64,000 nt of DNA from Gemmatimonadales bacterium (lineage in GTDB: Bacteria; Gemmatimonadota; Gemmatimonadetes; Gemmatimonadales; GWC2-71-9). The notes beneath the pieces were generated by a model, which was not told the DNA's origin, did not search any database, and saw only the letters and a list, made by a program, of their open reading frames with translations. Where the stretch lies: NCBI GenBank assembly GCA_019637315.1, contig JAHBVU010000010.1, forward strand, positions 1-64,000. Reading direction: 5' to 3'. A program made the translations under genes and the position numbers. The first letter of the stretch is position 1, and each line of letters starts with the position of its first letter. Below are positions 1 through 64,000 of the stretch, in pieces.

Positions 1-243
1 AACATCAACATCAATTTGTATTCCGAACGGCCCGCGCTTCCTACGTATATCGAGTACTCGGTCGATGGGAAAAAGCTCGGGGAGGAAGACCAAAGCAAGC
101 GGGTTTCGCGCGACGGGATCATCCGGGAAGTCGAGGTTGGTGCGGTTTTGTCACCTCGCGCGGCCAGGGCAATCATCGTTTGGCTCGGCATCCAGCTCGA
201 CAAGCTGGAATCCCATAAAGAGAAGGGCGCCGACGAAGCATGA
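1..243 (+). CDS. Hypothetical protein, 5'-truncated by window edge (weakly DUF3467-like)
   Basis: The reading frame is open from base 1, so the start lies outside the window and at least 80 residues are visible. The C-terminal part (SPRAARAIIVWLGIQLDKLE) resembles the end of DUF3467 proteins, where an SPxxAKxLxxxL helix is followed by an acidic helix; this is a weak resemblance and not a firm assignment. No signal peptide or membrane segment is visible. Its stop overlaps the start of the next gene by four bases (ATGA), which indicates one transcript. It lies in a stretch that is less GC-rich than the rest of the window, at the edge of a probable integrated element. Function unknown. Confidence 0.6.
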   Translation, partial: NININLYSERPALPTYIEYSVDGKKLGEEDQSKRVSRDGIIREVEVGAVLSPRAARAIIVWLGIQLDKLESHKEKGADEA

Positions 244-776
244 CACCAGCGGTTGCGCAGTCAAGTGGTGGTTCTTTCACGGACCACGCGACGGGTCTTT
301 GGGACATTGAGGCGTTGTCAGCTAGCTTCGCCGGGCCGACACAGACGCCGCGAAAGGCCCAGCCCTCACTGGCGAGCGGTACAAAAGCAGGCGAGGTGTA
401 CGAAAGGGCAATAAATGCGAGCCAGGCGGGCCCACTTTGGGCTAGGCAGCTCGCGGAGTTGCGTGCCCTCCCGGTCGATTGGGACGAGTACGGCGCGGAA
501 CGCCCCACGTTGGAAGCCCTTGCTGCGATGTCCTCATTGCTCAACCAGTATTCCCACCGCGACCAAGTGCCCGTGCACGTCGGAGCCTCGCCCGATGGGG
601 GTGTTGCCGCGGTCTTTGGTTCGGACATCCGGCGAGTCACGGTCGAGATTGCCAACAGTGGTGAGATTCTGGTGGCCATGTCTGCGGGGCGGGACACGAA
701 CGTCCGCGAGGTCGCTCGGAACAAGGATTCCATTGAGGGGCTGATTCACGACACTGGCATCTTTCTCTCCCTGTAG
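240..776 (+). CDS. Hypothetical protein, second gene of island-edge operon
   Basis: A 178-residue protein of unknown function, probably cytoplasmic: no signal peptide or membrane segment is seen. The central part (residues about 70-150) contains LPVDWDEYGAERP, then a VGASPDGGVAAVFG stretch, and a final beta-rich part containing VEIANSGEILVAMS. This W-D-x-Y-G ... P-x-x-G-G-V pattern suggests a small alpha/beta domain, but I cannot name the family. The ATG overlaps the preceding stop (ATGA), so it is likely translationally coupled, and it ends 19 bases before the next gene. Three unknown genes side by side next to a tRNA attachment fragment suggest cargo of a mobile element. A defence or toxin-antitoxin role is possible but not shown. 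Confidence 0.7.
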   Translation: MTPAVAQSSGGSFTDHATGLWDIEALSASFAGPTQTPRKAQPSLASGTKAGEVYERAINASQAGPLWARQLAELRALPVDWDEYGAERPTLEALAAMSSLLNQYSHRDQVPVHVGASPDGGVAAVFGSDIRRVTVEIANSGEILVAMSAGRDTNVREVARNKDSIEGLIHDTGIFLSL

Positions 777-795
777 CCCCGCAGGCGCCGCAGGA

Positions 796-1221
796 ATGGT
801 TATCGATCCGGATCAGGACTTCGACCCCACCGAAGAGCTCTACCTACGCCTGAGTCTCGAGCGACGCCCTACACAGTCCGCAATAAAAAAAGCCATTGCC
901 GAGCAGGTTCATTTCCCGAAATGTTCAGTCAATCGAGGGAAGTACTCTGAACCGTATGACGTGGTCCGACTCAAGCCCGGATGGAGCGTCGGTGTGTTCG
1001 AGGTCCGAGATATCCCAGCCAGCCTCGAATGCAAGGTGCAGGGCCTTTACGAGTTCTTTGTATTCCACTGCCCCGAAGCCGATACCGATGGCGTGATGAA
1101 CTATGCGCACAGCGAGATCCGGTCTAGGTTCGACGGCAACCTGCGACAACCGGGCCGCTTGGTGAAGTTCGAGTTCCGCGAGCTAATCGCGTTCCGAATG
1201 AAGGTCCTTCCGCCGCTGTAG
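796..1221 (+). CDS. Hypothetical protein, third gene of island-edge operon
   Basis: A 141-residue acidic protein with no signal peptide and no recognised domain. It starts at ATG 796 with a weak upstream CAGGA and follows the previous gene by 19 bases on the same strand. The sequence has many charged residues and beta-strand-like segments (GWSVGVFEVRDIP, KFEFRELIAFRMKV). Its base composition is lower in GC than the genes after position 1600, including a run of seven A within the coding region, in line with recent acquisition. It is the last gene before the element end; an inverted repeat follows 22 bases after its stop. Function unknown. Confidence 0.65.
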   Translation: MVIDPDQDFDPTEELYLRLSLERRPTQSAIKKAIAEQVHFPKCSVNRGKYSEPYDVVRLKPGWSVGVFEVRDIPASLECKVQGLYEFFVFHCPEADTDGVMNYAHSEIRSRFDGNLRQPGRLVKFEFRELIAFRMKVLPPL

Positions 1222-1243
1222 AGCGTCGGCTACGCCAGGCTCA

Positions 1244-1272
1244 ACGGACACCATAGCATCTTAGGTGTCCGT
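1244..1272 (+). terminator. Stem-loop after island genes, with a third copy of its arm
   Basis: ACGGACACC (1244-1252) pairs perfectly with GGTGTCCGT (1264-1272) across an 11-base loop, and TTT follows the second arm. GGTGTCC occurs again at 1276-1282. It may end transcription of the three upstream genes. The repeated GGTGTCC close to the attachment fragment could equally be recombinase binding sites. Confidence 0.4.
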
Positions 1273-1388
1273 TTTGGTGTCCATTAGACCCGGCAGGATT
1301 CGGCCTCGATGTCGGCCCGCCCCGGCAAGAGCGTTGACCGTCAAGGGTTTAGCCGGCAGGATGCCGGCGGATGGATGCCCCAGCCTTA

Positions 1389-1432
1389 GCCTGATAAGCG
1401 TGAGGTCGATAGTTCAACTCTATCCAGGCCCA
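1389..1432 (+). other. 3' fragment of tRNA-Ile(GAU), probable attachment site of an integrated element
   Basis: The sequence matches the 3' half of a tRNA-Ile: anticodon loop CTGATAA (1391-1397, anticodon GAT 1393-1395), 3' anticodon strand GCGTG (1398-1402), variable loop AGGTC, T-stem GATAG/CTATC around loop TTCAACT (1408-1424), 3' acceptor strand CAGGCCC (1425-1431) and discriminator A1432. The 5' half is absent: no GGGCCTG acceptor strand or D-arm lies upstream, and the 5' anticodon strand matches only at its last bases. Integrases that target tRNA 3' ends leave this kind of displaced fragment at the distal end. The intact gene and the integrase would then lie to the left of the window. 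Confidence 0.75.
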
Positions 1433-1608
1433 TGTCCCGGCATATCTGGGGCCGGCGCGAGCAACTCGCGTCGGCCTTTTGTCATTGCCCTCGGGGCCTC
1501 GTCTGGTGCGCCAGCTCCAGGCGGGAAGCGTCATACCCTTGGCCGGTCGGGCTACGTCGACAGCCCGGATGGCGGCCACTCTTGTGCACCTGCAGACCGA
1601 GACCCCGG

Positions 1609-2835
1609 ATGACCGTTCCGTCGAAGATGCGCATCGCCTCCGGCGCGCCCTATTGGCTGATGCGAAATGGCCTGTTCGAGCCGCCCGAGCGGCCGCTGCC
1701 CTCTCGCGCTGACGTCTTGATCGTCGGGGCCGGCATTACCGGCGCCCTGCTGGCCGATGCCCTTGTCCGGGAGGGGCGGGAGGTAGTCGTCCTGGAGCGC
1801 CACGCCCCGGCTGAGGGTAGTACCGGTGTCAGCACCGCCCTGCTGCAGTATGAACTCGATGTCGAACTCGGGTCGCTGGCGGATCGTGTTGGCATCGATC
1901 AGGCGGTGCGCGCGTACCGCCGGTGTGCCGAAGCCATTGACGATCTCGCTGCGCTGGCGGCCTCCCTGGGTGACGGTTGCGATTTCCAGCGCGTCACCAG
2001 TGTGTACCTCGCCTCACGCCGGCGAGATGCCAAACGGCTCAGGCATGAGGCCGAACTGCGCCAGGCTCATGGCTTCGATGTCCGTCCGCTGACCCGGCGC
2101 GAGCTGGCGGCGCGTTATGATGTTCCGGGTGCGGCCGCGCTGGAAACGCCGCATGCTGCGCAGGTCGACCCGGTCGCGCTGACCCGGCGTCTGCTGAACC
2201 GGGCGGTGGCCGCCGGTGCCATCGTCTGCCCGAGGACGGCGCTGCTCGAATGGCAGGATGAGGGGGCCCGATGCCGAGTCATGACGACGCGCGGCCAGTG
2301 CATGGCGCGGTTCGTCGTATTTGCGACGGGGTACGAGCTTCCGCCCAAGGTTCCGAACGGAGCGGTCGCGCTGCACAGCACCTACGCATTCGTGACCCAG
2401 CCCGGGCCGTACCCGGGCCCGCTCGGTCGGGGTGCGGTCTTCTGGGAAACGGCGCGGCCGTACACCTACATGCGCACCACGGTCGATGGCCGTGTCCTGG
2501 TGGGCGGCATGGACGTGCCGTTTCGGCATGCGGACGGGCGCGATGCGCTGTTGCCGGTCAGGGTCCGCGCGCTCGAAACGCGAGCGGCGCGCTTGCTGGG
2601 GATTGAGTCGCTCGAACGAGCCTTCGCCTGGGCTGGCACGTTTGCCGCCACGCCGGACGGATTACCGTACATCGGACGGCTTCCGGGCGAGGGTCGAGCG
2701 TTTGCGGCCCTGGGCTACGGCGGCAATGGAATCGTCTTCAGCACCATTGCCGCCGAGCTGATTAGTGCGCAGGTAGAGGGTCGACGGCATCCCGACCAGA
2801 GCCTCTTTCACTTCGACCGCGCTCGGCGCACCTGA
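1609..2835 (+). CDS. FAD-dependent amine/D-amino-acid oxidoreductase (DAO/DadA-like)
   Basis: A 408-residue flavoprotein of the DAO fold, expected to oxidise a secondary amine or D-amino acid in the cytoplasm. The Rossmann motif GAGITG lies at residues 40-45, followed by the acidic end of strand 2 (VVVLERH) and an STGVST segment typical of glycine-oxidase/DadA-like proteins. A late GTFAATPDGLPYIG segment matches the C-terminal FAD-contact region of the family. The frame stays open back to 1432, but that part overlaps the tRNA fragment and has no family similarity, so ATG 1609 is chosen; ATG 1627 is an alternative. It is the first gene outside the proposed island. The exact substrate cannot be read from sequence. 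Confidence 0.8.
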   Translation: MTVPSKMRIASGAPYWLMRNGLFEPPERPLPSRADVLIVGAGITGALLADALVREGREVVVLERHAPAEGSTGVSTALLQYELDVELGSLADRVGIDQAVRAYRRCAEAIDDLAALAASLGDGCDFQRVTSVYLASRRRDAKRLRHEAELRQAHGFDVRPLTRRELAARYDVPGAAALETPHAAQVDPVALTRRLLNRAVAAGAIVCPRTALLEWQDEGARCRVMTTRGQCMARFVVFATGYELPPKVPNGAVALHSTYAFVTQPGPYPGPLGRGAVFWETARPYTYMRTTVDGRVLVGGMDVPFRHADGRDALLPVRVRALETRAARLLGIESLERAFAWAGTFAATPDGLPYIGRLPGEGRAFAALGYGGNGIVFSTIAAELISAQVEGRRHPDQSLFHFDRARRT

Positions 2836-2871
2836 CCAGCCAGGCCCCATGGTGCGGATCGGGCCGGCTCC

Positions 2872-3195
2872 TCAGTTGGTGCGATGCACCGGTCCGCCCA
2901 TTCTGCGCCGTACTGCCTCATCATCCAGCTGGGGGGCGCGTCCCGCTCGATCGGCCGGCGATCGCGTTGAGGTCGGCGCGGCGGAGTAGGCCGCATTCCC
3001 GGTCAACAGGGCATCCATCTCCTGCTCGGCCTTCTCCCCGCTGATACCGTACTCGGCCGCGATCAGGGTGCGAATCCGGTCCCAGTCGCCCTCGGTGGCG
3101 TCGAGCTCCTTTTCTGCCAGGTTCGACCAGCGCTTCAGGATCCGGTCCTTGAGATCAGGCCAGCGCTCTCGGTCATGGTTGCGTTCGTGCTGCAT
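2872..3195 (-). CDS. CsbD-like general stress protein
   Basis: A 107-residue protein. Residues about 15-65 (WPDLKDRILKRWSNLAEKEL, then EGDWDRI and YGISGEKAEQEMDALL) match the CsbD/YjbJ pattern: a short hydrophilic helical bundle found in general stress proteins whose molecular role is unclear. The C-terminal 40 residues are low-complexity, charged and probably disordered. Start ATG at 3195 has a good ribosome site (GGAAGGAGG) on the minus strand. It is convergent with the oxidoreductase, leaving 36 bases between the stops, and divergent from the iron-sulfur protein. Confidence 0.8.
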   Translation of the reverse strand: MQHERNHDRERWPDLKDRILKRWSNLAEKELDATEGDWDRIRTLIAAEYGISGEKAEQEMDALLTGNAAYSAAPTSTRSPADRAGRAPQLDDEAVRRRMGGPVHRTN

Positions 3196-3586
3196 GAGCT
3201 GCCTCCTTCCAGAGTGATCGTCGCATTCCGCCAGTGTTCGAGAGTCGGCCCGGGGTTCGGCAGGTGCGAACGAAATCTACTCGTGCCGGGCGCCGATTCC
3301 GGATGCGGTCTCTATCGGGGTGACGCCGAGCCACGTCGGGTCGGGCACATCAAAATGCGCAGAAAGCGGGTTATGGTCCGTCCATGCGCAGTTCCCGTTC
3401 GCATCGCGTCCGGACGGGCGTGGATCGCTCGCCCCCATCGGGGTCGTCGAGACGGGGCAGCTGTGCCGGAGGTGCTGCGTTACAGGGCAGCGACAATGGC
3501 AGGCTACCGTCCGGCGAGAGGGCGCTTACCTTCCTGGCGAGCGGCGGGTATCGGCGGTCGGCGGGCGGGACGAACGAGGAGGTCAG
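3196..3586. other. Divergent intergenic region
   Basis: A 391-base gap between divergent genes. The far side carries a strong ribosome site (GAGGAGG, 3576-3582). Short open frames cross it, including one on the plus strand at 3384-3590 that ends inside the next gene's start, but they are rich in Ser/Arg/Gly and have no recognisable domain. I see no clear promoter or RNA gene. Confidence 0.5.
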
Positions 3587-3826
3587 ATGACCAAGCGTGT
3601 GCAGAGCTATGAGACGGACGAGATCACGGTCACTTTCGATCCCAACGTGTGCATTCATTCCGGCGTCTGTGTCCGGACCCTGCCTGCCGTTTTCGATATT
3701 CGTCGCAAGCGATGGATCGCTCCCGAGGCGGCGCCGGCTGCGGAGGTGGCCGCGATGATTCGAACCTGTCCTTCTGGCGCGCTGCAGTACCGGCTTCGCG
3801 GTGAAGGTGCGGACACCGGGGCGTGA
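3587..3826 (+). CDS. YjdI-type single-cluster iron-sulfur (Fer4_19) protein
   Basis: A 79-residue protein in which the Fer4_19 pattern is clear: CIHSGVC at residues about 24-30, an FDIRRKRWIAP stretch, and CPSGALQY near residue 64. The conserved cysteines are expected to hold one small iron-sulfur cluster, suggesting a minor electron carrier or redox sensor; the exact role of the family is not established. The start ATG at 3587 is set by GAGGAGG five bases upstream, although the frame is open from 3320. It stands alone between a divergent stress gene and a convergent transporter. Confidence 0.82.
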   Translation: MTKRVQSYETDEITVTFDPNVCIHSGVCVRTLPAVFDIRRKRWIAPEAAPAAEVAAMIRTCPSGALQYRLRGEGADTGA

Positions 3827-3854
3827 GCCCTCGGACCGGTGGCGGGTAGATCTG

Positions 3855-5543
3855 TCAGTTCGGCGTGACGCTTGACGGATGCTCGCCTGTTCCGCCCAGG
3901 GCCATCAGGGCCTCATCAAAGCTGAGCGACAGCTCGCCAGGTTCGAAGAGCTGTGACAGGTGGGACGCGGCGACGGTGGCGCGGACCCGGGGGTCGAGGT
4001 TGCAGAGCAGGACCTGAATGCCCTCTTTGCGGCATTGGCGAACCACTTCGGCCAGCGCCCTGAGCCCGGTCGAGTCGATCACCGGCACGTCGTCCATGTC
4101 GAGAATCAGAGCCCGTGGCTTCCAGTGGACCTGCCGCAGGGCATCCTTGAATGACTCTGCCGCGCCGAAGAAGAACGGTCCGTTGATGTCGTAGACTTTG
4201 ACGTCGCGAGGTACCCGTTGCCGCTGTGCCTGCTTGGTCTCCTCACGAAGTTCATCGCTCCCCGATTCCTGCTCCAGACCCATCGGCTCGATGGTTGCGA
4301 TCTCTGACATCCGTTTCATGAACAGAAATGCGGCGAGAACCATTCCGACCGCAATGGCGACGCTGAGGTCGACCAGCACCGTCAGCCCGAAGGTGGCGAG
4401 CATGATCGCGACGTCGGTACGCGGCGCGCCGCGGATTTCGGACCGGAAGGTGCGCCACTCGCTCATATGGTACGCCACCATCACGAGAATGGCGGCCAGC
4501 GTGGCCATCGGAATCATCGCGGCGTAGCGCCCGGCAAACAGGGTGATGACCAGCAGGGTGAGGGCGTGCACCACGCCCGCGATCGGGGTCCGTCCGCCGT
4601 TCCGGACGTTGGTCGCCGTGCGGGCAATGGCGCCGGTTGCCGGCATGCCGCCGAAAAGCGGAGAAGCAATGTTTGCCGCCCCCTGCGCGATCAGCTCCAT
4701 GTTGCTGCGATGGCGGCTGCCGATCATCCCGTCCGCCACGACTGCCGAGAGTAGCGACTCGATCGCGCCGAGCAGGGCCAGGGTCAGGGCAGGCGCTGCG
4801 AGATCGATCAGCATCCGTTCTGTGACGGTCGGCCAGTGCGGGCTCGGCAGGCGCGCATCGATGACACCGAAGCGCGACCCGATGGTGTCGACCGGCAGCT
4901 CGAAGAAGGCGACGACGACGGTACCGGCAACCAGGGCAACGAAGGGCGCCGGAACTTTGGTCGACACACGGGGCCAGAGGACGAGGATGGCCAGCGTCCC
5001 GAAGCCGAGCACCGCGGTCGTGAGATCCACGGTGCTTGCGTGGGCCAGATAACTGGCCCATTTGCCGAAGAACTCCGCAGGCACGGCTTCGATCGAGAGG
5101 CCCAGCAGATCTTTGATCTGCTGGGAAAAGATGATGAGCGCAATGCCGGCCGTGAACCCCGTGATGACGGGGAATGGGATGAACTTGATGACCGCGCCGA
5201 GCTTGAGCAGGCCCATCGCCACGAGGAGAAACCCGGCCATCAGCGTCGCGACGATCAGCCCATCCACCCCGTACTGAGCGACGATCCCGGCCACGATGAC
5301 CACAAAGGCCCCCGTCGGGCCGCCGATCTGCACCCGTGATCCGCCCAGCAATGAAATCAGAAGGCCGGCAACGATTCCCGTGTAGAGCCCCCGTTCAGGC
5401 GTGAGGCCGCTGGCAATGGCAAAGGCAATGCAGAGGGGAAGGGCCACGACACCAACAATGACACCGGCCGTCAGATCCGCAGCGAACTGCGGCCGCGTGT
5501 AGCCTTGCAGGGTGGTCAGCAGCTTGGGAACGAAGTGCGACAT
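3855..5543 (-). CDS. SulP family inorganic anion transporter with STAS domain
   Basis: A 562-residue inner-membrane protein of the SLC26/SulP family, which moves sulfate, bicarbonate or other anions. About 10-12 hydrophobic segments occupy residues 20-410, starting with the family signature GVIVGVVALPLCIAFAIASG; GGSRVQIGGPTGAF follows. The C-terminal STAS domain (about 440-550) carries the VIDSTG loop at 488-493, the position equivalent to the phosphorylated serine of SpoIIAA-type proteins. Its ATG lies only two bases after the stop of the upstream Ser/Thr kinase gene on the same strand, so kinase and transporter are almost certainly cotranscribed. The transported anion cannot be told from sequence. 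Confidence 0.9.
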   Translation of the reverse strand: MSHFVPKLLTTLQGYTRPQFAADLTAGVIVGVVALPLCIAFAIASGLTPERGLYTGIVAGLLISLLGGSRVQIGGPTGAFVVIVAGIVAQYGVDGLIVATLMAGFLLVAMGLLKLGAVIKFIPFPVITGFTAGIALIIFSQQIKDLLGLSIEAVPAEFFGKWASYLAHASTVDLTTAVLGFGTLAILVLWPRVSTKVPAPFVALVAGTVVVAFFELPVDTIGSRFGVIDARLPSPHWPTVTERMLIDLAAPALTLALLGAIESLLSAVVADGMIGSRHRSNMELIAQGAANIASPLFGGMPATGAIARTATNVRNGGRTPIAGVVHALTLLVITLFAGRYAAMIPMATLAAILVMVAYHMSEWRTFRSEIRGAPRTDVAIMLATFGLTVLVDLSVAIAVGMVLAAFLFMKRMSEIATIEPMGLEQESGSDELREETKQAQRQRVPRDVKVYDINGPFFFGAAESFKDALRQVHWKPRALILDMDDVPVIDSTGLRALAEVVRQCRKEGIQVLLCNLDPRVRATVAASHLSQLFEPGELSLSFDEALMALGGTGEHPSSVTPN

Positions 5544-5545
5544 GG

Positions 5546-8164
5546 TTACGGCGTGGGAGGCGAGGTCGTTTCGGCCAGTTCGGCGCGGAAGCGATCCGCC
5601 TCGGCGGTCATGCCGAGGGCCGTATACGCAGCAGCCAGGTCAGTTCGGGCGGCTCTGAGAAAGCTGACGGCCGGATCGGTCTGCTTCGCCAGGATCTCGT
5701 AGCCGGCCAGGCTTTCGGTCGCAGCCTCGCGATGGCGATTCTGACGCAGCAGGGCCCGCCCCAGCTTGATCCGGGCTATCCCCGTGTTCAGGTTGTCGGG
5801 GCCGAGACTATGGTGGTAGCCCTCGATCGCTTCGCGATAGAGGGCCTCCGCGCGCCGATAGTCACGGCGCTCCACGGCAACGCTGGCGAGATTCGACAAG
5901 GCGGTGGCGAGCAGATAGTGATTGGGTCCGTGGACCGTGCGATAGATGGTTGCCATCCTCGCGAAACGTGAGTCTGCTTCGTCCAGGCGATCCTCGGCGA
6001 GTGCGATCGACCCCAGATCGCTGAGCGTCGATGCCACCGAAGGATGATTGGGCCCGAAGACGCGTTCGCGGATGGCAAGCGCACGTTCCAGAATCGGCAC
6101 GGCTTCGCTCCGACGCTGCTGGAAAAGCAGAGATCGGCCGATCAGCGTCAGCGCCAGGGCGGTGCGGTGATGGTCCGCGCCGTACCACGGCTCCACGATG
6201 GCAAGCGCCTGCCGATGATACCGTTCCGCCTCGGCATAGCGTCCCAGATCGTGCTGGATCGCTCCCAGGTTTGCGAGGTCTTCGGCAACCAGCGGGTGGC
6301 TTGGTCCGTAGAGCTGCCGGGTCATGGCCAGGACCCGGTGGTTGAGCGAGTCGGACGTGTCGTAATTGCCGGCGTAGAAGTGGGCGCTGGCGAGCACAGA
6401 CAGCGTGCTGGCGAGTTCCGGCGTTACGATGCCAGTTGGATACCGACCGCGGGTTTCCGACAGCAGGGCAATGGCGCCCGGGTAGTCACCGCGAGCCGAG
6501 AGCACCTGACCGAGTGCGGTGCGCGCGGCGAGCACGTCAGGATGATTGGCGGGGAGCAGTGCTTCGCTGAGGGTCGTGCCCTGGCGGATCAGGCTGTCGG
6601 CGGCCTCGAGTTCCGCCTGCTCCAGCCGAAGCAGACCCAGCGCGACTGTTGCTTTCGCCACATCGGGATGACGAGGTCCGTGGCGTTCGCGTCGCAGGTC
6701 GAGTCCGGCACGGATCAGCGTGTCGGCCTGGGCCATCCTGCCCAGCTTCTGGGCTATGCTGCCGAGCGTGAGATACAGTTCTGCCTGGACCTGTGGCTCG
6801 GTGCTGAGGCCACGGGCCTCCTGAATACCCCGTTCGACCAGCGTCACGACCCGGAGGCTGTCGGCTGGCCCGACGGCTGCCTCTCCGCCGGCAAACAGGT
6901 TCATCATGAAGCCCTGAATCCGCCCGGTTCGCTCGACCTGCGCGACGGCGAGGTCGCGCGCTTCGGCGAGCCGCACGGTGTAGAAGACGGCCATCACGAG
7001 CGCCGCGGCGGCGACGGTGCCGGCTGCGGCAACCGGGCGGGCGTTCCGTCGCACGAATTTGCCGAGTCGGTAGCTCAGCGAGTCGGCTCGCGCCTCCAGG
7101 GGTACCCCGGCCTCGTACCGATCCAAGTCGCGAACCAGGGCGTCGACGGTCTGGTAGCGCCGGGTCGGGTCGGGGTGCATGGCCGTGCGGCAGATCACGT
7201 CGAGGTCGGCCCACTCGCTGCGGGAGGCGGACACCGGAGCATCGGGGACCGTCGACGGTCGTGACGTCGTTGATGCGCGGCTGGCAGGGTCCCCTTCGTT
7301 GCCTGTTTCGGAGGCGCGCCGACCGGTCAGCAGTTCGAAGAGAACGGCCCCCAGCGCATAGACATCGGTCGGTGTACCGAGCGGCCCGCCGGTAAACTGC
7401 TCGGGTGCGGCATACGCCGGCGTCAGCAGGCGGAGGCCGGTGCGTGTCTGATCGGGGGCACCACCGTCCGTGTCGGCGAAGTGTTTGGCAATCCCGAAAT
7501 CGAGCAGTTTGACGGCGCCATCCGAGCGAACCAGGATGTTCGAGGGCTTGATGTCGCGATGAATGACGGCGTGCTGATGCGCATGCTGCACCGCCAGCGC
7601 CGCCGCGCGGAAGATCGACAGACGCTCGGCCAGGGTCGACCGTTGCCGCCCGCAGTACTCGGTGACGGCCAGCCCCTTGATGTACTCCATGGCAAACCAC
7701 GGGGTGCCGTCGGGCAGGGTGCCGGCGTCGAAGAGCTGGGCAATGCCCGGGTGGCTGAGCCCGGCCAAGGTCCGCTGCTCGACCGCGAACCGGTGGCGGC
7801 GCGAGGGCGAAAGGGTGTCGCGCAGAATCTTGATCGCGGCGACGCTCGCCAGGTCGGCACGCTCGCCGAGATAGACGACACCCATGCCTCCTTCGCCGAG
7901 CAAACGGATCAACCGGTAAGGCCCGAAGGACTGATCGAAGGGGCGGGCGTCCGCGTCGTTCAGCATCGAGGAGGCAACCGACGCGAGGTCCTGTCCGAGC
8001 AACGGGTGCTGGTCGCGGTCGGCATCGAGTAGGGTGCGAACGTCCTGAATCAGAGTCCTGTCGCCACCGGCCTCCGACTCGAGGGCGGCCGTTCGCTCGT
8101 TGGGTGGCAGGTCGGCGACGGCGTGAAAGATCGCCTGGACCCGTTCCCAGCGCTTCGGATCCAT
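5546..8164 (-). CDS. Membrane Ser/Thr protein kinase with C-terminal TPR repeats
   Basis: An 872-residue Hanks-type kinase. A glycine-rich loop GEGGMG lies at residues 90-95, the ATP lysine at 112 (AAIKIL), HRD at 202-204 and DFG at 222-224. One transmembrane segment at about 378-398 separates the cytoplasmic kinase from a C-terminal half made of tetratricopeptide repeats (repeated YAEAERYHRQALAI-like units, about 450-860), which probably bind a protein or peptide partner. The chosen ATG at 8164 overlaps the TGA of the upstream ECF sigma gene; an in-frame ATG 33 bases further upstream would lie inside that gene. Sigma factor and kinase form the usual ECF-STPK pair, and the following gene encodes a SulP transporter. 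Confidence 0.9.
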   Translation of the reverse strand: MDPKRWERVQAIFHAVADLPPNERTAALESEAGGDRTLIQDVRTLLDADRDQHPLLGQDLASVASSMLNDADARPFDQSFGPYRLIRLLGEGGMGVVYLGERADLASVAAIKILRDTLSPSRRHRFAVEQRTLAGLSHPGIAQLFDAGTLPDGTPWFAMEYIKGLAVTEYCGRQRSTLAERLSIFRAAALAVQHAHQHAVIHRDIKPSNILVRSDGAVKLLDFGIAKHFADTDGGAPDQTRTGLRLLTPAYAAPEQFTGGPLGTPTDVYALGAVLFELLTGRRASETGNEGDPASRASTTSRPSTVPDAPVSASRSEWADLDVICRTAMHPDPTRRYQTVDALVRDLDRYEAGVPLEARADSLSYRLGKFVRRNARPVAAAGTVAAAALVMAVFYTVRLAEARDLAVAQVERTGRIQGFMMNLFAGGEAAVGPADSLRVVTLVERGIQEARGLSTEPQVQAELYLTLGSIAQKLGRMAQADTLIRAGLDLRRERHGPRHPDVAKATVALGLLRLEQAELEAADSLIRQGTTLSEALLPANHPDVLAARTALGQVLSARGDYPGAIALLSETRGRYPTGIVTPELASTLSVLASAHFYAGNYDTSDSLNHRVLAMTRQLYGPSHPLVAEDLANLGAIQHDLGRYAEAERYHRQALAIVEPWYGADHHRTALALTLIGRSLLFQQRRSEAVPILERALAIRERVFGPNHPSVASTLSDLGSIALAEDRLDEADSRFARMATIYRTVHGPNHYLLATALSNLASVAVERRDYRRAEALYREAIEGYHHSLGPDNLNTGIARIKLGRALLRQNRHREAATESLAGYEILAKQTDPAVSFLRAARTDLAAAYTALGMTAEADRFRAELAETTSPPTP

Positions 8165-8727
8165 CAGAGGGATCGCTGCAGCTCGCGACCGAGCCACGCC
8201 TTGGCCGCGCGCCAGTCGCGCAGTACGGTTGCTTCGGAGATGCCCAGTTCTTCGGCAATCTCGCGGGTCTCGAGTCCGCCAAAGAAGCGGCTCTCGACCA
8301 TCGTCGCCTGGCGCGGGCTCAGGCGGGCGAGTTCGTCCAGGGCCGCGTCGAGGCCGAGCAGTTCATCGGCCGAGGTTGGCGTGGCGGACGCGGCGTCGTC
8401 GTAGGTAATCACGGCGACGCCAGCACCGCGTTTGCGAGCGTTGCGCCGGCGGGCGGCATCGACCAGGATCTGTCGCATGGCGCGGGCGGCAATCCGCTTG
8501 AAGTGCACCTGCGATGTGGCGGCCAGGCCGGGCGAATTGGCCATCTTGAGCCACGCTTCGTGGACCAGCGCCGTCGGGTTCATCGAGGCGTGGGGGTCGT
8601 CCCGATGGACGCTGGAGGCCAGGCGACGCAACTCTTCATACGCCAGACTGAAGAGGTCATCGAACGCCTGTCTGTCCTGGTCCATCGATGCCCCGATATG
8701 ATGCGGTTGCGGTAACAAGCCTATCAT
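8164..8727 (-). CDS. ECF-type RNA polymerase sigma factor (kinase-associated class)
   Basis: A sigma-70-like protein of 187 residues, or 173 if ATG 8685 is used. Region 2 includes AFDDLFSLAYEELRRLA and NPTALVHEAWLKM, followed by HFKRIAARAMRQILVDAARR. Region 4 includes LDELARLSPRQATMVESRFFGG and a helix-turn-helix (TREIAEELGISEATVLRDWR). This layout is typical of ECF-like sigma factors found with Ser/Thr kinases in Planctomycetota, Acidobacteriota and Gemmatimonadota. No anti-sigma gene adjoins it. The stop overlaps the kinase start (ATGA), suggesting coupled synthesis. The longer start is listed because the fold usually begins upstream of AFDDLF. Confidence 0.88.
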   Translation of the reverse strand: MIGLLPQPHHIGASMDQDRQAFDDLFSLAYEELRRLASSVHRDDPHASMNPTALVHEAWLKMANSPGLAATSQVHFKRIAARAMRQILVDAARRRNARKRGAGVAVITYDDAASATPTSADELLGLDAALDELARLSPRQATMVESRFFGGLETREIAEELGISEATVLRDWRAAKAWLGRELQRSL

Positions 8728-8876
8728 CCACGGGACCGCTGCCGCAACTGTGACGCATCGTACCCGGGCGGCCTGCTGTTAGAATACCGCCTTCCCGCTG
8801 TTCAGAGGGCATCGAGTCGTTCGCCGCCGGGCAAGGTGGTGCCGGGCGATGCATCCCTTCTCTCCAGAGAGCCAGT

Positions 8877-10571
8877 ATGCGTTTCCCAAGGTTCGATCAG
8901 GTGGTCGTTGGGCTGGCTGGCGCGCTCATTCTGGGCGGGGCCGCGCCCGTGGCAGCGCAAAGAATCGGCGGCGCCCAGGCTCGGGCCATCGACCGCGTCT
9001 TCGACCGGTTTGCCGGCACCGCGACACCGGGCTGTGCGGTCGGCGTATATCGAGGTCGCTCGATTGCCTACGCCCGGGGGTATGGCATGGGCAACCTCGA
9101 GCTCGGGGTTCCGATCGGTACGGCGTCGACCTTTCAACTCGCTTCGGTATCCAAGCAGTTCACGGCCATGGCCCTGGTGCTGCTCGAGCAGGATGGCGCC
9201 CTCCGTCTCGATGACGACATCCAGCGGTATCTGCCCGAGGTGCCGACGTTCGGTCGTAGTGTCACCATTCGGCAGATGATCAACCACACGAGCGGCATCC
9301 GGGACGGCCTGACCCCCCTCGTGCTCGGGGGCTTGCAGTACCCTGGCGAGTCGATTCGGCTCCTGGATGCGTTGAGCGCGGTAACCCGACAGGAGCGACT
9401 CGAGTTCGAGCCGGGCACGGACTACAGCTATAGCAATGCCACCTACTGGCTGATGGGGATCATCGTCCAGCGGGTCACAGGTCACAGCCTCACGGAGTTT
9501 ACGACGGACCGGATCTTCAAACCGCTCGGGATGCACCGCACCAGGTTCCACGGCGATCCGGCCAGCCTGCTGCCCGGGCGGACGCATGCGTATTCGCTGC
9601 GGGGCTCGGACTCGACGTATCGCCTGGATATTCCCTTCTACGAGTCGGTTGGCGCGGGCGGGCTCTACAGTTCGGTCGACGACCTGGTTCACTGGCATCG
9701 CAACTTTGTCGACGGCACCGTCGGTGGCGCAGCGGGGATCCGGGCTATGGAAACCCGTGGTGTGCTGGCGAGTGGTGATACCCTGGCCTACGCTCTGGGC
9801 ATCGCGCGCGGCAGCTATCGCGGAGCCGTCACCTGGTCGCATTCGGGGTCGGATGGTGGTTATCGGACCTACCTGGTGCGGTTGCCAGAGCATGATCTCG
9901 GGGTTGCCGTGCTCTGTAACGCGAATCACGCGGCGCCGACATTGCTTGCTGAGCAGGTAGTCGACATCGTGCTGGGCGCGGCGCTCCCGGCACGGGCCGA
10001 CTCGATCGTTCCCGCCGGGGCGGCGAGCACCGCTGCCGAGCTGGCGGAGCACGCCGGTTACTACCGCAACGAGCGCGATCTCTATCGGTTCGCGGTGCAC
10101 GAGGGTGCGCTCCGATTCGGGTTGACGCCGCCGGGCCGTCCGCTCCGGGCCCTCGGCGGCAACCGCTATCAACTGGGCGCCGATTCGCTGGGGCTCTTCA
10201 CTTTTCGGCAACGGGACGGTCGCTGGGTGGTGGAGCGGCCCCATCCCTACATCGCGGGCCGGATCATGGAACTTGCCGCGTCGCCGGCTGGGGCGCCCAC
10301 GGCCGACCAGCTGGCGGCCTATGCTGGCGAGTACTGGAGCGAAGACGTCGGGGCGGCCGCGACGGTGTCGGTGAAGGAAGGTCGCCTGGTGATTCGGCAT
10401 CATCGGGGTGATGAGGTGCCGCTTCGGCCAAGTATCGCTGATGGCTTCGTTCCGGTGGGGTCCGGGTCAGGGCGCTATCAGTTTCAACGTCACGGCGATT
10501 CCTGGAGTGTGGTTGGTTTCGTCATCGACACGGATCGGGCGCACGGCATCCGGTTCGTCCGCCGGCGCTGA
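8877..10571 (+). CDS. Secreted serine hydrolase, beta-lactamase/D-aminopeptidase family (S12)
   Basis: A 564-residue exported protein. It has a signal peptide ending near APVAAQ (residue 28), catalytic SVSK at 90-93, YSN in YSYSNATYW near residue 185, and an HSG triad-equivalent in HSGSDGGYRT near 322. These are the three boxes of penicillin-binding-like serine hydrolases. A C-terminal region of about 200 residues contains two similar beta-rich units (AEHAGYYRNERD and LAAYAGEYWSED), as in D-aminopeptidase-type proteins. The likely role is hydrolysis of D-residue peptides, esters or cell-wall fragments in the periplasm; substrate unknown. Closest relatives in this window by pattern are the genes at 50648 and 54536. 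A new transcription unit on the plus strand. Confidence 0.87.
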   Translation: MRFPRFDQVVVGLAGALILGGAAPVAAQRIGGAQARAIDRVFDRFAGTATPGCAVGVYRGRSIAYARGYGMGNLELGVPIGTASTFQLASVSKQFTAMALVLLEQDGALRLDDDIQRYLPEVPTFGRSVTIRQMINHTSGIRDGLTPLVLGGLQYPGESIRLLDALSAVTRQERLEFEPGTDYSYSNATYWLMGIIVQRVTGHSLTEFTTDRIFKPLGMHRTRFHGDPASLLPGRTHAYSLRGSDSTYRLDIPFYESVGAGGLYSSVDDLVHWHRNFVDGTVGGAAGIRAMETRGVLASGDTLAYALGIARGSYRGAVTWSHSGSDGGYRTYLVRLPEHDLGVAVLCNANHAAPTLLAEQVVDIVLGAALPARADSIVPAGAASTAAELAEHAGYYRNERDLYRFAVHEGALRFGLTPPGRPLRALGGNRYQLGADSLGLFTFRQRDGRWVVERPHPYIAGRIMELAASPAGAPTADQLAAYAGEYWSEDVGAAATVSVKEGRLVIRHHRGDEVPLRPSIADGFVPVGSGSGRYQFQRHGDSWSVVGFVIDTDRAHGIRFVRRR

Positions 10572-10639
10572 AGTCGAAAGCGGCCCGGACCGGGCGCCGT
10601 CCCTAGTGAGCGGCCGAGCCAGGCCTTACGTTGCTATCC

Positions 10640-12721
10640 ATGCATGATGCGCACGAGTTTCTTCGGTCGCTGACGATCGTCCTGGCCGTCGGGGCCTTTG
10701 TCGCGTACCTGTTTCAGCGGATCAAGCAGCCCGTCGTGCTCGGCTACTTGATTGCCGGGTTGCTGGTCGGTCCGTATGTGCCGGTTGGTTTCGTTGCCGA
10801 CAAGGCCATCGTCCAGACACTGTCTGAGCTGGGCGTGATTCTCCTGATGTTCTCGCTCGGGCTGGAGTTCAGCCTTCGCAAGCTGGTCAAGCTCGGGTCG
10901 ACGGCGGGGCTGACGGCGGTGATTCAGGCCGGGATCGTTGCGTGGCTGGGCTTTCTGGTCGGGCAGCTGTTCGGCTGGGGTCACCTGGAAAGCATTTTTC
11001 TCGGCGTCGCGATTGCCATCTCGAGTACGACCATCATTGCCAAGGTCTTCGACGAGCAACGGGTCACCGGCCGGCTGCGTGATCTGGTGGTTGGCATCCT
11101 CCTCTTCGAGGATCTGATCGCGGTCATCGGGATGGCGGCGCTCACGGCGATTGCGACGGGCGGAGGGCTCTCGGCGTCTGCACTGGCAATCACTATCGGT
11201 CGCCTGGGGCTCTTCCTGGTGCTGCTGGTCGGGATCGGGATTCTGGTGATACCCCGGGCCATGCGCGCGGCCACGATGCGGAGCACCCCGGAAATCGTGG
11301 TCGTGATGGGAATCGGGATCTGCTTCGCGATGGCGTACCTTGCGCAGGAGGCTGGATACTCGATTGCGCTGGGCGCGTTCATGGCGGGGTCGCTGATGGC
11401 GGAGGGCGGGCTTGGTGAGCACGTCGACCATGCCATCAAACCGGTGCGCGACCTCTTCGCCGCCGTCTTTTTCGTGTCGGTCGGCATGCTGATCGATCCG
11501 GCGCTCCTGGTCGCCCATTGGCAGCCGATCGTCGTGCTGACGCTGGTGGTCGTGGTCGGCAAGATCTTCAGCGTCGCTCTCGGTGCTTTTCTGGCCGGTA
11601 CCCCGACGAGAACGGCCATCCAGGCCGGGATGAGTCTCGCGCAGATCGGCGAGTTCTCGTTCATCATCGCGGGGCTTGGTCTCTCGCTCGGCAGGACTGG
11701 TGAGTACGTCTTCCCGGTGATAGTCGCGGTGTCGGCCATTACCACGATGTTGACGCCGTGGCTGGTCCAGAACTCCAGTCGGGTCGCGGCGGCCGTCGAT
11801 CGCCGGATGCCCCCGCGACTGCAGACCCTGACCTCGCTGTACGGCTCCTGGCTCGACCGGCCCCGAAAATCGGCTGCCACACGGCGCGGCTTCTGGCGCG
11901 TCGTCGGGCTGCTCCTGGTCGACGCCGCAGTGCTGAGCGGCATCCTGGTGGCGGTCAGCCTCTTCTTCACCACCCTGGTGGATGCGACCGTCGGCGCGAC
12001 CGGTGTTACACCAGGTGTGGCTCGAATCGCGATCATCGTGGCCGCCGGGTTGGTGGCCTCACCGCTCGTGGTCGGAATCGGACGTCTCGGTCGTCGGCTT
12101 GGCGACCGGGTGGCCCAGCGGGCCTTTCCCCCGGTGGCCAAGGGGTTGGATCTCAATCGCACGCCGCGCCAGCTGCTGACGCTGGTGCTCCAACTGGTCA
12201 TCGTGTTGCTGACGGGCATGGCGGTCGTTGCGGTGACGCAGCCATTCCTGTCGACGTTCACGGGGCCGCTCATTCTGATCGTGTTTCTGGCGGGCTACGC
12301 CGTGGCGATCTGGCGGCGCGCCTCCGACCTCGACGGCCACGTCAAAGCGGGTGCGGAAGTCGTCGTGGCTGGCTTGGCGCGTCAGGCGCATGCCGGTGCG
12401 CGGCCGGAGCGGCTCGAGATGCCTGATCAGGTCAAGGAACTGCTGCCCGGCCTCGGCGCGCCGATGGTGGTAACCCTCGGCGATGGGAGTTACGCGGTGG
12501 GCCGAACTCTGGCCGACCTCGAGCTGCGGAGCCGGACCGGCGCGCTGATCCTGGCGATTGCCCGCGCCGATGCCTCGATACCCGTGCCCGGGCCGGAGGA
12601 ACGCCTCCAGGCAGGCGACCGGCTGGCGGTGGCGGGGTCGCACGAATCGATCGGCGCTGCCGAGAGACTTCTGTCCATCGGCGACCCTCCCGGCGACCTG
12701 GGGCCAGCGTCGCACTTGTAG
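10640..12721 (+). CDS. CPA2 family K+(Na+)/H+ antiporter with TrkA-C domain
   Basis: A 693-residue membrane protein. Residues about 1-390 form some 12 transmembrane segments with the CPA2/KefB signature (QPVVLGYLIAGLLVGP, LGVILLMFSLGLEFSL). Two or three further hydrophobic segments follow at about 430-560. The C-terminus (about 600-690) resembles a TrkA-C domain (MVVTLGDGSYAVGRTLADLEL, then RLQAGDRLAVAGSHE), a ligand-binding regulatory unit. No TrkA-N nucleotide-binding domain is seen. It is expected to exchange a monovalent cation for protons. TTG 10631 is in frame, but ATG 10640 is preferred. The preceding gene ends 68 bases upstream on the same strand. Confidence 0.87.
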   Translation: MHDAHEFLRSLTIVLAVGAFVAYLFQRIKQPVVLGYLIAGLLVGPYVPVGFVADKAIVQTLSELGVILLMFSLGLEFSLRKLVKLGSTAGLTAVIQAGIVAWLGFLVGQLFGWGHLESIFLGVAIAISSTTIIAKVFDEQRVTGRLRDLVVGILLFEDLIAVIGMAALTAIATGGGLSASALAITIGRLGLFLVLLVGIGILVIPRAMRAATMRSTPEIVVVMGIGICFAMAYLAQEAGYSIALGAFMAGSLMAEGGLGEHVDHAIKPVRDLFAAVFFVSVGMLIDPALLVAHWQPIVVLTLVVVVGKIFSVALGAFLAGTPTRTAIQAGMSLAQIGEFSFIIAGLGLSLGRTGEYVFPVIVAVSAITTMLTPWLVQNSSRVAAAVDRRMPPRLQTLTSLYGSWLDRPRKSAATRRGFWRVVGLLLVDAAVLSGILVAVSLFFTTLVDATVGATGVTPGVARIAIIVAAGLVASPLVVGIGRLGRRLGDRVAQRAFPPVAKGLDLNRTPRQLLTLVLQLVIVLLTGMAVVAVTQPFLSTFTGPLILIVFLAGYAVAIWRRASDLDGHVKAGAEVVVAGLARQAHAGARPERLEMPDQVKELLPGLGAPMVVTLGDGSYAVGRTLADLELRSRTGALILAIARADASIPVPGPEERLQAGDRLAVAGSHESIGAAERLLSIGDPPGDLGPASHL

Positions 12722-12914
12722 GCGAGAGGATCGGCGGTTCGACCCGGTGCGAATGGATTGGCTGTCAGGACAGCGGTGACCTCGTGATTTGCTCGGGCTT
12801 GCCTTCCGATTGAGCCGGTTATTTCTTGCCTGATTAGCGGCATAAGGAGCCGGATGTACCGCCCCGCAGGTTATTCCGATACCATTTCAGGCAGCGACGT
12901 CGTGGAGCGTTCTC

Positions 12915-13787
12915 GTGTCCACTGAAACTTCATTGCTACCCTCCGGCCGCACCCTCGGCGTGATTGGCGCTGGGGTCATGGGCCAAACCATTCTCAAGGG
13001 ACTCCTGGAGCAGGGGGCCGTCACTCCGGACCAGCTCTGGGCCAGCAGCAAAACACCCGAATCCTGTGACCGAGTCGCCAAGCTACTCGGCATCCCGGTG
13101 GAGCAGGATTTTGGCCCTCGTGTGGGGGATGCGGCAATCGTGATCGTCTGTGTCAAACCGGCGCAGATCCCGGCCGTGCTCGGTCGACTTGGCATGCTCG
13201 GCCTTCGGGACGATGCGTTGCTGATCTCGATTGCCGCCGGCGTGACGACCGCGACGCTTGCTGCGGCCCTCGGCACGGCGCACGCCTGGGTCCGCGCAAT
13301 GCCCAACACGCCCTGCGTTGTCGGTCACGGGATGACGGCAGTGTGCGGTGGCCCGACCGCACGGCCGGAGCACCTTGCGCTGGCGCAACGGGTCTTTGCG
13401 GTCGTCGGGCGGAGTGTGGTGCTCGACGAATCGCATTTCAACGCGATCACGGCGCTCAGTGCCAGCGGGCCCGCGTACATGTACCTGATGATGGAGGCGC
13501 TGGCCGACGCGGGCGTCCGGGTGGGTTTGCCTCGCGACAAGGCGCTGATGCTTGTTGCGCAGGCAATGCTCGGCGCCGCCAAGATGGTTCAGGAAACCGG
13601 GCGCCATCCTGCCGCACTGCGTGACGACGTCACGACGCCGGCCGGATGCACCATCGGTGGGTTGCTGATGCTCGAGGACGGGAAGATCCGTTCGGTGCTG
13701 GCCCGGGCCGTCGAGGAAGCGACACGAATCGCCGGACAGCTCGGTCCGGCGGCGCCTGTCGAGGCAGGCAGAAAGGGGTCATCATGA
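12915..13787 (+). CDS. proC: Pyrroline-5-carboxylate reductase
   Basis: A 290-residue cytosolic enzyme that reduces pyrroline-5-carboxylate to proline with NAD(P)H. The N-terminal Rossmann motif LGVIGAGVMGQ is followed by the ProC-typical VIVCVKPAQ, a WVRAMPNTPC segment and, near the C-terminus, LRDDVTTPAGCTIGG. The length matches the family (about 270-290). The start is GTG 12915, with GGAG about eight bases before it. The TGA overlaps the ATG of the following ornithine transaminase gene, so the two enzymes of an ornithine-to-proline route are translationally coupled. Confidence 0.93.
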   Translation: MSTETSLLPSGRTLGVIGAGVMGQTILKGLLEQGAVTPDQLWASSKTPESCDRVAKLLGIPVEQDFGPRVGDAAIVIVCVKPAQIPAVLGRLGMLGLRDDALLISIAAGVTTATLAAALGTAHAWVRAMPNTPCVVGHGMTAVCGGPTARPEHLALAQRVFAVVGRSVVLDESHFNAITALSASGPAYMYLMMEALADAGVRVGLPRDKALMLVAQAMLGAAKMVQETGRHPAALRDDVTTPAGCTIGGLLMLEDGKIRSVLARAVEEATRIAGQLGPAAPVEAGRKGSS

Positions 13788-14992
13788 CCGCAGTCAGTAC
13801 CTCAAAAACCGGCGAGTTCATTGCGCTCGAGGAGCGCTACGGAACCAACAACTACCATCCGCTGCCGATTGTGGTCGAGCGAGGCGAAGGGGCCTGGGTC
13901 TACGACGTCGAAGGCCGTCGCTTCCTCGACTGTCTCAGTTCCTACTCGGCCGTCAACCTGGGGCACGGGCATCCGCGCCTGATCGAAACGCTGACGGAGC
14001 AGGCCGCCCGGGTCACGCTGACGTCACGCGCGTTCCGCAACGATCAGCTCGCCTACTTCGTCAAGGAACTTGCGGAGCTGGCAGGCCTCGACAAGGTCCT
14101 GCCGATGAACACCGGCGCCGAGGCCGTCGAAACGGCAATCAAGGCGGCGCGGCGCTGGGGCTATCGGCGTAAGGGCATTGCCAAGGATCGTGCCAAGATC
14201 ATCGTCTGCGAAGGGAACTTCCACGGTCGGACCACCACCATCGTGGGGTTCTCATCCGAGGAGTCGTATCGCGACGACTTCGGCCCGTTTGCTCCGGGCT
14301 TCGTCCGGATTCCCTTCGGCGATCTCGATGCGCTGGCCGCCGCGATCGACGATGATACCTGTGGCTTCCTGGTCGAGCCGATTCAGTGCGAGTCCGGGAT
14401 CCACATTCCACCGGATGGCTACCTGCGCGCGGCTGCCGAACTCTGTCGGACGCGCAACGTGCTGTTCATGGCGGACGAGATCCAGACCGGCCTCGGGCGC
14501 ACGGGCAAGCGCTGGGCCTGCGATCACGAGGGTGTCACGCCGGATCTGCTGATCGTCGGCAAGGCGTTGTCGGGCGGGGCGTATCCGGTGTCGGCCGTGA
14601 TCGGTCGCGACGAAGTCATGGATCTGTTCAACCCGGGCAGTCACGGCAGCACCTATGGAGGCAATCCGTTGGGATGCGCCGTGGCCCGAACCGCGATGGC
14701 CATTCTGGAAGACGAGGATCTTGCCGGTCGCTCGGCTCGTCTCGGTGCCAAGGTGCTTGCTGCCCTCAAAACGATCAAACATCCGCACATTCGTGAAGTG
14801 CGGGGCCGCGGATTGCTGATTGGCATCGAACTGACCGTGCCGGCCCGGCCCTACTGCGAGCGGCTGGCTGAGCTGGGCCTGCTGTGCAAAGAGACCCACG
14901 ATTTGGTGGTGCGGCTGACGCCACCGCTGGTCGTTGCCGAAGAGGATCTCGACTGGATGATTGCCCAGGTGAAGTCGGTATTTTCCGCCTGA
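13784..14992 (+). CDS. rocD: Ornithine--oxo-acid aminotransferase
   Basis: A 402-residue class III PLP aminotransferase. It converts ornithine plus 2-oxoglutarate to glutamate-5-semialdehyde (which cyclises to pyrroline-5-carboxylate) plus glutamate. The sequence shows the RocD N-terminus (YGTNNYHPLPIVVERGEGAW), NTGAEAVETAIKAARRWGY, the GNFHGRT segment, ADEIQTGLGRTGK, and the PLP lysine in LIVGKALSGGAYP. Start ATG 13784 is preceded by AAAGGGG and overlaps the proC stop; an in-frame start at 13646 would lie inside proC. With ProC directly upstream, the pair makes proline from ornithine without free diffusion between separate loci. Confidence 0.93.
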   Translation: MTAVSTSKTGEFIALEERYGTNNYHPLPIVVERGEGAWVYDVEGRRFLDCLSSYSAVNLGHGHPRLIETLTEQAARVTLTSRAFRNDQLAYFVKELAELAGLDKVLPMNTGAEAVETAIKAARRWGYRRKGIAKDRAKIIVCEGNFHGRTTTIVGFSSEESYRDDFGPFAPGFVRIPFGDLDALAAAIDDDTCGFLVEPIQCESGIHIPPDGYLRAAAELCRTRNVLFMADEIQTGLGRTGKRWACDHEGVTPDLLIVGKALSGGAYPVSAVIGRDEVMDLFNPGSHGSTYGGNPLGCAVARTAMAILEDEDLAGRSARLGAKVLAALKTIKHPHIREVRGRGLLIGIELTVPARPYCERLAELGLLCKETHDLVVRLTPPLVVAEEDLDWMIAQVKSVFSA

Positions 14993-15013
14993 GTCATTCC
15001 GCCGGCCGGTTGC

Positions 15014-15895
15014 TCAATCCGAGCGATCGGCCGGTTTCCGCTCCTGCAGGTACTCCCGCCCGCGCTCCATCAGCTGTACGAAGGTGGCTTCATCACCGTC
15101 CTGCACGGCCGTCCGGACCCGCTGTACCGCGTCCCGCAGCGCATCGAGCGCATCCAGTCCGAAGTCGTTGAGCCGCTGGATTTCGAAGTACAGGTGAGGA
15201 TTCTCGTCGACGACGGGGCTCGCGACCGCGAGCTGCCGGTCGAAGGTGGTACTCGAGAGACGGATCAGTTCGGCAGCCGATTCGCCGCAGTCGGCCAGGG
15301 CCGTTACGAAGGCAATGTTGAGCGCGTGCGAAAGACCGAGGACGTACGCCACCATCCGATCATGCTGATCGAGCGCCATGGGAACGAGGCGGGCCCCGGT
15401 GCCATCAAACAATCTGGCGACGCGTGCGGTCGCGTCGGGGTGACCAACATCGATCACGATGATGTGACGGCCGGTCAGCTCCTCGACCGAGGGACCGAAC
15501 ATGGGGTGAATCGACGTGGTGGCAATCCCGGCCTCGGCAAGACGGGTCAGTCCCGCTCGGAGCGGAGATTTGAGCGATCCAACATCGAAGACGATACCGG
15601 GCGGCTTTCGTTCGCGGATCTCCTCGAGGATCGCGGCGCTCGTTCGGAGCGGAGCGGCCACGGCAATCAGGTCGTGATCGAGCGCGGTCTCCCGCCAGTC
15701 GGCATAGTGCTGGAACCCGGCTGGAACTCCGGCCGGATCGGCAATCTCGACGGTCAGCCCGCGCTGGCGAAGGTATCCAGCCAGCCATGCGCCCATCCGC
15801 CCTGCGCCGCCGATAACCAGCGCACGCTGGGGCGAGGTCCCCCGCGAGGATGCGCCGGAGGCCGCCGCTGACGGGTGGGGAAGTGAGGGTGACAT
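15014..15895 (-). CDS. Prephenate dehydrogenase (TyrA family)
   Basis: A protein of about 293 residues that should oxidise prephenate or arogenate on the way to tyrosine. The NAD(P) motif GGAGRMG lies near residue 30, followed by an acidic strand-2 end (VEIADP). The central VFDVGSLKS and TSIHPMFGPS segments are TyrA signatures (the latter carries the catalytic histidine), and LDQHDRMVAYVLGLSHALN matches the dimer-domain signature. The C-terminal helical part is as expected for a stand-alone TyrA; no chorismate mutase or ACT domain is attached. The frame extends to TTG 15904, but ATG 15895 is preferred. It is convergent with rocD, 21 bases apart. Confidence 0.88.
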   Translation of the reverse strand: MSPSLPHPSAAASGASSRGTSPQRALVIGGAGRMGAWLAGYLRQRGLTVEIADPAGVPAGFQHYADWRETALDHDLIAVAAPLRTSAAILEEIRERKPPGIVFDVGSLKSPLRAGLTRLAEAGIATTSIHPMFGPSVEELTGRHIIVIDVGHPDATARVARLFDGTGARLVPMALDQHDRMVAYVLGLSHALNIAFVTALADCGESAAELIRLSSTTFDRQLAVASPVVDENPHLYFEIQRLNDFGLDALDALRDAVQRVRTAVQDGDEATFVQLMERGREYLQERKPADRSD

Positions 15896-16014
15896 CGGCA
15901 GCAAGGTAGGCCGGCAGGCCCGACTGAGAAAGGTTGGGCCCCGTTCATGGTGATACGTTGTCGTGATTAAACTTGTCCGGGCAGGCAGGTCGATGCACTT
16001 CCAGATGAGGGTTT

Positions 16015-17064
16015 ATGCGATCTCTGTGGATCGGGTGGGTAGCTGCGGTTCTGGTCATGGCAGGCTGGAACGACGTTGCAGGCCAGCCAAACAGGGCGGT
16101 GGACTCGATCGTGGCGCACCAGATGCGCGAGCAGCATATCCCCGGTGCGGCGGTGGCGGTGGTCCAGAATGGGCGGGTCGTGCTCTCGAAGGGGTACGGG
16201 ATTGCCAACTTGGAATGGCAGACACCGGTGACGGACCGGACCGTCTTCAAGATCGCGTCGGTCAGCAAGCAGCTGATTGCCAGCGGAGTCATGCTGCTGG
16301 CTCAGGAGGGCAAACTCAAGACCAGCGACCCCGTATCCCGATACTATCCCGACGCCCCCGCAAGCTGGGCACCGCTGACGCTGGCGCACTTCATGAACCA
16401 CACCGGGGGTGTCGTGCGTGAAGGGGCCTTCGATCCGTACCGACAGCAACCCGACTCGGTGGTGGTTAAGGGAGCCTTTGGCCGGGACCTCCTCTTTCCG
16501 GTCGGCAGCAAGTGGTCGTATTGCAATACTTGCTACTTCGCCCTGGCAGACATCATCTCCCGGCTCTCGGGTCAGCCTTGGGAGGAGTACTTTCAGGCCC
16601 GCATTTTTCGACCGCTCGGGATGACGGCAACTGGTGTTACCACGGCCACCGGCCTGATTCCGCACCGAGCGGACGGCTATGTCTGGCGCAACAATGTCTG
16701 GTCGCGGGCCGAGGACATCCCGGCGGTGCGGCCGAGCGGAGCGTTCGTCTCGACTGTTGCGGACCTGGCAAAATGGGAGTTGGCGCTCGAAGGCAACGGT
16801 GTGCTGACGGCGGCGTCGAAGAGAGAGATGTGGGCGCCGACGGTGCTGACCGACGGAACCCGGCACGGCTACGGCTATGGCTGGAGTCTCGATTCGCTCG
16901 CGGGCCGTCCGCGGATCAGCCATGGAGGCGCCTTGACGGGCTTTCGGACGACCTACATGCGGTTTCCCGAGCAGCGGCTTGCGGTAATCGTGCTGACCAA
17001 CGTCGCGAGTGCGAATCCTGATCGGATCGCGGAGGGTATTGCGGGAGCCTTCGGGATTCGCTGA
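16015..17064 (+). CDS. Secreted serine hydrolase (beta-lactamase fold, S12), single-domain
   Basis: A 349-residue exported enzyme consisting of the catalytic domain only. A signal peptide occupies the first 23 or so residues (ending DVAGQ). The catalytic SVSK is at 82-85, the second box is YCN (WSYCNTCYFALAD) near residue 171, and the third is HGG (ISHGGALTGF) near residue 302. The second box has Cys at the middle position, where Ser is common. It lacks the C-terminal beta extension present in the other six S12 proteins of the window. Probably periplasmic and acting on D-residue peptides or esters; the substrate is unknown. Confidence 0.86.
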   Translation: MRSLWIGWVAAVLVMAGWNDVAGQPNRAVDSIVAHQMREQHIPGAAVAVVQNGRVVLSKGYGIANLEWQTPVTDRTVFKIASVSKQLIASGVMLLAQEGKLKTSDPVSRYYPDAPASWAPLTLAHFMNHTGGVVREGAFDPYRQQPDSVVVKGAFGRDLLFPVGSKWSYCNTCYFALADIISRLSGQPWEEYFQARIFRPLGMTATGVTTATGLIPHRADGYVWRNNVWSRAEDIPAVRPSGAFVSTVADLAKWELALEGNGVLTAASKREMWAPTVLTDGTRHGYGYGWSLDSLAGRPRISHGGALTGFRTTYMRFPEQRLAVIVLTNVASANPDRIAEGIAGAFGIR

Positions 17065-17081
17065 TACAGGGGGCCGGCGGG

Positions 17082-17498
17082 TCAGTCCTCCTGGAACAGG
17101 CGCTCGATGCGTTTGTCCTGCTGAGCCCGCCGCGTACCTGCCTTGCGGACCGAGGCCGCGCGAATCTGGCGGCGCAGCTTCATGGTGTTGGTCTTGAGTT
17201 CCTCGAACGCCTGCTCAACGGCCACCCGTGTGGCTTCCCACTCGACATGATTCGAGGCCGCTGACAGGGTGTCGAGGATTTGACCGACGCGCTCGCGCTG
17301 ACGGAGCAGGTCGTCGAGCTTTCGGGTCAGGTCCTCGCGGCTCCGCGGCCGGGCCCGGATCGCCTTCACGACCAGGTTGCCGTAATCCGACTGCCAGCGG
17401 TTCAGGTGGGCGGTCATCGCCGCCCGGAACGCCGGAGATATCGACTCAGCGATAATGAGCGACGGGCGCTCTTTGGACGGTCTGTCGGAGCCACGCAT
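17082..17498 (-). CDS. Hypothetical coiled-coil protein
   Basis: A 138-residue basic protein, mostly helical with heptad-like stretches (SREDLTRKLDDLLRQRERVG and VEQAFEELKTNTMKLRRQIR). No signal peptide, cysteines or recognised domain. A much longer open frame runs upstream to 18152, but that part is antisense to the dehydratase genes and looks like a high-GC artefact, so ATG 17498 is used. It lies 17 bases from the convergent serine hydrolase and is divergent from the dehydratase pair. Function unknown. Confidence 0.6.
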   Translation of the reverse strand: MRGSDRPSKERPSLIIAESISPAFRAAMTAHLNRWQSDYGNLVVKAIRARPRSREDLTRKLDDLLRQRERVGQILDTLSAASNHVEWEATRVAVEQAFEELKTNTMKLRRQIRAASVRKAGTRRAQQDKRIERLFQED

Positions 17499-17633
17499 TG
17501 CTGCCTCGGCTGCAGATTCAGCGCAAGTTAATGACGTGTTGCGTTGGCGCGCCACTGTCAAAGTCTTGGCTCCGCCTCGAATCTGGCGAAGGCCCTGGGG
17601 CGGACTCGACCTTAGGTCATCATTGGAGATAGC

Positions 17634-18080
17634 ATGATCGATCGCGCGCATATCGGCCGAACCTGGCCCGCATGGGAAGTTGACATCGAGAAGGGCCGCC
17701 TGCGGACATTGGCCCGCGCTATCGGAGAAACGCGACCGATCTATGTCGACGAGGAGGCGGCCCAGGCGGCCGGGTTCCGATCGATTCTGGCTCCGCTCAC
17801 CCTGCCGTTCTGTCTGCTGATGGACGACCCCGCCGGCCTGGGGTACCTCGCCGATCTGGGCATTCCAGTCGGTCGGATGCTCCATGCGGAGGAAAAGGTG
17901 ATCCCTCATCAGCCGATCTGCGCCGGCGACCGGCTGCGGGTCCAGCGCCGAGTTCGCGACATGTACAGCAAGAAGAACGGGACGCTCGATTTCGTGGTCT
18001 TCGGACTCGATGTCCGTCGCGCGAGCACGGGTGAGCTGGTGGCAGAGTCGGAGAGCACCCTGGTGGTGCGCCATGACTGA
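17634..18080 (+). CDS. MaoC-type dehydratase subunit, N-terminal (FAS1-like) half
   Basis: A 148-residue protein of the hot-dog fold, matching the MaoC N-terminal-type subunit of (R)-specific enoyl-CoA hydratase/dehydratase pairs such as mycobacterial HadA/HadC. Typical features are IGRTWPAWEVDIEKGRLRTL, the ARAIGETRPIYVDEEAAQAAGF stretch, LAPLTLPFCL, and a closing beta strand GELVAESESTLVV. It lacks the catalytic D-x4-H motif, which its partner supplies. The stop lies inside the start region of the next gene (8-base overlap), so a heterodimer is likely. Substrate chain length and pathway (fatty acid, polyhydroxyalkanoate or degradation) are not evident. Confidence 0.82.
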   Translation: MIDRAHIGRTWPAWEVDIEKGRLRTLARAIGETRPIYVDEEAAQAAGFRSILAPLTLPFCLLMDDPAGLGYLADLGIPVGRMLHAEEKVIPHQPICAGDRLRVQRRVRDMYSKKNGTLDFVVFGLDVRRASTGELVAESESTLVVRHD

Positions 18081-18492
18081 GCCGAGCGGGTTTGCCGGGG
18101 TCGGCACTGCCTTGCCGCCGTTGAGCCTTCCCCCGCTTTCGCGGACGACCATCGCGCTCTATGCCGCGGGCTCGGGTGATTTCGTGCCGCTGCATATCGA
18201 TCAGGACTTTGCCCGGCAGGCCGGCTATCCCGATGTCTTCATGCACGGAATGCTGGGCATGGCCTACCTGGCACGGCTGGTGACCGGTTGGGTTCCGCAG
18301 GCCCAGGTTCGCGAGGTCGGGGTGCGGTTCGTCTCGATTACGTACCCGGGAGAGGTCCTGACGGCCACCGGGAGGGTGAGCGCCGTCGATGTTGATGGCG
18401 TTCCGGGGCGAGTCAGCCTCGATCTTCGTCTGCTCAACGCGGAAGGCTCGCCCAAGCTCAGGGGGCGTGCCGTGGTCGATCTGAGCGATTGA
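18073..18492 (+). CDS. MaoC-type dehydratase subunit, catalytic half
   Basis: A 139-residue hot-dog protein with the hydratase-2 motif: YAAGSGDFVPLHIDQDFA contains the D-x4-H pair (D, then H), and the PDVFMHGMLGMAYLARL helix follows, as in MaoC and HadB. It should hydrate or dehydrate (R)-3-hydroxyacyl thioesters together with the preceding subunit. ATG 18073 overlaps the upstream gene by eight bases; the frame continues upstream to 18010, but that portion is out-of-frame shadow of the first subunit. No other fatty-acid gene adjoins the pair. Confidence 0.85.
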   Translation: MTEPSGFAGVGTALPPLSLPPLSRTTIALYAAGSGDFVPLHIDQDFARQAGYPDVFMHGMLGMAYLARLVTGWVPQAQVREVGVRFVSITYPGEVLTATGRVSAVDVDGVPGRVSLDLRLLNAEGSPKLRGRAVVDLSD

Positions 18493-18592
18493 TCTGGCGC
18501 AGCCGCCCAGGCCGGTTGACAGGAATCCGTCGGCAGCGAGACTACCGTTGCGTATCGCACGACTGTAACGACTCGCGAAGAGGATCAGGATC

Positions 18593-20047
18593 ATGGGGCG
18601 ATCGACGACGATAGTGTGGCCCGTCATGCTGCTGGGCATGCTGCTCAGCTGGCCGACGATCGGTGTCGCACAACAGGCGGCGGCCATGGGCCCGCTGGCG
18701 CGCCAGTATGTCGCGCATGACGCGCCGGTCATTGCGCTGCGGAATGTGCGGGTTGTCGATGGCACCGGGGCGGCCGCTCGAGACGGTCAGACCGTTGTCT
18801 TCAGCGGCGGCCGGATCACGGCCATGGGAGGCGAGGTCGCCATCCCCCCCGGGGCGGAGGTGCTGGACCTGCCCGGGCACACGGTGGTGCCGGGTCTGGT
18901 GATGCTGCATGAGCATCTCTTCTATCCAACGGGGCGGCGGCAGCCGGGGCTCTTCAGCTACGTCTCGCAGAACTTCAGCTTTCCCAAGCTGTACCTGGCC
19001 TTCGGGGTCACCACCTTGCGTACGGCTGGGACGATCGCCCCATACGTGGATCTCAATGCCAAGCACGCCATCGATCAGGGCCAGGAAGCGGGACCGCTGA
19101 TTTACCTGACCAGCCCGTTTCTTGACCGTCCCGGGTACCCGATTCCGCACTTCAAGCACATCGACAGTCCCGAAGCTGCGCGCCGAGCGGTGCGCTACTG
19201 GGCCGACGAGGGCTTCACCTGGTTCAAGGCGTATACGTTCGTGACACGCGAGGACCTTGGCGCCATCATCGATGAGGCGCATCGGCTCGGCCACCGGGTA
19301 ACGGCGCATCTCTGTTCCGTGACCCACTCGGAAGCCGCGGCGCTGGGCATCGATGGCCTCGAGCATGGGCTCCTGACCAACACCGAATTCGTGCCTGAGA
19401 AGAAGCCCGACCTGTGTCCTGGTGAGAACCGGGTCTACGAGACCGCCGCGACCCTCGACCTCAGTAAGCCGGCGGTCCTGAACGGGATCAACAACCTGGT
19501 GCGCCGCGGCATTCCGATGACCTCGACACTTCCCATCTGGGAAACGATGGTGCCGGGACGAATGGTGCCGAGCGGGGTGCTGGAGGCGTTGAGTCCGGAG
19601 CTGCGCGACGACTACCTCTTTATTCAGCAGCACCTCGCCCGCGATACCAGCGCTCGGTTTGCGGACGCCTTTCGTACCGCGCTAGCCTGGGAACGTGCCT
19701 TTGTCCGAGCCGGTGGGACGCTTGGTGCGGGCAGCGATCCGACGGGCTATGGCGGGACCATCGCCGGTTACGGCAATGTTCGGCAACTCGAGCTGCTCGT
19801 CGAGGCCGGGTTCACGCCGATCGAGGCATTGACCATCGGGACGCGCAACGGCGCCCGAATTCTGGGAATCGACAGTCAGGTCGGCACGCTCGAAATCGGC
19901 AAGCGGGCGGACGCTGTCGTGGTGCGGGGCAATCCGGCGGACCGGATCGGTGATATGGGCAATCCCGTCCTGGTCTTTCGTGACGGGATTGCCTACGACT
20001 CGGCCAAGCTGATCGCCGCGACGCGGGGCCTGGTCGGCCGCTTCTGA
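18593..20047 (+). CDS. Secreted amidohydrolase
   Basis: A 484-residue metal-dependent hydrolase of the amidohydrolase superfamily. The signal peptide ends near GVAQQ (residue 27). The N-terminal beta sandwich (ALRNVRVVDGTGAAARDGQT) is followed by metal site A, HEH in PGLVMLHEHLF. Further ligands appear in VTAHLCSVTH and GLEHGLL, and the catalytic Asp is in LGAGSDPTGYG near residue 383. The C-terminus has the usual LEIGKRADAVVVRGNPADRI. It is likely periplasmic; dipeptides, cyclic amides or lactones are possible substrates. It ends three bases from the convergent aldolase gene, with no visible terminator. Confidence 0.85.
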   Translation: MGRSTTIVWPVMLLGMLLSWPTIGVAQQAAAMGPLARQYVAHDAPVIALRNVRVVDGTGAAARDGQTVVFSGGRITAMGGEVAIPPGAEVLDLPGHTVVPGLVMLHEHLFYPTGRRQPGLFSYVSQNFSFPKLYLAFGVTTLRTAGTIAPYVDLNAKHAIDQGQEAGPLIYLTSPFLDRPGYPIPHFKHIDSPEAARRAVRYWADEGFTWFKAYTFVTREDLGAIIDEAHRLGHRVTAHLCSVTHSEAAALGIDGLEHGLLTNTEFVPEKKPDLCPGENRVYETAATLDLSKPAVLNGINNLVRRGIPMTSTLPIWETMVPGRMVPSGVLEALSPELRDDYLFIQQHLARDTSARFADAFRTALAWERAFVRAGGTLGAGSDPTGYGGTIAGYGNVRQLELLVEAGFTPIEALTIGTRNGARILGIDSQVGTLEIGKRADAVVVRGNPADRIGDMGNPVLVFRDGIAYDSAKLIAATRGLVGRF

Positions 20048-20050
20048 GGC

Positions 20051-20794
20051 TCAGCCGCGGTAGTCGGGGGCTTCGCGATCGAGCAGCCGCTTGAGCGCTT
20101 CGAAATGTTTGCGCGGTTGATCAGCAGCGTCGGCGTTGGTGTTCATGGCATCGACCAGGCTGTTGATCACGCGGTCTGGAATCGGGCGAAGGGCGCGTCC
20201 CGTCGACATGGCCAGCACCTGGACCATGCAGGCCCGCTCCAGGAAGTAGAGATCGTTCCAGGCGGCGTGAATGCTGGGGCCGGTGACGATAACACCGTGG
20301 TGGCCGAGGAAGAGCACACTCTTGTCGCCCATGGCGGCCGCCATTCGGTCACCTTCGGTGTGGTCGAGGGCGAGGCCCTCGTAGTCGTCGAGATAGGCAA
20401 TGCGCCGGGCAAACTGCAGCGCGTTCTGGGACACCATCTCGACTCGGCCACCGTCCAGCAGTGTCAGGGCCGTTGCGTACGGCATGTGGGTATGAAGGAC
20501 GGCGCGCGCGCGGGGGTGCTTCAGATGCAGCCGGGAATGGATAAAAAACGCGGTGTCCTCGACTGGCAGGTCGCCTTCGAGGATGGTGCGGTCGGAGGTG
20601 GCTAGTACGAGGTCACTGGCCCGCAACTCACGCCAGTGCAGCCCGATCGGGTTGACCAGGAAACGGTGGCCGTCCGGCTCCACTGCGTAGCTGAAGTGGT
20701 TGTCGATGCCTTCGTGCAGTCCCAGCCGCTCGGCTGAGCGGAATGCCGCGGCGAGATTGATGCGGTCGGCCTGGTAGGAGCGGGTGGTCGTCAT
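20051..20794 (-). CDS. Class II aldolase/adducin-family protein
   Basis: A 247-residue cytosolic protein of the class II aldolase/adducin fold. Zinc-site histidines appear in HTHMPYA (after HPRARAVL) and in FLGHHGVIVTG; the acidic segment following the GLHEGIDNHFSYAVEPD loop is also typical. Bacterial members cleave sugar phosphates or act as decarboxylases or epimerases. The protein is longer than fuculose-type aldolases and closer to adducin-like proteins of unknown substrate. The ATG at 20794 faces a 416-base gap. Function beyond the fold is uncertain. Confidence 0.82.
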   Translation of the reverse strand: MTTTRSYQADRINLAAAFRSAERLGLHEGIDNHFSYAVEPDGHRFLVNPIGLHWRELRASDLVLATSDRTILEGDLPVEDTAFFIHSRLHLKHPRARAVLHTHMPYATALTLLDGGRVEMVSQNALQFARRIAYLDDYEGLALDHTEGDRMAAAMGDKSVLFLGHHGVIVTGPSIHAAWNDLYFLERACMVQVLAMSTGRALRPIPDRVINSLVDAMNTNADAADQPRKHFEALKRLLDREAPDYRG

Positions 20795-21210
20795 CGGGCG
20801 TGTGCCTTTAGCGAATGCCGGTCGAGAGTAGTCTTTGGTTCGGCGTTGACAGTGAACCCCCAGATCAAGCTAGACGTATTCGTCGGTTCCGTCAGGTGGT
20901 CCCCGGCGGGATTCGTGTGAGAACCTGGTCGGGCGCCTGCCTGGCCGAGGCCTGCGGTACGCTCGGCCGGGCTCCGGCGCCTGCCGCGAACCGCAATGCC
21001 AACTCCTTCACCTCTTCCATCTAATCGGATCTCACCGTCAATCGGATCCGGTTTCTCGTGCCAACGATTGCACCCGAAGGGATCAGACTGCGTCGCTGCC
21101 CCGAGTGTGGCGCCCGGCGCGTGCGGCACGCAAGCTGCCCACCTGCCTGGTGGGGCCGGCGACTCGGCCGGCTCAGGCGGGGGAACCGCCGCAACTGATC
21201 GGGGAGGCGT
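20795..21210. other. Divergent intergenic region
   Basis: A 416-base gap between the aldolase and the barrel protein. It contains a possible -35 box TTGACA (20846-20851) with a poor -10 (TAGACG at 20871), a direct repeat of ATCGGATC near 21024 and 21043, and a possible small zinc-ribbon reading frame at 21058-21198. A longer minus-strand open frame crosses it but is antisense to the barrel gene and is not credible. Confidence 0.45.
21058..21198 (+). CDS. Possible small CPxCG protein (low confidence)
   Basis: A GTG-initiated frame of 46 codons encodes a very basic peptide with CPECG and a third Cys (RRCPECGARRVRHASCP), followed by Arg-rich sequence. The C-P-x-C-G ... H-x-x-C-P spacing recalls zinc ribbons such as the tail of ribosomal protein L32, but the second half-knuckle is incomplete. 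There is no clear ribosome site. It may be chance coding in GC-rich DNA. Confidence 0.2.
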   Translation: MPTIAPEGIRLRRCPECGARRVRHASCPPAWWGRRLGRLRRGNRRN

Positions 21211-21855
21211 ATGCACGTCGGAAGAGTCGTACTCGTGGCGGCCTGGCTCGGGCTGGTGGCGCCGACGCTGGTCGCGCAGGTCGCAGCCGGATCGGGCGGG
21301 GGCCCGGTCGCGTCTCGGCAGGGCACCTGGCTGGGTGTTGGAATCGGTGGGGGTGCGTCGACACTCAACTGCCGGATCTGCGAGGGCGAACAGGGGAGCC
21401 GCGGAATTTCCGGTTACCTGCGCGGTGGCGTCACCTTGAACCCGAAGCTGCTGGTTGGTGCGGAAGCGAACGCCTGGACCCGAAGCGACGAGCGAGGTAA
21501 TCAGCGAGTTTGGTCGCTTGCTGCCAACGGCTACTGGTATCCCAATCCTGAGCACGGCTACTTCCTCAAGGCCGGTCTCGGGTTTACCCGGTACCGACGC
21601 TGGGCCCTCGAGAACAGCAACTCGACCGTCCAGATCGGCCTCCTGGGCGGAGGTCTCTCGGCCCACCTGGGCGCCGGCTATGAGGTCCGCGTAAATCCCA
21701 ACATGTCGATCGTGCCGTTTCTCAATCTGCTCGCGTCATCGCAGGGGGCGCTGGCCACCACGCGCGACAACGGAACTCAGTATCAGCGGAACACGCTGTC
21801 CAACGGCGCCAACGTTCTTCTGGCCCAGGCCGGCATCGGCCTGACCTGGCATTGA
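21211..21855 (+). CDS. Small outer-membrane beta-barrel protein
   Basis: A 214-residue exported protein. The signal peptide ends near TLVAQ (residue 23). Alternating hydrophobic/polar strands with aromatic ends follow (GTWLGVGIGGGAS, ISGYLRGGVTLN, LVGAEANAW, GYFLKAGLGFTRY, LLGGGLSAHLGAGYEVRV, AQAGIGLTW), the look of an eight-stranded OmpA/OmpW-type barrel. Two Cys close together (NCRICEGE) may form a disulfide. The ribosome site GGGGAGG precedes ATG 21211. The next gene, a lipoprotein, starts 17 bases after the stop, so the two probably share a transcript. Ligand unknown. Confidence 0.7.
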   Translation: MHVGRVVLVAAWLGLVAPTLVAQVAAGSGGGPVASRQGTWLGVGIGGGASTLNCRICEGEQGSRGISGYLRGGVTLNPKLLVGAEANAWTRSDERGNQRVWSLAANGYWYPNPEHGYFLKAGLGFTRYRRWALENSNSTVQIGLLGGGLSAHLGAGYEVRVNPNMSIVPFLNLLASSQGALATTRDNGTQYQRNTLSNGANVLLAQAGIGLTWH

Positions 21856-21872
21856 TCGCGAGGGGTAATCAG

Positions 21873-23105
21873 ATGGTGAATCTGCTTGGGCGGTTCGCAG
21901 GGGTCGCTGTTTTCGTCGCCGTTGCCGGGTGTGGCGGTGACTCGTTTGCCGGGCTTGACCCTGCCTCAGTGTCGCCGAGCGTTGCGTACGGCGCCTGGCG
22001 GCCGGGCCCGACGGATACGTGTCCGGTCTCGGTCCACCAGCAGTATTCGACGGTAGGTCCGGATGGCAAGGCGTACCCGACCTGGCATCCGCCGGTCGAC
22101 CCGGCGACGGGGTGCAGCTTTGGTCACGAACATGGCCGGGACCCGTCGGGGTCTCGTCTGGCGCAGTCGGTTGGTGCGATGGCGTTCGGCTACGCCAACG
22201 AGCAACTGGATATCTGGGATCCCAGCGGCCGGCGGCACGAGGACCATGTCGGCCACAAGGTCGAATGGGAAAACGACGTGCAGATGCGGGTGGCCAATGC
22301 GGGCGGCAGCGTGCTGTCCGTGCGGTGCGACATCCTCTACAAACTGCACCAGGGAACCCACTCGAGAGATGCCTTCACCAATAACCTGCACGAGGTGATC
22401 TACCACGCCAAATGCAACGACGGAACCGAAGTCCGGGTCACGATGATGGCCGCGATCGGGCGGCCCGGTGAGTTCACCCGCAACTGCGATGGCGCCCGGA
22501 TCCAGGTCGGGACGGCGACGCCAGCCAATTCGCCCAACGGCGGTGGTCAGCGGGTGCTGCCCGACCGGACCTGTGCGGAGCGGCACCTGCTGGTCGGCGA
22601 AGGCAGCCAGTCTCGGCTCAAAGACGCCATGCACGAGAGCTGGCAGCAATCGCTCGTGATCAAGACACCCGAAGGGCGGACCCTGGCGCACATGGATCCC
22701 TACTTCCAGGTCTTTGCCCCGAGTCGCTTCTTCGACCCGGACAAACCGGACTTCACGGGGCGCCCGATCGACCTCTGCTATACTGTGACGTCGGCCGGCC
22801 TGCGAGCGCGGGGGGCGCCCTGTGCGGCGGTTGCCGCAGTCGTCGGCATGGCGCATACCGACCCGCGTTCGCCGTTCAACGGGGTGCGTCGCTTCCTCGA
22901 TATCAACTCACTCGATGTCAACAACGCCGATGGGCCGACGACCTGGTATACGGATCCGTTTGGCCGCGGCGCGCGGACAGAACCGTTCCCGGGCGCCATC
23001 CGGCAGTACATCGCGCGCATCAACAACACGGGCTTGGATCTGTCCGGGCCGAGCATCGGCTCCAGCCGCGACTACGGGGTGGGGCACGCTCACGCGCCAA
23101 ACTGA
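21873..23105 (+). CDS. Lipoprotein of unknown function, His-rich
   Basis: A 410-residue protein with a lipobox (AVAGC, Cys about residue 20), so probably anchored in a membrane. The mature part is rich in histidine clusters (GHEHGRDP, HEDHVGHKVEW, a terminal GHAHAP) and contains several cysteines, which might bind metal or form disulfides; it is otherwise unrecognised. ATG 21873 is preferred over TTG 21852 because GAGGGG lies 8-14 bases upstream and the signal sequence starts right after it. It follows the barrel-protein gene by 17 bases and is followed by a strong hairpin. A shared envelope role of the two is inference. Confidence 0.65.
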   Translation: MVNLLGRFAGVAVFVAVAGCGGDSFAGLDPASVSPSVAYGAWRPGPTDTCPVSVHQQYSTVGPDGKAYPTWHPPVDPATGCSFGHEHGRDPSGSRLAQSVGAMAFGYANEQLDIWDPSGRRHEDHVGHKVEWENDVQMRVANAGGSVLSVRCDILYKLHQGTHSRDAFTNNLHEVIYHAKCNDGTEVRVTMMAAIGRPGEFTRNCDGARIQVGTATPANSPNGGGQRVLPDRTCAERHLLVGEGSQSRLKDAMHESWQQSLVIKTPEGRTLAHMDPYFQVFAPSRFFDPDKPDFTGRPIDLCYTVTSAGLRARGAPCAAVAAVVGMAHTDPRSPFNGVRRFLDINSLDVNNADGPTTWYTDPFGRGARTEPFPGAIRQYIARINNTGLDLSGPSIGSSRDYGVGHAHAPN

Positions 23106-23121
23106 GGACGGTTAGCCTGCC

Positions 23122-23148
23122 GGGGGCATCGGTCGTTCCGATGCCCCC
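23122..23148 (+). terminator. Hairpin after lipoprotein gene
   Basis: GGGGGCATCGG (23122-23132) pairs perfectly over 11 bases with CCGATGCCCCC (23138-23148), loop TCGTT. No T-run follows, so it may act as a terminator that needs other factors or as an mRNA 3'-end stabiliser. It lies 17 bases after the lipoprotein stop. Confidence 0.6.
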
Positions 23149-23265
23149 GCAGGGATCGCCTCGCTGCGTTCCTCCTCGCTGGAACCTTTCGGTCGGTCGA
23201 CCGAGTTGGCTAGATTCCCCGAGTTCCCTCCATCCTGATCCACGCGCTTCTCTCGGGGCATCCCA

Positions 23266-24645
23266 ATGCGCCACGTTTTGCTGCTTGCCGGTCTCAGCCT
23301 CTGTCAGGTCCTGCCGTTGTCGGGTCAGGTGCCGAGAACGGAGCGACAACGCTGGATCGATTCCAGCACCTCCGTCACCAATGATCCGCGTCGCATCCCG
23401 ATGCCGACGGGCGTCAACGTTCCGACCGGTTCGATCGTATTGCGAGGTGGCCGGGTCTGGGACGGCACTGGCGCGGCTGCGCGTCCGGGCACCGTGGTGA
23501 TCACCGGCAATCGCATCGTCGCCGTCGTACCGCCTGAGTCGACGGCTTGGCCGCGCGATGCCCGGGTGATCGATGTCACGGGCAAGACGGTCCTGCCTGG
23601 CCTGATCGACCTGCATACTCATCTCGACTACCGCTTGCCGGGCAACTCCGACGCGCGGGCCTGGAGTATCGCCGACGGTGCGCTGCGTGGGGTGGAGCGG
23701 CTTCGATACTATATCGAGAGTGGCATCACGACGGTTCGGGATGTTGCCTCCAATGGCGACACGCCCTTTCTGCTCAAGCAATGGGTTGCGGAGGGGCGGG
23801 TTGTCGGGCCGAGGGTGCTTGCCGCCGGGAGCCTGATCACGGGCAAAGGCGGGCACGGTGCAGAGGTCGACCTCGAGGGATCGCGGCCGCTCGCGAGCAT
23901 TCGCGAGGCCTCCGGTCCCGATGATTGGCGTGAGGCGGTGCGCGAACAGTTCCGGAAGGGCGCCGACCTGATCAAGGTCTCGAGCCACTACTCTGAGGAG
24001 GAGATCAAAGCGGCTGTCGAGGAGGCCCACGAGCTCGGCCTGATGGTGACCGCAGATGCGGAGACCTTCTACATCGATCGCGCGGTGCGAGCGGGTGTCG
24101 ACATGATCGAGCACCCGTTGCCGCGGTCGGCGGAGGCGATTCGCCTCATGGCAGAGAAGGGGGTCGCCTCCAACCCCACCCTGGTACCGTACACTATCAT
24201 CTTTGCCCTGTCGGGGGGCTACTACGGCTCGACCAGCCGACGGTTCACCTTCTCGCAGGAGGCCAACCTCGCGGTCGTCCGTGCGATGAAGGAGGCCGGG
24301 GTCCGGATCGGAATCGGAACCGACCTGGTAGTCGACTGGTATCAGTATCTGCCCTGGCCGTACCACGAGGAGATGCGCCAGCTCGTCTCGATCGGCTACA
24401 CCGTACCGCAGGTGCTGGAGATTGCCACCAGGATCAACGCCGAGCTGATCGATATGGGGAGGTTGCTTGGTACTCTGGAGGCCGGCAAGCTGGCGGATGT
24501 TCTGGTCGTGGCGGGTCGTCCCGACGAACGGATCGAGGATCTGGGCAACGTCGAGGTGGTGATTCGCGACGGCCGTTTGCAGGTGCAGGGCGGGCAGGTC
24601 GTCTATCCTCGCCATCAGCCGCGGGCGCTGAATCCGAGGCGGTGA
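23266..24645 (+). CDS. Secreted amidohydrolase
   Basis: A 459-residue amidohydrolase-superfamily protein with a signal peptide (MRHVLLLAGLSLCQVLPLSGQ). Metal site A is HTH in PGLIDLHTHLDY near residue 117. Lys in DLIKVSSHYSEEE could be the bridging residue. At the usual VxAHAE position the sequence reads VTADAE, so one metal-site histidine appears replaced by Asp. EHP and the catalytic Asp in IGIGTDLVVDW are kept. The C-terminus is standard (LGTLEAGKLADVLVVAGRP). It opens a run of four exported hydrolases on one strand and may attack acylated or cyclic peptides. The lost histidine makes the metal stoichiometry uncertain. Confidence 0.82.
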   Translation: MRHVLLLAGLSLCQVLPLSGQVPRTERQRWIDSSTSVTNDPRRIPMPTGVNVPTGSIVLRGGRVWDGTGAAARPGTVVITGNRIVAVVPPESTAWPRDARVIDVTGKTVLPGLIDLHTHLDYRLPGNSDARAWSIADGALRGVERLRYYIESGITTVRDVASNGDTPFLLKQWVAEGRVVGPRVLAAGSLITGKGGHGAEVDLEGSRPLASIREASGPDDWREAVREQFRKGADLIKVSSHYSEEEIKAAVEEAHELGLMVTADAETFYIDRAVRAGVDMIEHPLPRSAEAIRLMAEKGVASNPTLVPYTIIFALSGGYYGSTSRRFTFSQEANLAVVRAMKEAGVRIGIGTDLVVDWYQYLPWPYHEEMRQLVSIGYTVPQVLEIATRINAELIDMGRLLGTLEAGKLADVLVVAGRPDERIEDLGNVEVVIRDGRLQVQGGQVVYPRHQPRALNPRR

Positions 24646-24682
24646 GGTCGACCCTTGCCGAAGGCCGGCTTCGGTCGGATTA

Positions 24683-24692
24683 TTGTATACAA
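24683..24692 (+). promoter_or_regulatory. TTGTATACAA palindrome, candidate GntR operator
   Basis: A perfect 10-base palindrome 38 bases before the serine hydrolase start, immediately followed by a second TTGTAC half-site (24696-24701). AT-rich sequence like this is rare in the window. The core TGTATACA recurs at 46066-46073, just downstream of a GntR/FCD regulator gene. GntR-family operators commonly have GT...AC symmetry. Confidence 0.45.
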
Positions 24693-24730
24693 ACTTGTAC
24701 GCATCCATTCGGTCTCGGAGGATTGAGCTC

Positions 24731-26215
24731 ATGATTCGTTGGCTCTGGCTCGTCGTGTCGATTGCCGTTCCGGGCGTCGCAACTGCTCAGAACGTGCAGG
24801 CCATCGACCGGTACTTCACCAAAGCCCTCGCGGATTGGCAGGCTCCGGGCATTGCGTTCGCGGTGGTGCGAAATGATTCCGTGGTGCTGATGCGCGGTTA
24901 CGGCGTACGGCAGCTGGGCAAGTCCGATGCCGTGACTCCGAACACCATTTTTGCGGTCGGCTCGACCACCAAGGCGTTTACCTCGGCCACGCTCGGGCTG
25001 CTGGTCGATGAGGGTAAGATCAACTGGGACGACCGGGTGACAACCTACTTGCCGGATTTCGAGCTCTTCGATCCGTATGTCACCCGCGAGCTGACGATTC
25101 GTGACCTGCTGACTCACCGGAGCGGCCTGGTTCGCGGCGATCGCCTCTGGTCGAACTCCGGGATGTCCCGGGCCGAAGTGCTGCGCCGAGTTCGCTTCCT
25201 GGAGCCGACCTGGAGTTTCCGGTCGCAGTACGGCTACCAGAACATCATGTACCTGGCAGCGGGTACCGTGGTGGATAAAGTCACGGGAACAGTCTGGGAC
25301 GATTTCGTGAAGCAGCGGATCTTCGAGCCGCTCGGCATGCATCGGAGCTTTACGAGCGTGGTGCCGCTGGCGGCGCAGACGGATGTCGCCTCGCCTCACG
25401 AGAAGATTGGCGGGGTGCCGACGGCGGTGGAGTGGGCCAACATCGATAACATCGGGCCGGCCGGTTCGATCAACTCGAGCGTCGCGGACATGGCCCAGTG
25501 GATCCGGCTGCATCTGGCCGACGGCGTGTACGGCGGTCGGCGGCTGATCAAGGCGGAAACGATCAAGGAAATGCACTCACCGCACATGCACACATCCCGC
25601 AGCGCAACGGACGAGCGCAATTTCCCGGAGACCAACCTCACCGCATACGGGCTGGCCTGGTCGCTGCGCGACTATCGCGGCATGAAGCTGGTTTCTCATG
25701 GCGGTGCGATTCGCGGGATGCGGGCCCAGGTTGCCCTGGTGCCGGGGAAGAAACTCGGCGTCGTGGTGCTCACCAACGTCTCCGAATCGAGCCTTCCCTC
25801 GGCCATGATGTACTGGCTGCTCGATCGCTATACCGGCGGAGCCGACAAAGACTGGAGTGCGCTCTACCTGGCCGATGCCAAGGCAGCGCAGCAGCGATCG
25901 GAAGACGAACGGCGCAAGGTCGAGGCTGCGCGGGTGACGGGAACCTCTCCGTCGCTGGCGCAGGCCCAGTACGCCGGCGTCTATGCCGACAGCATGTACG
26001 GCGAGATCAGCGTGACCGAGGAAAACGGTGGCCTGGTCGCGCGCTTCGGTCCCCACTATACGGGCGACCTGCAGCACTGGCACTTCGACACCTATGCCAT
26101 CGTCTGGCGGAATCCGGTTTTCGGACCGACCCGTGTCACCTTCCAGCTCGATGCGTCGGGCCGGGTTCGTTCGCTGGTGTATCCCAACCTCGGGACCTTT
26201 GGACGCAAACGATGA
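24731..26215 (+). CDS. Secreted serine hydrolase (S12) with C-terminal DUF3471-like domain
   Basis: A 494-residue exported protein. A signal peptide ends at ATAQ (residue 20). The catalytic STTK is at 78-81, YQN (YGYQNIMYLAAG) near residue 175, and HGG (LVSHGGAIRGM) near residue 324. The C-terminal 120 residues (QYAGVYADSMYGEISVTEENG, HWHFDTYAIVWR) form the small beta domain often called DUF3471. The start is ATG 24731 after GGAGGATTGAG; an upstream ATG at 24683 overlaps the palindrome and is less likely. It belongs with the proteins at 27472 and 43575 by sequence pattern, and lies between an amidohydrolase and a dipeptidase-like gene. Confidence 0.87.
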   Translation: MIRWLWLVVSIAVPGVATAQNVQAIDRYFTKALADWQAPGIAFAVVRNDSVVLMRGYGVRQLGKSDAVTPNTIFAVGSTTKAFTSATLGLLVDEGKINWDDRVTTYLPDFELFDPYVTRELTIRDLLTHRSGLVRGDRLWSNSGMSRAEVLRRVRFLEPTWSFRSQYGYQNIMYLAAGTVVDKVTGTVWDDFVKQRIFEPLGMHRSFTSVVPLAAQTDVASPHEKIGGVPTAVEWANIDNIGPAGSINSSVADMAQWIRLHLADGVYGGRRLIKAETIKEMHSPHMHTSRSATDERNFPETNLTAYGLAWSLRDYRGMKLVSHGGAIRGMRAQVALVPGKKLGVVVLTNVSESSLPSAMMYWLLDRYTGGADKDWSALYLADAKAAQQRSEDERRKVEAARVTGTSPSLAQAQYAGVYADSMYGEISVTEENGGLVARFGPHYTGDLQHWHFDTYAIVWRNPVFGPTRVTFQLDASGRVRSLVYPNLGTFGRKR

Positions 26216-26256
26216 TTGCGGTCTGACTCCCATTCCTGCACTCGATTGAGGCAATC

Positions 26257-27399
26257 ATGACTTCTCGCCGGCAGTTCCTTACGACCACGGTCGCGGCCAT
26301 CGGGGCACCCGCGTTCCTCCGAGGGCGGTACCAGCTGTTTCCCTGGAGCACGACCGAGTACTCGGCCCGCTGTATTGCGCTGATGAAGCAGGCCCTGGTC
26401 ATCGACATGCTCTTTCCGTTCACACTCGACTTCGCCAAGCAGCGGCGGTGGAACGCGAATCCGGAGTCCTTCACGGCGGCGGATTTCGAGCCCTACAAGA
26501 CGTCCGGCATCCATGTCGGGCATCATGCGACGGGGTTTGGCGGGCCGAACGCCTACGAGGCGGCACTGCGGTACTTCAACAGCCTGAACAGTCTGATTGC
26601 CGGCCGGGACGAGTACCTGATCCGGATCGACTCTGTCGGCGACCTCGATCGAGTGCGGACCTCCGGCAAGTTCGGTATCATGCTCGGGGTGCAGAACGCC
26701 GATCACTTCCAGAACCCGAACCATGTTGCGGAATTCTACGGGTATGGGCAGCGGGTTTCGCAGCTCACCTACAACAGCCGGAACTGGATCGGTAACGGAT
26801 CCACCGAGCGGCAAGACGAAGGCCTCAGCGATTTCGGGCTTCGGATCGTGACGCGGATGAACGAAGTCGGCATGGCCATCGACGTCTCGCATTGCGGCGA
26901 CAAGACCTCGCTCGACGCGTTCGAGGCCTCCAAGAAGCCGGTGCTCATCACCCATTCGAACGCCCGGGCGCTGGCTCCCGGCCACCCGCGCTGCAAGCCC
27001 GACGAGGTGATCAAGAAGGTGGGTGAGACCGGCAGTGTGATGGGTATTACCGGGGTGCGCAACTTCGTCAAGAACGAGGAGCCCACCACGATTGAGGACT
27101 ATCTCAATCACATGGATCACGTGGCCAAGGTTACCGGTGGCCGTGAGCATGTCGGAATCGGCAGTGACATCGACTTGTACGGCTACGATGACATGCCGCC
27201 GGAGGACTACAAGCGGCTCAAGGCTGGTTACAAAGACAGCTACGCGTTCCGCGACAAGATCGACATCGATGAGATCGCTCATCCGAAGCGGATGTACGAC
27301 ATCACCGACGGACTGATCCGCCGGAAGTACAGCGATGCCGACATTCTTGGCGTCCTGGGGGGGAATTTCAAGCGAGTGCTCGGCCAGATCTGGGTCTGA
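26257..27399 (+). CDS. Membrane-dipeptidase-like protein (M19) with degenerate metal site, Tat-exported
   Basis: A 380-residue protein of the renal-dipeptidase family, members of which cleave dipeptides including those with a C-terminal D-residue. The N-terminus SRRQFLTT plus a hydrophobic stretch indicates Tat export. The late histidines are present (IDVSHCGDKT and LITHSNARAL), as is GIGSDIDL. The N-terminal H-x-D zinc ligands are missing: the strand reads VIDMLFPFTLD where DGHND is expected. The bridging Glu region reads LGVQNADHF rather than EGG. It may therefore use one metal, another metal site, or have lost peptidase activity. It starts 41 bases after the preceding S12 gene and precedes another. 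Confidence 0.8.
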   Translation: MTSRRQFLTTTVAAIGAPAFLRGRYQLFPWSTTEYSARCIALMKQALVIDMLFPFTLDFAKQRRWNANPESFTAADFEPYKTSGIHVGHHATGFGGPNAYEAALRYFNSLNSLIAGRDEYLIRIDSVGDLDRVRTSGKFGIMLGVQNADHFQNPNHVAEFYGYGQRVSQLTYNSRNWIGNGSTERQDEGLSDFGLRIVTRMNEVGMAIDVSHCGDKTSLDAFEASKKPVLITHSNARALAPGHPRCKPDEVIKKVGETGSVMGITGVRNFVKNEEPTTIEDYLNHMDHVAKVTGGREHVGIGSDIDLYGYDDMPPEDYKRLKAGYKDSYAFRDKIDIDEIAHPKRMYDITDGLIRRKYSDADILGVLGGNFKRVLGQIWV

Positions 27400-27471
27400 T
27401 TCGTTGCGGCGTTCGCTCGCGTCTGCGCGGTCGGGCGCCGCAATCGCAGGCGTACTCCCCAGGAGGAAGTC

Positions 27472-28968
27472 ATGGAACGGAGTGTTCGGACGTTAGGCGT
27501 ATTGGTGTTGCTGTTGGCCGGATGGAGCGGCACTCTTGCCGCGCAGCGGAAGGCCGATCCGCTGGCGGGGCTCGACCAGTACGTCGAGCAGGTGCGTCAG
27601 GCGTGGAATCTGCCGGGGGTCGCGGTCGGCATCGTGCACCGTGATTCGCTCATCTACGCCAAGGGGTTCGGCGTCAAGGAGATCGGCAAGCCAGATCCGG
27701 TCCGGCCGACCACGATCTTTGCCATCGGATCGAACACCAAGTCGTTCGTCTCGACGGCGGCGGCAATGCTGGTCGATGACAAGGTGATGACGTGGGATGA
27801 CCGGGTCACCAGATGGCTGCCCGGGTTCCAGCTCTACGATCCCTATGTAACCCGCGAGCTCACCCTGCGCGACGTCCTGTCGCACCGGTCGGGGCTTGGG
27901 CGTCGGGGAGATCCGCTCTGGTACGGCACGTCGTACTCGCGCGATGAAATTCTGCATCGGATCCGTCACCTGACGCCCAATGCGTCGTTCCGCACCGAGA
28001 TGGGCTACCAGAACGTCATGTTCCTCGCGGCCGGCGAAATGGTGGGTCGCGCCGCCGGGATGAGCTTTGACGACGTGGTGCGCCGTCGGATCTTTGCGCC
28101 GCTTGGAATGGACAACAGCAGCCTCAGCACCAACGGCCTGGCGCAGCAGGCCGACGTCTCGACCCCGCATGCGATAGCGAATGGGAGCGCCAAGCCGATT
28201 CCGTGGCGGAACCTCGACAATGCCGCGCCGGCCGGCTCCATCAACTCGAGCATCGTCGAGATGGCGGGCTATGTACGGCTTCACCTTGCCAATGGTGTCT
28301 ACAACGGCAAGCGCCTCGTCAGCGAAGCCAACCTCGCAGTCGCCAAGACGCCGCATATCAACTCCGGCGGGGCAGGCGACAGCGTGAGCGGCACGTCGAG
28401 CTATGGCCTGGGCTGGGTGATTACGACCTATCGCGGCGCGCGGGTCGCGTGGCACAACGGCGGGATCGATGGCATGCTCTCGGAGATGTGGACGCTGCCA
28501 GACGCACAGGTTGGGATCGTCGTGCTGACCAACGGATCACCGCATTCGGCGGGGCCCGCCATCGTCTCCAACATCATGGATCGGTTCCTCCTCGGAGCCC
28601 CGGCCAAGGACTATCTCGCCGAGGGGCTCGAGCGGAATCGAGCCGCGGCGGCGCGGCAGGCCGAGGCGGCGAAGCGAATGGCCGACGCGCGGGTGTCCGG
28701 TACGCGCCCGTCCCTGCCGCTCGAACGCTATGCCGGCACCTATACCGATCCGCTCTACGGCGATCTCTCGGTATCGGTCGACGGAAATCGGCTGCGGTTC
28801 CGATGGCAGGGCATCGACGTGCCTGCGGAACACTGGCACTTCAACACCTTCAGGGACGGAGCGCGGTCATTCCTCTTTCAGCTCGACGCCGATGCGAAGG
28901 TGTCGGAGGTCGAGGTGTCGGGCCTGGCAACCTTCCATGCCAAGGCCGGCGGACCGGGTCGCTCCTAA
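27472..28968 (+). CDS. Secreted serine hydrolase (S12) with C-terminal DUF3471-like domain
   Basis: A 498-residue exported enzyme. A signal peptide ends near TLAAQ (residue 25), SNTK is at 87-90, YQN is in EMGYQNVMFLAAGE, and the third box is HNG in AWHNGGIDGM. A C-terminal beta domain (LERYAGTYTDPLYGDLSVSVDG, HWHFNTF) follows a basic helix. It is a clear paralogue of the gene at 24731: both share DPYVTRELT and a ...HRSGL segment. It follows the M19-like gene by 72 bases, with AGGAGG just before ATG 27472. Probably a D-stereospecific peptidase or esterase; the substrate is unknown. Confidence 0.87.
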   Translation: MERSVRTLGVLVLLLAGWSGTLAAQRKADPLAGLDQYVEQVRQAWNLPGVAVGIVHRDSLIYAKGFGVKEIGKPDPVRPTTIFAIGSNTKSFVSTAAAMLVDDKVMTWDDRVTRWLPGFQLYDPYVTRELTLRDVLSHRSGLGRRGDPLWYGTSYSRDEILHRIRHLTPNASFRTEMGYQNVMFLAAGEMVGRAAGMSFDDVVRRRIFAPLGMDNSSLSTNGLAQQADVSTPHAIANGSAKPIPWRNLDNAAPAGSINSSIVEMAGYVRLHLANGVYNGKRLVSEANLAVAKTPHINSGGAGDSVSGTSSYGLGWVITTYRGARVAWHNGGIDGMLSEMWTLPDAQVGIVVLTNGSPHSAGPAIVSNIMDRFLLGAPAKDYLAEGLERNRAAAARQAEAAKRMADARVSGTRPSLPLERYAGTYTDPLYGDLSVSVDGNRLRFRWQGIDVPAEHWHFNTFRDGARSFLFQLDADAKVSEVEVSGLATFHAKAGGPGRS

Positions 28969-28988
28969 CCTCGGCATGCGAACCGAGC

Positions 28989-29022
28989 AGCGCCGCGAGT
29001 CCGATTCGGGACTCGCGGCGCT
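28989..29022 (+). terminator. Bidirectional terminator hairpin between convergent genes
   Basis: A perfect 14-base stem (28989-29002 with 29009-29022) and a six-base loop, followed on the plus strand by TGTGTTTG. It lies between the stops of the convergent serine hydrolase (28968) and regulator (29037) genes. Confidence 0.8.
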
Positions 29023-29036
29023 TGTGTTTGGTGGTG

Positions 29037-30530
29037 TCAGGGGGTCGAGCGGAGTGCCGTCAGCGCGCGCTGCTGCGCCTGGTGAGCCCGCTCTCGCCGG
29101 ACCCGGCTGGGCGGGGCAACCCGATCACGGCAGGTGGTGGAATCGAAGGGGCACCGTTCGCAGGTGGAGCTGATCAGGGCCCGCTGAATCGAGCGGTCTT
29201 TGGCAAACCGGACCGTCCGGAAAAAGGCTTCGTCCATCTTGAAGCCAATGGTCAGGCTGGTATTGATGGTCGGGTCAAGCGCAGCTGGCGCAGCGAGGCC
29301 CAGGCAAAAGTATTCGTCGGTCCGATCGTGGAATCGGGAGGACTGGACTCCGATGGCCGGGTCTGGCTGCCGCCGCGGATGGCGATGCTGCCGCTGGTTG
29401 AGCTCGGTCAGCAGCCGGGTGGTGAGCCAGCGACGACAGTAATGTTCGCTGCCCCCGTGACCCTCCGGGACCGGCAGGTTCGACAGGTTGAGCTGCTTGA
29501 CCAGTCGATAGGTGGTGCCTTCCGTCCGAAACTTGAGAAAGTGCACCTTGAGCCCGAACTCACCGGGCGTGATCTGACTCATCCGGTACATCAGCGTTTC
29601 TGCCGTGACCTGGTAGCGATCCATCAGGTCGAGGAGAACGCTTGGCTGCCATTTCGTCTGGCGGAACCACTTCTTCAGTTCCGCGCTGATCACGCGCCGC
29701 GGCAGCAGGACGGCTCCGGCAAAGTAGGAGGCGCGGAAGTCATTGATTACCTGATCGAACGACCCGTCCGAGTCCGGTGGCGACACCCATGAGCGCGCCT
29801 TGAGCCGCAGCCGATGATAGGCCGCTTCGCGGGCAAGGATGTAGGCGCGTTGGGATGCGGTGAGGGCCGGACTGATCAGCAGGCGGCGCTCGCCCTCGAA
29901 GCGGACGGCACGAACCGTCTTGAGGGGCGCGGCATTGCCCAGCGCGCGGTCGTCGATGGAGAGTCCAAGCTCGGCCGCGACCCACCGCTCGAGTTGTTCT
30001 CCCTGCGTGCAGTCGGGGAATGCTTCGGCCAGTTCGTCCGCAAAGGCCTCGGCGGCAGCCTCGAGGTCCGGATAGTAGTTGCCGGTGAGTTCCTGATAGG
30101 ACCTGAGCGCAGCGTGCAGAAAATGCTCGACGCCGATGTCGTACTGGCGGGCAATGTCGTTCAAGGTGCGGAGTAGCGCCGCCACTTCGTTCGGCGAGCG
30201 GCTCAGCAGGTGGACCAGTTCCTCGCGGGGCAATCCGAAGCGTTCGAACGGAAAGTTCGCCAGGCCGGGTGAGTCGAGGAAACCCTGCAGCGGGGCAAAC
30301 TCGGCGTCGACCTTCGAGGAGATCAGGTCCTCGAGGCTCAGGCCCAAAGCGTCCGCCAGACCGAGCAGCTTCTCCGCCCGGGGGAACTTCTTCCCGGCTT
30401 CGATCTCGGCCAGGTAGGAGACCGACACGCCTGCCTGTCCGGCGAGCGCGCTCAGGGTCAGGCGTCGGGCATCGCGCAGGCGCGACAGCTTGATGCCGAA
30501 CATGGTGCGGAGATGTGCGGTGTTGGCCAT
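29037..30530 (-). CDS. RamB/ScfR-like transcriptional regulator (XRE-HTH, IrrE-like, DUF2083)
   Basis: A 497-residue regulator. An N-terminal XRE helix-turn-helix (residues about 9-65: LTLSALAGQAGVSVSYLAEIEAGKKFP) is followed by an IrrE-like domain in which the zinc HExxH motif is degenerate (AREAAYHRL). The C-terminal DUF2083 domain ends with a Cys cluster (CERCPFDSTTCRDRVAPP). This architecture matches the short-chain acyl-CoA regulators, including RamB, which controls glyoxylate-cycle genes in actinobacteria. Here it is divergent from malate synthase and isocitrate lyase, with 202 bases between the starts. This supports a role in controlling the shunt, probably by sensing an acyl-CoA or a related signal; the ligand is inferred from family only. 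Confidence 0.87.
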   Translation of the reverse strand: MANTAHLRTMFGIKLSRLRDARRLTLSALAGQAGVSVSYLAEIEAGKKFPRAEKLLGLADALGLSLEDLISSKVDAEFAPLQGFLDSPGLANFPFERFGLPREELVHLLSRSPNEVAALLRTLNDIARQYDIGVEHFLHAALRSYQELTGNYYPDLEAAAEAFADELAEAFPDCTQGEQLERWVAAELGLSIDDRALGNAAPLKTVRAVRFEGERRLLISPALTASQRAYILAREAAYHRLRLKARSWVSPPDSDGSFDQVINDFRASYFAGAVLLPRRVISAELKKWFRQTKWQPSVLLDLMDRYQVTAETLMYRMSQITPGEFGLKVHFLKFRTEGTTYRLVKQLNLSNLPVPEGHGGSEHYCRRWLTTRLLTELNQRQHRHPRRQPDPAIGVQSSRFHDRTDEYFCLGLAAPAALDPTINTSLTIGFKMDEAFFRTVRFAKDRSIQRALISSTCERCPFDSTTCRDRVAPPSRVRRERAHQAQQRALTALRSTP

Positions 30531-30562
30531 GGCAGTTCCGTTCCAGCGGTGGCCCGCTGATA

Positions 30563-30655
30563 GCGAAGGTCCTCGGTCAACCTATCTTCGCGTGCAGCGA
30601 AAAGCAAACCATTGGCGAAATTTCGCTTGACGGATCCCTGGTTCGATCCTAGCTT
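30563..30655 (+). promoter_or_regulatory. Promoter of the glyoxylate-shunt operon with GCGAA repeats and a 12-bp palindrome
   Basis: TTGACG (30627-30632) and TAGCTT (30650-30655) are 17 bases apart, a good sigma-70-type promoter pointing at the malate synthase gene. Directly upstream lies the perfect palindrome GCGAAATTTCGC (30615-30626). Farther up are TTCGC-N5-GCGAA (30587-30601) and another GCGAA (30563-30567). The GCGAA boxes are candidate binding sites of the divergent RamB-like regulator, which may act on both promoters. Confidence 0.6.
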
Positions 30656-30732
30656 GGGGAGGCAGCCCAGACAGTTGGCGTGCATCCGGCCGCGAGCCGG
30701 GCGCCTTCGATTCCAGGAACGAGGTCTCCGGC

Positions 30733-32289
30733 ATGACGGTCGATTTCGAGCAGCGCTCCAACACCGCCCCCGCCGGCTTTGATCCGCTGCGCGACCTGCC
30801 GGCTGGCTTCTACCCACAGTTGCTGGCATTGCACCAGGAATTTTCGCCGCGGCAGCGCCGCTTGGTCGAGCGACGTGCCGAAGCATTGGCAGCTGCGCAC
30901 AAGGGCGTTCTGCCTGACCATCGCGAGCCGTCGGATGCGACGACCGGTGACTGGCGGATTGCCCTCCCCGCGTGGTGCGCTGATCAGCGCAACCAGATGA
31001 CCGGGCCCGCTGACGATGGCGAACTGGTCGTCAAGATGCTCAACTCCGGTGCGCCGGGTGTGATGATCGACCTCGAAGACTCGATGGCCAACGATTGGCC
31101 CACGCTGCTTCGCGGGCACGCCAATGCGGTCGAGGCGCTGCACGGTACGCTCACCTATCACGACAGCAAGCGGGATGCCCGGGTGGCGATTGCCCCGTCG
31201 GCCACGGTCACTTGGGTCCGGGTGCGCGGTCTGCACCTCCACCAGGCTGGCGTGGTGCGGGATGAACTCGTCTCCGCTTCGCTCTTCGATGTTGCGCTGC
31301 TGGTGCATCGGCTCGAGCCGGCTCGGCTGCGTCATCCGATTGCCATCTACATCCCGAAGAGCGAGTCGCCGGAGGAGGCGATCTGGTGGCGTGACTTGTT
31401 TGCTCGCGTAGCGGAGCTCAAGGGGCTGCCCCGCGACCATATCAAGTGCATGGCCCTGGTGGAGGCCCATCCGATGGCGTACGGGATGGAAGAGTTCGTC
31501 TTCCATCTGCGCGACCATATCCTGGGGCTCAATCTCGGGCGCTGGGACTACATGGCGAGTTTGATCCACTTCAACCTCGCCGACCCGGCTTGGGTGTTGC
31601 CTGACCGCAACACCATTCCCCACGATGTTCCGTTCTTTCAACGGCTTCGGATCCTCCTGCCGGAGATCTGCCACAAGCGGGGCATCCTTGCCATCGGGGG
31701 CATGACGGCGCTCTTCCCGAGTCGGACCGACGCCGAGCTCAATGGAAGGGCGCTTGCTGCGCTTGAGCGCGACAAGCAGAACGAGGCCAGCGCCTTGATG
31801 GATGGCGCCTGGACCGGGCACCCCGACCAGAACACCGTCGCGGTGGCGCAGTTTCCTGTGCCGAACCAGGGATTCCGGCGACCCGCGGTAATCGACCGCT
31901 ATCCTGATCTTCGCCCCGCGCCAAAAGGGGTAGGTGCGCATACCGTGGCCGGCTCTCAGGCTGCTGCCCGCGTCACCATCCGGTACCGGGCGGGGGTCCT
32001 GGCGGGCCGGGGGGCCAGTCTCATCGAGGGGTACATGGAGGATCTGGCCACCGATCGGATCTATCGGCTGATGCTGGCACAGCGCGTGCGCCATCGGGAG
32101 CAGGTGCCGGTCCTCGATGAGGCGGGGCGCGCCGTGCTGCACACCCCCGAGTATCTCACCGCCTTATACGACACCGAACTCGCCCGGCTTCTCGATGGCG
32201 TCGAGGATCCGAACGAGCGAGAGCGTCTCCGTGAGGCGCGGAATCAGAGTGAAGCCATGATCGTGACCGACCGGCACGATCCGATCTGA
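30733..32289 (+). CDS. aceB: Malate synthase A
   Basis: A 518-residue enzyme, close to the family length (about 530), that condenses glyoxylate with acetyl-CoA to give malate in the glyoxylate shunt. It shows VMIDLEDSMANDWPTLLRGHANAVEAL, the IPKSESPEEA stretch, LVEAHPMAYGMEEF, GLNLGRWDYMASLI, the MTALFPSR segment and DGAWTGHPDQNTVA, all characteristic of MSA. Start ATG 30733 lies about 78 bases after the predicted -10 box. Isocitrate lyase follows 17 bases after the stop, so the two shunt enzymes form one operon under the likely control of the divergent RamB-like regulator. Confidence 0.95.
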   Translation: MTVDFEQRSNTAPAGFDPLRDLPAGFYPQLLALHQEFSPRQRRLVERRAEALAAAHKGVLPDHREPSDATTGDWRIALPAWCADQRNQMTGPADDGELVVKMLNSGAPGVMIDLEDSMANDWPTLLRGHANAVEALHGTLTYHDSKRDARVAIAPSATVTWVRVRGLHLHQAGVVRDELVSASLFDVALLVHRLEPARLRHPIAIYIPKSESPEEAIWWRDLFARVAELKGLPRDHIKCMALVEAHPMAYGMEEFVFHLRDHILGLNLGRWDYMASLIHFNLADPAWVLPDRNTIPHDVPFFQRLRILLPEICHKRGILAIGGMTALFPSRTDAELNGRALAALERDKQNEASALMDGAWTGHPDQNTVAVAQFPVPNQGFRRPAVIDRYPDLRPAPKGVGAHTVAGSQAAARVTIRYRAGVLAGRGASLIEGYMEDLATDRIYRLMLAQRVRHREQVPVLDEAGRAVLHTPEYLTALYDTELARLLDGVEDPNERERLREARNQSEAMIVTDRHDPI

Positions 32290-32306
32290 ATCGAGGATAA
32301 GGAACC

Positions 32307-33593
<1,287 letters not shown>

Positions 33594-33610
33594 GATCAGA
33601 CTGCGGGTGA

Positions 33611-33648
33611 CTCGGGGGGCGGCGGCCAATCGGCCGCCGCCCCCCGAG
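33611..33648 (+). terminator. Bidirectional terminator, 17-bp GC-rich hairpin
   Basis: Positions 33611-33627 pair perfectly with 33632-33648 over 17 bases, loop AATC. The hairpin lies between the convergent isocitrate lyase (stop 33593) and beta-lactamase-like (stop 33671) genes. It has no T-run. Confidence 0.75.
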
Positions 33649-33670
33649 GCGCGTTGGTACAACGAGCGGA

Positions 33671-34663
33671 CTACTTGCTGCTGTAGAGGAAGTAGTCGTA
33701 TACCGCGCGGGCCGACTGGGCAATGGCGTTCTCCAGCGGCGGGCCCTGAAGGCGGCGCGAGCCCTTCACATAAACGGCGATGGCGAGGTGCGTGCCGTCG
33801 GGCAAGTCGATGATGCCGACGTCATTGGCCGTGCCCGAGTAAGTCCCCGTCTTGTGCGCGACCGGGGTTCCCGCGGGGAGCATGCCTTTGAGCCGGCCCG
33901 CGCCGGTCGAGGTTCGATACATGATATCGAGCAGCTCGGCCGTATGCGCTTTGTCGAGCAGCTCGCCCTTCCAGAGCTTGGTGAGCAGCGTCAGCATCGC
34001 GCGCGGGCTGCCGTGGTCGCGGGGATCCTTGGCGTAGTAGTAGGCAATCGAGTCGCGCCGGGCCTGGCTCAGCGCGGCAGATTGCCGCTCCCACTTGGTG
34101 CGCGAAAACTTGCCGTCGGCGGTCCAGATGTCGGTGATGCCGTACGGGTGCGCGATGACCTCCGCCGTGGGGCGGTCGACCCGCATATCGTTGATCCCCA
34201 GGCTGCGGAGATACTGGGTCACGGCCGTTCCGCCGCCGATCTTGGTGAGCAGGATGTCGGTGGCGTTATTCTCCGACAGGATGATGGTGGTTTCGACGAT
34301 ATTCCGAAGTGACATGGCGAAGCCAGGCTTCCGGAAGAGCAGATGGGCCTCGCTCCCGATGTGGAGATCGGTCGTGTCCCACTGGATCATCGCGTTGAGA
34401 TCGAGCTTGCCCTCCTGGGCCAGCTTCATACCGAGGACGGCCATCGGCAGCTTGTAAGTGCTGGCTAACGGGTATTGCTCGTCGGCCTTGTGGAAGAAGG
34501 TCCGGCCCGACTCGATGTGCAGCGCGGCGACGCCGAGGGTGCCACCGGATGACGGCTCGATCCGGGCGATCTCGTTGGCGAGGTTCTGGCTGGGTGTCTG
34601 GGCACCAGCGGCGCCGGCGAGCGTCAGGACGGCAAGCGTCGGTGTCACGAAACGACTCAACAT
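33671..34663 (-). CDS. Class A beta-lactamase-like serine hydrolase with an enlarged omega-loop region
   Basis: A 330-residue exported protein. The signal peptide ends around AAGAQ (residue 22). STYK is at 68-71, SEN at 130-132 (SDN in most class A enzymes) and HKTG at 270-273. Native numbering tracks the Ambler scheme until RVDR (161-164). After this the usual Glu166 position holds Thr166, with Glu at 168, and some 37 extra residues precede the DPRDHGSPRAM segment (usually DPRDTTxPRAM). It may be a true beta-lactamase with a displaced general base or a penicillin-binding hydrolase without strong lactamase activity; sequence alone does not decide. Divergent from the S9 peptidase. Confidence 0.85.
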   Translation of the reverse strand: MLSRFVTPTLAVLTLAGAAGAQTPSQNLANEIARIEPSSGGTLGVAALHIESGRTFFHKADEQYPLASTYKLPMAVLGMKLAQEGKLDLNAMIQWDTTDLHIGSEAHLLFRKPGFAMSLRNIVETTIILSENNATDILLTKIGGGTAVTQYLRSLGINDMRVDRPTAEVIAHPYGITDIWTADGKFSRTKWERQSAALSQARRDSIAYYYAKDPRDHGSPRAMLTLLTKLWKGELLDKAHTAELLDIMYRTSTGAGRLKGMLPAGTPVAHKTGTYSGTANDVGIIDLPDGTHLAIAVYVKGSRRLQGPPLENAIAQSARAVYDYFLYSSK

Positions 34664-34730
34664 GGATATGGCCCCGGGAGAGAGTGGAGGTACGATCGGT
34701 CGCTGGCAGAAGCGCCCGGTGCAGGCTCAA

Positions 34731-34754
34731 ATTGTATCCGTTATTGTATGCGTT
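34731..34754 (+). repeat. Tandem 12-bp repeat in the divergent promoter region
   Basis: ATTGTATCCGTT (34731-34742) is followed without a gap by ATTGTATGCGTT (34743-34754), 11 of 12 bases identical. It lies between the divergent beta-lactamase-like and S9 peptidase genes, 40 bases before the latter's start. The TTGTAT half-site resembles that of the TTGTATACAA palindrome at 24683. It may bind a regulator or overlap a promoter. Confidence 0.5.
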
Positions 34755-34793
34755 GCAAGGTTGCGACCAGGGATTCTCGACGAGGAGGCGGCT

Positions 34794-37133
34794 ATGGCGA
34801 GGCGGGTTTGGGCGTGGCTGGCGCTGGCGGGACTCGGGGTGGCAGGCCAAGCAGGGGAGGCGGGCGCTCAGGCCGCCCGGCGAGAGATCTCGAGGTCTCA
34901 GTATGCCGCCGCGGAGCGGATGCTACCCGCCAATGCCGACAAGCTCGTCTTTCGCGACAAGATCGTGCCGCAGTGGATCGACGGAGGCAATCGGTTCTGG
35001 TACCGGGTCCGGACCCCCGCCGGGGCCGAGTTCATCCTGGTCGATCCGGCTCGCCGGAGCCGCCGTCCGGCGTTTGATCACGGCCGGCTCGCGGCCGAAC
35101 TCGGTCGCGTACTCGCTCGCGGTGTCGCCGCGGATTCGCTTCCGTTCGAGACGCTGACGTGGGAGGAGAAGGGCAAAGCGCCCTCGATCCTCGTCGTGAT
35201 CGAGCAGAAGACTTATCGCTGTGAGCTGGACCGCTACCGGTGCGGTCAGGAGGAGTCAGGCCCGCCGCGCTTGCCGAACGAGTTGCTCTCGCCGGACGGC
35301 AAGTGGGGCCTCTCGCATCGCGATCACAACCTTTGGCTGCGTGAGGTTGCCAGCGGAGCCGAAGGGCAGCTGACACACGACGGGGTCCGCCGACATGCGT
35401 ATGGCTTGCACCCCGAATCGAACACAGTCTGGGCCACGGTGCAGCGGGCCGGGTTGCCGCAGCCCCCGATGGCGCTCTGGTCGCCCGACTCGCGCCGGAT
35501 CCTGACGCACCGGCTCGACGAGCGCGGCCTGGCCGAGTCGCATCTGATTCAGTCGGTACCTGCGGAAGGATTGCGTCCCAAACTCTGGTCCTTCGTCTTC
35601 CCCTTTCCAGGCGACTCGCTTTCGCAGGCGCAATGGCTGGTGATCGATGTGAACTCGGGTGGGATGACGCCGCTCGGTGGGAGGTTCGGCATGGCGTACA
35701 ACTCGCCGATTGCGTTCCACGAGGCCTGGTGGGGTGACTCCGTCACCGCCTACTTCATCAGCCGGGAGCGGGCCAGCAAGTCGTATCGATTGATGCAGGC
35801 GGACGCGCGATCGGGGCGGGTCTCGGCCCTGGCGGAGGAGCGTGGCCCGACCATGGTCGAGGCGACGCTGATGCTCGGTACGCGACCGAACAGCCGGGTC
35901 CTGGGTGGCGGTCGGGAGCTGGTCTGGTTTTCGCAGCGCGACGGATGGGCGCAGCTCTATCTCGTCGATGGTGCGACCGGTCAGGTCAAGAATCGGATCA
36001 CCGACGGGCAGTACGTCGTTCGGGAAATCGTGCACGTCGACGAGCGCGCGCGCCGAATCTGGTTCACCGCCGGCGGCAAGGAAGCGGGGCGCGATCCGTA
36101 CTACCGGCACCTCTACTCGGTCGGGCTCGACGGCACCGGCCTGACCCTGCTCACGCCGGAGGATGCGGAGCACGAGATCAGCGTCAGTCCCAACGGGCGG
36201 TGGGCGGTGGATCGGGTGAGCCGGGTCGATCTCGCGCCGCGGACCGTACTTCGGTCGATGGATGGCAAAACCGTGTTGCCGCTCGAGGCAGCGGACCTCT
36301 CTGCGCTGCTTGCGACCGGTTGGCGTTATCCGGAGCGTTTCACGGTGAAAGCCGCCGATGGCACCACCGATCTGTACGGCATCATCATCACCCCGCCCGA
36401 CTTCGACTCGACCCGCCGGTACCCGGTGTTGGAGGAGAACTATCCTGGGCCACAGATCACGCTGGTGCCCCGCGCGTTCACTGCGGGCGGTGATCTTCGG
36501 GCGATGGTGACACTCGGCTTCGTCGGTGTCATAGTCGACGGGCGGGGCACTCCCTTCCGGTCCAAAGCGTTCCACGATGTGTCCTATGGTCGCTTGGAGA
36601 CGGCCGGCTCGCTCGAAGATCACATCGCCGCGTTCCGGCAGATCGGGCAGACGCGCCGGTACCTCGACCTCGATCGGGTTGGCATCTACGGGCATTCAGG
36701 CGGCGGGTTCGCCTCGGCGCGCGCCATGTTTCTCTATCCCGATTTCTACAAGGTCGCGGTGTCGTCGGCGGGGAATCACGATCAGCGCGGCTATCTCTCG
36801 CTCTGGGGAGAGACCTATCAGGGCTTGCCGCAGGGAGACAACTATGCTGCGCAGGCCAATCAGTCGATTGCAGCGAATCTGAAGGGCAAGCTGCTGCTGG
36901 CCTACGCAGACATGGACGACAACGTCTCGCCGTGGCTGACGGTTCAGGTCATCGACGCGCTCACCAAGGCGAACAAGGATTACGACCTGCTGATCGTGCC
37001 GAACGGATCCCACGCGATGTCGGCCAATCCGTATTTCCGGCGGCGGCGCTGGGACTACTTCGTTCAGCACCTGATGGGTGCGGCGCCGCCGGCGGGATAC
37101 GAGATTACGACGAAGTCCGAGTATCCGTTCTAG
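34794..37133 (+). CDS. Secreted prolyl-oligopeptidase-family peptidase (S9, DPP IV-like)
   Basis: A 779-residue exported peptidase. A signal peptide ends near GEAGAQ (residue 25). An N-terminal beta-propeller region (about 60-500; LLSPDGKWGLSHRDHNLWLREVASG) resembles DPP IV proteins. The alpha/beta-hydrolase domain holds the nucleophile Ser about residue 635 in GIYGHSGGGFA, the Asp in YADMDDNVSPW and the His in PNGSHAM. It would remove dipeptides from peptide N-termini, often after proline. ATG 34794 follows GAGGAGG and starts the signal sequence; the frame is open back to 34458, but that part is antisense to the divergent gene. A tandem repeat lies 40 bases upstream. Confidence 0.88.
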   Translation: MARRVWAWLALAGLGVAGQAGEAGAQAARREISRSQYAAAERMLPANADKLVFRDKIVPQWIDGGNRFWYRVRTPAGAEFILVDPARRSRRPAFDHGRLAAELGRVLARGVAADSLPFETLTWEEKGKAPSILVVIEQKTYRCELDRYRCGQEESGPPRLPNELLSPDGKWGLSHRDHNLWLREVASGAEGQLTHDGVRRHAYGLHPESNTVWATVQRAGLPQPPMALWSPDSRRILTHRLDERGLAESHLIQSVPAEGLRPKLWSFVFPFPGDSLSQAQWLVIDVNSGGMTPLGGRFGMAYNSPIAFHEAWWGDSVTAYFISRERASKSYRLMQADARSGRVSALAEERGPTMVEATLMLGTRPNSRVLGGGRELVWFSQRDGWAQLYLVDGATGQVKNRITDGQYVVREIVHVDERARRIWFTAGGKEAGRDPYYRHLYSVGLDGTGLTLLTPEDAEHEISVSPNGRWAVDRVSRVDLAPRTVLRSMDGKTVLPLEAADLSALLATGWRYPERFTVKAADGTTDLYGIIITPPDFDSTRRYPVLEENYPGPQITLVPRAFTAGGDLRAMVTLGFVGVIVDGRGTPFRSKAFHDVSYGRLETAGSLEDHIAAFRQIGQTRRYLDLDRVGIYGHSGGGFASARAMFLYPDFYKVAVSSAGNHDQRGYLSLWGETYQGLPQGDNYAAQANQSIAANLKGKLLLAYADMDDNVSPWLTVQVIDALTKANKDYDLLIVPNGSHAMSANPYFRRRRWDYFVQHLMGAAPPAGYEITTKSEYPF

Positions 37134-37148
37134 TCGAGGCTGCGGATG

Positions 37149-37724
37149 CTAGGCGGGCTCTTGGTAGCGCTGCACCTGATCCCAGGCGGCATCGAGTTCC
37201 AGGCGGGATATCCAGCGAGCCAGGACCGGCTGGTCGATCCCGTCACCGCTCACAGCCAGCATCCGTACGATATCGCGCAGGTGACGGTCGGATCCGCCGG
37301 CCTTATAGTATTTGAGCTTCCCGAGAATGACAGCCTCGATAGGAGCAATCTGGACCCGCTCGCCTTCGATGTCGCGAACGATACGGTGCTGGAACGCCCA
37401 GGCATTGAGCGGATCAGCGCCTGGCAGGTAGACGTCTGCCCGCATGGCTGTCTCGTGATGGCTGACGTTGAAATGGCCGTGTTCGGGGCGATCAGCTTCC
37501 TCCCGGATGACCTCGATCGGCGGAACATAGAATGCCTCGGCTGGCCACAACGCGCTGAACCTAGCGGCATCACTAGAACGGAGCCGGATCACGAGGTCAA
37601 CATCCACAGTCATTCGGGGGTGACCGTAGACGACGGCGGCCAATCCTCCCGTGACCATATACTCGAGACCCGCCCGGTTGAGGGGGCGCACGAAAAGGGA
37701 GACGAGACTAGGGCCGTGCGTCAC
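37149..37724 (-). CDS. Nucleotidyltransferase-fold protein of a small two-gene module
   Basis: A 191-residue protein. Residues about 20-45 (YMVTGGLAAVVYGHPRMTVDVDLVI) show the minimal nucleotidyltransferase signature: GG, then a D-x-D pair about 14 residues later. This is the pattern of proteins in the AbiEii/MNT region of the superfamily. The C-terminal half is helical (APIEAVILGKLKYYKAGGSDRHLRDI), also a family feature. The short upstream gene overlaps its start by 17 bases. The arrangement resembles toxin-antitoxin or DNA-associated NTase modules, but neither toxicity nor substrate can be read from the sequence. Convergent with the S9 peptidase gene, 15 bases between stops. Confidence 0.78.
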   Translation of the reverse strand: MTHGPSLVSLFVRPLNRAGLEYMVTGGLAAVVYGHPRMTVDVDLVIRLRSSDAARFSALWPAEAFYVPPIEVIREEADRPEHGHFNVSHHETAMRADVYLPGADPLNAWAFQHRIVRDIEGERVQIAPIEAVILGKLKYYKAGGSDRHLRDIVRMLAVSGDGIDQPVLARWISRLELDAAWDQVQRYQEPA

Positions 37725-37899
37725 GGAAGAGCTTTCGGACGGCTGCCGTCACCTCACCTTCAGACCAGCTTGGATGACGCCCGCGTACCCCGGCTTCCGC
37801 AGCCGCCCAAGCCTGCAGCCAGAGTGAGTGGGCGAGCCGGACTCGCTCGTCCGCCGACATCTGCCGGATACGCTCGACGGTAGGATCCATTGCCATCAT
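37708..37899 (-). CDS. Small partner protein of the nucleotidyltransferase
   Basis: A 63-residue protein (60 if the third Met, ATG 37890, is used). It forms a short helical unit with MSADERVRLAHSLWLQAWAAAEAGVRGRHPSWSEGEV and VRKLFRDA. The RHPSWSEGEVTAAVRKLF pattern is one I associate with small proteins encoded directly before nucleotidyltransferase genes. Its end overlaps the start of the NTase by 17 bases, indicating a coupled pair. It may act as the antitoxin or an assembly partner; this is inference. Confidence 0.65.
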   Translation of the reverse strand: MMAMDPTVERIRQMSADERVRLAHSLWLQAWAAAEAGVRGRHPSWSEGEVTAAVRKLFRDARP

Positions 37900-37973
37900 G
37901 CCGAGAATTGTTGCGCGACGACCCCGCCAACCGCAAGGCGGGACGGATCCGGGATCGCTGCGGTAGCCGGCGC

Positions 37974-39656
37974 CTACGGTGACGTGACAGGCAGCAGGAG
38001 ATATGACATGCGCTGGCGGTCATGGTAGACCGTCTGGGTCGCGACGACGCCGCTGCTGTCCCTGCCGATGGGCCCGCCGGTCTGCATGTTCCGATCGAAC
38101 TTCGGGAACGCGTGCGACGCCACCTCGAGGCGAATGCGCCAACCGGTTTCCAGCAGGATGCAGGTCGACCAGTTGTCGACCGTATACTCCTCGACCTTGC
38201 CAGGCTCGAGCAGCACCGAACGATCAAACCCGAACCGATAGCGAGCGCGCACCACGCCGTCGTTGAGGCGCAGCGCAAATCCATCGGGTCGGACGGCAAC
38301 GACTTTGGTCATCCAGTCTGTGTCACGTGCCGAGCTTGCGGCAAAGAGCTTGACCTGAAGGGGGCCGCAGACCTCCATCGGCCGGGTCAGTGGCGCCGAC
38401 GTATAGACCAGCAGGTCGTTGCGCTCCTGGACCGTGCGGTAGTCATCCGGCCCGCCAACTTGTGAGAAGGCGTCGTCGGTCAGAAACGGCACCGCGTCGG
38501 CCGGGTCGGCCCGGTAGCGGTCGGGTGGCTGGGCCCCGGGTGGCAGGGTGTCGAGCACGCCGTCGCCGAAGCGCGAGTTGGCCTTGCCGTTGCTGTGGAG
38601 GTAGAAGCGGAGGTAGCGGGTTCGCGCCAGCGGCCACTCCCGCTCGGTGCGCCAGCGATTCTCGCCCATTACGAAGATCTGGACGGTCGGGTCGCGGTCG
38701 GCGCGGTTCGGTGCGTCCTTGAGCCAGTAGTCGAACCAGCGCAGGTTGAGGCTGTCCAGATCGATGACGGCGTCGGGGCCGAAGTCGATCTCGCCCAGCT
38801 TGCGACCCTGGTTGATTCGGTGGCCCCAGGGGCCGATCATCATGAACTGATGCGGACTGCTCCGCAGATTGACGAAGTTCTCCGTGGTGCCCACCAGGAC
38901 GTCGTCGTACCAGCCGCTGATGTGCAACATCGGGATGGTCGTGCCGATGAGCGCCTGCTGATAGGCCTGCTGCTGCCAGTAGCTGTTGCGCACCGAGTGG
39001 TCGAACCAGTCGCGCCACGCCGGGATGTTGCGACCCAGTTCCTGGTCCGCTTGGTAGAGGGGCAGGTGCGAGTAGGCGCCGCGCAGATCGTGGCGTGAGA
39101 TGTCCTGCATGGTCCGCCCCGACAGCGCGGCCAGCCACGACAGGGTCATCGGACTCAGGGCGCCGTGCTGATTGGGAAAGTTGCGATCCGGGTCCGGTGG
39201 CGTGACGCTCGGAATCAGCGCTTTGAGTGACGGCGGCTTGAGGGCGGCCGCGTAGAGCTGGACCCATCCCAGGTACGAACCACCCATCATCCCGACTTTG
39301 CCGTTGGCCCAGGGTTGCCGGGCCAGCCATTCGATCGTGTCGTAACCGTCTTCGGCTTCGGTCACCATCGGATAGAAGGTGCCGTCGGAGTCGCCTCGGC
39401 CGCGCACGTCCTGGACCACGTAGGCATAGCCCCGCGAGGCCCAGAGCTTGCCCGCCGTTACCTGGCTGGCCACCCCGTTGTCATACGGCGTGCGGAGGAG
39501 AATGATGGGCACTCGCTCCGTCGTATTGGGCCGATAGACATCGGCGGAGAGCGTTACGCCATCGCGCATCGGGACGCGAACGTCGTACTGCATCACGATG
39601 GGTGCAGGGGCGGCTGTCTGGAGGACCGCGAGGAGAGCAATACCGAAATGCGTCAC
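37974..39656 (-). CDS. CocE/NonD-family hydrolase (X-Pro dipeptidyl-peptidase-like)
   Basis: A 561-residue serine hydrolase. The N-terminus (THFGIALLAVLQTAAPAP) is a short signal peptide, so it is probably exported. The alpha/beta domain shows RVPMRDGVTLSADVYRP, VVQDVRGRGDSDGTFYP, the nucleophile in MMGGSYLGW, GWYDDVL and GPWGH, all typical of CocE/glutaryl acylase/X-Pro peptidases. The C-terminal beta domain (about 380-550) matches the jelly-roll cap. GTG 39656 is chosen because it begins the signal sequence; the open frame further upstream to 40403 is antisense to the next gene. Likely a peptidase or acylase acting in the periplasm. Confidence 0.86.
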   Translation of the reverse strand: MTHFGIALLAVLQTAAPAPIVMQYDVRVPMRDGVTLSADVYRPNTTERVPIILLRTPYDNGVASQVTAGKLWASRGYAYVVQDVRGRGDSDGTFYPMVTEAEDGYDTIEWLARQPWANGKVGMMGGSYLGWVQLYAAALKPPSLKALIPSVTPPDPDRNFPNQHGALSPMTLSWLAALSGRTMQDISRHDLRGAYSHLPLYQADQELGRNIPAWRDWFDHSVRNSYWQQQAYQQALIGTTIPMLHISGWYDDVLVGTTENFVNLRSSPHQFMMIGPWGHRINQGRKLGEIDFGPDAVIDLDSLNLRWFDYWLKDAPNRADRDPTVQIFVMGENRWRTEREWPLARTRYLRFYLHSNGKANSRFGDGVLDTLPPGAQPPDRYRADPADAVPFLTDDAFSQVGGPDDYRTVQERNDLLVYTSAPLTRPMEVCGPLQVKLFAASSARDTDWMTKVVAVRPDGFALRLNDGVVRARYRFGFDRSVLLEPGKVEEYTVDNWSTCILLETGWRIRLEVASHAFPKFDRNMQTGGPIGRDSSGVVATQTVYHDRQRMSYLLLPVTSP

Positions 39657-39746
39657 GAATGCCTGGCCGGAGGAATCGCTGTAGATTACCGCCCGATCGC
39701 GAGATATGAAACCGTTCAGACCGTCCGAAAGAGTATCTGAGACACC

Positions 39747-40844
39747 ATGAAGATCACCGATATCGAAACACCCGCCCCGCTCGTCGACCTCGATGTGCTC
39801 GAGCGGAACCTCGACCGGGTTGCCAATTACGCCACGCAGCACGGCATCGGGCTCCGGCCCCATGTGAAGACGCACAAGTCTGTCTCGGTGGCGCGCGGGC
39901 AGGTCTCGCGCGGTGCGCTCGGGCTGACCTGCGCGACGACCAAAGAGGCCGAGGTCATGGCCGAGGTGGCGGACGACATTCTGGTGGCCTATCCGCCGGT
40001 TGGGGCGGCCCGGTTGGCGCGCCTGATGGCCTTGCCGTCCCGGGTCCGTCTCATGGTGGCGCTCGACTCGGCCGAGGCGATCGAGGCGCTGGGCGCGGCG
40101 GCCAAGGCGGCCGGTCGGCCGGTGCGCGTCTTGATCGAGTGCGATCTCGGCATGCATCGGGTCGGGGTCCAGACCGCCGCTGAGGCGGTCCGACTCGCCA
40201 AGCTGGTGCAGAGTCTGCCACCGCTCGAGTTTGCCGGGGTCAACTTCTATCCGGGACACATCCGCCAGGAAGTCAATGCGCAAGAGGCGCTGCTCGACCA
40301 GCTCAAGGCGGACATCGCCAGCTGGCTCGACGCCTTCAAGGCTGCCGGCATCGTCCCCGGCATCGTGAGCGGCGGCTCGACGCCGACGGCGTTCCGAGGG
40401 CATGAGATTCCCGGCCTGACCGAGATCCGTCCCGGCACCTACGTCTATAACGATCGTGAAATCATGGGAATCGGCCTCGCCACCCCGGCGGATTGCGCGC
40501 TGACGGTCCTCGCGACGGTGGTCAGCACGGCGGTGGCAGGACAGGCCGTGGTCGACGCGGGCACCAAAGCGTTAGGCCGTGAGCCGCTCCGGATCGGTAC
40601 GGCCACCGGCTTCGGCGAAGTCGTCGGGCATCCGGAGGTAACGGTCAAAGGCATGTCGGAGGAGCACGGCATTCTCGACCTGAGCGCTTCGACCTGGCGC
40701 CCCAAGGTCGGTGATCAGGTCCGGATCATTCCGAACCATGTCTGCATCGTGACGCATTTGAACGATGTGGTTCACGGGGTTCGGGGTGACACGGTCGAGA
40801 CGGTCTGGCCGATTGCGGCCCGAGGACGACTGGCGGCCGTGTGA
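39747..40844 (+). CDS. D-threonine aldolase / D-serine dehydratase-like PLP enzyme (alanine-racemase fold)
   Basis: A 365-residue fold-type III PLP enzyme. ETPAPLVDLDVLERN and RPHVKTHKSVSVAR (PLP lysine) at about residues 8-50 are the signature of this family, followed by GLTCATTKEAEVMAE. NHVCIVTHLNDV near the C-terminus supplies the His and Cys usual for the D-serine dehydratase/D-threonine aldolase metal site. It would cleave or deaminate a D-beta-hydroxy amino acid in the cytoplasm. Its stop overlaps the GTG of the ABC-F gene. In a window with several D-peptide hydrolases this fits D-amino-acid use, but that link is inferred. Confidence 0.85.
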   Translation: MKITDIETPAPLVDLDVLERNLDRVANYATQHGIGLRPHVKTHKSVSVARGQVSRGALGLTCATTKEAEVMAEVADDILVAYPPVGAARLARLMALPSRVRLMVALDSAEAIEALGAAAKAAGRPVRVLIECDLGMHRVGVQTAAEAVRLAKLVQSLPPLEFAGVNFYPGHIRQEVNAQEALLDQLKADIASWLDAFKAAGIVPGIVSGGSTPTAFRGHEIPGLTEIRPGTYVYNDREIMGIGLATPADCALTVLATVVSTAVAGQAVVDAGTKALGREPLRIGTATGFGEVVGHPEVTVKGMSEEHGILDLSASTWRPKVGDQVRIIPNHVCIVTHLNDVVHGVRGDTVETVWPIAARGRLAAV

Positions 40845-42781
40845 GCTTGCTGTCGCTGGGCGGGATCGCGGTTCGGTTTGCCGACACCACGATTCTCGAC
40901 AATGTCACGTTCATGGTCGGTCGCGGCGAATGCTGGGGCGTGATCGGCCGGAACGGAATCGGAAAGACGTCGCTCTTCGAAGTGATCACCGGCGATCTCG
41001 TACCCGCGACCGGTTCGGTTGCGCGGGCCTCGGGTCTCAAGGTGGCGGTGCTCGATCAGCACCGCACCTTCGAAGAGGGCGAGACGGTCTGGGAAGCTGC
41101 CGCAGGAGCTTATCGCGAGTTGCGGCGGCTCGAAACGACCATTGCCGACGACGCCGAGGCGCTGGCCACGGCAAGCGGCGATGAGGCCGAGCGCCTGATG
41201 GCGCGGTACGCCCGGAACCTCGAACGGTTCGAGCATGAGGGTGGCTACACCGTTACTGCGCGGGTCGACGCCATTCTCGATGGTCTCGGCTTCGACCACG
41301 TTCGGGCGCGGACGCAGCTGGTGGCCACCCTCTCCGGCGGGGAGCGCGGCCGGATCGGTCTCGCTGCGCAGCTGGCGGCGGATGCCGATCTGCTGTTGCT
41401 CGACGAGCCGACCAACCACCTCGACATTGCCGGCATCAACTGGCTCGAAGGCCATTTGCGCGAGTCGGAGGCCAGTGCGCTGGTGATCAGTCACGACCGC
41501 GCCTTTCTGGCGGCCGTGACCGATCACATCCTGCATCTCGAAGACCGCACGGGCGTCGTCTACAACTGTGGCTACACGGAGTTCGGAGAACAGCGTGCCT
41601 TCCGGCGCTTGAGCCAGCAGCGTGCGTTCGACAAGCAGGCCAAATCCATTGCCAAAGAGGAAGACTTCATCCGGCGGAATCTCGCCGGTCAGAAGTCGTC
41701 GCAGGCCGTGGGGCGTCGACGTCGGCTCGATCGTTTGCCCCGTCTCTCGGCTCCGCCGACCGATCTCGCCACGATGGCCATTCGGTTCGATGTCCGGAAC
41801 CGGGGCGGCGATCAGGTTCTCGTCGTCGACGGGCTCGGTGTCGATCTTGCCGGCCGGACCTTGCTCGAGGAGTTCAGCGGTACGATCCGGCGCGGTGATG
41901 TGGTCGGTCTCGTCGGACCCAATGGGGCGGGTAAGACCACCCTGCTGAAGACGCTGCTTGGTGAGCGTGAGCCGGCGCGAGGCAGTTCGCGGATCGGTGA
42001 GTCGATCGAGTTCGAGTACTATCGCCAGGATCTCGGCGACGTCACCCCGGGCAAGACCCTCTTCGACATCGTTCACGACTTGAGGCCGAAGTGGACCCGG
42101 GGCCAGGTGCACGATCACCTCGGCCGGATCGGCTTTACCGGCGACACTGGTCGGCGTCGCGCCGAAAGCTTGTCCGGTGGCGAGACGGCGCGCCTGTCGC
42201 TCGGTCGACTGATGCTGTCGGGCGCAAACTTCCTGATCTTCGACGAGCCCACCAACCACCTCGATGTCGAGACCATCGAATCGCTCGAAGATGCCATCTC
42301 GGCGTTCGAGGGTACGGTGCTGCTGGTCAGTCACGATCGGGCGCTGCTGCGCAGCCTGACCACCCGAACCTGGGCGCTGGCCGACGGGCGGATCGACGAC
42401 TATCCGGGTTCATATGGTGAATGGGAGGATTGGCAGGCCGATCGCTCGGCTGTTGCGCAGGCCGATGCGGCACGCGCCGCCGCCGAGCGTGAGGCCAAAC
42501 AGTCGCGGAGCAAGCCGAAGGAGGCCTCACCAGGCGGACCTCGGCCCCTGACCGCCGCGCGCCGCGCCTTGGAAGCGGCCGAGGCGGCGGTGCAGAGCGC
42601 CGAGCAGGAGGTCGCCTCGCTGGGGATCGCGCTCGATGATGCCTCCCTCTATCAGTCGGGCGATGGGGCCCGCCGCGCCGGCGAGCTTTCGCGGGCGCTC
42701 GAGGAGGCGAAACAAGCGTTGGCTCAGGCGATGACCGAGTGGGAGCGGGCCTCGATCGAAGTCGAACGACTGGCCGGCTGA
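40841..42781 (+). CDS. ABC-F family ATPase (Uup/translation-associated type)
   Basis: A 646-residue soluble protein with two ATP-binding cassettes and no membrane segment, so an ABC-F protein rather than a transporter. The first cassette has Walker A GRNGIGKTS and signature LSGGERGRI; the second has GPNGAGKTT and LSGGETARL; both have DEPTNHLD. A C-terminal coiled coil of about 80 residues (ALEAAEAAVQSAEQEVASLG) is like that of Uup. ABC-F proteins act on the ribosome or on unusual DNA structures; which applies here is unknown. GTG 40841 overlaps the stop of the PLP enzyme by four bases. Confidence 0.9.
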   Translation: MSLLSLGGIAVRFADTTILDNVTFMVGRGECWGVIGRNGIGKTSLFEVITGDLVPATGSVARASGLKVAVLDQHRTFEEGETVWEAAAGAYRELRRLETTIADDAEALATASGDEAERLMARYARNLERFEHEGGYTVTARVDAILDGLGFDHVRARTQLVATLSGGERGRIGLAAQLAADADLLLLDEPTNHLDIAGINWLEGHLRESEASALVISHDRAFLAAVTDHILHLEDRTGVVYNCGYTEFGEQRAFRRLSQQRAFDKQAKSIAKEEDFIRRNLAGQKSSQAVGRRRRLDRLPRLSAPPTDLATMAIRFDVRNRGGDQVLVVDGLGVDLAGRTLLEEFSGTIRRGDVVGLVGPNGAGKTTLLKTLLGEREPARGSSRIGESIEFEYYRQDLGDVTPGKTLFDIVHDLRPKWTRGQVHDHLGRIGFTGDTGRRRAESLSGGETARLSLGRLMLSGANFLIFDEPTNHLDVETIESLEDAISAFEGTVLLVSHDRALLRSLTTRTWALADGRIDDYPGSYGEWEDWQADRSAVAQADAARAAAEREAKQSRSKPKEASPGGPRPLTAARRALEAAEAAVQSAEQEVASLGIALDDASLYQSGDGARRAGELSRALEEAKQALAQAMTEWERASIEVERLAG

Positions 42782-42808
42782 CCGTCACGGTTCGAGGAGA
42801 CGCTTCGA

Positions 42809-43150
42809 ATGGAAGTTCAGGTGTTCGGAACCAGGAAGAGTTCGGAGACCCGAGCGGCGCTCCGCTTCTTTGCCGAGCGACGGGTCAAGACTCATTTCGT
42901 CGACTTCGCGGTGCGGGCTCCGGCGCGGGGTGAGTTGCTTCGCTTTGTCCAGAAGTTCGGCCTGGCCCAGTTGATCGATCGCAGCTCGAAGCGGTTTGCC
43001 GAGCTCGGTTGGTCGGCGGCTCGGTACAGTGATGACCAATGGCTGGACAAGCTCTCGATGGAGCCTGGGGTGATTCGGCAGCCGCTGGTTCGCTACCGAC
43101 AGCAGCTCACGATCGGTCCGGCGGACGCAACCTGGAAGACCTGGGAATGA
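42809..43150 (+). CDS. ArsC/Spx-like thioredoxin-fold protein lacking the active cysteine
   Basis: A 113-residue protein of the ArsC family (MEVQVFGTRKSSETRAALRFFAERRVKTHFVDF). At the site where ArsC has NPxC and Spx has CxxC, this protein reads GTRKSSETR; no Cys occurs anywhere in it. The RQPLVRYRQQLTIG segment near residue 93 matches the conserved R-P-x-x-x-x-x-x-x-x-x-G of the fold. It cannot act as a thiol arsenate reductase, so a binding or regulatory role is more likely. The next gene's ATG overlaps its stop, and cytochrome c and serine hydrolase genes follow. Confidence 0.78.
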   Translation: MEVQVFGTRKSSETRAALRFFAERRVKTHFVDFAVRAPARGELLRFVQKFGLAQLIDRSSKRFAELGWSAARYSDDQWLDKLSMEPGVIRQPLVRYRQQLTIGPADATWKTWE

Positions 43151-43578
43151 TGCGGCACGTCGAGCGACTGGTTGGCGCGCTGCTGGTGCTCCTGACGGGC
43201 TCAACATGGTGGGGAAGCGCCGAGGCACAGTCCGCGCCAGTCCCGCTGCCTCAGGGCATCACGCCGGCAGTCGTTGCCCAGGGCAAGGTGCTGTATGAGA
43301 GCACTGGCCTCTGCATGGCGTGTCATGGCATGGATGGCAAAGGCGGCGTCGGGCCTGACCTGACGGATGGGGTGCTGCTCCATCCGGACGGTTCTGTCGA
43401 TTCGATCACCGCGTTGCTGATTCGCGGGATCCCCGAGGCCGAGGCCAAGACCGGCATTCCGATGCCGTCCCGAGAGGGGACGGGGCTGGACGACAACGAA
43501 CTGCGGGCGGTGGCTGCGTACGTCTGGACCCTTTCCCGGTCCGTTGTGCTGCCGTCGCGGGAAGGACGGAGACGATGA
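43147..43578 (+). CDS. Secreted monohaem c-type cytochrome
   Basis: A 143-residue protein. A signal peptide ends near GSAEAQ (residue 27). One haem-binding CMACH motif lies at about residues 55-59, and the Met ligand is probably in GIPMPSREG near residue 107. The size and single CxxCH fit a small class I cytochrome. Start ATG 43147 overlaps the ArsC-like stop; ATG 43150 is equally possible. Its stop overlaps the next ATG by four bases. It presumably carries electrons in the periplasm; the partner is not encoded here. Confidence 0.87.
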   Translation: MMRHVERLVGALLVLLTGSTWWGSAEAQSAPVPLPQGITPAVVAQGKVLYESTGLCMACHGMDGKGGVGPDLTDGVLLHPDGSVDSITALLIRGIPEAEAKTGIPMPSREGTGLDDNELRAVAAYVWTLSRSVVLPSREGRRR

Positions 43579-45143
43579 GATCCTTGTGGTTGGCGGCGGT
43601 GCTGGCCGGGGTGTGCTCGCCACTGGTCGGGCAGGCACGCCCGCTGGCAGGGTTCGACGACTATGTGGCCAAGGCGCTGGCGGAGTGGCGGGTGCCAGGT
43701 GTGGCCATTGCGATCGTCCGGAATGACTCGGTCATTCTTGCCAAAGGGTATGGCGTCAAGCAGCTGGGCCGCCCGGATCCGGTCACGGCAGAGACCCTCT
43801 TCGAGATCGGGTCGACCAGCAAGGCCTTTTCCTCGGCGCTCGCCGCGATGCTGGTCGACGACGGGGTGCTCCGCTGGGACGATCCGATCCGTCATCACCT
43901 GCCCTGGTTCGAGCTGGCCGATCCGTACCTCAGCCAGCATGTCACGCTGCGGGATGCGTTTTCCCACCGGACCGGCGTGCTCGGCACCTACAACGGCGTG
44001 GTGACCTGGACCCGGGAGAAGGTCCTGCGCCAGCTGCGCTATCTGATGCCGGCAGTGCCGTTCCGCAGTCGCTACGAGTACAGCAACATCATGTACTCGG
44101 CGGCCGGTGAGGCAGTCGCGGCGGCCGCCGGCAAGCCCTGGGAGGATCTGCTCGCCGAGCGCATCCTGGGGCCGTTGGGGATGCGGCGGACCACGACGGA
44201 CATCAGCCGAATCTTCGACTCGACTCGTTTCGCGAAGTGTTTCTACTGTGCTCTGCCGGAGCGTCCGGTCACGCTGGCTGATGTTCGCAACGGTCATGAC
44301 GCGGCGCTGCCCCATCAGATGGTCGGCGACTCGGTGCGTCCGATTGCCTGGCAGAGCTACGACAACGCGGTGTCTGCGGGCTCGGTCATCTCGAATGCCA
44401 CGGATCTCGCTCAGTGGCTCCGTTTTCTGACGTCGGGCGGGGTCTACGATGGTCGGCGGTTGCTCCGCTCAGCAACCTTCGAGGCCATGCTGACGCCCCA
44501 GTCGGTGCTCTATCCATCGGGCTGGATTCAGCTGGTCGATTCCATCAGTCCCAGTACCCATTTCTGGTCCTATGGGCTCGGCTGGCGCCTCAATGATTAT
44601 CGAAGCCGGAAGATCGTCTGGCATACGGGCGGCATCGTCGGCTTTCTGGCGTATGTCGGCCTGGTACCGGAAGAGAACCTCGGGATTGCCGTGCTTTCGA
44701 ACGGAGACATGGGGTATGCCTGGCTGCCTCAGGCGCTGGCGTATCGGATCATCGACCAGCATCTCGGCGCGCCGGTGCGGGATTGGAGTCGCGAGGTCCT
44801 CGCGCTCCACGCGGTCGACCGGGCTCGGAGCCGAGACGCGGAGCGGGCGCTGCAGGCTCAGCGGGTTGCCGGGGCGGCGCCGAGCCGGCCGCTGGCGGCG
44901 TACGCGGGGCGGTATCGAAACGATCTGTTCGGTGCGGTTCACATCGTTGCGGGGCAGGGTGGCCTCGAGTTCCGGATTCCCGAGGGCGGGTACGGTGCGC
45001 TGGAGCCTTGGCACTACGATGTGTTCCGACTGCGCCTGTCGGGAACCTGGGCCGGCGGACAGTTCGCGACCTTCGCGATTGGCCGCGATGGGGCGGTGGC
45101 ATCGGTGGCCATCGATGGGATGGGGACCTTCCGGCGGGACTGA
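43575..45143 (+). CDS. Secreted serine hydrolase (S12) with C-terminal DUF3471-like domain
   Basis: A 522-residue exported enzyme. A signal peptide ends near PLVGQ (residue 20). The catalytic STSK is at 80-83, YSN is in YEYSNIMYSAAGE, and HTG in IVWHTGGIVGF. The C-terminal small domain (AAYAGRYRNDLFGAVHIV, WHYDVFRLRLSG) closes the protein. Two Cys within a four-residue unit (KCFYC) in an inserted loop near residue 218 may form a disulfide. The ATG overlaps the stop of the cytochrome gene (ATGA), tying it to the ArsC-like/cytochrome transcript. A paralogue of the genes at 24731 and 27472. Confidence 0.87.
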   Translation: MRSLWLAAVLAGVCSPLVGQARPLAGFDDYVAKALAEWRVPGVAIAIVRNDSVILAKGYGVKQLGRPDPVTAETLFEIGSTSKAFSSALAAMLVDDGVLRWDDPIRHHLPWFELADPYLSQHVTLRDAFSHRTGVLGTYNGVVTWTREKVLRQLRYLMPAVPFRSRYEYSNIMYSAAGEAVAAAAGKPWEDLLAERILGPLGMRRTTTDISRIFDSTRFAKCFYCALPERPVTLADVRNGHDAALPHQMVGDSVRPIAWQSYDNAVSAGSVISNATDLAQWLRFLTSGGVYDGRRLLRSATFEAMLTPQSVLYPSGWIQLVDSISPSTHFWSYGLGWRLNDYRSRKIVWHTGGIVGFLAYVGLVPEENLGIAVLSNGDMGYAWLPQALAYRIIDQHLGAPVRDWSREVLALHAVDRARSRDAERALQAQRVAGAAPSRPLAAYAGRYRNDLFGAVHIVAGQGGLEFRIPEGGYGALEPWHYDVFRLRLSGTWAGGQFATFAIGRDGAVASVAIDGMGTFRRD

Positions 45144-45168
45144 CCGAAAGCAGGTCCGGTCTATCGCG

Positions 45169-45192
45169 TTGGTCGCCCGACCAATAGATTGG
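45169..45192 (+). promoter_or_regulatory. Overlapping palindromes upstream of the GntR gene
   Basis: TTGGTCGCCCGACCAA (45169-45184) has seven-base arms around CC. CCAATAGATTGG (45181-45192) shares its last CCAA and forms a second symmetric element. They lie 26 bases after the serine hydrolase stop and 59 before the GntR start. They could terminate transcription or act as an operator. Confidence 0.4.
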
Positions 45193-45250
45193 CGCGCGAG
45201 TTCCCGATCCCCGCAGGGGACATCTATCGCCATGACTATAGGTGCTGCTG

Positions 45251-45961
45251 ATGTCGGTGTCGACGTTGGTTCCGGTCCGCCAGGACCGGGTCTGGGAAGT
45301 GTACCAGCAGGTCAGGGACCTGATCGTTCGCGGCAAAGTAGCGCCGGGGTTCCGGCTCACCGAGGCTGATCTCACCTCGCGGTTCGGAGTCAGTCGCACC
45401 TCGGTCCGGGCTGCGCTTCAGCGGCTCGAGCAAGAGGGCTACATCACGGCGCTCCGGGAGGGCCGGCGTAGCCGCCTCATGGTGGCCCCGCTCACCCAGG
45501 ACGATGCACGCGAGCTTTTCGCGATGGTGGCGGAAATCGAGGGGCTGGCAGCCGAGCGGGCGGCGAGCCTTCCGACTAGACCACGGAACGCATTGGTCTA
45601 CACTCTGAACGAACTCAACAGTCAGTATCAGCGGGTCGCCAGCGCTGCTGATGGCGACGGTGACGAGCTGTTCGAGCTCGACACCCGGTTTCATCGAGCC
45701 TATGTCGAGGCGGCAGCGGGTCCTCGGTTGCGGTCTCTCCACGACGCGATCAAGCCGCAGATCGAACGCTACATCCGGATCTATCAGACGGCCCTGCACG
45801 ATGCGATACAGACTTCCATCGTCGAGCACGCCCTGATCGTCTCCGAGATTTCCTCAGGCAAGGGGCAGCGAGCGCAAGCGGCAGTTCGGACCAATTGGCG
45901 GAACGCAGCGGTACGTTTGCAGGCCGTGATCGGAGCGCGCGGCGAGGCGGGCAATTGGTAG
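45251..45961 (+). CDS. GntR-family transcriptional regulator (FCD/FadR subfamily)
   Basis: A 236-residue regulator. The N-terminal winged helix (residues about 10-75: VYQQVRDLIVRGKVAPGFRLTEADLTSRFGVSRTSVRAALQRLEQEGYI) is followed by an all-helical FCD effector domain (ARELFAMVAEIEGLAAERAA, LFELDTRFHRAYVEAAAGPRL, VEHALIVSEI). The FCD histidines that would bind a metal or organic acid are mostly kept (FHRA, EHALI). GTG 45242 is in frame; ATG 45251 is preferred. It lies 227 bases before SusC on the same strand, and a TGTATACA palindrome lies in between. It may control the SusC/SusD genes and itself. Confidence 0.86.
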   Translation: MSVSTLVPVRQDRVWEVYQQVRDLIVRGKVAPGFRLTEADLTSRFGVSRTSVRAALQRLEQEGYITALREGRRSRLMVAPLTQDDARELFAMVAEIEGLAAERAASLPTRPRNALVYTLNELNSQYQRVASAADGDGDELFELDTRFHRAYVEAAAGPRLRSLHDAIKPQIERYIRIYQTALHDAIQTSIVEHALIVSEISSGKGQRAQAAVRTNWRNAAVRLQAVIGARGEAGNW

Positions 45962-45967
45962 CTCCAG

Positions 45968-45990
45968 GAAACTCCTGAGGGAGGGGTTTC
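45968..45990 (+). terminator. Weak hairpin after the GntR gene
   Basis: GAAACTCC (45968-45975) can pair with GGGGTTTC (45983-45990), with one G-T pair and a seven-base loop. No T-run follows. It lies seven bases after the GntR stop; any terminator function is uncertain. Confidence 0.3.
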
Positions 45991-46064
45991 GTAGGGCGCG
46001 AATCCAGTGTTCCATCTTGCATTTCGGGCTCGCGCTGCGTATGATGACAACTCGTCCGACAACA

Positions 46065-46074
46065 ATGTATACAA
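46065..46074 (+). promoter_or_regulatory. TGTATACA palindrome upstream of susC, candidate GntR operator
   Basis: ATGTATACAA (46065-46074) contains the perfect eight-base palindrome TGTATACA, also the core of the element at 24683-24692. It lies between the GntR gene and the SusC start (115 bases upstream of it), a suitable position to control SusC/SusD transcription. Binding by the adjacent regulator is inferred from position and symmetry. Confidence 0.45.
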
Positions 46075-46188
46075 AGCCGAGTACCGAACTGGTCACCGTT
46101 CGTCGCAGGAAATCCAGCTTTTAGTCCCGCGCCGCGTGGGCTCGCGTCGCGTGAGATCGTGTCTTAGCCCCCAGACCCGGAGAAGCGT

Positions 46189-49155
46189 ATGAGGTTGAGG
46201 AAACTCCTCGGAGCCGTCGTGGCGTGTATGGCGCTCACGGCCGGTGGGTTGGCAGCACAGGACGTGAGCGGCATCGTCGTCGATAGCCGTTCCGGCCGAG
46301 CACTCGAGGGCGCGCGCGTGGCCGTCGAGGGTGCAGCAGGCAGGGAAGTCCGCAGCAACAACGCCGGTCGGTTTACCCTGACTGGTCTCTCCGGGTCGGA
46401 AGTGACGCTCCGGGTCACCATGATCGGCTACAGCCCGCGAACGCAGACCGCACGCGTCGGCGCCAACGACGTCCGCATTCTGCTGACCGAGCAGGCCATC
46501 AACCTCGGCGAGCTCGTCGTGACCGGTACGCCGGAAGCGGTGGAGCGCCGGACCCTCGGCAATGCCACGGCGACGGTGCATGCCGCCGACCAGCAGGCCT
46601 TTGCGCCGGTGCCGGACATCTCGAACCTGATCAACAGCCGTGCGCCTGGCGTCATGGTCATTCCGGGCACGGGCCAGGTCGGCGCCGGTCCGCAGATCCG
46701 GATCCGGGGTGTCAACAGCTTCAGCTTGAACGGCAACCCGCTGATTTACGTCGACGGCGCCCGGGTCAACAACTCGGTGGCCCAGGGTATCTCGGTGCAG
46801 GGCTTCGGCTCGGGTATTTCGAGCCGGCTCAATGACATCGACCCCGATCAGATCGAAAGCATCGAAATCATCAAGGGCCCGGCAGCGGCGACCCTGTACG
46901 GCACCGAAGCCACCAATGGTGTGATCCAGATCATCACCAAGCGCGGCAAGCAGGGTGCCAAGCCGGTCATCGGCTTCCAGACCCGTCAGGGCACCAACTG
47001 GTTCATGAATCCGGAAGGCCGGATCGTGCAGCCGGTGTCGCTCATCAACGGAGTCGAGACCTACTGGAACCCGGTTCGTCAGGAGGACGAGCGCTACGCC
47101 CGCCTCAAGAACAACCCGGACTCCATGGCCGCGCCGCTCTTCAAGAACGGCTACCTGATGGGCTACGGCGCCAACATCAGCGGTGGCACCGACGCCGTCC
47201 GGTATTTCGCGGGCACCACGTTCGACGCCGACAACGGCATCGAGCCGACCAACAACCAGCGCCGTCTCACGACGAACCTCAACCTGTCGATCAGCGGCGG
47301 CGAGAAGTTCGATGTGCAGACCAGCTTTGGCTTCGTCAAGAACAAGGTCAATCAGGCCTTCGAGGCGGGCGCCGGCGGCATCTGGTTCTCGACCATCTTC
47401 GGCGACCCGAACCTGGTTAACACCCCGCGGCGTGGCTTCAACGGTGCTCCGCCGGAGTACCAGTGGGGCTTCCGTCAGGCGGTGCTGTCGATCAACCGGT
47501 TCACGGGCAGCGTGACGTTGAACCACCGGCCGACGTCGTGGCTCAGCCACAAGCTGACCGTCGGGCTCGACCAGACCGACCAGGCCTCGGAGCAGCTGAA
47601 CCGGTATCTCCGTCCCGAGTGGGTTCAGTTCAACCCGGGCGTTGGACGGCTTGGCCTCAAGTACAAGCAGCGGAATACCACCAACCTGACGACCTTCGAC
47701 TACAGCGCCACGGCCCGCTGGTCGATCTCGGACAAGATCGCGTCGACGACGTCGGCTGGTGCGCAGTACTACCGCCGTCGGGATGACGTGCTCTGGGGCC
47801 AGGGTGAGCAGTTCCCGGCGCCGGGCCTCGAGGCGGTTGCCGCGGCCTCCGTCTTCTCGGCCTCCGAGTCCTTCGTCGAGAACGCCACGCTGGGCAGCTA
47901 CTTCCAGCAGCAGTTCGGCTTCAACGACCGCCTGTACGTTACCGGCGCGGTCCGCGTCGACAACAACAGCGCTTTCGGCGACAATTTCACGCTGATCGCG
48001 TATCCGAAGGTCAGCCTGTCGTACATCGCCAAGGAAAATGGTGAGGGCTTCGTCAACACCCTGAAGCTCCGCGGCGCCTACGGCCAGGCGGGTCAGCAGC
48101 CGGCCGCATTCTCGGCGGTGCGTAGCTGGCAGGCCGTGGTCGGTGGTAACGGTTCGGCCGCAGCCATCCCGCAGTTCGTCGGTAACCCGGACCTCAAGCC
48201 GGAACGGGCCGAAGAGTTCGAAGTCGGCGCCGATGCCGGCCTCCTGAACGACCGGCTGGGCTTCTCGGTCACGGGCTTCTACAAGAAGACCCGCGACGCG
48301 ATTCTGCAGAAGTCGCTGGCGCCGTCGCTGGGCTACACGGGGGCGCAGTTCATCAACGTCGGCGCCATCAAGAACCAGGGCATCGAAGTCGAGGTCTACG
48401 GCACCCCGATTCAGAAGCAGAACTTTGCCCTCGACCTGCGCTTCTCGCTGGCGACCAACGACAACGAGATCCTGGCCCTCGGCAACCGGCCCGATGGCAC
48501 CCCGATCACGACCCTGGGTAATGGTCAGCCGACCGTCGGCAAGCCGGTCGATGCCTACTGGGCGCGCCGCGTGGTCCAGGCCGAGCTCAATGCTGCTGGT
48601 CAGGCCATCAACGTGCTCTGCGACGACGGTAACGGTGGCGGCTTGCCGTGCGGTTCGGCGCCGTTCGTGCTGATGGGCCGCTACGATCCGAAGCTCGAAG
48701 GCGCCTTCAGCGCCACGGCCACGCTCTGGAACCGGCTCCGGGTCTATGGCCTGGCCGACTTCAAGCAGGGTAACAAGCACCTCGACAACAACCGCCGCGC
48801 GCTTTGCCAGGTCTTCTTCCGCTGCGTCGAGAACGTTCGGCCGCACGACTTCGATCCGAAGGTCGTTGCCGAGATCCAGACCGGCGGTACCGCGACGTCG
48901 TTCGTCGCGAGCGATGCCAGCTTCATCAAGCTCCGCGAACTCTCGCTGGCGTACTCGATGCCGCGGTCGGTCGCGCGCTGGTTCCGGGCGACGGATGGCA
49001 CCTTCGCCCTCACGGCCCGGAACCTCCACACCTGGACCGGTTACAGCGGGCTCGATCCGGAAGCGTACTTTGTGACGCAGCAGTTCGTCCGCCTCGAGCA
49101 GGATCAGACGCCTCAGCTTGCGTCGCTGAACTTCTCGATCAACCTGACTTTCTGA
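46189..49155 (+). CDS. SusC/RagA-type TonB-linked outer-membrane receptor
   Basis: A 988-residue outer-membrane importer. The signal peptide ends near GLAAQ (residue 24). A carboxypeptidase-regulatory-like beta domain (VSGIVVDSRSGRALEGARVAVEG) follows at about 25-105. The TonB plug runs to about 240 (ISNLINSRAPGVMVIPGTGQVG, ESIEIIKGPAAATLYGTEATNGVIQIITKRGK), and the rest is a 22-strand barrel. The protein ends in Phe after an amphipathic strand (LNFSINLTF), the expected BAM signal. With the SusD lipoprotein gene 31 bases downstream, it forms a nutrient uptake pair. No glycosidase adjoins it, so peptide or another oligomer may be the substrate. Confidence 0.93.
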   Translation: MRLRKLLGAVVACMALTAGGLAAQDVSGIVVDSRSGRALEGARVAVEGAAGREVRSNNAGRFTLTGLSGSEVTLRVTMIGYSPRTQTARVGANDVRILLTEQAINLGELVVTGTPEAVERRTLGNATATVHAADQQAFAPVPDISNLINSRAPGVMVIPGTGQVGAGPQIRIRGVNSFSLNGNPLIYVDGARVNNSVAQGISVQGFGSGISSRLNDIDPDQIESIEIIKGPAAATLYGTEATNGVIQIITKRGKQGAKPVIGFQTRQGTNWFMNPEGRIVQPVSLINGVETYWNPVRQEDERYARLKNNPDSMAAPLFKNGYLMGYGANISGGTDAVRYFAGTTFDADNGIEPTNNQRRLTTNLNLSISGGEKFDVQTSFGFVKNKVNQAFEAGAGGIWFSTIFGDPNLVNTPRRGFNGAPPEYQWGFRQAVLSINRFTGSVTLNHRPTSWLSHKLTVGLDQTDQASEQLNRYLRPEWVQFNPGVGRLGLKYKQRNTTNLTTFDYSATARWSISDKIASTTSAGAQYYRRRDDVLWGQGEQFPAPGLEAVAAASVFSASESFVENATLGSYFQQQFGFNDRLYVTGAVRVDNNSAFGDNFTLIAYPKVSLSYIAKENGEGFVNTLKLRGAYGQAGQQPAAFSAVRSWQAVVGGNGSAAAIPQFVGNPDLKPERAEEFEVGADAGLLNDRLGFSVTGFYKKTRDAILQKSLAPSLGYTGAQFINVGAIKNQGIEVEVYGTPIQKQNFALDLRFSLATNDNEILALGNRPDGTPITTLGNGQPTVGKPVDAYWARRVVQAELNAAGQAINVLCDDGNGGGLPCGSAPFVLMGRYDPKLEGAFSATATLWNRLRVYGLADFKQGNKHLDNNRRALCQVFFRCVENVRPHDFDPKVVAEIQTGGTATSFVASDASFIKLRELSLAYSMPRSVARWFRATDGTFALTARNLHTWTGYSGLDPEAYFVTQQFVRLEQDQTPQLASLNFSINLTF

Positions 49156-49186
49156 CCTGGGCCTGAGACGAGGAACTGAGATTCTC

Positions 49187-50539
49187 ATGCAGACTATGGT
49201 TTCTAAATTGATGCATCGGGGGGCCCGGGCGGTTGCTCCGGTTGTGCTCCTCTTCGGTGCGGCGGGTTGTAGTGACCTGCTCGACCAAGCCGCTCCGACG
49301 CGAATCCTCGAGACGACTCTCGAGGGTCCGGCCGCGGCGTCGCTGGTGGTTGACGGCGCGCAGGCCGCCTTCGGTTGCGCCTTCCAGGCCTACATCACGG
49401 GCATGGGCCTGATCACCGACGAGCTCGAAGACACCCAGCTCGCCGCGGCGGGCTGGGACTGGGACCGGCGGTCCATGCTGCAGTCCGGCGGCAACTACGC
49501 CACCGCAGCCTGCGACGGCGGTCAGCAGTTCGGCGTCTATGCGCCGATGCAGACCGCGCGGTTCACGGCCAACCTGGGCGTAACCAATCTGGCTCAGTAC
49601 ACCGATGCGCAGGTTGCCGGTCGGACCGCCCTGATGGCCCGCTCGGCACTGCTCGGTGGCTATGCCACGCTGCTCCTGGGCGAGGGCTTCTGCTCCATGG
49701 CCCTGGACGGTGGTCCGCAATTGACGCCGGCGCAGGTATTTACCGCTGCGGAAGCGAAGTTCACCGAGGCGATTACCCATGCGACCGCGGCAAACAACGC
49801 CTCGCTGCTCAACGCGGCCCGGGTTGGGCGCGCCCGGACCCGGCTCAACCTGGCCAAGCTGCCGGGGCAGGCTGTGGTCAACGCGAGGCTGACCGAAGCG
49901 CGCGCCGACGCGGCGGCCGTACCGGCCGGGTTCGTGTACAACATTCCGTATGCGACCAACACCTCGTACTCCCGGAATATGATCTTCGTCCGGAACCAGG
50001 AATCACGCCTCTATGGTGTGGCTCCCCGGTACCAGGCGATGACGTTCGCCGGGCAGCCTGACCCGCGCGTGGTCGTCGATCCAGGTTCGATCGGACAGGA
50101 CAACCTCACGCCGAGTGTGTACATCGCGCGGAAGTACAACTCGCAGGCGGCCCCGATTGCGCTCGCGAAGTACCAGGAAGCTCAGCTGATCATGGCTGAG
50201 GCCGACTATCACCTGGTTGGGCCGAGCGCGGCCGTGGCCTACATCAACGCGCTGCATACCGCGGTCGGGCTGCCGCCTTTCAACAGCACAGACGCGACGG
50301 AGATTCTGAATCAGTTGATCGACGAGCGGTCGCGTGCGTTGTTCCTCGAGAGTCAGCGCGGCTACGACGTCAACCGGTTCAACCTTCCGTTCAATCCGCC
50401 GGCTGGTGCCACGTTCCAGGAGCCGCAGCCGCGGATCGGCGGCGGCGCGCCTGCCAACCGTCCGAAGGGTGGCGTGTACGGCACGGTGCGCTGCATGCCG
50501 TTGCCTGACGTCGAGCGGAACAACAACACGAACTTCTGA
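49187..50539 (+). CDS. SusD/RagB-type outer-membrane lipoprotein
   Basis: A 450-residue surface lipoprotein. The lipobox is LFGAAGC (Cys near residue 28) followed by SDLLDQ. The mature part is mostly helical with TPR-like pairs (RTALMARSALLGGYATLLLGEGFC, FTAAEAKFTEAITHATAANN), then the SusD C-terminal region with KYQEAQLIMAEADYHLVG and LIDERSRALFLESQRGYDVNRF, which are typical. It captures the substrate for the SusC channel. It follows susC by 31 bases and is followed by a strong hairpin terminator at 50586. The N-terminal region before the lipobox is longer than usual, with Met codons at 49187, 49196 and 49211; the start is uncertain by a few codons. Confidence 0.9.
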   Translation: MQTMVSKLMHRGARAVAPVVLLFGAAGCSDLLDQAAPTRILETTLEGPAAASLVVDGAQAAFGCAFQAYITGMGLITDELEDTQLAAAGWDWDRRSMLQSGGNYATAACDGGQQFGVYAPMQTARFTANLGVTNLAQYTDAQVAGRTALMARSALLGGYATLLLGEGFCSMALDGGPQLTPAQVFTAAEAKFTEAITHATAANNASLLNAARVGRARTRLNLAKLPGQAVVNARLTEARADAAAVPAGFVYNIPYATNTSYSRNMIFVRNQESRLYGVAPRYQAMTFAGQPDPRVVVDPGSIGQDNLTPSVYIARKYNSQAAPIALAKYQEAQLIMAEADYHLVGPSAAVAYINALHTAVGLPPFNSTDATEILNQLIDERSRALFLESQRGYDVNRFNLPFNPPAGATFQEPQPRIGGGAPANRPKGGVYGTVRCMPLPDVERNNNTNF

Positions 50540-50585
50540 TCGGCATACGCATCGAGCGTAGGCGGTTCAGGCAGATGATGCAAGG

Positions 50586-50613
50586 GAGGGGCGGATCTCA
50601 CGATCCGCCCCTC
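50586..50613 (+). terminator. Bidirectional terminator hairpin after susD
   Basis: A perfect 12-base stem, 50586-50597 with 50602-50613, loop TCAC, followed by TCATTATT. It lies between the convergent SusD (stop 50539) and serine hydrolase (stop 50648) genes. Confidence 0.85.
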
Positions 50614-50647
50614 TCATTATTGGCTCCCTCGAAAGCCGCCCTGTTCG

Positions 50648-52267
50648 CTACGGCACCTTGTTGAAACGAACCCCAAGGGCTCGGCCGGCGTAAACTTTGA
50701 GGCCCGTCACATTGCCGCGGCGGTCGCGAACAAAGCGGACCGTCCGGCCGCCGCCTACCGTAAACCCATCCCGATAGGCGGGGCGGAGCGGCAGGGTGCC
50801 CGCGCGTCGGATCGTCAGGGTCAAAGCCCCCGTTGAGTCCAACGCGACCTCGTGCGTAATCTCGAGTTCCGGGCTGTGGTAGCGACCGACGTAATCGCTG
50901 GCGCGAACTGGCCCCGGTTCTTCGTCACGTGCGAAATGTCCCCAGCCGTCCTGCGGCCGTTCCAGCCGCCAGGCGGATCCAGCGGCAACGAAGCGCAGCT
51001 CCCCCGCGTTGGCATTCCAGAAGCGCCGGTCGCCGAGGTGGATCAGCCGGCCGCCCGGGGCCGCGGTGAGTCCGTCGCCGGTGACGGTGATACGGACGAT
51101 CCCATCGTTGGTAGAGTCCCGATAAACCCCCGCAAGCGGTTCCAGGTCTGCCCGGCTGATCGCAACCGGCGCCGAGGGCGCCTGGCGACCGGCAGGAAGA
51201 TTCAACAGGCTGCCTGCAATCCTGTTACTCAGGTCGTTCGGGTTGGCCTGGGCTGCGTTGCAGAAGACGGCAATCGACAGCTGTCGATCCGGCCAGCGCG
51301 CAAGGTGGGTGCGATAGCCGGCTGTGGCGCCGCCGTGGCTGACCATCCGGGTGCCTCGGAAATCGTCGACGCTCAGGCCGAGGGCGTAGCGAATCGTGGT
51401 GCCGTCGGTCAGGGTCGGAGGCGTTTCGAGCAGCCGAACCAGCTCGGTCCCGCCCGGAATGGTGCCTTTGGTGAGCGCCTCGTTCCAGCGCAGCATGTCT
51501 TCGACGGTCGTGAGGAGGCCGCCATTGCCGTGCACCATCGTGAAGGGCATGTCCTGCACCCAGACGTTGCCCTCGCGGGAGTACGCGGTGGCTCGATCCG
51601 GCACGACCCGCCGGTAGTCGTCGCGCCACTGCGTCTGCGTCATACCGAGCGGCGCGAAGAACTCGCGCTCCGAAAAGCGGGCAAACGGTTCGCCGAGGAC
51701 CCGCTCCATGATGATGGCAGAGAGGACGTACCCCATGTTGCTGTAGAGGAAACGGCTCCCGGGGGTGAAGTTGAGGTCCTCCTGACGTGACGCGAGATCG
51801 AGGATCCAGGGCAGGGTGTGGACCGCCTGACCCGGTCCCATCCCCTGAAGGCCGAGCAGGGCCCATTGGTCACGCAGCCCGCTGGTATGGTTGAAAAGCT
51901 GCCGGATGGTAATTCTGGTGCCGAAGTCCTTGAGCTCTGGCAGGTACTTGCGGATGTCGTCGTCGAGGCTCAACCGACCGCGGATGTGCAGTAACGCCGC
52001 CGCCGCGGTGGTGAACTGCTTGGCCACCGATCCTGACTCAACGATCGAGTTGGGCCGAAGCGCAATCCCATACTCGAGGTTGGCCATCCCGTAGGAGCGG
52101 GTAGTGCGTTGCCCGTTGAAGTCGACCCCGACCGTACAGCCTGGGCCGGAGGTGCTGTTCCATTCGCGAAAGGTCGAGTCGAGCAGTGCGGCCGTTTGGG
52201 CGCTGAGTGGCACTGCTGCCGCAGCAGCAACCACCGCAAGCACGGCTGCCTTGGTAACGTGAGACAT
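50648..52267 (-). CDS. Secreted serine hydrolase (S12) with C-terminal beta domains
   Basis: A 539-residue exported enzyme. A signal peptide ends at PLSAQ (residue 24), SVAK is at 80-83, YSN is in FLYSNMGYVLSAI and HGG in MVSHGGATAGYRTHLA. About 180 C-terminal residues form beta-rich units (EPLAGVYRDSTNDGIVRI, SDYVGRYHSPELEIT) like those of the genes at 8877 and 54536. PGCTVGV near residue 42 is shared with both. It probably acts on D-residue peptides in the periplasm. It is the only S12 gene of the window on the minus strand and is convergent with susD across a shared terminator. Confidence 0.87.
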   Translation of the reverse strand: MSHVTKAAVLAVVAAAAAVPLSAQTAALLDSTFREWNSTSGPGCTVGVDFNGQRTTRSYGMANLEYGIALRPNSIVESGSVAKQFTTAAAALLHIRGRLSLDDDIRKYLPELKDFGTRITIRQLFNHTSGLRDQWALLGLQGMGPGQAVHTLPWILDLASRQEDLNFTPGSRFLYSNMGYVLSAIIMERVLGEPFARFSEREFFAPLGMTQTQWRDDYRRVVPDRATAYSREGNVWVQDMPFTMVHGNGGLLTTVEDMLRWNEALTKGTIPGGTELVRLLETPPTLTDGTTIRYALGLSVDDFRGTRMVSHGGATAGYRTHLARWPDRQLSIAVFCNAAQANPNDLSNRIAGSLLNLPAGRQAPSAPVAISRADLEPLAGVYRDSTNDGIVRITVTGDGLTAAPGGRLIHLGDRRFWNANAGELRFVAAGSAWRLERPQDGWGHFARDEEPGPVRASDYVGRYHSPELEITHEVALDSTGALTLTIRRAGTLPLRPAYRDGFTVGGGRTVRFVRDRRGNVTGLKVYAGRALGVRFNKVP

Positions 52268-52402
52268 TGGGCATCCAGGAAGAAGAGTCTTCCAAAGATG
52301 TCCGAATGAATCAGGCTGTGCCAGCGCGCCGGGTCAGGCGGGTGCTGGGTCAAACGGACCCAGCACCGGTCAGGCGTAGTGCGTATTACCCCCACGGCCG
52401 GG

Positions 52403-53959
52403 TCAGGCGCCGTCGCCCCAGTGCATCTGGCGCTCGCGCTCGTTGAACCGGACAATCTCGTCCTGGCTCCTCCGCTGCGTGGCCAAGGATGCGACGACGC
52501 CAACGAGGAACGACAGCGGAATGGTGATGACAGCCGGGTTCTTGAGCGGAAACGGCGCGGAAGCATTGCCGAGGATATCGACCTGAATGGTAGGCGAAAG
52601 GTAGATCAGCACCAGGGTTGTGGCGGTGCCGATAGTCATGCTGGCGAGCAGCCCGCTCGTGGTGGCACGCCGCCAGAACACGGCCAGGCAGAGCGCCGGA
52701 AAGTTGCCGCTTGCTGCGATGGCAAAGGCCAGCGACACCATGAAGGCAACGTTCTGTCCCTTGAAGACGATACCCAGCAGCACCGCCACGACGCCCAGCA
52801 GGATGGTGGCGGCGCGCGCCACGCCGAGCTGTTCCCGATTGGTAGCATGGCCGTCCCGCACGACGTTGACCCAGAGGTCGTGTGAGAGCGCTGCCGCTCC
52901 CGACAACGTCAGGCCGGCCACCACCGCCAGGATTGTCGCAAAGGCCACCGCCGCAATGAAGCCAAGGAATGCCGTCCCGCCGAGGACCTCGGCCAGGAGT
53001 GGCGCCGCCATGTTACCGCCGGCATCGACGCCGCGAATGGCGTCGGGCCCCACCAGCACCATCGCGCCGAAGCCGATCACGAAGGTGAGCAGGTAGAACG
53101 CCCCGATCAGGCCGGTGGCATAGAAGACCGACTTTCTCGCTGCCTGCGCATCGGGCACCGTGAAGAAGCGCATCAGGATGTGCGGCAGCCCGGCCGTGCC
53201 GAACATCAGCGCCATACCAAGCGACACCGCGTCCCAGGGATTGGTAACGAGCCGGCCGGGAGCCAGGACGCCCGGGCCGAATCGATCGGCCGCGGCCGAG
53301 AACAACGCGGTCGGGCCCATCCCGAATCGGAGCAGGACGAGGCCGGCAAGAATGGTTGCACCCGAGATCAGCAGGACGGCTTTGACGATCTGAACCCAGG
53401 TCGTCGCAATCATGCCGCCGGCAAGGACGTACAGGATCATCACGGCGCCAACCAGGACGATGGCGGATTCGTAGCTGATGCCGAACATCAACCGGATCAG
53501 GCCGCCGGCGCCGACCATCTGGGCAATCAGATAGAGCGTCACGGTCGCCAGGGTACCGATTGCGGCTGCCACGCGGATCGGCTTGGAGCGTCGGTGGAGG
53601 GCGACCACATCGGTGAAGGTGTACTTGCCAAGATTCCTGAGCGGCTCGGCGATCAGGAAGAGCACCACCGGCCACCCGACCAGCCACCCGGTCGAGTAGA
53701 TCAGCCCGTCAAAGCCTGTCGTCGCCACCAGGCCGGCGATGCCGAGGAACGAGGCGGCACTCATGTAGTCGCCGGCGAGGGCCCAGCCATTCTGACCCGC
53801 GCTGATCGACCGGCCGGCGGCGTAGAACTCCTCGGTTGTCTTGGTGCGCCGGGCAGCCCAGTAGGTGATGCCCAGAGTCAGCGAGATAAAGGCGAGGAAG
53901 AAACCGATCGCAACCGGGTTGGTACTGCCGATGGCGGTGGTCACTGGTTCCTGGGTCAT
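52403..53959 (-). CDS. actP: Cation/acetate symporter
   Basis: A 518-residue sodium:solute symporter family protein with about 13 transmembrane segments. The ActP-typical N-terminal segment includes WAARRTKTTEEFYAAGRSISAGQNGWALAGDYMSAASFLGI, and GTAGLPHILMRFFTVPDAQAARKSVFYATG is the SSF signature region for acetate/glycolate carriers. It should import acetate or another short carboxylate. ATG 53959 overlaps the end of the DUF485 gene by four bases; the open frame upstream to 54304 is shadow of that gene. No acetyl-CoA synthetase lies beside it. The glyoxylate shunt genes of the same window would use the acetyl-CoA. Confidence 0.9.
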   Translation of the reverse strand: MTQEPVTTAIGSTNPVAIGFFLAFISLTLGITYWAARRTKTTEEFYAAGRSISAGQNGWALAGDYMSAASFLGIAGLVATTGFDGLIYSTGWLVGWPVVLFLIAEPLRNLGKYTFTDVVALHRRSKPIRVAAAIGTLATVTLYLIAQMVGAGGLIRLMFGISYESAIVLVGAVMILYVLAGGMIATTWVQIVKAVLLISGATILAGLVLLRFGMGPTALFSAAADRFGPGVLAPGRLVTNPWDAVSLGMALMFGTAGLPHILMRFFTVPDAQAARKSVFYATGLIGAFYLLTFVIGFGAMVLVGPDAIRGVDAGGNMAAPLLAEVLGGTAFLGFIAAVAFATILAVVAGLTLSGAAALSHDLWVNVVRDGHATNREQLGVARAATILLGVVAVLLGIVFKGQNVAFMVSLAFAIAASGNFPALCLAVFWRRATTSGLLASMTIGTATTLVLIYLSPTIQVDILGNASAPFPLKNPAVITIPLSFLVGVVASLATQRRSQDEIVRFNERERQMHWGDGA

Positions 53960-54231
53960 CGCTCGGCCTCCTTGCGGAGCCGGGCGAGTTCCGGATCGTA
54001 GCGGCGGTTGGCCCAGACCACATAGCCCAGGGTCAGGATCCAGGCCGCGACGATGACCAGGGCCCCAACGGCAATGCCGAGGCTGAGTCCAGGCACGAGC
54101 AGTCGGGCCATCAGGGCCGGGTCGAAGGCTACTAGCAGGATGAAGCCGAAGTAGATCAGCATCATCAGGGCTGTGAGCCCGATTGCAACGCGCCAGCGGG
54201 TTCGGGCCAGGGCCCGGAGCGGTTCTGACAT
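53956..54231 (-). CDS. yjcH: DUF485 membrane protein (YjcH-like)
   Basis: A 91-residue protein with two transmembrane segments (residues about 16-36 and 46-70) and the DUF485 pattern LARTRWRVAIGLTALMMLIYFGFILLVAFDPALMA. In enterobacteria yjcH lies between acs and actP; here it precedes actP with a four-base overlap. It probably assists the symporter; the family has no proven biochemical activity. Minus strand, divergent from the amidohydrolase remnant. Confidence 0.85.
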   Translation of the reverse strand: MSEPLRALARTRWRVAIGLTALMMLIYFGFILLVAFDPALMARLLVPGLSLGIAVGALVIVAAWILTLGYVVWANRRYDPELARLRKEAER

Positions 54232-54306
54232 ATCGATGAGCTTGGTGGTCTTGGGTGGCAGGGCAAACCGGGCTAACGTTACCGCTTCCCCGACACTTGA
54301 GCAACG

Positions 54307-54519
54307 ATGCGCATGCGGGCGGTCGGCTTGAGCAGCCTGATCAATACGGCGTGGCCGGTGCTGCTGGCGGCTCAGGCGGCCGGTTCGGAGCCGTCTCGTC
54401 CGGTGGACTCGCTCGTTGTCCTCGCTCCGCGGGCCGATCCGCTACCCAACGTCTCGGCCCTGCGAAGTGTCCTATTTGTGATGAAGCACGGCGCCATCCT
54501 GCGCAACGATTCCCGTTAA
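54307..54519 (+). pseudogene. Remnant of an amidohydrolase gene (signal peptide plus C-terminal tail)
   Basis: A 70-codon frame. Its first 25 or so residues look like a signal peptide (INTAWPVLLAAQAAG). Its last 35 (VDSLVVLAPRADPLPNVSALRSVLFVMKHGAILRND) closely follow the closing segment of amidohydrolases, ADLVVLxGDPLxNxxAxRxVxxVMKxGxxxxND. The whole catalytic middle, about 350 residues, is missing. The simplest reading is an internal deletion in a former secreted amidohydrolase gene. It lies directly before a frameshifted serine hydrolase gene, so this stretch may be decaying. Confidence 0.5.
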
Positions 54520-54535
54520 CAACTTCAGGTACTCC

Positions 54536-56189
54536 ATGACCCGACGACTCCTGTCGTTTCTCCTCCCGGCCGCACTCGGCGCGGCGCCGCTGGCGGCGCA
54601 ATCGCTCACCCCTGCGCAGATTCGCGGGATCGACAGCGTCTTTGCTCGATTCGACGGCACCAACCGGCCCGGCTGCGCGGTCGGTGTAGGGCTGGGGGGG
54701 GAAGCCGGTCTACCTTCGCGGGTACGGCATGGCCGACCTCCAGCAGGGGACCCCGATCACCCCGCAGTCGATCTTCCACGTCGCGTCGGTCTCGAAGCAG
54801 TTTGCCGCGATTGCGGTGGCCGGGCTGGCTCAGGACGGCAAACTCTCGCTCGATGACGACGTCAGGAAGCATATTCCCGAGCTGCCAGCTGAGCATCCGC
54901 GCTACACGGTACGCCAGCTGATGTACCATACCGCCGGGGTGCGCGATCACTGGGAACTGTTGGGCTACGCCGGATGGCGCTACCCGTCCGACCTGTTCAC
55001 CAATGACGACGTGATGGACATCCTGGTGCGGCAGAAGGCCCTCAACTTCAACCCCGGCGACGAGTGGATCTATAGCAACGGTGGTTATACGCTGCTGGCC
55101 GTCATCGCGGAGCGGATTGCGGGCAAGTCGCTGCGGGCGCTGTCTGACGAGCGCATCTTCAAGCCGCTCGGCATGACGCGGACTCATGTGCACGACGACC
55201 ACACCTTCGTGGTTCCCGGGCGCACGGCGGCGTATCAGGAGGTCAACGGGGTCTGGAAGTCGAGTATTCCCCAGTTCGACACCCACGGCGCCACCAGCCT
55301 CTTTACCACGGTCGAAGACCTGCTCAAGTGGCAGCACAACTTCGAGACCGGCCAGGTCTATGGCAAAGCGCTGCTGCGCGAGGCTGAGACGTCGGGGGTG
55401 CTCAACGATGGCCGCTCGATCAACTACGGCTACGGCGTGTCGGTGGGAACCTACCGGGGCACTCCGGCCTTGGGGCATGGCGGCGCCGACGCTGGCTACC
55501 GGGCCGACGTGGTGCGGTTCCCGGCCCACGGGCTGGACGTCGCGGTGGCGTGCAACTTTGCGGCAGCGACGCCCAACGTCCTCTCGCGGGGCGTGGCGGA
55601 CATCGTGATCGGCGACAAGCTCGCGCCGGCTCCGGTTGTCGAGCCGAAGGAGGTAACGGGAGCGCGGGCCGAGGCCATCGCGGGCACCTATCGTTCCTCG
55701 CGCTCCGACTTGGCCACCGTCTTTCGCGTTCGCGAAGGCAAGCTCGTGCTGGGGCCGATGGGGCCCGGCTTTCCAGTCAACGCAATCGACGATTCCAGGA
55801 TCCGGATGGGCGGCAATGAGGGCGTGTTCGTGGGCCCTGCGGGTGGCGCACCGGTCGCCCTTCGCGTGCTTGACGGCGGCAAGCTGGCGGATTCGCTGGT
55901 GAGGATGGCTCCCTTCGAGCCCAATCGTGCGGCACTGGCCCAATACGTCGGCGACTATTGGAGCGATGAGCTTCGGGTCAGCTATCGGATCGAGCAGGGC
56001 GACAGCGGGCTGGTCGTCAAGACCTACAAGCACGGCAGCTTCCCGATGCGGCCCCTGTACCAGGACGCTTTTCAGGCACAGCGCCCGGGGACGATTCGAT
56101 TTGTCCGAACCGGCGGCAAGGTGACCGGGTTCCGGGTCTCGGGCGGCCGAGTCAGGAACGTCGTCTTTACACGCGGCACTCGCCCTTGA
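54536..56189 (+). pseudogene. Serine hydrolase (S12) gene broken by a frameshift in an 8-G run
   Basis: The first frame (54536 onward) encodes a signal peptide (ending PLAAQ) and DSVFARFDGTNRPGCAVGVGLGG. The rest of the protein, starting GKPVYLRGYGMADLQ, lies in the next frame and runs to 56189. The switch falls at eight consecutive G (54694-54701); seven G would give one continuous protein of about 550 residues. The downstream part is intact: SVSK, YSN (WIYSNGGYTLL), HGG (LGHGGADAGYRA) and C-terminal beta domains as in the genes at 8877 and 50648. It may be a true frameshift, phase variation at the G tract, or a sequencing error. Confidence 0.85.
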
Positions 56190-56274
56190 CGGAGGAAAAG
56201 GCCGCCCGCTAGGATGCACGGTTCGAGGACACTGTTCGTACCTTCCAGGGGCCCTGCGGGTCCGGGAGTGACCG

Positions 56275-57501
56275 ATTCGTCTCAAACCGTTCCGAGCGTG
56301 GCGGCCTGACCCCGCCGTTGCCGCCCGGGTTGCCGCGCCGCCCTACGACGTGGTCGACCGGGCGGAGGCAGCCGAGCTGGCCAAAGGCAATCCGTTCAGT
56401 TTTCTGCGCATCTGCCGGTCGGATATCGATGTGCCGGCGGATCTGTCGGCGTACGACGAGCGCGTCTATCTCAAGGCGCGCGACAATCTCAAAGCCTTCA
56501 TGAGCGACGGAACCCTGCTGCAGGATCGGGATCCGTCGCTCTATCTCTACGAGCAGGTCATGGATGGCCGCTCCCAGACCGGCGTGGTCGGCTGCGTCCA
56601 TATCGATGATTACGAGCAGGATGTCATCAAGAAGCACGAGCGGACGCGGCCCGACAAGGAAGACGACCGGACCCGCCACGTCCTGGTCACGAACACGCAT
56701 GCGGAGCCGGTCTTTCTGACCTATGAGGGGCAGCCGTATCTCGACCGGCTCAACGCCGACGTGATGCGCGGCTTGCCCGTCTACGACTTCACCTCGGACG
56801 ACGGAGTGCGTCACCGGGTCTGGCTGATTCGCGACGCTGACCCGTATCTCGACGCCTTCCGCCGCGTTCCGGCCGCCTACGTTGCCGATGGGCACCACCG
56901 ATCGGCCGGAGCGTGGCGCGCCGGGACGGAACGACGGGCCGCCAACCCCCGGCACAGCGGGCTCGAAGAGTACAACTGGTTTCTCGCGGTCCTCTTTCCA
57001 GCTGCGCAGCTTTCGATCATGCCCTACAATCGGGTGGTTCGGGATCTCGGCGGTAAGCCGATCGACGGCGTGCGGGCGGAGCTGGCCGGGCTGGGGTCGT
57101 TCGACCCGGTCCCTGCCGCTCCCGAGACCGGGCCCGGGGTGTTCGGAGTGTATCTGCCCGGGCAGTGGTACCGCCTGGCGATAGACCCGACGACCATCAA
57201 CGAGCAGGATCCGATCAAGTCGCTGGATGCCGAGTTGCTCTACGATCGGGTGCTCGCGCCGATTCTCGGTATCGGTGAGATCCGGACCGATCCGCGAATC
57301 GATTTTGTCGGGGGGATTCGCGGAGCTCGCGAGCTCGAGCGTCTGGTCGACGGAGGTCAGGCCGCGATAGCCTTTCTGCTCCACCCGGTACGCATCGACC
57401 AGGTCATGACCGTCGCCGATGGGGGCGGCATCATGCCACCCAAGACGACCTGGTTCGAACCCAAGCTCAAGAGCGGTCTCTTCATTCACAGTCTCGACTG
57501 A
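56275..57501 (+). CDS. DUF1015 family protein, probable ATT start
   Basis: A 408-residue cytosolic protein of the DUF1015 family, adjacent to serine-biosynthesis genes in many genomes; its activity is not established. Conserved parts are RLKPFRAWRP, AAPPYDVVDRAEAAELAKGNPFSFL, the VYLKARDNL stretch and YVADGHHRSAGAW near residue 205. The family N-terminus lies upstream of the first GTG (56350), yet the frame is closed by TGA 56269. The only plausible initiator between is ATT 56275, with CGGGAG ending six bases before it. A one-base sequencing error linking to GTG 56268 is the alternative. serC starts 11 bases after the stop. Confidence 0.82.
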   Translation: MRLKPFRAWRPDPAVAARVAAPPYDVVDRAEAAELAKGNPFSFLRICRSDIDVPADLSAYDERVYLKARDNLKAFMSDGTLLQDRDPSLYLYEQVMDGRSQTGVVGCVHIDDYEQDVIKKHERTRPDKEDDRTRHVLVTNTHAEPVFLTYEGQPYLDRLNADVMRGLPVYDFTSDDGVRHRVWLIRDADPYLDAFRRVPAAYVADGHHRSAGAWRAGTERRAANPRHSGLEEYNWFLAVLFPAAQLSIMPYNRVVRDLGGKPIDGVRAELAGLGSFDPVPAAPETGPGVFGVYLPGQWYRLAIDPTTINEQDPIKSLDAELLYDRVLAPILGIGEIRTDPRIDFVGGIRGARELERLVDGGQAAIAFLLHPVRIDQVMTVADGGGIMPPKTTWFEPKLKSGLFIHSLD

Positions 57502-57512
57502 GACCCAGCCGC

Positions 57513-58604
57513 ATGCCGTCGGATCGGATCCACAACTTCAATGCCGGGCCGGGCGTGCTGCCCGAGCCCGTCTTGCGCAAAGCCCAGCAGGACATCTGGA
57601 ACATCGGTGGTTCCGGCGTCGGCATCATGGAGCACAGCCACCGCGGCAAACTGTTCGAACGGATCCTGGCGGATGCGGACGCGGAGGCACGCCGCTTGGC
57701 GGGCATTCCCGACAATTACCGGATCCTGTTTATCCAGGGCGGTGCATCGCAGCAGTTCGCCATGGTGCCGATGAACCTGCTCGGCGCCGGGCGGACGGCC
57801 GATTACCTGGTCACCGGCGTCTGGTCCGAGAAGGCGCTGGACGAGGCTCGCAAGTTCGGGACGGTGCACACCGCCGTGACGGGGCAGGCGAGCGGCTACT
57901 CCGCAATCCCTCCGACGAGCGAAATCCGCTACTCCACAGACCCGGTCTATGTTCACCTGACGACCAACAACACGATCTACGGAACCCAGTGGGCGTCCGA
58001 GCCGCCGGTGCCGGGTGGTGCGACCCTGGTGGCGGATGCGTCGAGTGACCTCTTCAGCCGCCCGATCGACCTGAGCCGCTATGGCCTCGTCTACGCTGGT
58101 GCGCAGAAGAACCTCGGTCCGTCCGGTATCGTAATGGTCATCATTCGGGACGATCTGGCCGAATGGGCGCCAGGTACGCTGCCGACGATGCTGCAGTACC
58201 GGACCTACGTCAACGCCAACTCGCTCTACAACACGCCCCCTACGATGGCGATCTACCTCGTGGGGCAGGTGCTCGCCTGGATCCGTGATGCGGGCGGGCT
58301 GGCGGCAATGCAGGAACGGAACCTCGAGAAGGCGCGCCTGCTCTACGACTTCCTCGATGGCAGCGCCATCTTCCGGGGGACGGCCGCGGTTGCGGACCGG
58401 TCGGCAATGAACGTCTGCTTTCGGGCCCGAACCGAGGCGGAAGAGGCTGCCTTCTGTGCCGAGGCCGAGCGACGGGGCCTGGTCGGGCTCAAAGGCCACC
58501 GCCTGGCGGGCGGGATGCGCGCCAGCCTCTACAACGCATGCCCGAGAGCAAGCGTCGTGGCGCTGGTCGACTTCATGAAGCGATTCGAGCAGGAGAATCG
58601 TTAG
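57513..58604 (+). CDS. serC: Phosphoserine aminotransferase
   Basis: A 363-residue PLP enzyme of class V that makes 3-phosphoserine from 3-phosphohydroxypyruvate and glutamate; many members also serve pyridoxine synthesis. The sequence starts RIHNFNAGPGVLPEPVL and has GVGIMEHSHRGKLFE, FIQGGASQQFAMVPMNL, and the PLP lysine in GLVYAGAQKNLGPSG near residue 200. The C-terminal LVGLKGHRLAGGMRASLYNA is typical. The length matches E. coli SerC (362). It lies directly after the DUF1015 gene and is convergent with sufE. No serA or serB lies in the window. Confidence 0.95.
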   Translation: MPSDRIHNFNAGPGVLPEPVLRKAQQDIWNIGGSGVGIMEHSHRGKLFERILADADAEARRLAGIPDNYRILFIQGGASQQFAMVPMNLLGAGRTADYLVTGVWSEKALDEARKFGTVHTAVTGQASGYSAIPPTSEIRYSTDPVYVHLTTNNTIYGTQWASEPPVPGGATLVADASSDLFSRPIDLSRYGLVYAGAQKNLGPSGIVMVIIRDDLAEWAPGTLPTMLQYRTYVNANSLYNTPPTMAIYLVGQVLAWIRDAGGLAAMQERNLEKARLLYDFLDGSAIFRGTAAVADRSAMNVCFRARTEAEEAAFCAEAERRGLVGLKGHRLAGGMRASLYNACPRASVVALVDFMKRFEQENR

Positions 58605-58621
58605 GCAGTCGGCAGCCGCGG

Positions 58622-59035
58622 CTACTCGAGGCGGGCGGCGCCCCGGCGGATCCGCTGCACCACCGCTGCGAGGCCCTGACTCCGCAGCATGCCCAACGCG
58701 TCGTCCAGGCCGAGCAGGTGCAGCAGGTCGGCTGGCAGCTCGCGGGCGGCCGCGATGGGTCCGCCGTCGAGTTCTCGCTGGAGCAGGGCCACGAATCCCC
58801 GGACCGTGGGTGATTCCCGCGGGACCTCGGCGTGAAGCCGCAGGGCGTCGCCTTCCCGTTCGAGCCAGAGGAATACCGGCGTCTGGCATTCGGTTACGCG
58901 ATGGCTCTCACGGTCGGCCGCCGCGTTCAGAGCGTCCGGAACGGGGGGCAGTTTGCGCGACGCGTCGAGCAGCGCTTCGAGGCGGGTCTCACGGTCGGCG
59001 GCCTGAAAACGCCGAATCAGCTTGTCGATCGGCAT
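58622..59035 (-). CDS. sufE: SufE-type sulfur acceptor protein
   Basis: A 137-residue protein of the SufE family, which takes persulfide sulfur from a cysteine desulfurase for iron-sulfur cluster building. The acceptor Cys lies in RVTECQTPVFLWLE (residue about 50), matching the V-x-G-C-Q-S motif with Glu for Gly. Downstream are SPTVRGFVALLQRELDG and LGLDDALGMLRSQGLAAVVQRIR, also as in SufE. No SUF cluster genes are nearby. It is divergent from a rhodanese gene only 49 bases away, suggesting a shared sulfur-transfer context. Confidence 0.87.
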   Translation of the reverse strand: MPIDKLIRRFQAADRETRLEALLDASRKLPPVPDALNAAADRESHRVTECQTPVFLWLEREGDALRLHAEVPRESPTVRGFVALLQRELDGGPIAAARELPADLLHLLGLDDALGMLRSQGLAAVVQRIRRGAARLE

Positions 59036-59084
59036 GGCAGCCCGGCAAGTTCAGTCATGCCGCAATCTATCCGGAAGGCAGTCG

Positions 59085-59945
59085 ATGGCCATCATGCTTC
59101 CCGTACCCCTGGTGGGTACCGACTGGTTGGCAGAACACCTGGGACAGCCGGGTGTGGTGGTCCTCGATGCCTCCTGGTACCTGCCGCAGATGAATCGCGA
59201 TCCGCTGCGGGAGTACCGCGCCGGCCACATTCCCGGAGCGCTGTTCTGGGATCTGGAAGCGATGTCCGACGCGTCGTCGTCGCTGCCACACATGCTGCCG
59301 CCACCCGACCAGGCCGCTCAGCGGATTGGGGCGCTCGGCGTGAGCAATGCCGATGCCGTGATCGTCTATGACGGTTCCGGCGTCAACCTGAGCGCTCCCA
59401 GGGCCTGGTGGCACTTCCGGGTGCTCGGCCATGAGCGGGTCGCCGTGCTCGATGGCGGGATGACGCGCTGGCGTGCTGAAGGGCGGGCAGAAGAGTCCGG
59501 TGATGCCACCCGCCCGCCGGCCACATTCCGCGCAGCCGTCGAGCCCCGCCTGGTGCGTTCGATCGCTCAGGTACGCTCGGCCGTCGGGAACCCCGCGATC
59601 GGTCTCGTCGATGCCAGGTCCGCTGGCAGGTTCGAAGGGCGGGAACCCGAGCCTCGCCCTGGCCTGGCTGGCGGCCATATCCCGGGCGCCAAGAATCTGC
59701 CCTTTGCGCAGGTACTGGATGGCTCGGGGCGCCTGCTTCCGCCGGTGGAGCTCAAAGCCCGATTCGAGTCGGTCGGCATCGACCTCGCCAAGCCGGTCAT
59801 CGCAACCTGCGGGTCCGGCGTATCGGCGGCGGCGCTCGCGTTGGGGCTCGAGGTTGCCGGGCATCGGGACTATGCCGTGTATGACGGGTCATGGGCAGAA
59901 TGGGGTGGTCGCGACGACACGCCGATCGAAACGGGCCCGGCCTAG
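59085..59945 (+). CDS. Sulfurtransferase (3-mercaptopyruvate sulfurtransferase type)
   Basis: A 286-residue protein with two rhodanese domains. The active-site loop CGSGVSA (near residue 243) is of the mercaptopyruvate type (CGSGVT). VVVLDASWYLPQMNRDP and RAGHIPGALFWDLE are as in SseA. It moves a sulfane sulfur from 3-mercaptopyruvate to a thiol or cyanide. Start ATG 59085 has GGAAGGCAG upstream; the open frame from 59022 enters the divergent sufE promoter region and is unlikely. The loop differs from that of the second rhodanese at 62693. Confidence 0.88.
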   Translation: MAIMLPVPLVGTDWLAEHLGQPGVVVLDASWYLPQMNRDPLREYRAGHIPGALFWDLEAMSDASSSLPHMLPPPDQAAQRIGALGVSNADAVIVYDGSGVNLSAPRAWWHFRVLGHERVAVLDGGMTRWRAEGRAEESGDATRPPATFRAAVEPRLVRSIAQVRSAVGNPAIGLVDARSAGRFEGREPEPRPGLAGGHIPGAKNLPFAQVLDGSGRLLPPVELKARFESVGIDLAKPVIATCGSGVSAAALALGLEVAGHRDYAVYDGSWAEWGGRDDTPIETGPA

Positions 59946-60141
59946 CGTCTGCCTTCGTCGGACTGCCCGGTTTTCGCGCTTGCATCGGTTGGTCGAGAGG
60001 GGTAAGCTGAAAGTGTCCGGTTGATGGTCGGAAGTCGCGGCCAGAGAATGCGGGCGATGGCGTCACGATTGAGTCGTGACGGTGTCGCCCGCTTTGCATT
60101 GGCGGCCTCCCGAATCCGAGGCCTTCCACGAGGAGGAGACT

Positions 60142-60378
60142 ATGCCAGGTCGACAGACACGCAGCACGCCCGCGAAGGTTCATCGCACCCCGGCTGGGAA
60201 GGCCGAGCGGACAGCAGGGCCTCGTCCCGACCCGCAGGCCGATGGTGACAGCAGCGCACTCGAAACGGGGCGCGCGTCCTCAGGCAAGGAGAAGGGGCCG
60301 ACGGAACGTCGTGCCTGGCGGGAGCAGCAGGCCGAGGCCGAGCGTCAGGGCGACACGCCGAGCAAGCCGCGAGAGTAG
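60142..60378 (+). CDS. Small highly charged, probably disordered protein
   Basis: A 78-residue protein with no hydrophobic core: rich in Arg, Lys, Glu, Thr, Pro and Gly (KVHRTPAGKAERTAGPRPDPQ, KEKGPTERRAWREQQAEAE). It has a strong ribosome site (GAGGAGGAG) nine bases before ATG 60142, which supports true translation. No Cys and no recognised domain. Such proteins may bind nucleic acid or act as stress-protective disordered proteins; neither is shown. Convergent with the O-antigen-ligase-like gene, nine bases between stops. Confidence 0.65.
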   Translation: MPGRQTRSTPAKVHRTPAGKAERTAGPRPDPQADGDSSALETGRASSGKEKGPTERRAWREQQAEAERQGDTPSKPRE

Positions 60379-60387
60379 CGGGCCCGG

Positions 60388-61998
60388 CTATCGACAGCGA
60401 GCGAGCAGCTGCTTGGGCCTGCTGTGGTTGGGGAGCAACGCAGCCGCTCGGCGCGCGTGGGGAAGCGCAACGTCACAGCCGGTCCGGCCGGCGACGAACA
60501 GATGCAACCGGTAGTTGCCCGGGTCGTAGCGCAGGGCCTCGCGCATCTGTGAAACCGGGTATCCCGTGCCGGCCGCCTCGATGGCCGCAAGCTGTCCGAC
60601 GCTCTTGGCTGTCAGCGCACCAAGCACAAGGGCAAAGCCGGCCAGGATCCGCCCTCGGCGTCCCGCGAGCGGGATGGCCGTGACCTCGCGGGTAACCGGT
60701 GTCAGCGCGCCAAGCCCGATCATGGTGACCAGGGTTGGTGCGGCCAACAGCAGCACGGCGTCGAAAGCGCCCTGGCTGGCCGCGGCGGCCACCACGCCGA
60801 CTGCAGCAACGCTCGCAGCGGTCTGGTCAGGGTCCCTGACCCTCCGCAGCAGCACGGTCATGAGGGCCCCGAGAAACCCCAGCCAGGTCAGGGCGCCCAG
60901 AGTGCCCCGCTCGGTCAGCAGGGCAATCCAGTCGCTCGACGGCCAGGGATTGGTCGGGATCGGATCGTTGCCCGCGAACGACGGGTCACCTGCGGTCGTC
61001 ACCAGCGGGTAGGCGACCATCCAGTTGCCGGGGCCGACGCCCAGCAGCGGGTCGGTGCGCACCAGGTTGAGGGAGTTCTGGTACTGGATCAGGCGCCCGC
61101 GGCCCGACCCATCTCGGTAGTTGAGCACGCCGCGGAGCGAGTCCCGATAGGGCGAGTCACTTCGCCAGTCGAGCCGATTCGGCAGCAGCAAGGCGGCCAC
61201 GACGCCGATCCCTATGGCGAACAGTCCCAACCGGAGCCGCCCGCCGAGGGGGGCGGCCCCCGCACGACCGGCGACCAGGCGGGTCAGTCCCGCCGCAAGC
61301 ACCACCGCTGCCAGTCCGACCCACGCGGCGCGCGACCGCGACAGCACGATCACCGCTGGAAGCGCCGCCAGGCCAAGCACCGCCACGCCGCTGCCAAGCC
61401 AGCTTCGGGCGCGGACCAGCAGCCAGCCGGCCAGTGGTACGCCGATGACCGCAAGGTGCGCAAGGAAGTTGCGGTTGCCCAGCGTGCCGCCTGGTGCGCG
61501 GGTGCCGGCCCAGAGCGGCGAGGACCATCCGTATGCCTGGGCCAATCCGGTCGACGCCGCGGCAACGATGGCGAGCACGACGAGGCCCAGCAGAAAGCGC
61601 CGTCCGATCTGTCCCGCGACGAATCGACTGGCCCAGAAGACCGTGGCACCGCCCGCGATGACTCCGAAGCTTCGGGCCGAGTTCCAGCCGTTGGCGGCCA
61701 GCAGCGCCGAGAGCGCGCTGGTGGCAACTACCGCCGCCAGGCCGAGGTCGACCACGCCCAACCGGAGCGTAGTAACCCGGGCCAGGATCAGCAGCCCGGC
61801 GAGCAGTGCCGATCCGAGCAGCGCCGTTTCCTTGGGCACTGTGAAGCGGTCCAGGTCGAACAGGGGAGACGCTACCACTGCAAGAGTGGCGGCAAGGGTG
61901 CCGATTCCCAGCACCAGGGCCACCGCCGTGGCGGCAACGCGATGTTCGATTGTCCCGGCGGGACGAGGAGGGGATAGGGGGTCTGAGCCGAGCGGCAT
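60388..61998 (-). CDS. O-antigen ligase / polymerase-like membrane protein
   Basis: A 536-residue polytopic membrane protein with some 12 hydrophobic segments. The Wzy_C/O-antigen-ligase region includes APGGTLGNRNFLAHLAVIGVPL, a periplasmic loop with RGRLIQYQNSLNLVRTDPLLGVGPGNWMVAYP, and PSSDWIALLTERGTLGALTWLGFLG: the typical G-R-x-x-x-(W/Y)-x-x-x-x-x-x-x-x-x-P-L-x-G-V-G-x-G-N pattern. It would join or polymerise sugar chains at the outer face of the inner membrane. The C-terminal 60 residues are soluble and TPR-like. ATG 61998 is chosen; upstream open frame is antisense to the next gene. No other glycan genes adjoin it. Confidence 0.82.
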   Translation of the reverse strand: MPLGSDPLSPPRPAGTIEHRVAATAVALVLGIGTLAATLAVVASPLFDLDRFTVPKETALLGSALLAGLLILARVTTLRLGVVDLGLAAVVATSALSALLAANGWNSARSFGVIAGGATVFWASRFVAGQIGRRFLLGLVVLAIVAAASTGLAQAYGWSSPLWAGTRAPGGTLGNRNFLAHLAVIGVPLAGWLLVRARSWLGSGVAVLGLAALPAVIVLSRSRAAWVGLAAVVLAAGLTRLVAGRAGAAPLGGRLRLGLFAIGIGVVAALLLPNRLDWRSDSPYRDSLRGVLNYRDGSGRGRLIQYQNSLNLVRTDPLLGVGPGNWMVAYPLVTTAGDPSFAGNDPIPTNPWPSSDWIALLTERGTLGALTWLGFLGALMTVLLRRVRDPDQTAASVAAVGVVAAAASQGAFDAVLLLAAPTLVTMIGLGALTPVTREVTAIPLAGRRGRILAGFALVLGALTAKSVGQLAAIEAAGTGYPVSQMREALRYDPGNYRLHLFVAGRTGCDVALPHARRAAALLPNHSRPKQLLARCR

Positions 61999-62064
61999 GG
62001 CCCCCCATTGTAGACGAGGATGGAACCGCGTCAACCTGTCCGGGACCTGTTTACATTGCCAAGT

Positions 62065-62619
62065 ATGACCGACTTGGTACTGGCGACGACCGACCGACCG
62101 ATTCCCATCGTGGTGCGGCGCATCGAAGATGATCGCGTCCCCGACGGCATGATCGGGCTCGGCACCTTTCTCAACGACCGACTGGTCGCCCGGTGTGCGG
62201 TACCCCCTGAGGCGGCGGATTTCATCGAGGAGCGGGGCTTGCTGGCCGGTCCGGTGCCCCTCGTTCTGGCTGCCAAGGAAGAGGCGCCGGGGCTCCAGTG
62301 CCGGCTCTTTGCCGTGGTGCCGGTGCCTGAGACTGAGTCGTCCGAGCCTGCCGAGCCGTGGGCGGCCTCCGTGCCCCGTTTTGAGGACGCGGTGGCCGAA
62401 TCCGAGCCGGACCCGGCCAACGGTGCGTTTGAGGGGCTGGAGGGCGTGTCCGGCGGGCAGGGCATGGTTTTTCTGGGCCAGATCGTCCGTTTTGCCAGGG
62501 ATCGACAGCATCCCGACAACCTCGGACTGGAAGCCGCGGATGTGCTCCGGACCGTCGTCGAGGGTAAGGCCAAGGAAGTTGTCGATCGCGTACTCGACGA
62601 CCTGCTGGGCGGGAGCTGA
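62065..62619 (+). CDS. Hypothetical protein
   Basis: A 184-residue acidic protein (199 if ATG 62020 is used). The first half has beta-like segments (LVLATTDRPIPIVVRRIEDDRVPDGMIGLGTF, LVLAAKEEAPGLQCRLFAVVP). A Pro/Glu-rich linker follows (ETESSEPAEPW), and the second half is helical (GLEAADVLRTVVEGKAKEVVDRVLDDLL). No signal peptide, membrane segment or known motif. ATG 62065 is favoured because the upstream part is close to the divergent gene's start and less protein-like. It precedes a sulfurtransferase gene but is separated from it by a promoter-like region. Function unknown. Confidence 0.6.
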   Translation: MTDLVLATTDRPIPIVVRRIEDDRVPDGMIGLGTFLNDRLVARCAVPPEAADFIEERGLLAGPVPLVLAAKEEAPGLQCRLFAVVPVPETESSEPAEPWAASVPRFEDAVAESEPDPANGAFEGLEGVSGGQGMVFLGQIVRFARDRQHPDNLGLEAADVLRTVVEGKAKEVVDRVLDDLLGGS

Positions 62620-62640
62620 CGGATCGCCCTGTCGGCTCCC

Positions 62641-62670
62641 TTGACACTCCGACTAAAAAAGTCGTATTTC
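62641..62670 (+). promoter_or_regulatory. Promoter with CGACT-AAAAA-AGTCG inverted repeat before the sulfurtransferase
   Basis: TTGACA (62641-62646) is a perfect -35 box; TATTTC (62665-62670, 18 bases later) is a fair -10. Between them lies the inverted repeat CGACT (62650-62654) AAAAA AGTCG (62660-62664). A repressor bound here would block the promoter. The shape recalls GACTAAA-TAGTC sites of Rrf2-family regulators of iron-sulfur and sulfur genes, but this is a resemblance only. Confidence 0.5.
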
Positions 62671-62692
62671 CGCTGCGACGAGGGGAGAAGGA

Positions 62693-63568
62693 ATGGCAAC
62701 CAAGACTGCTATCCGGAGCCGGGGCTACGCCCATCCCGAGGTACTCGTCAGTACCGAATGGGTGGCCGAGCATCTCAATGATCCCGGCGTGGTGCTGCTG
62801 GAGTCGAACGAGGACCTGCTGCTCTACGACACCGGCCACATTCCCGGGGCGGTGAAGATCGACTGGGTCAGCGAACTCAACGACGGGGTCGTCCGGGACT
62901 ATCTCGACTCGGCGCGGATGCAGCAGCTCCTGCGGGCCAAGGGGATTCGGGCCGACAGCACGCTCGTGATCTACGGCGATCGCAACAACTGGTGGGCGAC
63001 CTACACCTTCTGGGTATTTCGCCTCTTCGGGCTCGAGAACATCCGGATCATGGATGGCGGCCGGCAGCTCTGGGTGGCCGAGGGGAGGGAACTCGACACG
63101 GAGGTACCGGTCCGTTCCGCCGGTGATGTCCAGGTCGGCGACCGTCGTGACCCGGTCATTCGCGCCTTTCGCGACGACGTGCTGGTGCACTTGCAGGCGG
63201 GCCGTCGCCTCATCGACGTCCGGAGTCCGGAGGAGTACCGGGGCGAGCGGCTGCACATGCCCGACTACCCCAACGAAGGCGCCCTGCGCGGCGGCCACAT
63301 CCCGGGAGCGGCCAATGTGCCCTGGGCTCGCGCGGTCGATGCGGAGACATTCACGTTCAAGTCGGCCGAGGCGCTCCGGGCCATCTATGAAGGGGAACAT
63401 CGCTTTGCCCCGGACGACGATGTCATCGTCTATTGCCGGATCGGCGAGCGGTCCTCGCATACTTGGTTCGTCCTGACTTACTTACTGGGTTACCCCGTAG
63501 TGCGAAACTATGACGGGTCCTGGACCGAGTGGGGGAATTCGGTTCGGGTCCCGATCGAACGTCCTTAA
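62693..63568 (+). CDS. Sulfurtransferase (thiosulfate sulfurtransferase, rhodanese type)
   Basis: A 291-residue protein with two rhodanese domains. The active-site Cys lies in [18 protein letters not shown] (near residue 246), the CRIGERS loop of thiosulfate sulfurtransferases like actinobacterial Cys[13 protein letters not shown], the [20 protein letters not shown] stretch and [13 protein letters not shown] followed by [16 protein letters not shown] are also typical. It transfers sulfane sulfur from thiosulfate to a thiophilic acceptor. GGGGAGAAGG precedes ATG 62693, below a well-formed promoter with an inverted repeat. A YceI-family gene follows 20 bases after the stop and may be cotranscribed. 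Confidence 0.9.
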
Positions 63569-63588
63569 TCATCCTGGAGAAGCGAAGT

Positions 63589-64000
63589 ATGATGTTGTCA
63601 GCGCTGTTGGTCGCCGCCGTGGCGAGCGGTCCTGCCCCGGTTTCGGCGTCCCCGCGCATGACGGCGGTCAGCTGGAAGATCGACGTCAGCCATTCGGAAC
63701 TTTCTTTTCGCGTTCGTCATATCCTTTCCCGCGTTTCGGGGACCTTTGGGTCCTGGAACGGCGTGCTGACGGTCGATCCTGCGGACCTTTCAGGCGGGTC
63801 GGTCGAGGTGACCATTCAGACGGCCAGCATCGATACCAAGAACGAGAACCGGGACAAGCATTTGCGGTCGCCCGATTTCTTCGCAGCCGACAGCTTCCCG
63901 GCCATCACCTTCAAGAGCACCAAGGTCGACGTCTCGGGTTCGGATCTGACGGTTACCGGTGACCTGACCATGCGCGGGGTGACCCGGTCGGTGGTGCTCA
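63589..64000 (+). CDS. YceI-family secreted protein, 3'-truncated by window end
   Basis: The frame is open to the last base; 137 codons are visible of a family that is usually about 190 residues. A signal peptide (MMLSALLVAAVASGPAPVSA) is followed by VSWKIDVSHSELSFRVRHILSRVSGTFGSWNGVL, the VEVTIQTASIDTKNENRDKHLRSPDFFAADSFPAITFKST segment and LTVTGDLTMRGVTRSVVL. This order is the YceI lipocalin-like barrel, known to bind polyisoprenoids in the periplasm. ATG 63589 follows GGAGAAGCG; ATG 63592 is also possible. It lies 20 bases after the thiosulfate sulfurtransferase. Confidence 0.9.
   Translation, partial: MMLSALLVAAVASGPAPVSASPRMTAVSWKIDVSHSELSFRVRHILSRVSGTFGSWNGVLTVDPADLSGGSVEVTIQTASIDTKNENRDKHLRSPDFFAADSFPAITFKSTKVDVSGSDLTVTGDLTMRGVTRSVVL

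Follow-up and report, generated by a model that had tools for sequence, protein, structure and literature searches.

The region analyzed here (the window) is a stretch of 64,000 bp, bases 1–64,000 of contig C10 (116,914 bp), in the genome of a Gemmatimonadota bacterium (G000; 3.9 Mb, 36 contigs, 95% complete). Contigs below ~8 kb are missing from the assembly of this genome. The features at the beginning of the window and the conserved block farther downstream are listed in Table 1. The first 1388 bp have a GC content of 0.596, beneath that of every other 1388-bp window in the 64 kb (mean 0.655, SD 0.015, minimum 0.609), in agreement with the lower GC that an earlier description of the locus (the initial annotation) had given for the left end. 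Three open reading frames are located in this part. The visible product of the first gave nothing above the cut-off in Pfam, NCBIfam, or PADLOC. The PADLOC match of the second is confined to residues 67–154 (E = 6e-6), and this product matched neither Pfam nor plasmids. For the third, no homologue was detected in 294 other genomes of the class, plasmids, or viral contigs, and no Pfam family was matched. The three genes may constitute a defence operon.

Table 1 Features of the tRNA-Ile-associated locus in the window.
Feature	Position	Strand	Evidence
Right-hand end of integrated element, interior beginning before base 1	1–1388		Low GC, attR core as boundary
Cargo gene, 3′ end, truncated by contig start (80 aa visible)	1–243	+	Open frame
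Cargo gene (178 aa)	240–776	+	Weak similarity over part of its length to PDC-M32A, a candidate defence protein of PADLOC
Cargo gene (141 aa), confined to this genome within the searched sample	796–1221	+	Homologue searches
Candidate attP arm motif GTTGACCGTCAAGGGTTTAGCCGGCAGGATGCCGG, 21 bp ahead of core	1333–1367	+	Profile built on 27 sites from other genomes
Orphan 3′ part of tRNA-Ile(GAU), very probable attR core	1389–1433	+	45-bp exact match to G000:C7:1093–1137, inside intact gene
Rho-independent-type terminator right after the fragment	1449–1477	+	13-bp stem, dG −25.3 kcal/mol, T tail
Gene for FAD-dependent oxidoreductase (DAO), the first one past the element, presumably on the host side	1609–2835	+	PF01266, E = 3e-55
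Syntenic chromosomal block, located 3′ of tRNA-Ile in both congeners (G005 and G003)	20,051–50,539		~15 genes, mostly 60–86% protein identity, largely collinear

The sequence at 1389–1433, GCCTGATAAGCGTGAGGTCGATAGTTCAACTCTATCCAGGCCCAT, is the same at 45 of 45 positions as the 3′ part of an intact tRNA-Ile(GAU) gene in the same genome. It contains the anticodon loop, the 3′ strand of the anticodon stem, the variable loop, the T-arm, the 3′ acceptor strand, and the discriminator A followed by a T. Since this T is common to both copies, the repeat is longer by one base than the 1389–1432 of the initial annotation, whose description of an orphan 3′ half without a 5′ half is otherwise confirmed. 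The repeat in this genome starts at tRNA position 31, with a left boundary (GCC/TGATAA) inside the anticodon stem, on its 5′ strand and immediately ahead of the anticodon loop. The sequence is a fragment because ARAGORN finds no complete tRNA in the 64-kb window. As expected for half a tRNA, it was not recognized in an Rfam search. It is present once in the window, where none of 100 shuffles gave a copy, and is the one orphan 3′ half of tRNA-Ile found in this genome. Elsewhere in the genome, the sequence at C8:88168–88190 matches the anticodon arm of tRNA-Ile exactly over 23 bp but has no T-arm, and is a possible secondary integration scar.

The arm motif upstream of the fragment has an E value of 0.00028 when the search is limited to the 88 bp preceding the core and of 0.44 (rank 2) over the whole 64 kb; it is significant for this fixed position only, not across the 64 kb. 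Its spacing to the core is equal to that of the reference sites. Since several arm types use the same target, no one profile could cover the arms of all sites. The terminator that follows the fragment is taken to have served the chromosomal tRNA-Ile gene before being displaced together with the 3′ half of that gene.

The sole intact tRNA-Ile(GAU) gene that ARAGORN found in this genome is at C7:1094–1167, on the minus strand near the contig start. The gene order on the minus strand of C7 is TypA/BipA, an acidic ORF, tRNA-Ile, a terminator (dG −19, seven T's), and a convergent tyrosine integrase gene that ends ~90 bp past the tRNA 3′ end. Once C7 is read on this strand, the intact tRNA and the displaced 3′ fragment have the same orientation. 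The integrase matches PF00589 (E = 2e-14) and phrog_1 (E = 9e-45), and the R...HxxR...Y residues are kept in the alignment. Its N-terminus is lost at the contig end and was not found on small contigs or contig ends of this genome. The initial annotation had taken the fragment to mark the end of an integrated element and had suggested searching upstream on the same contig for an intact tRNA-Ile(GAU) and an adjacent integrase; the intact gene with an identical 3′ end and the integrase next to it do exist, on C7. The integron-integrase equivalog gave no match to the C7 integrase, and NCBIfam yielded XerC/XerD/XerA-type matches below the cut-off only. A phage origin was rejected, the integrase having no match in phage records or IMG/VR. 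Of 26 loci with related integrases, found in named genomes that are mostly Gemmatimonadota MAGs, approximately 16 have a tRNA-Ile 3′ end within ~150 bp, and related integrases in public genomes show the same arrangement toward tRNA-Ile as on C7. One integrase of the C7 family is located beside tRNA-Arg(CCG) (L185:11002–11202), an apparent change of target.

As the window starts at base 1 of C10, the element spans C7:1093–1, an unassembled gap, and C10:1–1433. The genes at 1–1221, which the initial annotation had assigned to an element on the left, are bounded on the right by the attR core, and the other end of the element is not upstream on the same contig. When all 36 contig starts and 36 contig ends were compared, neither C7:1 nor C10:1 overlapped another contig, and a C7–C10 bridge via a third contig was dropped for this reason. 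The two ends are joined by synteny only: the assembly lacks the central part of the element, so that a single element linking both ends is inferred from gene order. In four other genomes, contigs stop less than ~100 bp from an intact tRNA-Ile (G148:C48, G195:C164, G263:C6, and G249:C66), which is expected if the repeat breaks assemblies. Near the other end of C10, past the window (115,603–116,330), a PF00589 integrase lies ~100 bp from tRNA-Arg(TCG); this is likely a second tRNA-linked island.

Homologues of ~15 window genes, from 20,051 to ~50,500, are located on the 3′ side of TypA and tRNA-Ile in the congeners G005 and G003. C10 is thus the DNA 3′ of tRNA-Ile, and the insert is positioned between C7:1093 and C10:1433. 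G005 has an empty site, in which TypA and an intact tRNA-Ile are followed by the syntenic block, with neither an orphan half nor an integrase. The first 5.8 kb after tRNA-Ile differ between G005 and the window. The distance from the tRNA to the syntenic block is 5.8 kb in G005, ~8 kb beyond the last fragment in G003, and 18.6 kb in the window. The genes at 1609–20,050 are absent between tRNA-Ile and the block in both congeners, and this stretch is therefore variable DNA. The 18.6 kb at 1434–20,050 have a normal GC content. A relative joining tRNA-Ile directly to the gene at 1609 was not found; relatives of this gene are present in 4 of 40 genomes, none of them seen at tRNA-Ile. Both checks put forward in the initial annotation favour its reading; the empty site was recovered in G005 as far as the tRNA is concerned, but not with the gene at 1609 as its neighbour. 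The chromosome may resume after 1432, in line with the strong terminator and the return to normal GC, but the genes at 1609–20,050 have no place at this site in the congeners. Neither a relative carrying the fragment without an insert nor a lack of an identical intact tRNA-Ile, the two outcomes named as contrary to an insertion, was observed.

The distribution of such fragments was surveyed in the class, with one representative genome per species. Repeats of the tRNA-Ile type break MAG assemblies, and the ORF calls in the units described below are mechanical. A pattern search detected the tRNA-Ile 3′ part in 224 of 295 class genomes. At least two copies are present in ~50 of the 295 and at least three in 13, with a maximum of 10; some copies belong to second intact genes. 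From the fetched regions, 62 orphan 3′ halves were collected, most of which start at tRNA position 29–33, and orphan 5′ halves were almost never found. A control with tRNA-Val gave no orphan 3′ halves in 12 genomes. The T-stem is fully paired in 54 of the 62 orphans, and a few carry compensated changes relative to the present tRNA of the host; this pairing and compensation fit a past role of each orphan as a functional 3′ half. Terminator-like hairpins are located behind 39 of the 62 orphans and 16 of 27 intact genes, compared with 18 of 199 random places.

In the relatives, the orphan halves bound head-to-tail stacks of units of 0.5–18 kb. Among 36 complete units, each between two successive sites, 29 have no match to the integrase family or PF00589. 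The remaining seven overlap an integrase-family match, which is full-length in three (G032 and two 17-kb islands of G057). In G057 (C8:1404739–1457469), three islands of 17–18 kb are arranged in tandem at tRNA-Ile, and two of them have full-length integrases of the C7 family. Some integrase-less units consist of one gene or operon, and the cargo of the short units includes Fic, AbiE toxin-antitoxin, cold-shock, beta-lactamase-fold, histidine kinase, HD-domain, and NTPase proteins. In two species (G027 and G227), 603 bp ending at the site are 96% identical between units whose neighbours differ.

Because most units have att sites and no recombinase, they may have been mobilized in trans, now or formerly, by the integrase of a co-resident element. 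The basis for such movement of the cassette-like units is the shared att sites and the one cassette shared by G027 and G227. In an extended form of this idea, the tRNA-Ile of Gemmatimonadota would be a class-wide capture site for short recombinase-less cassettes. These would be bounded by the tRNA 3′ part, often carry their own terminator, and be mobilized in trans by a resident tyrosine integrase specific for tRNA-Ile. The system would be integron-like but built on a tRNA; each orphan half would keep the 3′ half of a former host gene, and a stack would be an ordered record of insertions. We advance this proposal tentatively and with some doubt. The integrase-less units could instead be decayed remnants, each of which arrived with its own integrase and then lost it, with stacks formed by tandem accretion and deletion. 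This explanation has about an even chance of being correct: integrase fragments remain in some units (G003, G027, and G096), complete integrase-bearing islands such as those of G057 stack at tRNA-Ile too, some orphan halves are degenerate, and accretion of cis-mobilizable elements (CIMEs) is known from the literature (PMC5704250, PMC3146451). It accounts less readily for the many very short units (0.5–2.3 kb) in which two att sites enclose a single gene or operon, for the 29 units without a trace of integrase, and for the nearly identical cassette in two species. Judged from sequence alone, movement in trans and decay are nearly evenly matched. The decay reading leaves the interpretation of the window element unchanged.

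For the window itself, the 45-bp repeat, the integrase, synteny, the GC break, the arm spacing, terminators at both ends, and class-private cargo all agree with a tRNA island. With high confidence, the sequence at 1389–1433 is the attR left when an element inserted, by site-specific integration, into the one tRNA-Ile(GAU) gene that this bacterium has. The anticodon arm, CACGC-CTGATAA-GCGTG, is an inverted repeat around a 7-base loop. The integrase would act at this stem-loop, with CACGC and GCGTG as inverted core sites and CTGATAA as a 7-bp overlap; by analogy with the anticodon class of tRNA islands, it would bind the stem and exchange strands in the loop (PMC4383910). The attP of the element would carry its own tRNA 3′ part and terminator, which would restore a complete tRNA gene on the left, and the original 3′ part and terminator of the host would be pushed to the right end, that is, into the window. 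Both the precise crossover point and the copy derived from the host are inferred from this scheme. A partial copy near 26,870 of G027:C15 (L070:11863–11889) consists of a complete upstream arm, then the anticodon arm only, and then unrelated sequence. This copy resembles an integration at a non-tRNA site. Both it and that at G000:C8:88168–88190 fit crossover in the anticodon loop and could represent secondary-site events.

It is possible, although unlikely, that the fragment stems from a different or older insertion or from a stack of several units, in which case the unit at 1–1388 and the integrase on C7 would not belong together. The frequent stacks in relatives, the unassembled gap, and the loss of contigs below ~8 kb would permit this, whereas the single orphan 3′ half found in the genome and the identity of both 3′ parts argue against it. 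An origin as a tRNA pseudogene or chance duplication with no link to integration is highly improbable: tRNA fragments do arise in other ways, for example as a CRISPR spacer (PMC9897764), but here the identity is exact and ends at the tRNA end, an integrase lies beside the intact copy, synteny connects the two, and the breakpoint at position 29–33 recurs in dozens of relatives while tRNA-Val has no such halves.

The window element, interpreted as a site-specific insertion, is an ordinary member of the anticodon-loop type of tRNA islands, a known kind that is new in this lineage. It has no essential difference from the class A islands of Islander, in which the tRNA is rebuilt, the 3′ fragment is displaced to the far end, the integrase is near the intact tRNA, and the boundary is in the anticodon loop (PMC4383910). 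Islander accepts no island that lacks an integrase or is shorter than 2 kb, and its 3919 islands include only four tandems with three or more members; most of the units and stacks of the relatives would consequently be missed (PMC4383910). The nearest precedent for the stacks is the ssrA islands of Dehalococcoides, in which units likewise follow a single RNA gene in tandem, with copies of the 3′ end of that gene as boundaries (PMC3146451). About half of them (15) have no integration module, and they were proposed to be possibly cis-mobilizable (PMC3146451). That system uses a serine recombinase, a tmRNA target, and a 20-bp repeat, whereas the Gemmatimonadota units have a tyrosine recombinase, tRNA-Ile, a repeat of ~45 bp often with a terminator, and many units of 0.5–2 kb. 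In CIME and ICE-IME accretion, as in the stacks of the relatives, att-flanked units lacking a recombinase are located beside elements that have one (PMC5704250); the Gemmatimonadota units differ in being short, numerous, and spread across several families of a class. The resemblance to mobile integrons is one of analogy only, in that one-gene units, most of them without an integrase and some with toxin-antitoxin or defence genes, are arrayed head to tail beside a fixed site and an integrase gene. In contrast to integrons, the site is a tRNA core with arms and not a folded attC, no integron-integrase model was matched, and the cargo orientation is mixed. Among the titles and abstracts listed from the open-licence literature, none was relevant to Gemmatimonadota tRNA islands, and no described case of tRNA-based cassette arrays was found in that literature.

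With these results, one end of a mobile element that had been split in two by the assembly is now fixed. They suggest that contig breaks at tRNA-Ile in Gemmatimonadota genomes often mark islands. Finders requiring an integrase and a minimum length, such as Islander, would overlook short integrase-less stacks behind one tRNA gene. Should movement of the units in trans be real, this little-studied soil phylum would have a gene-capture site with a layout comparable to that of integrons, in which the stack is an ordered record of insertions.
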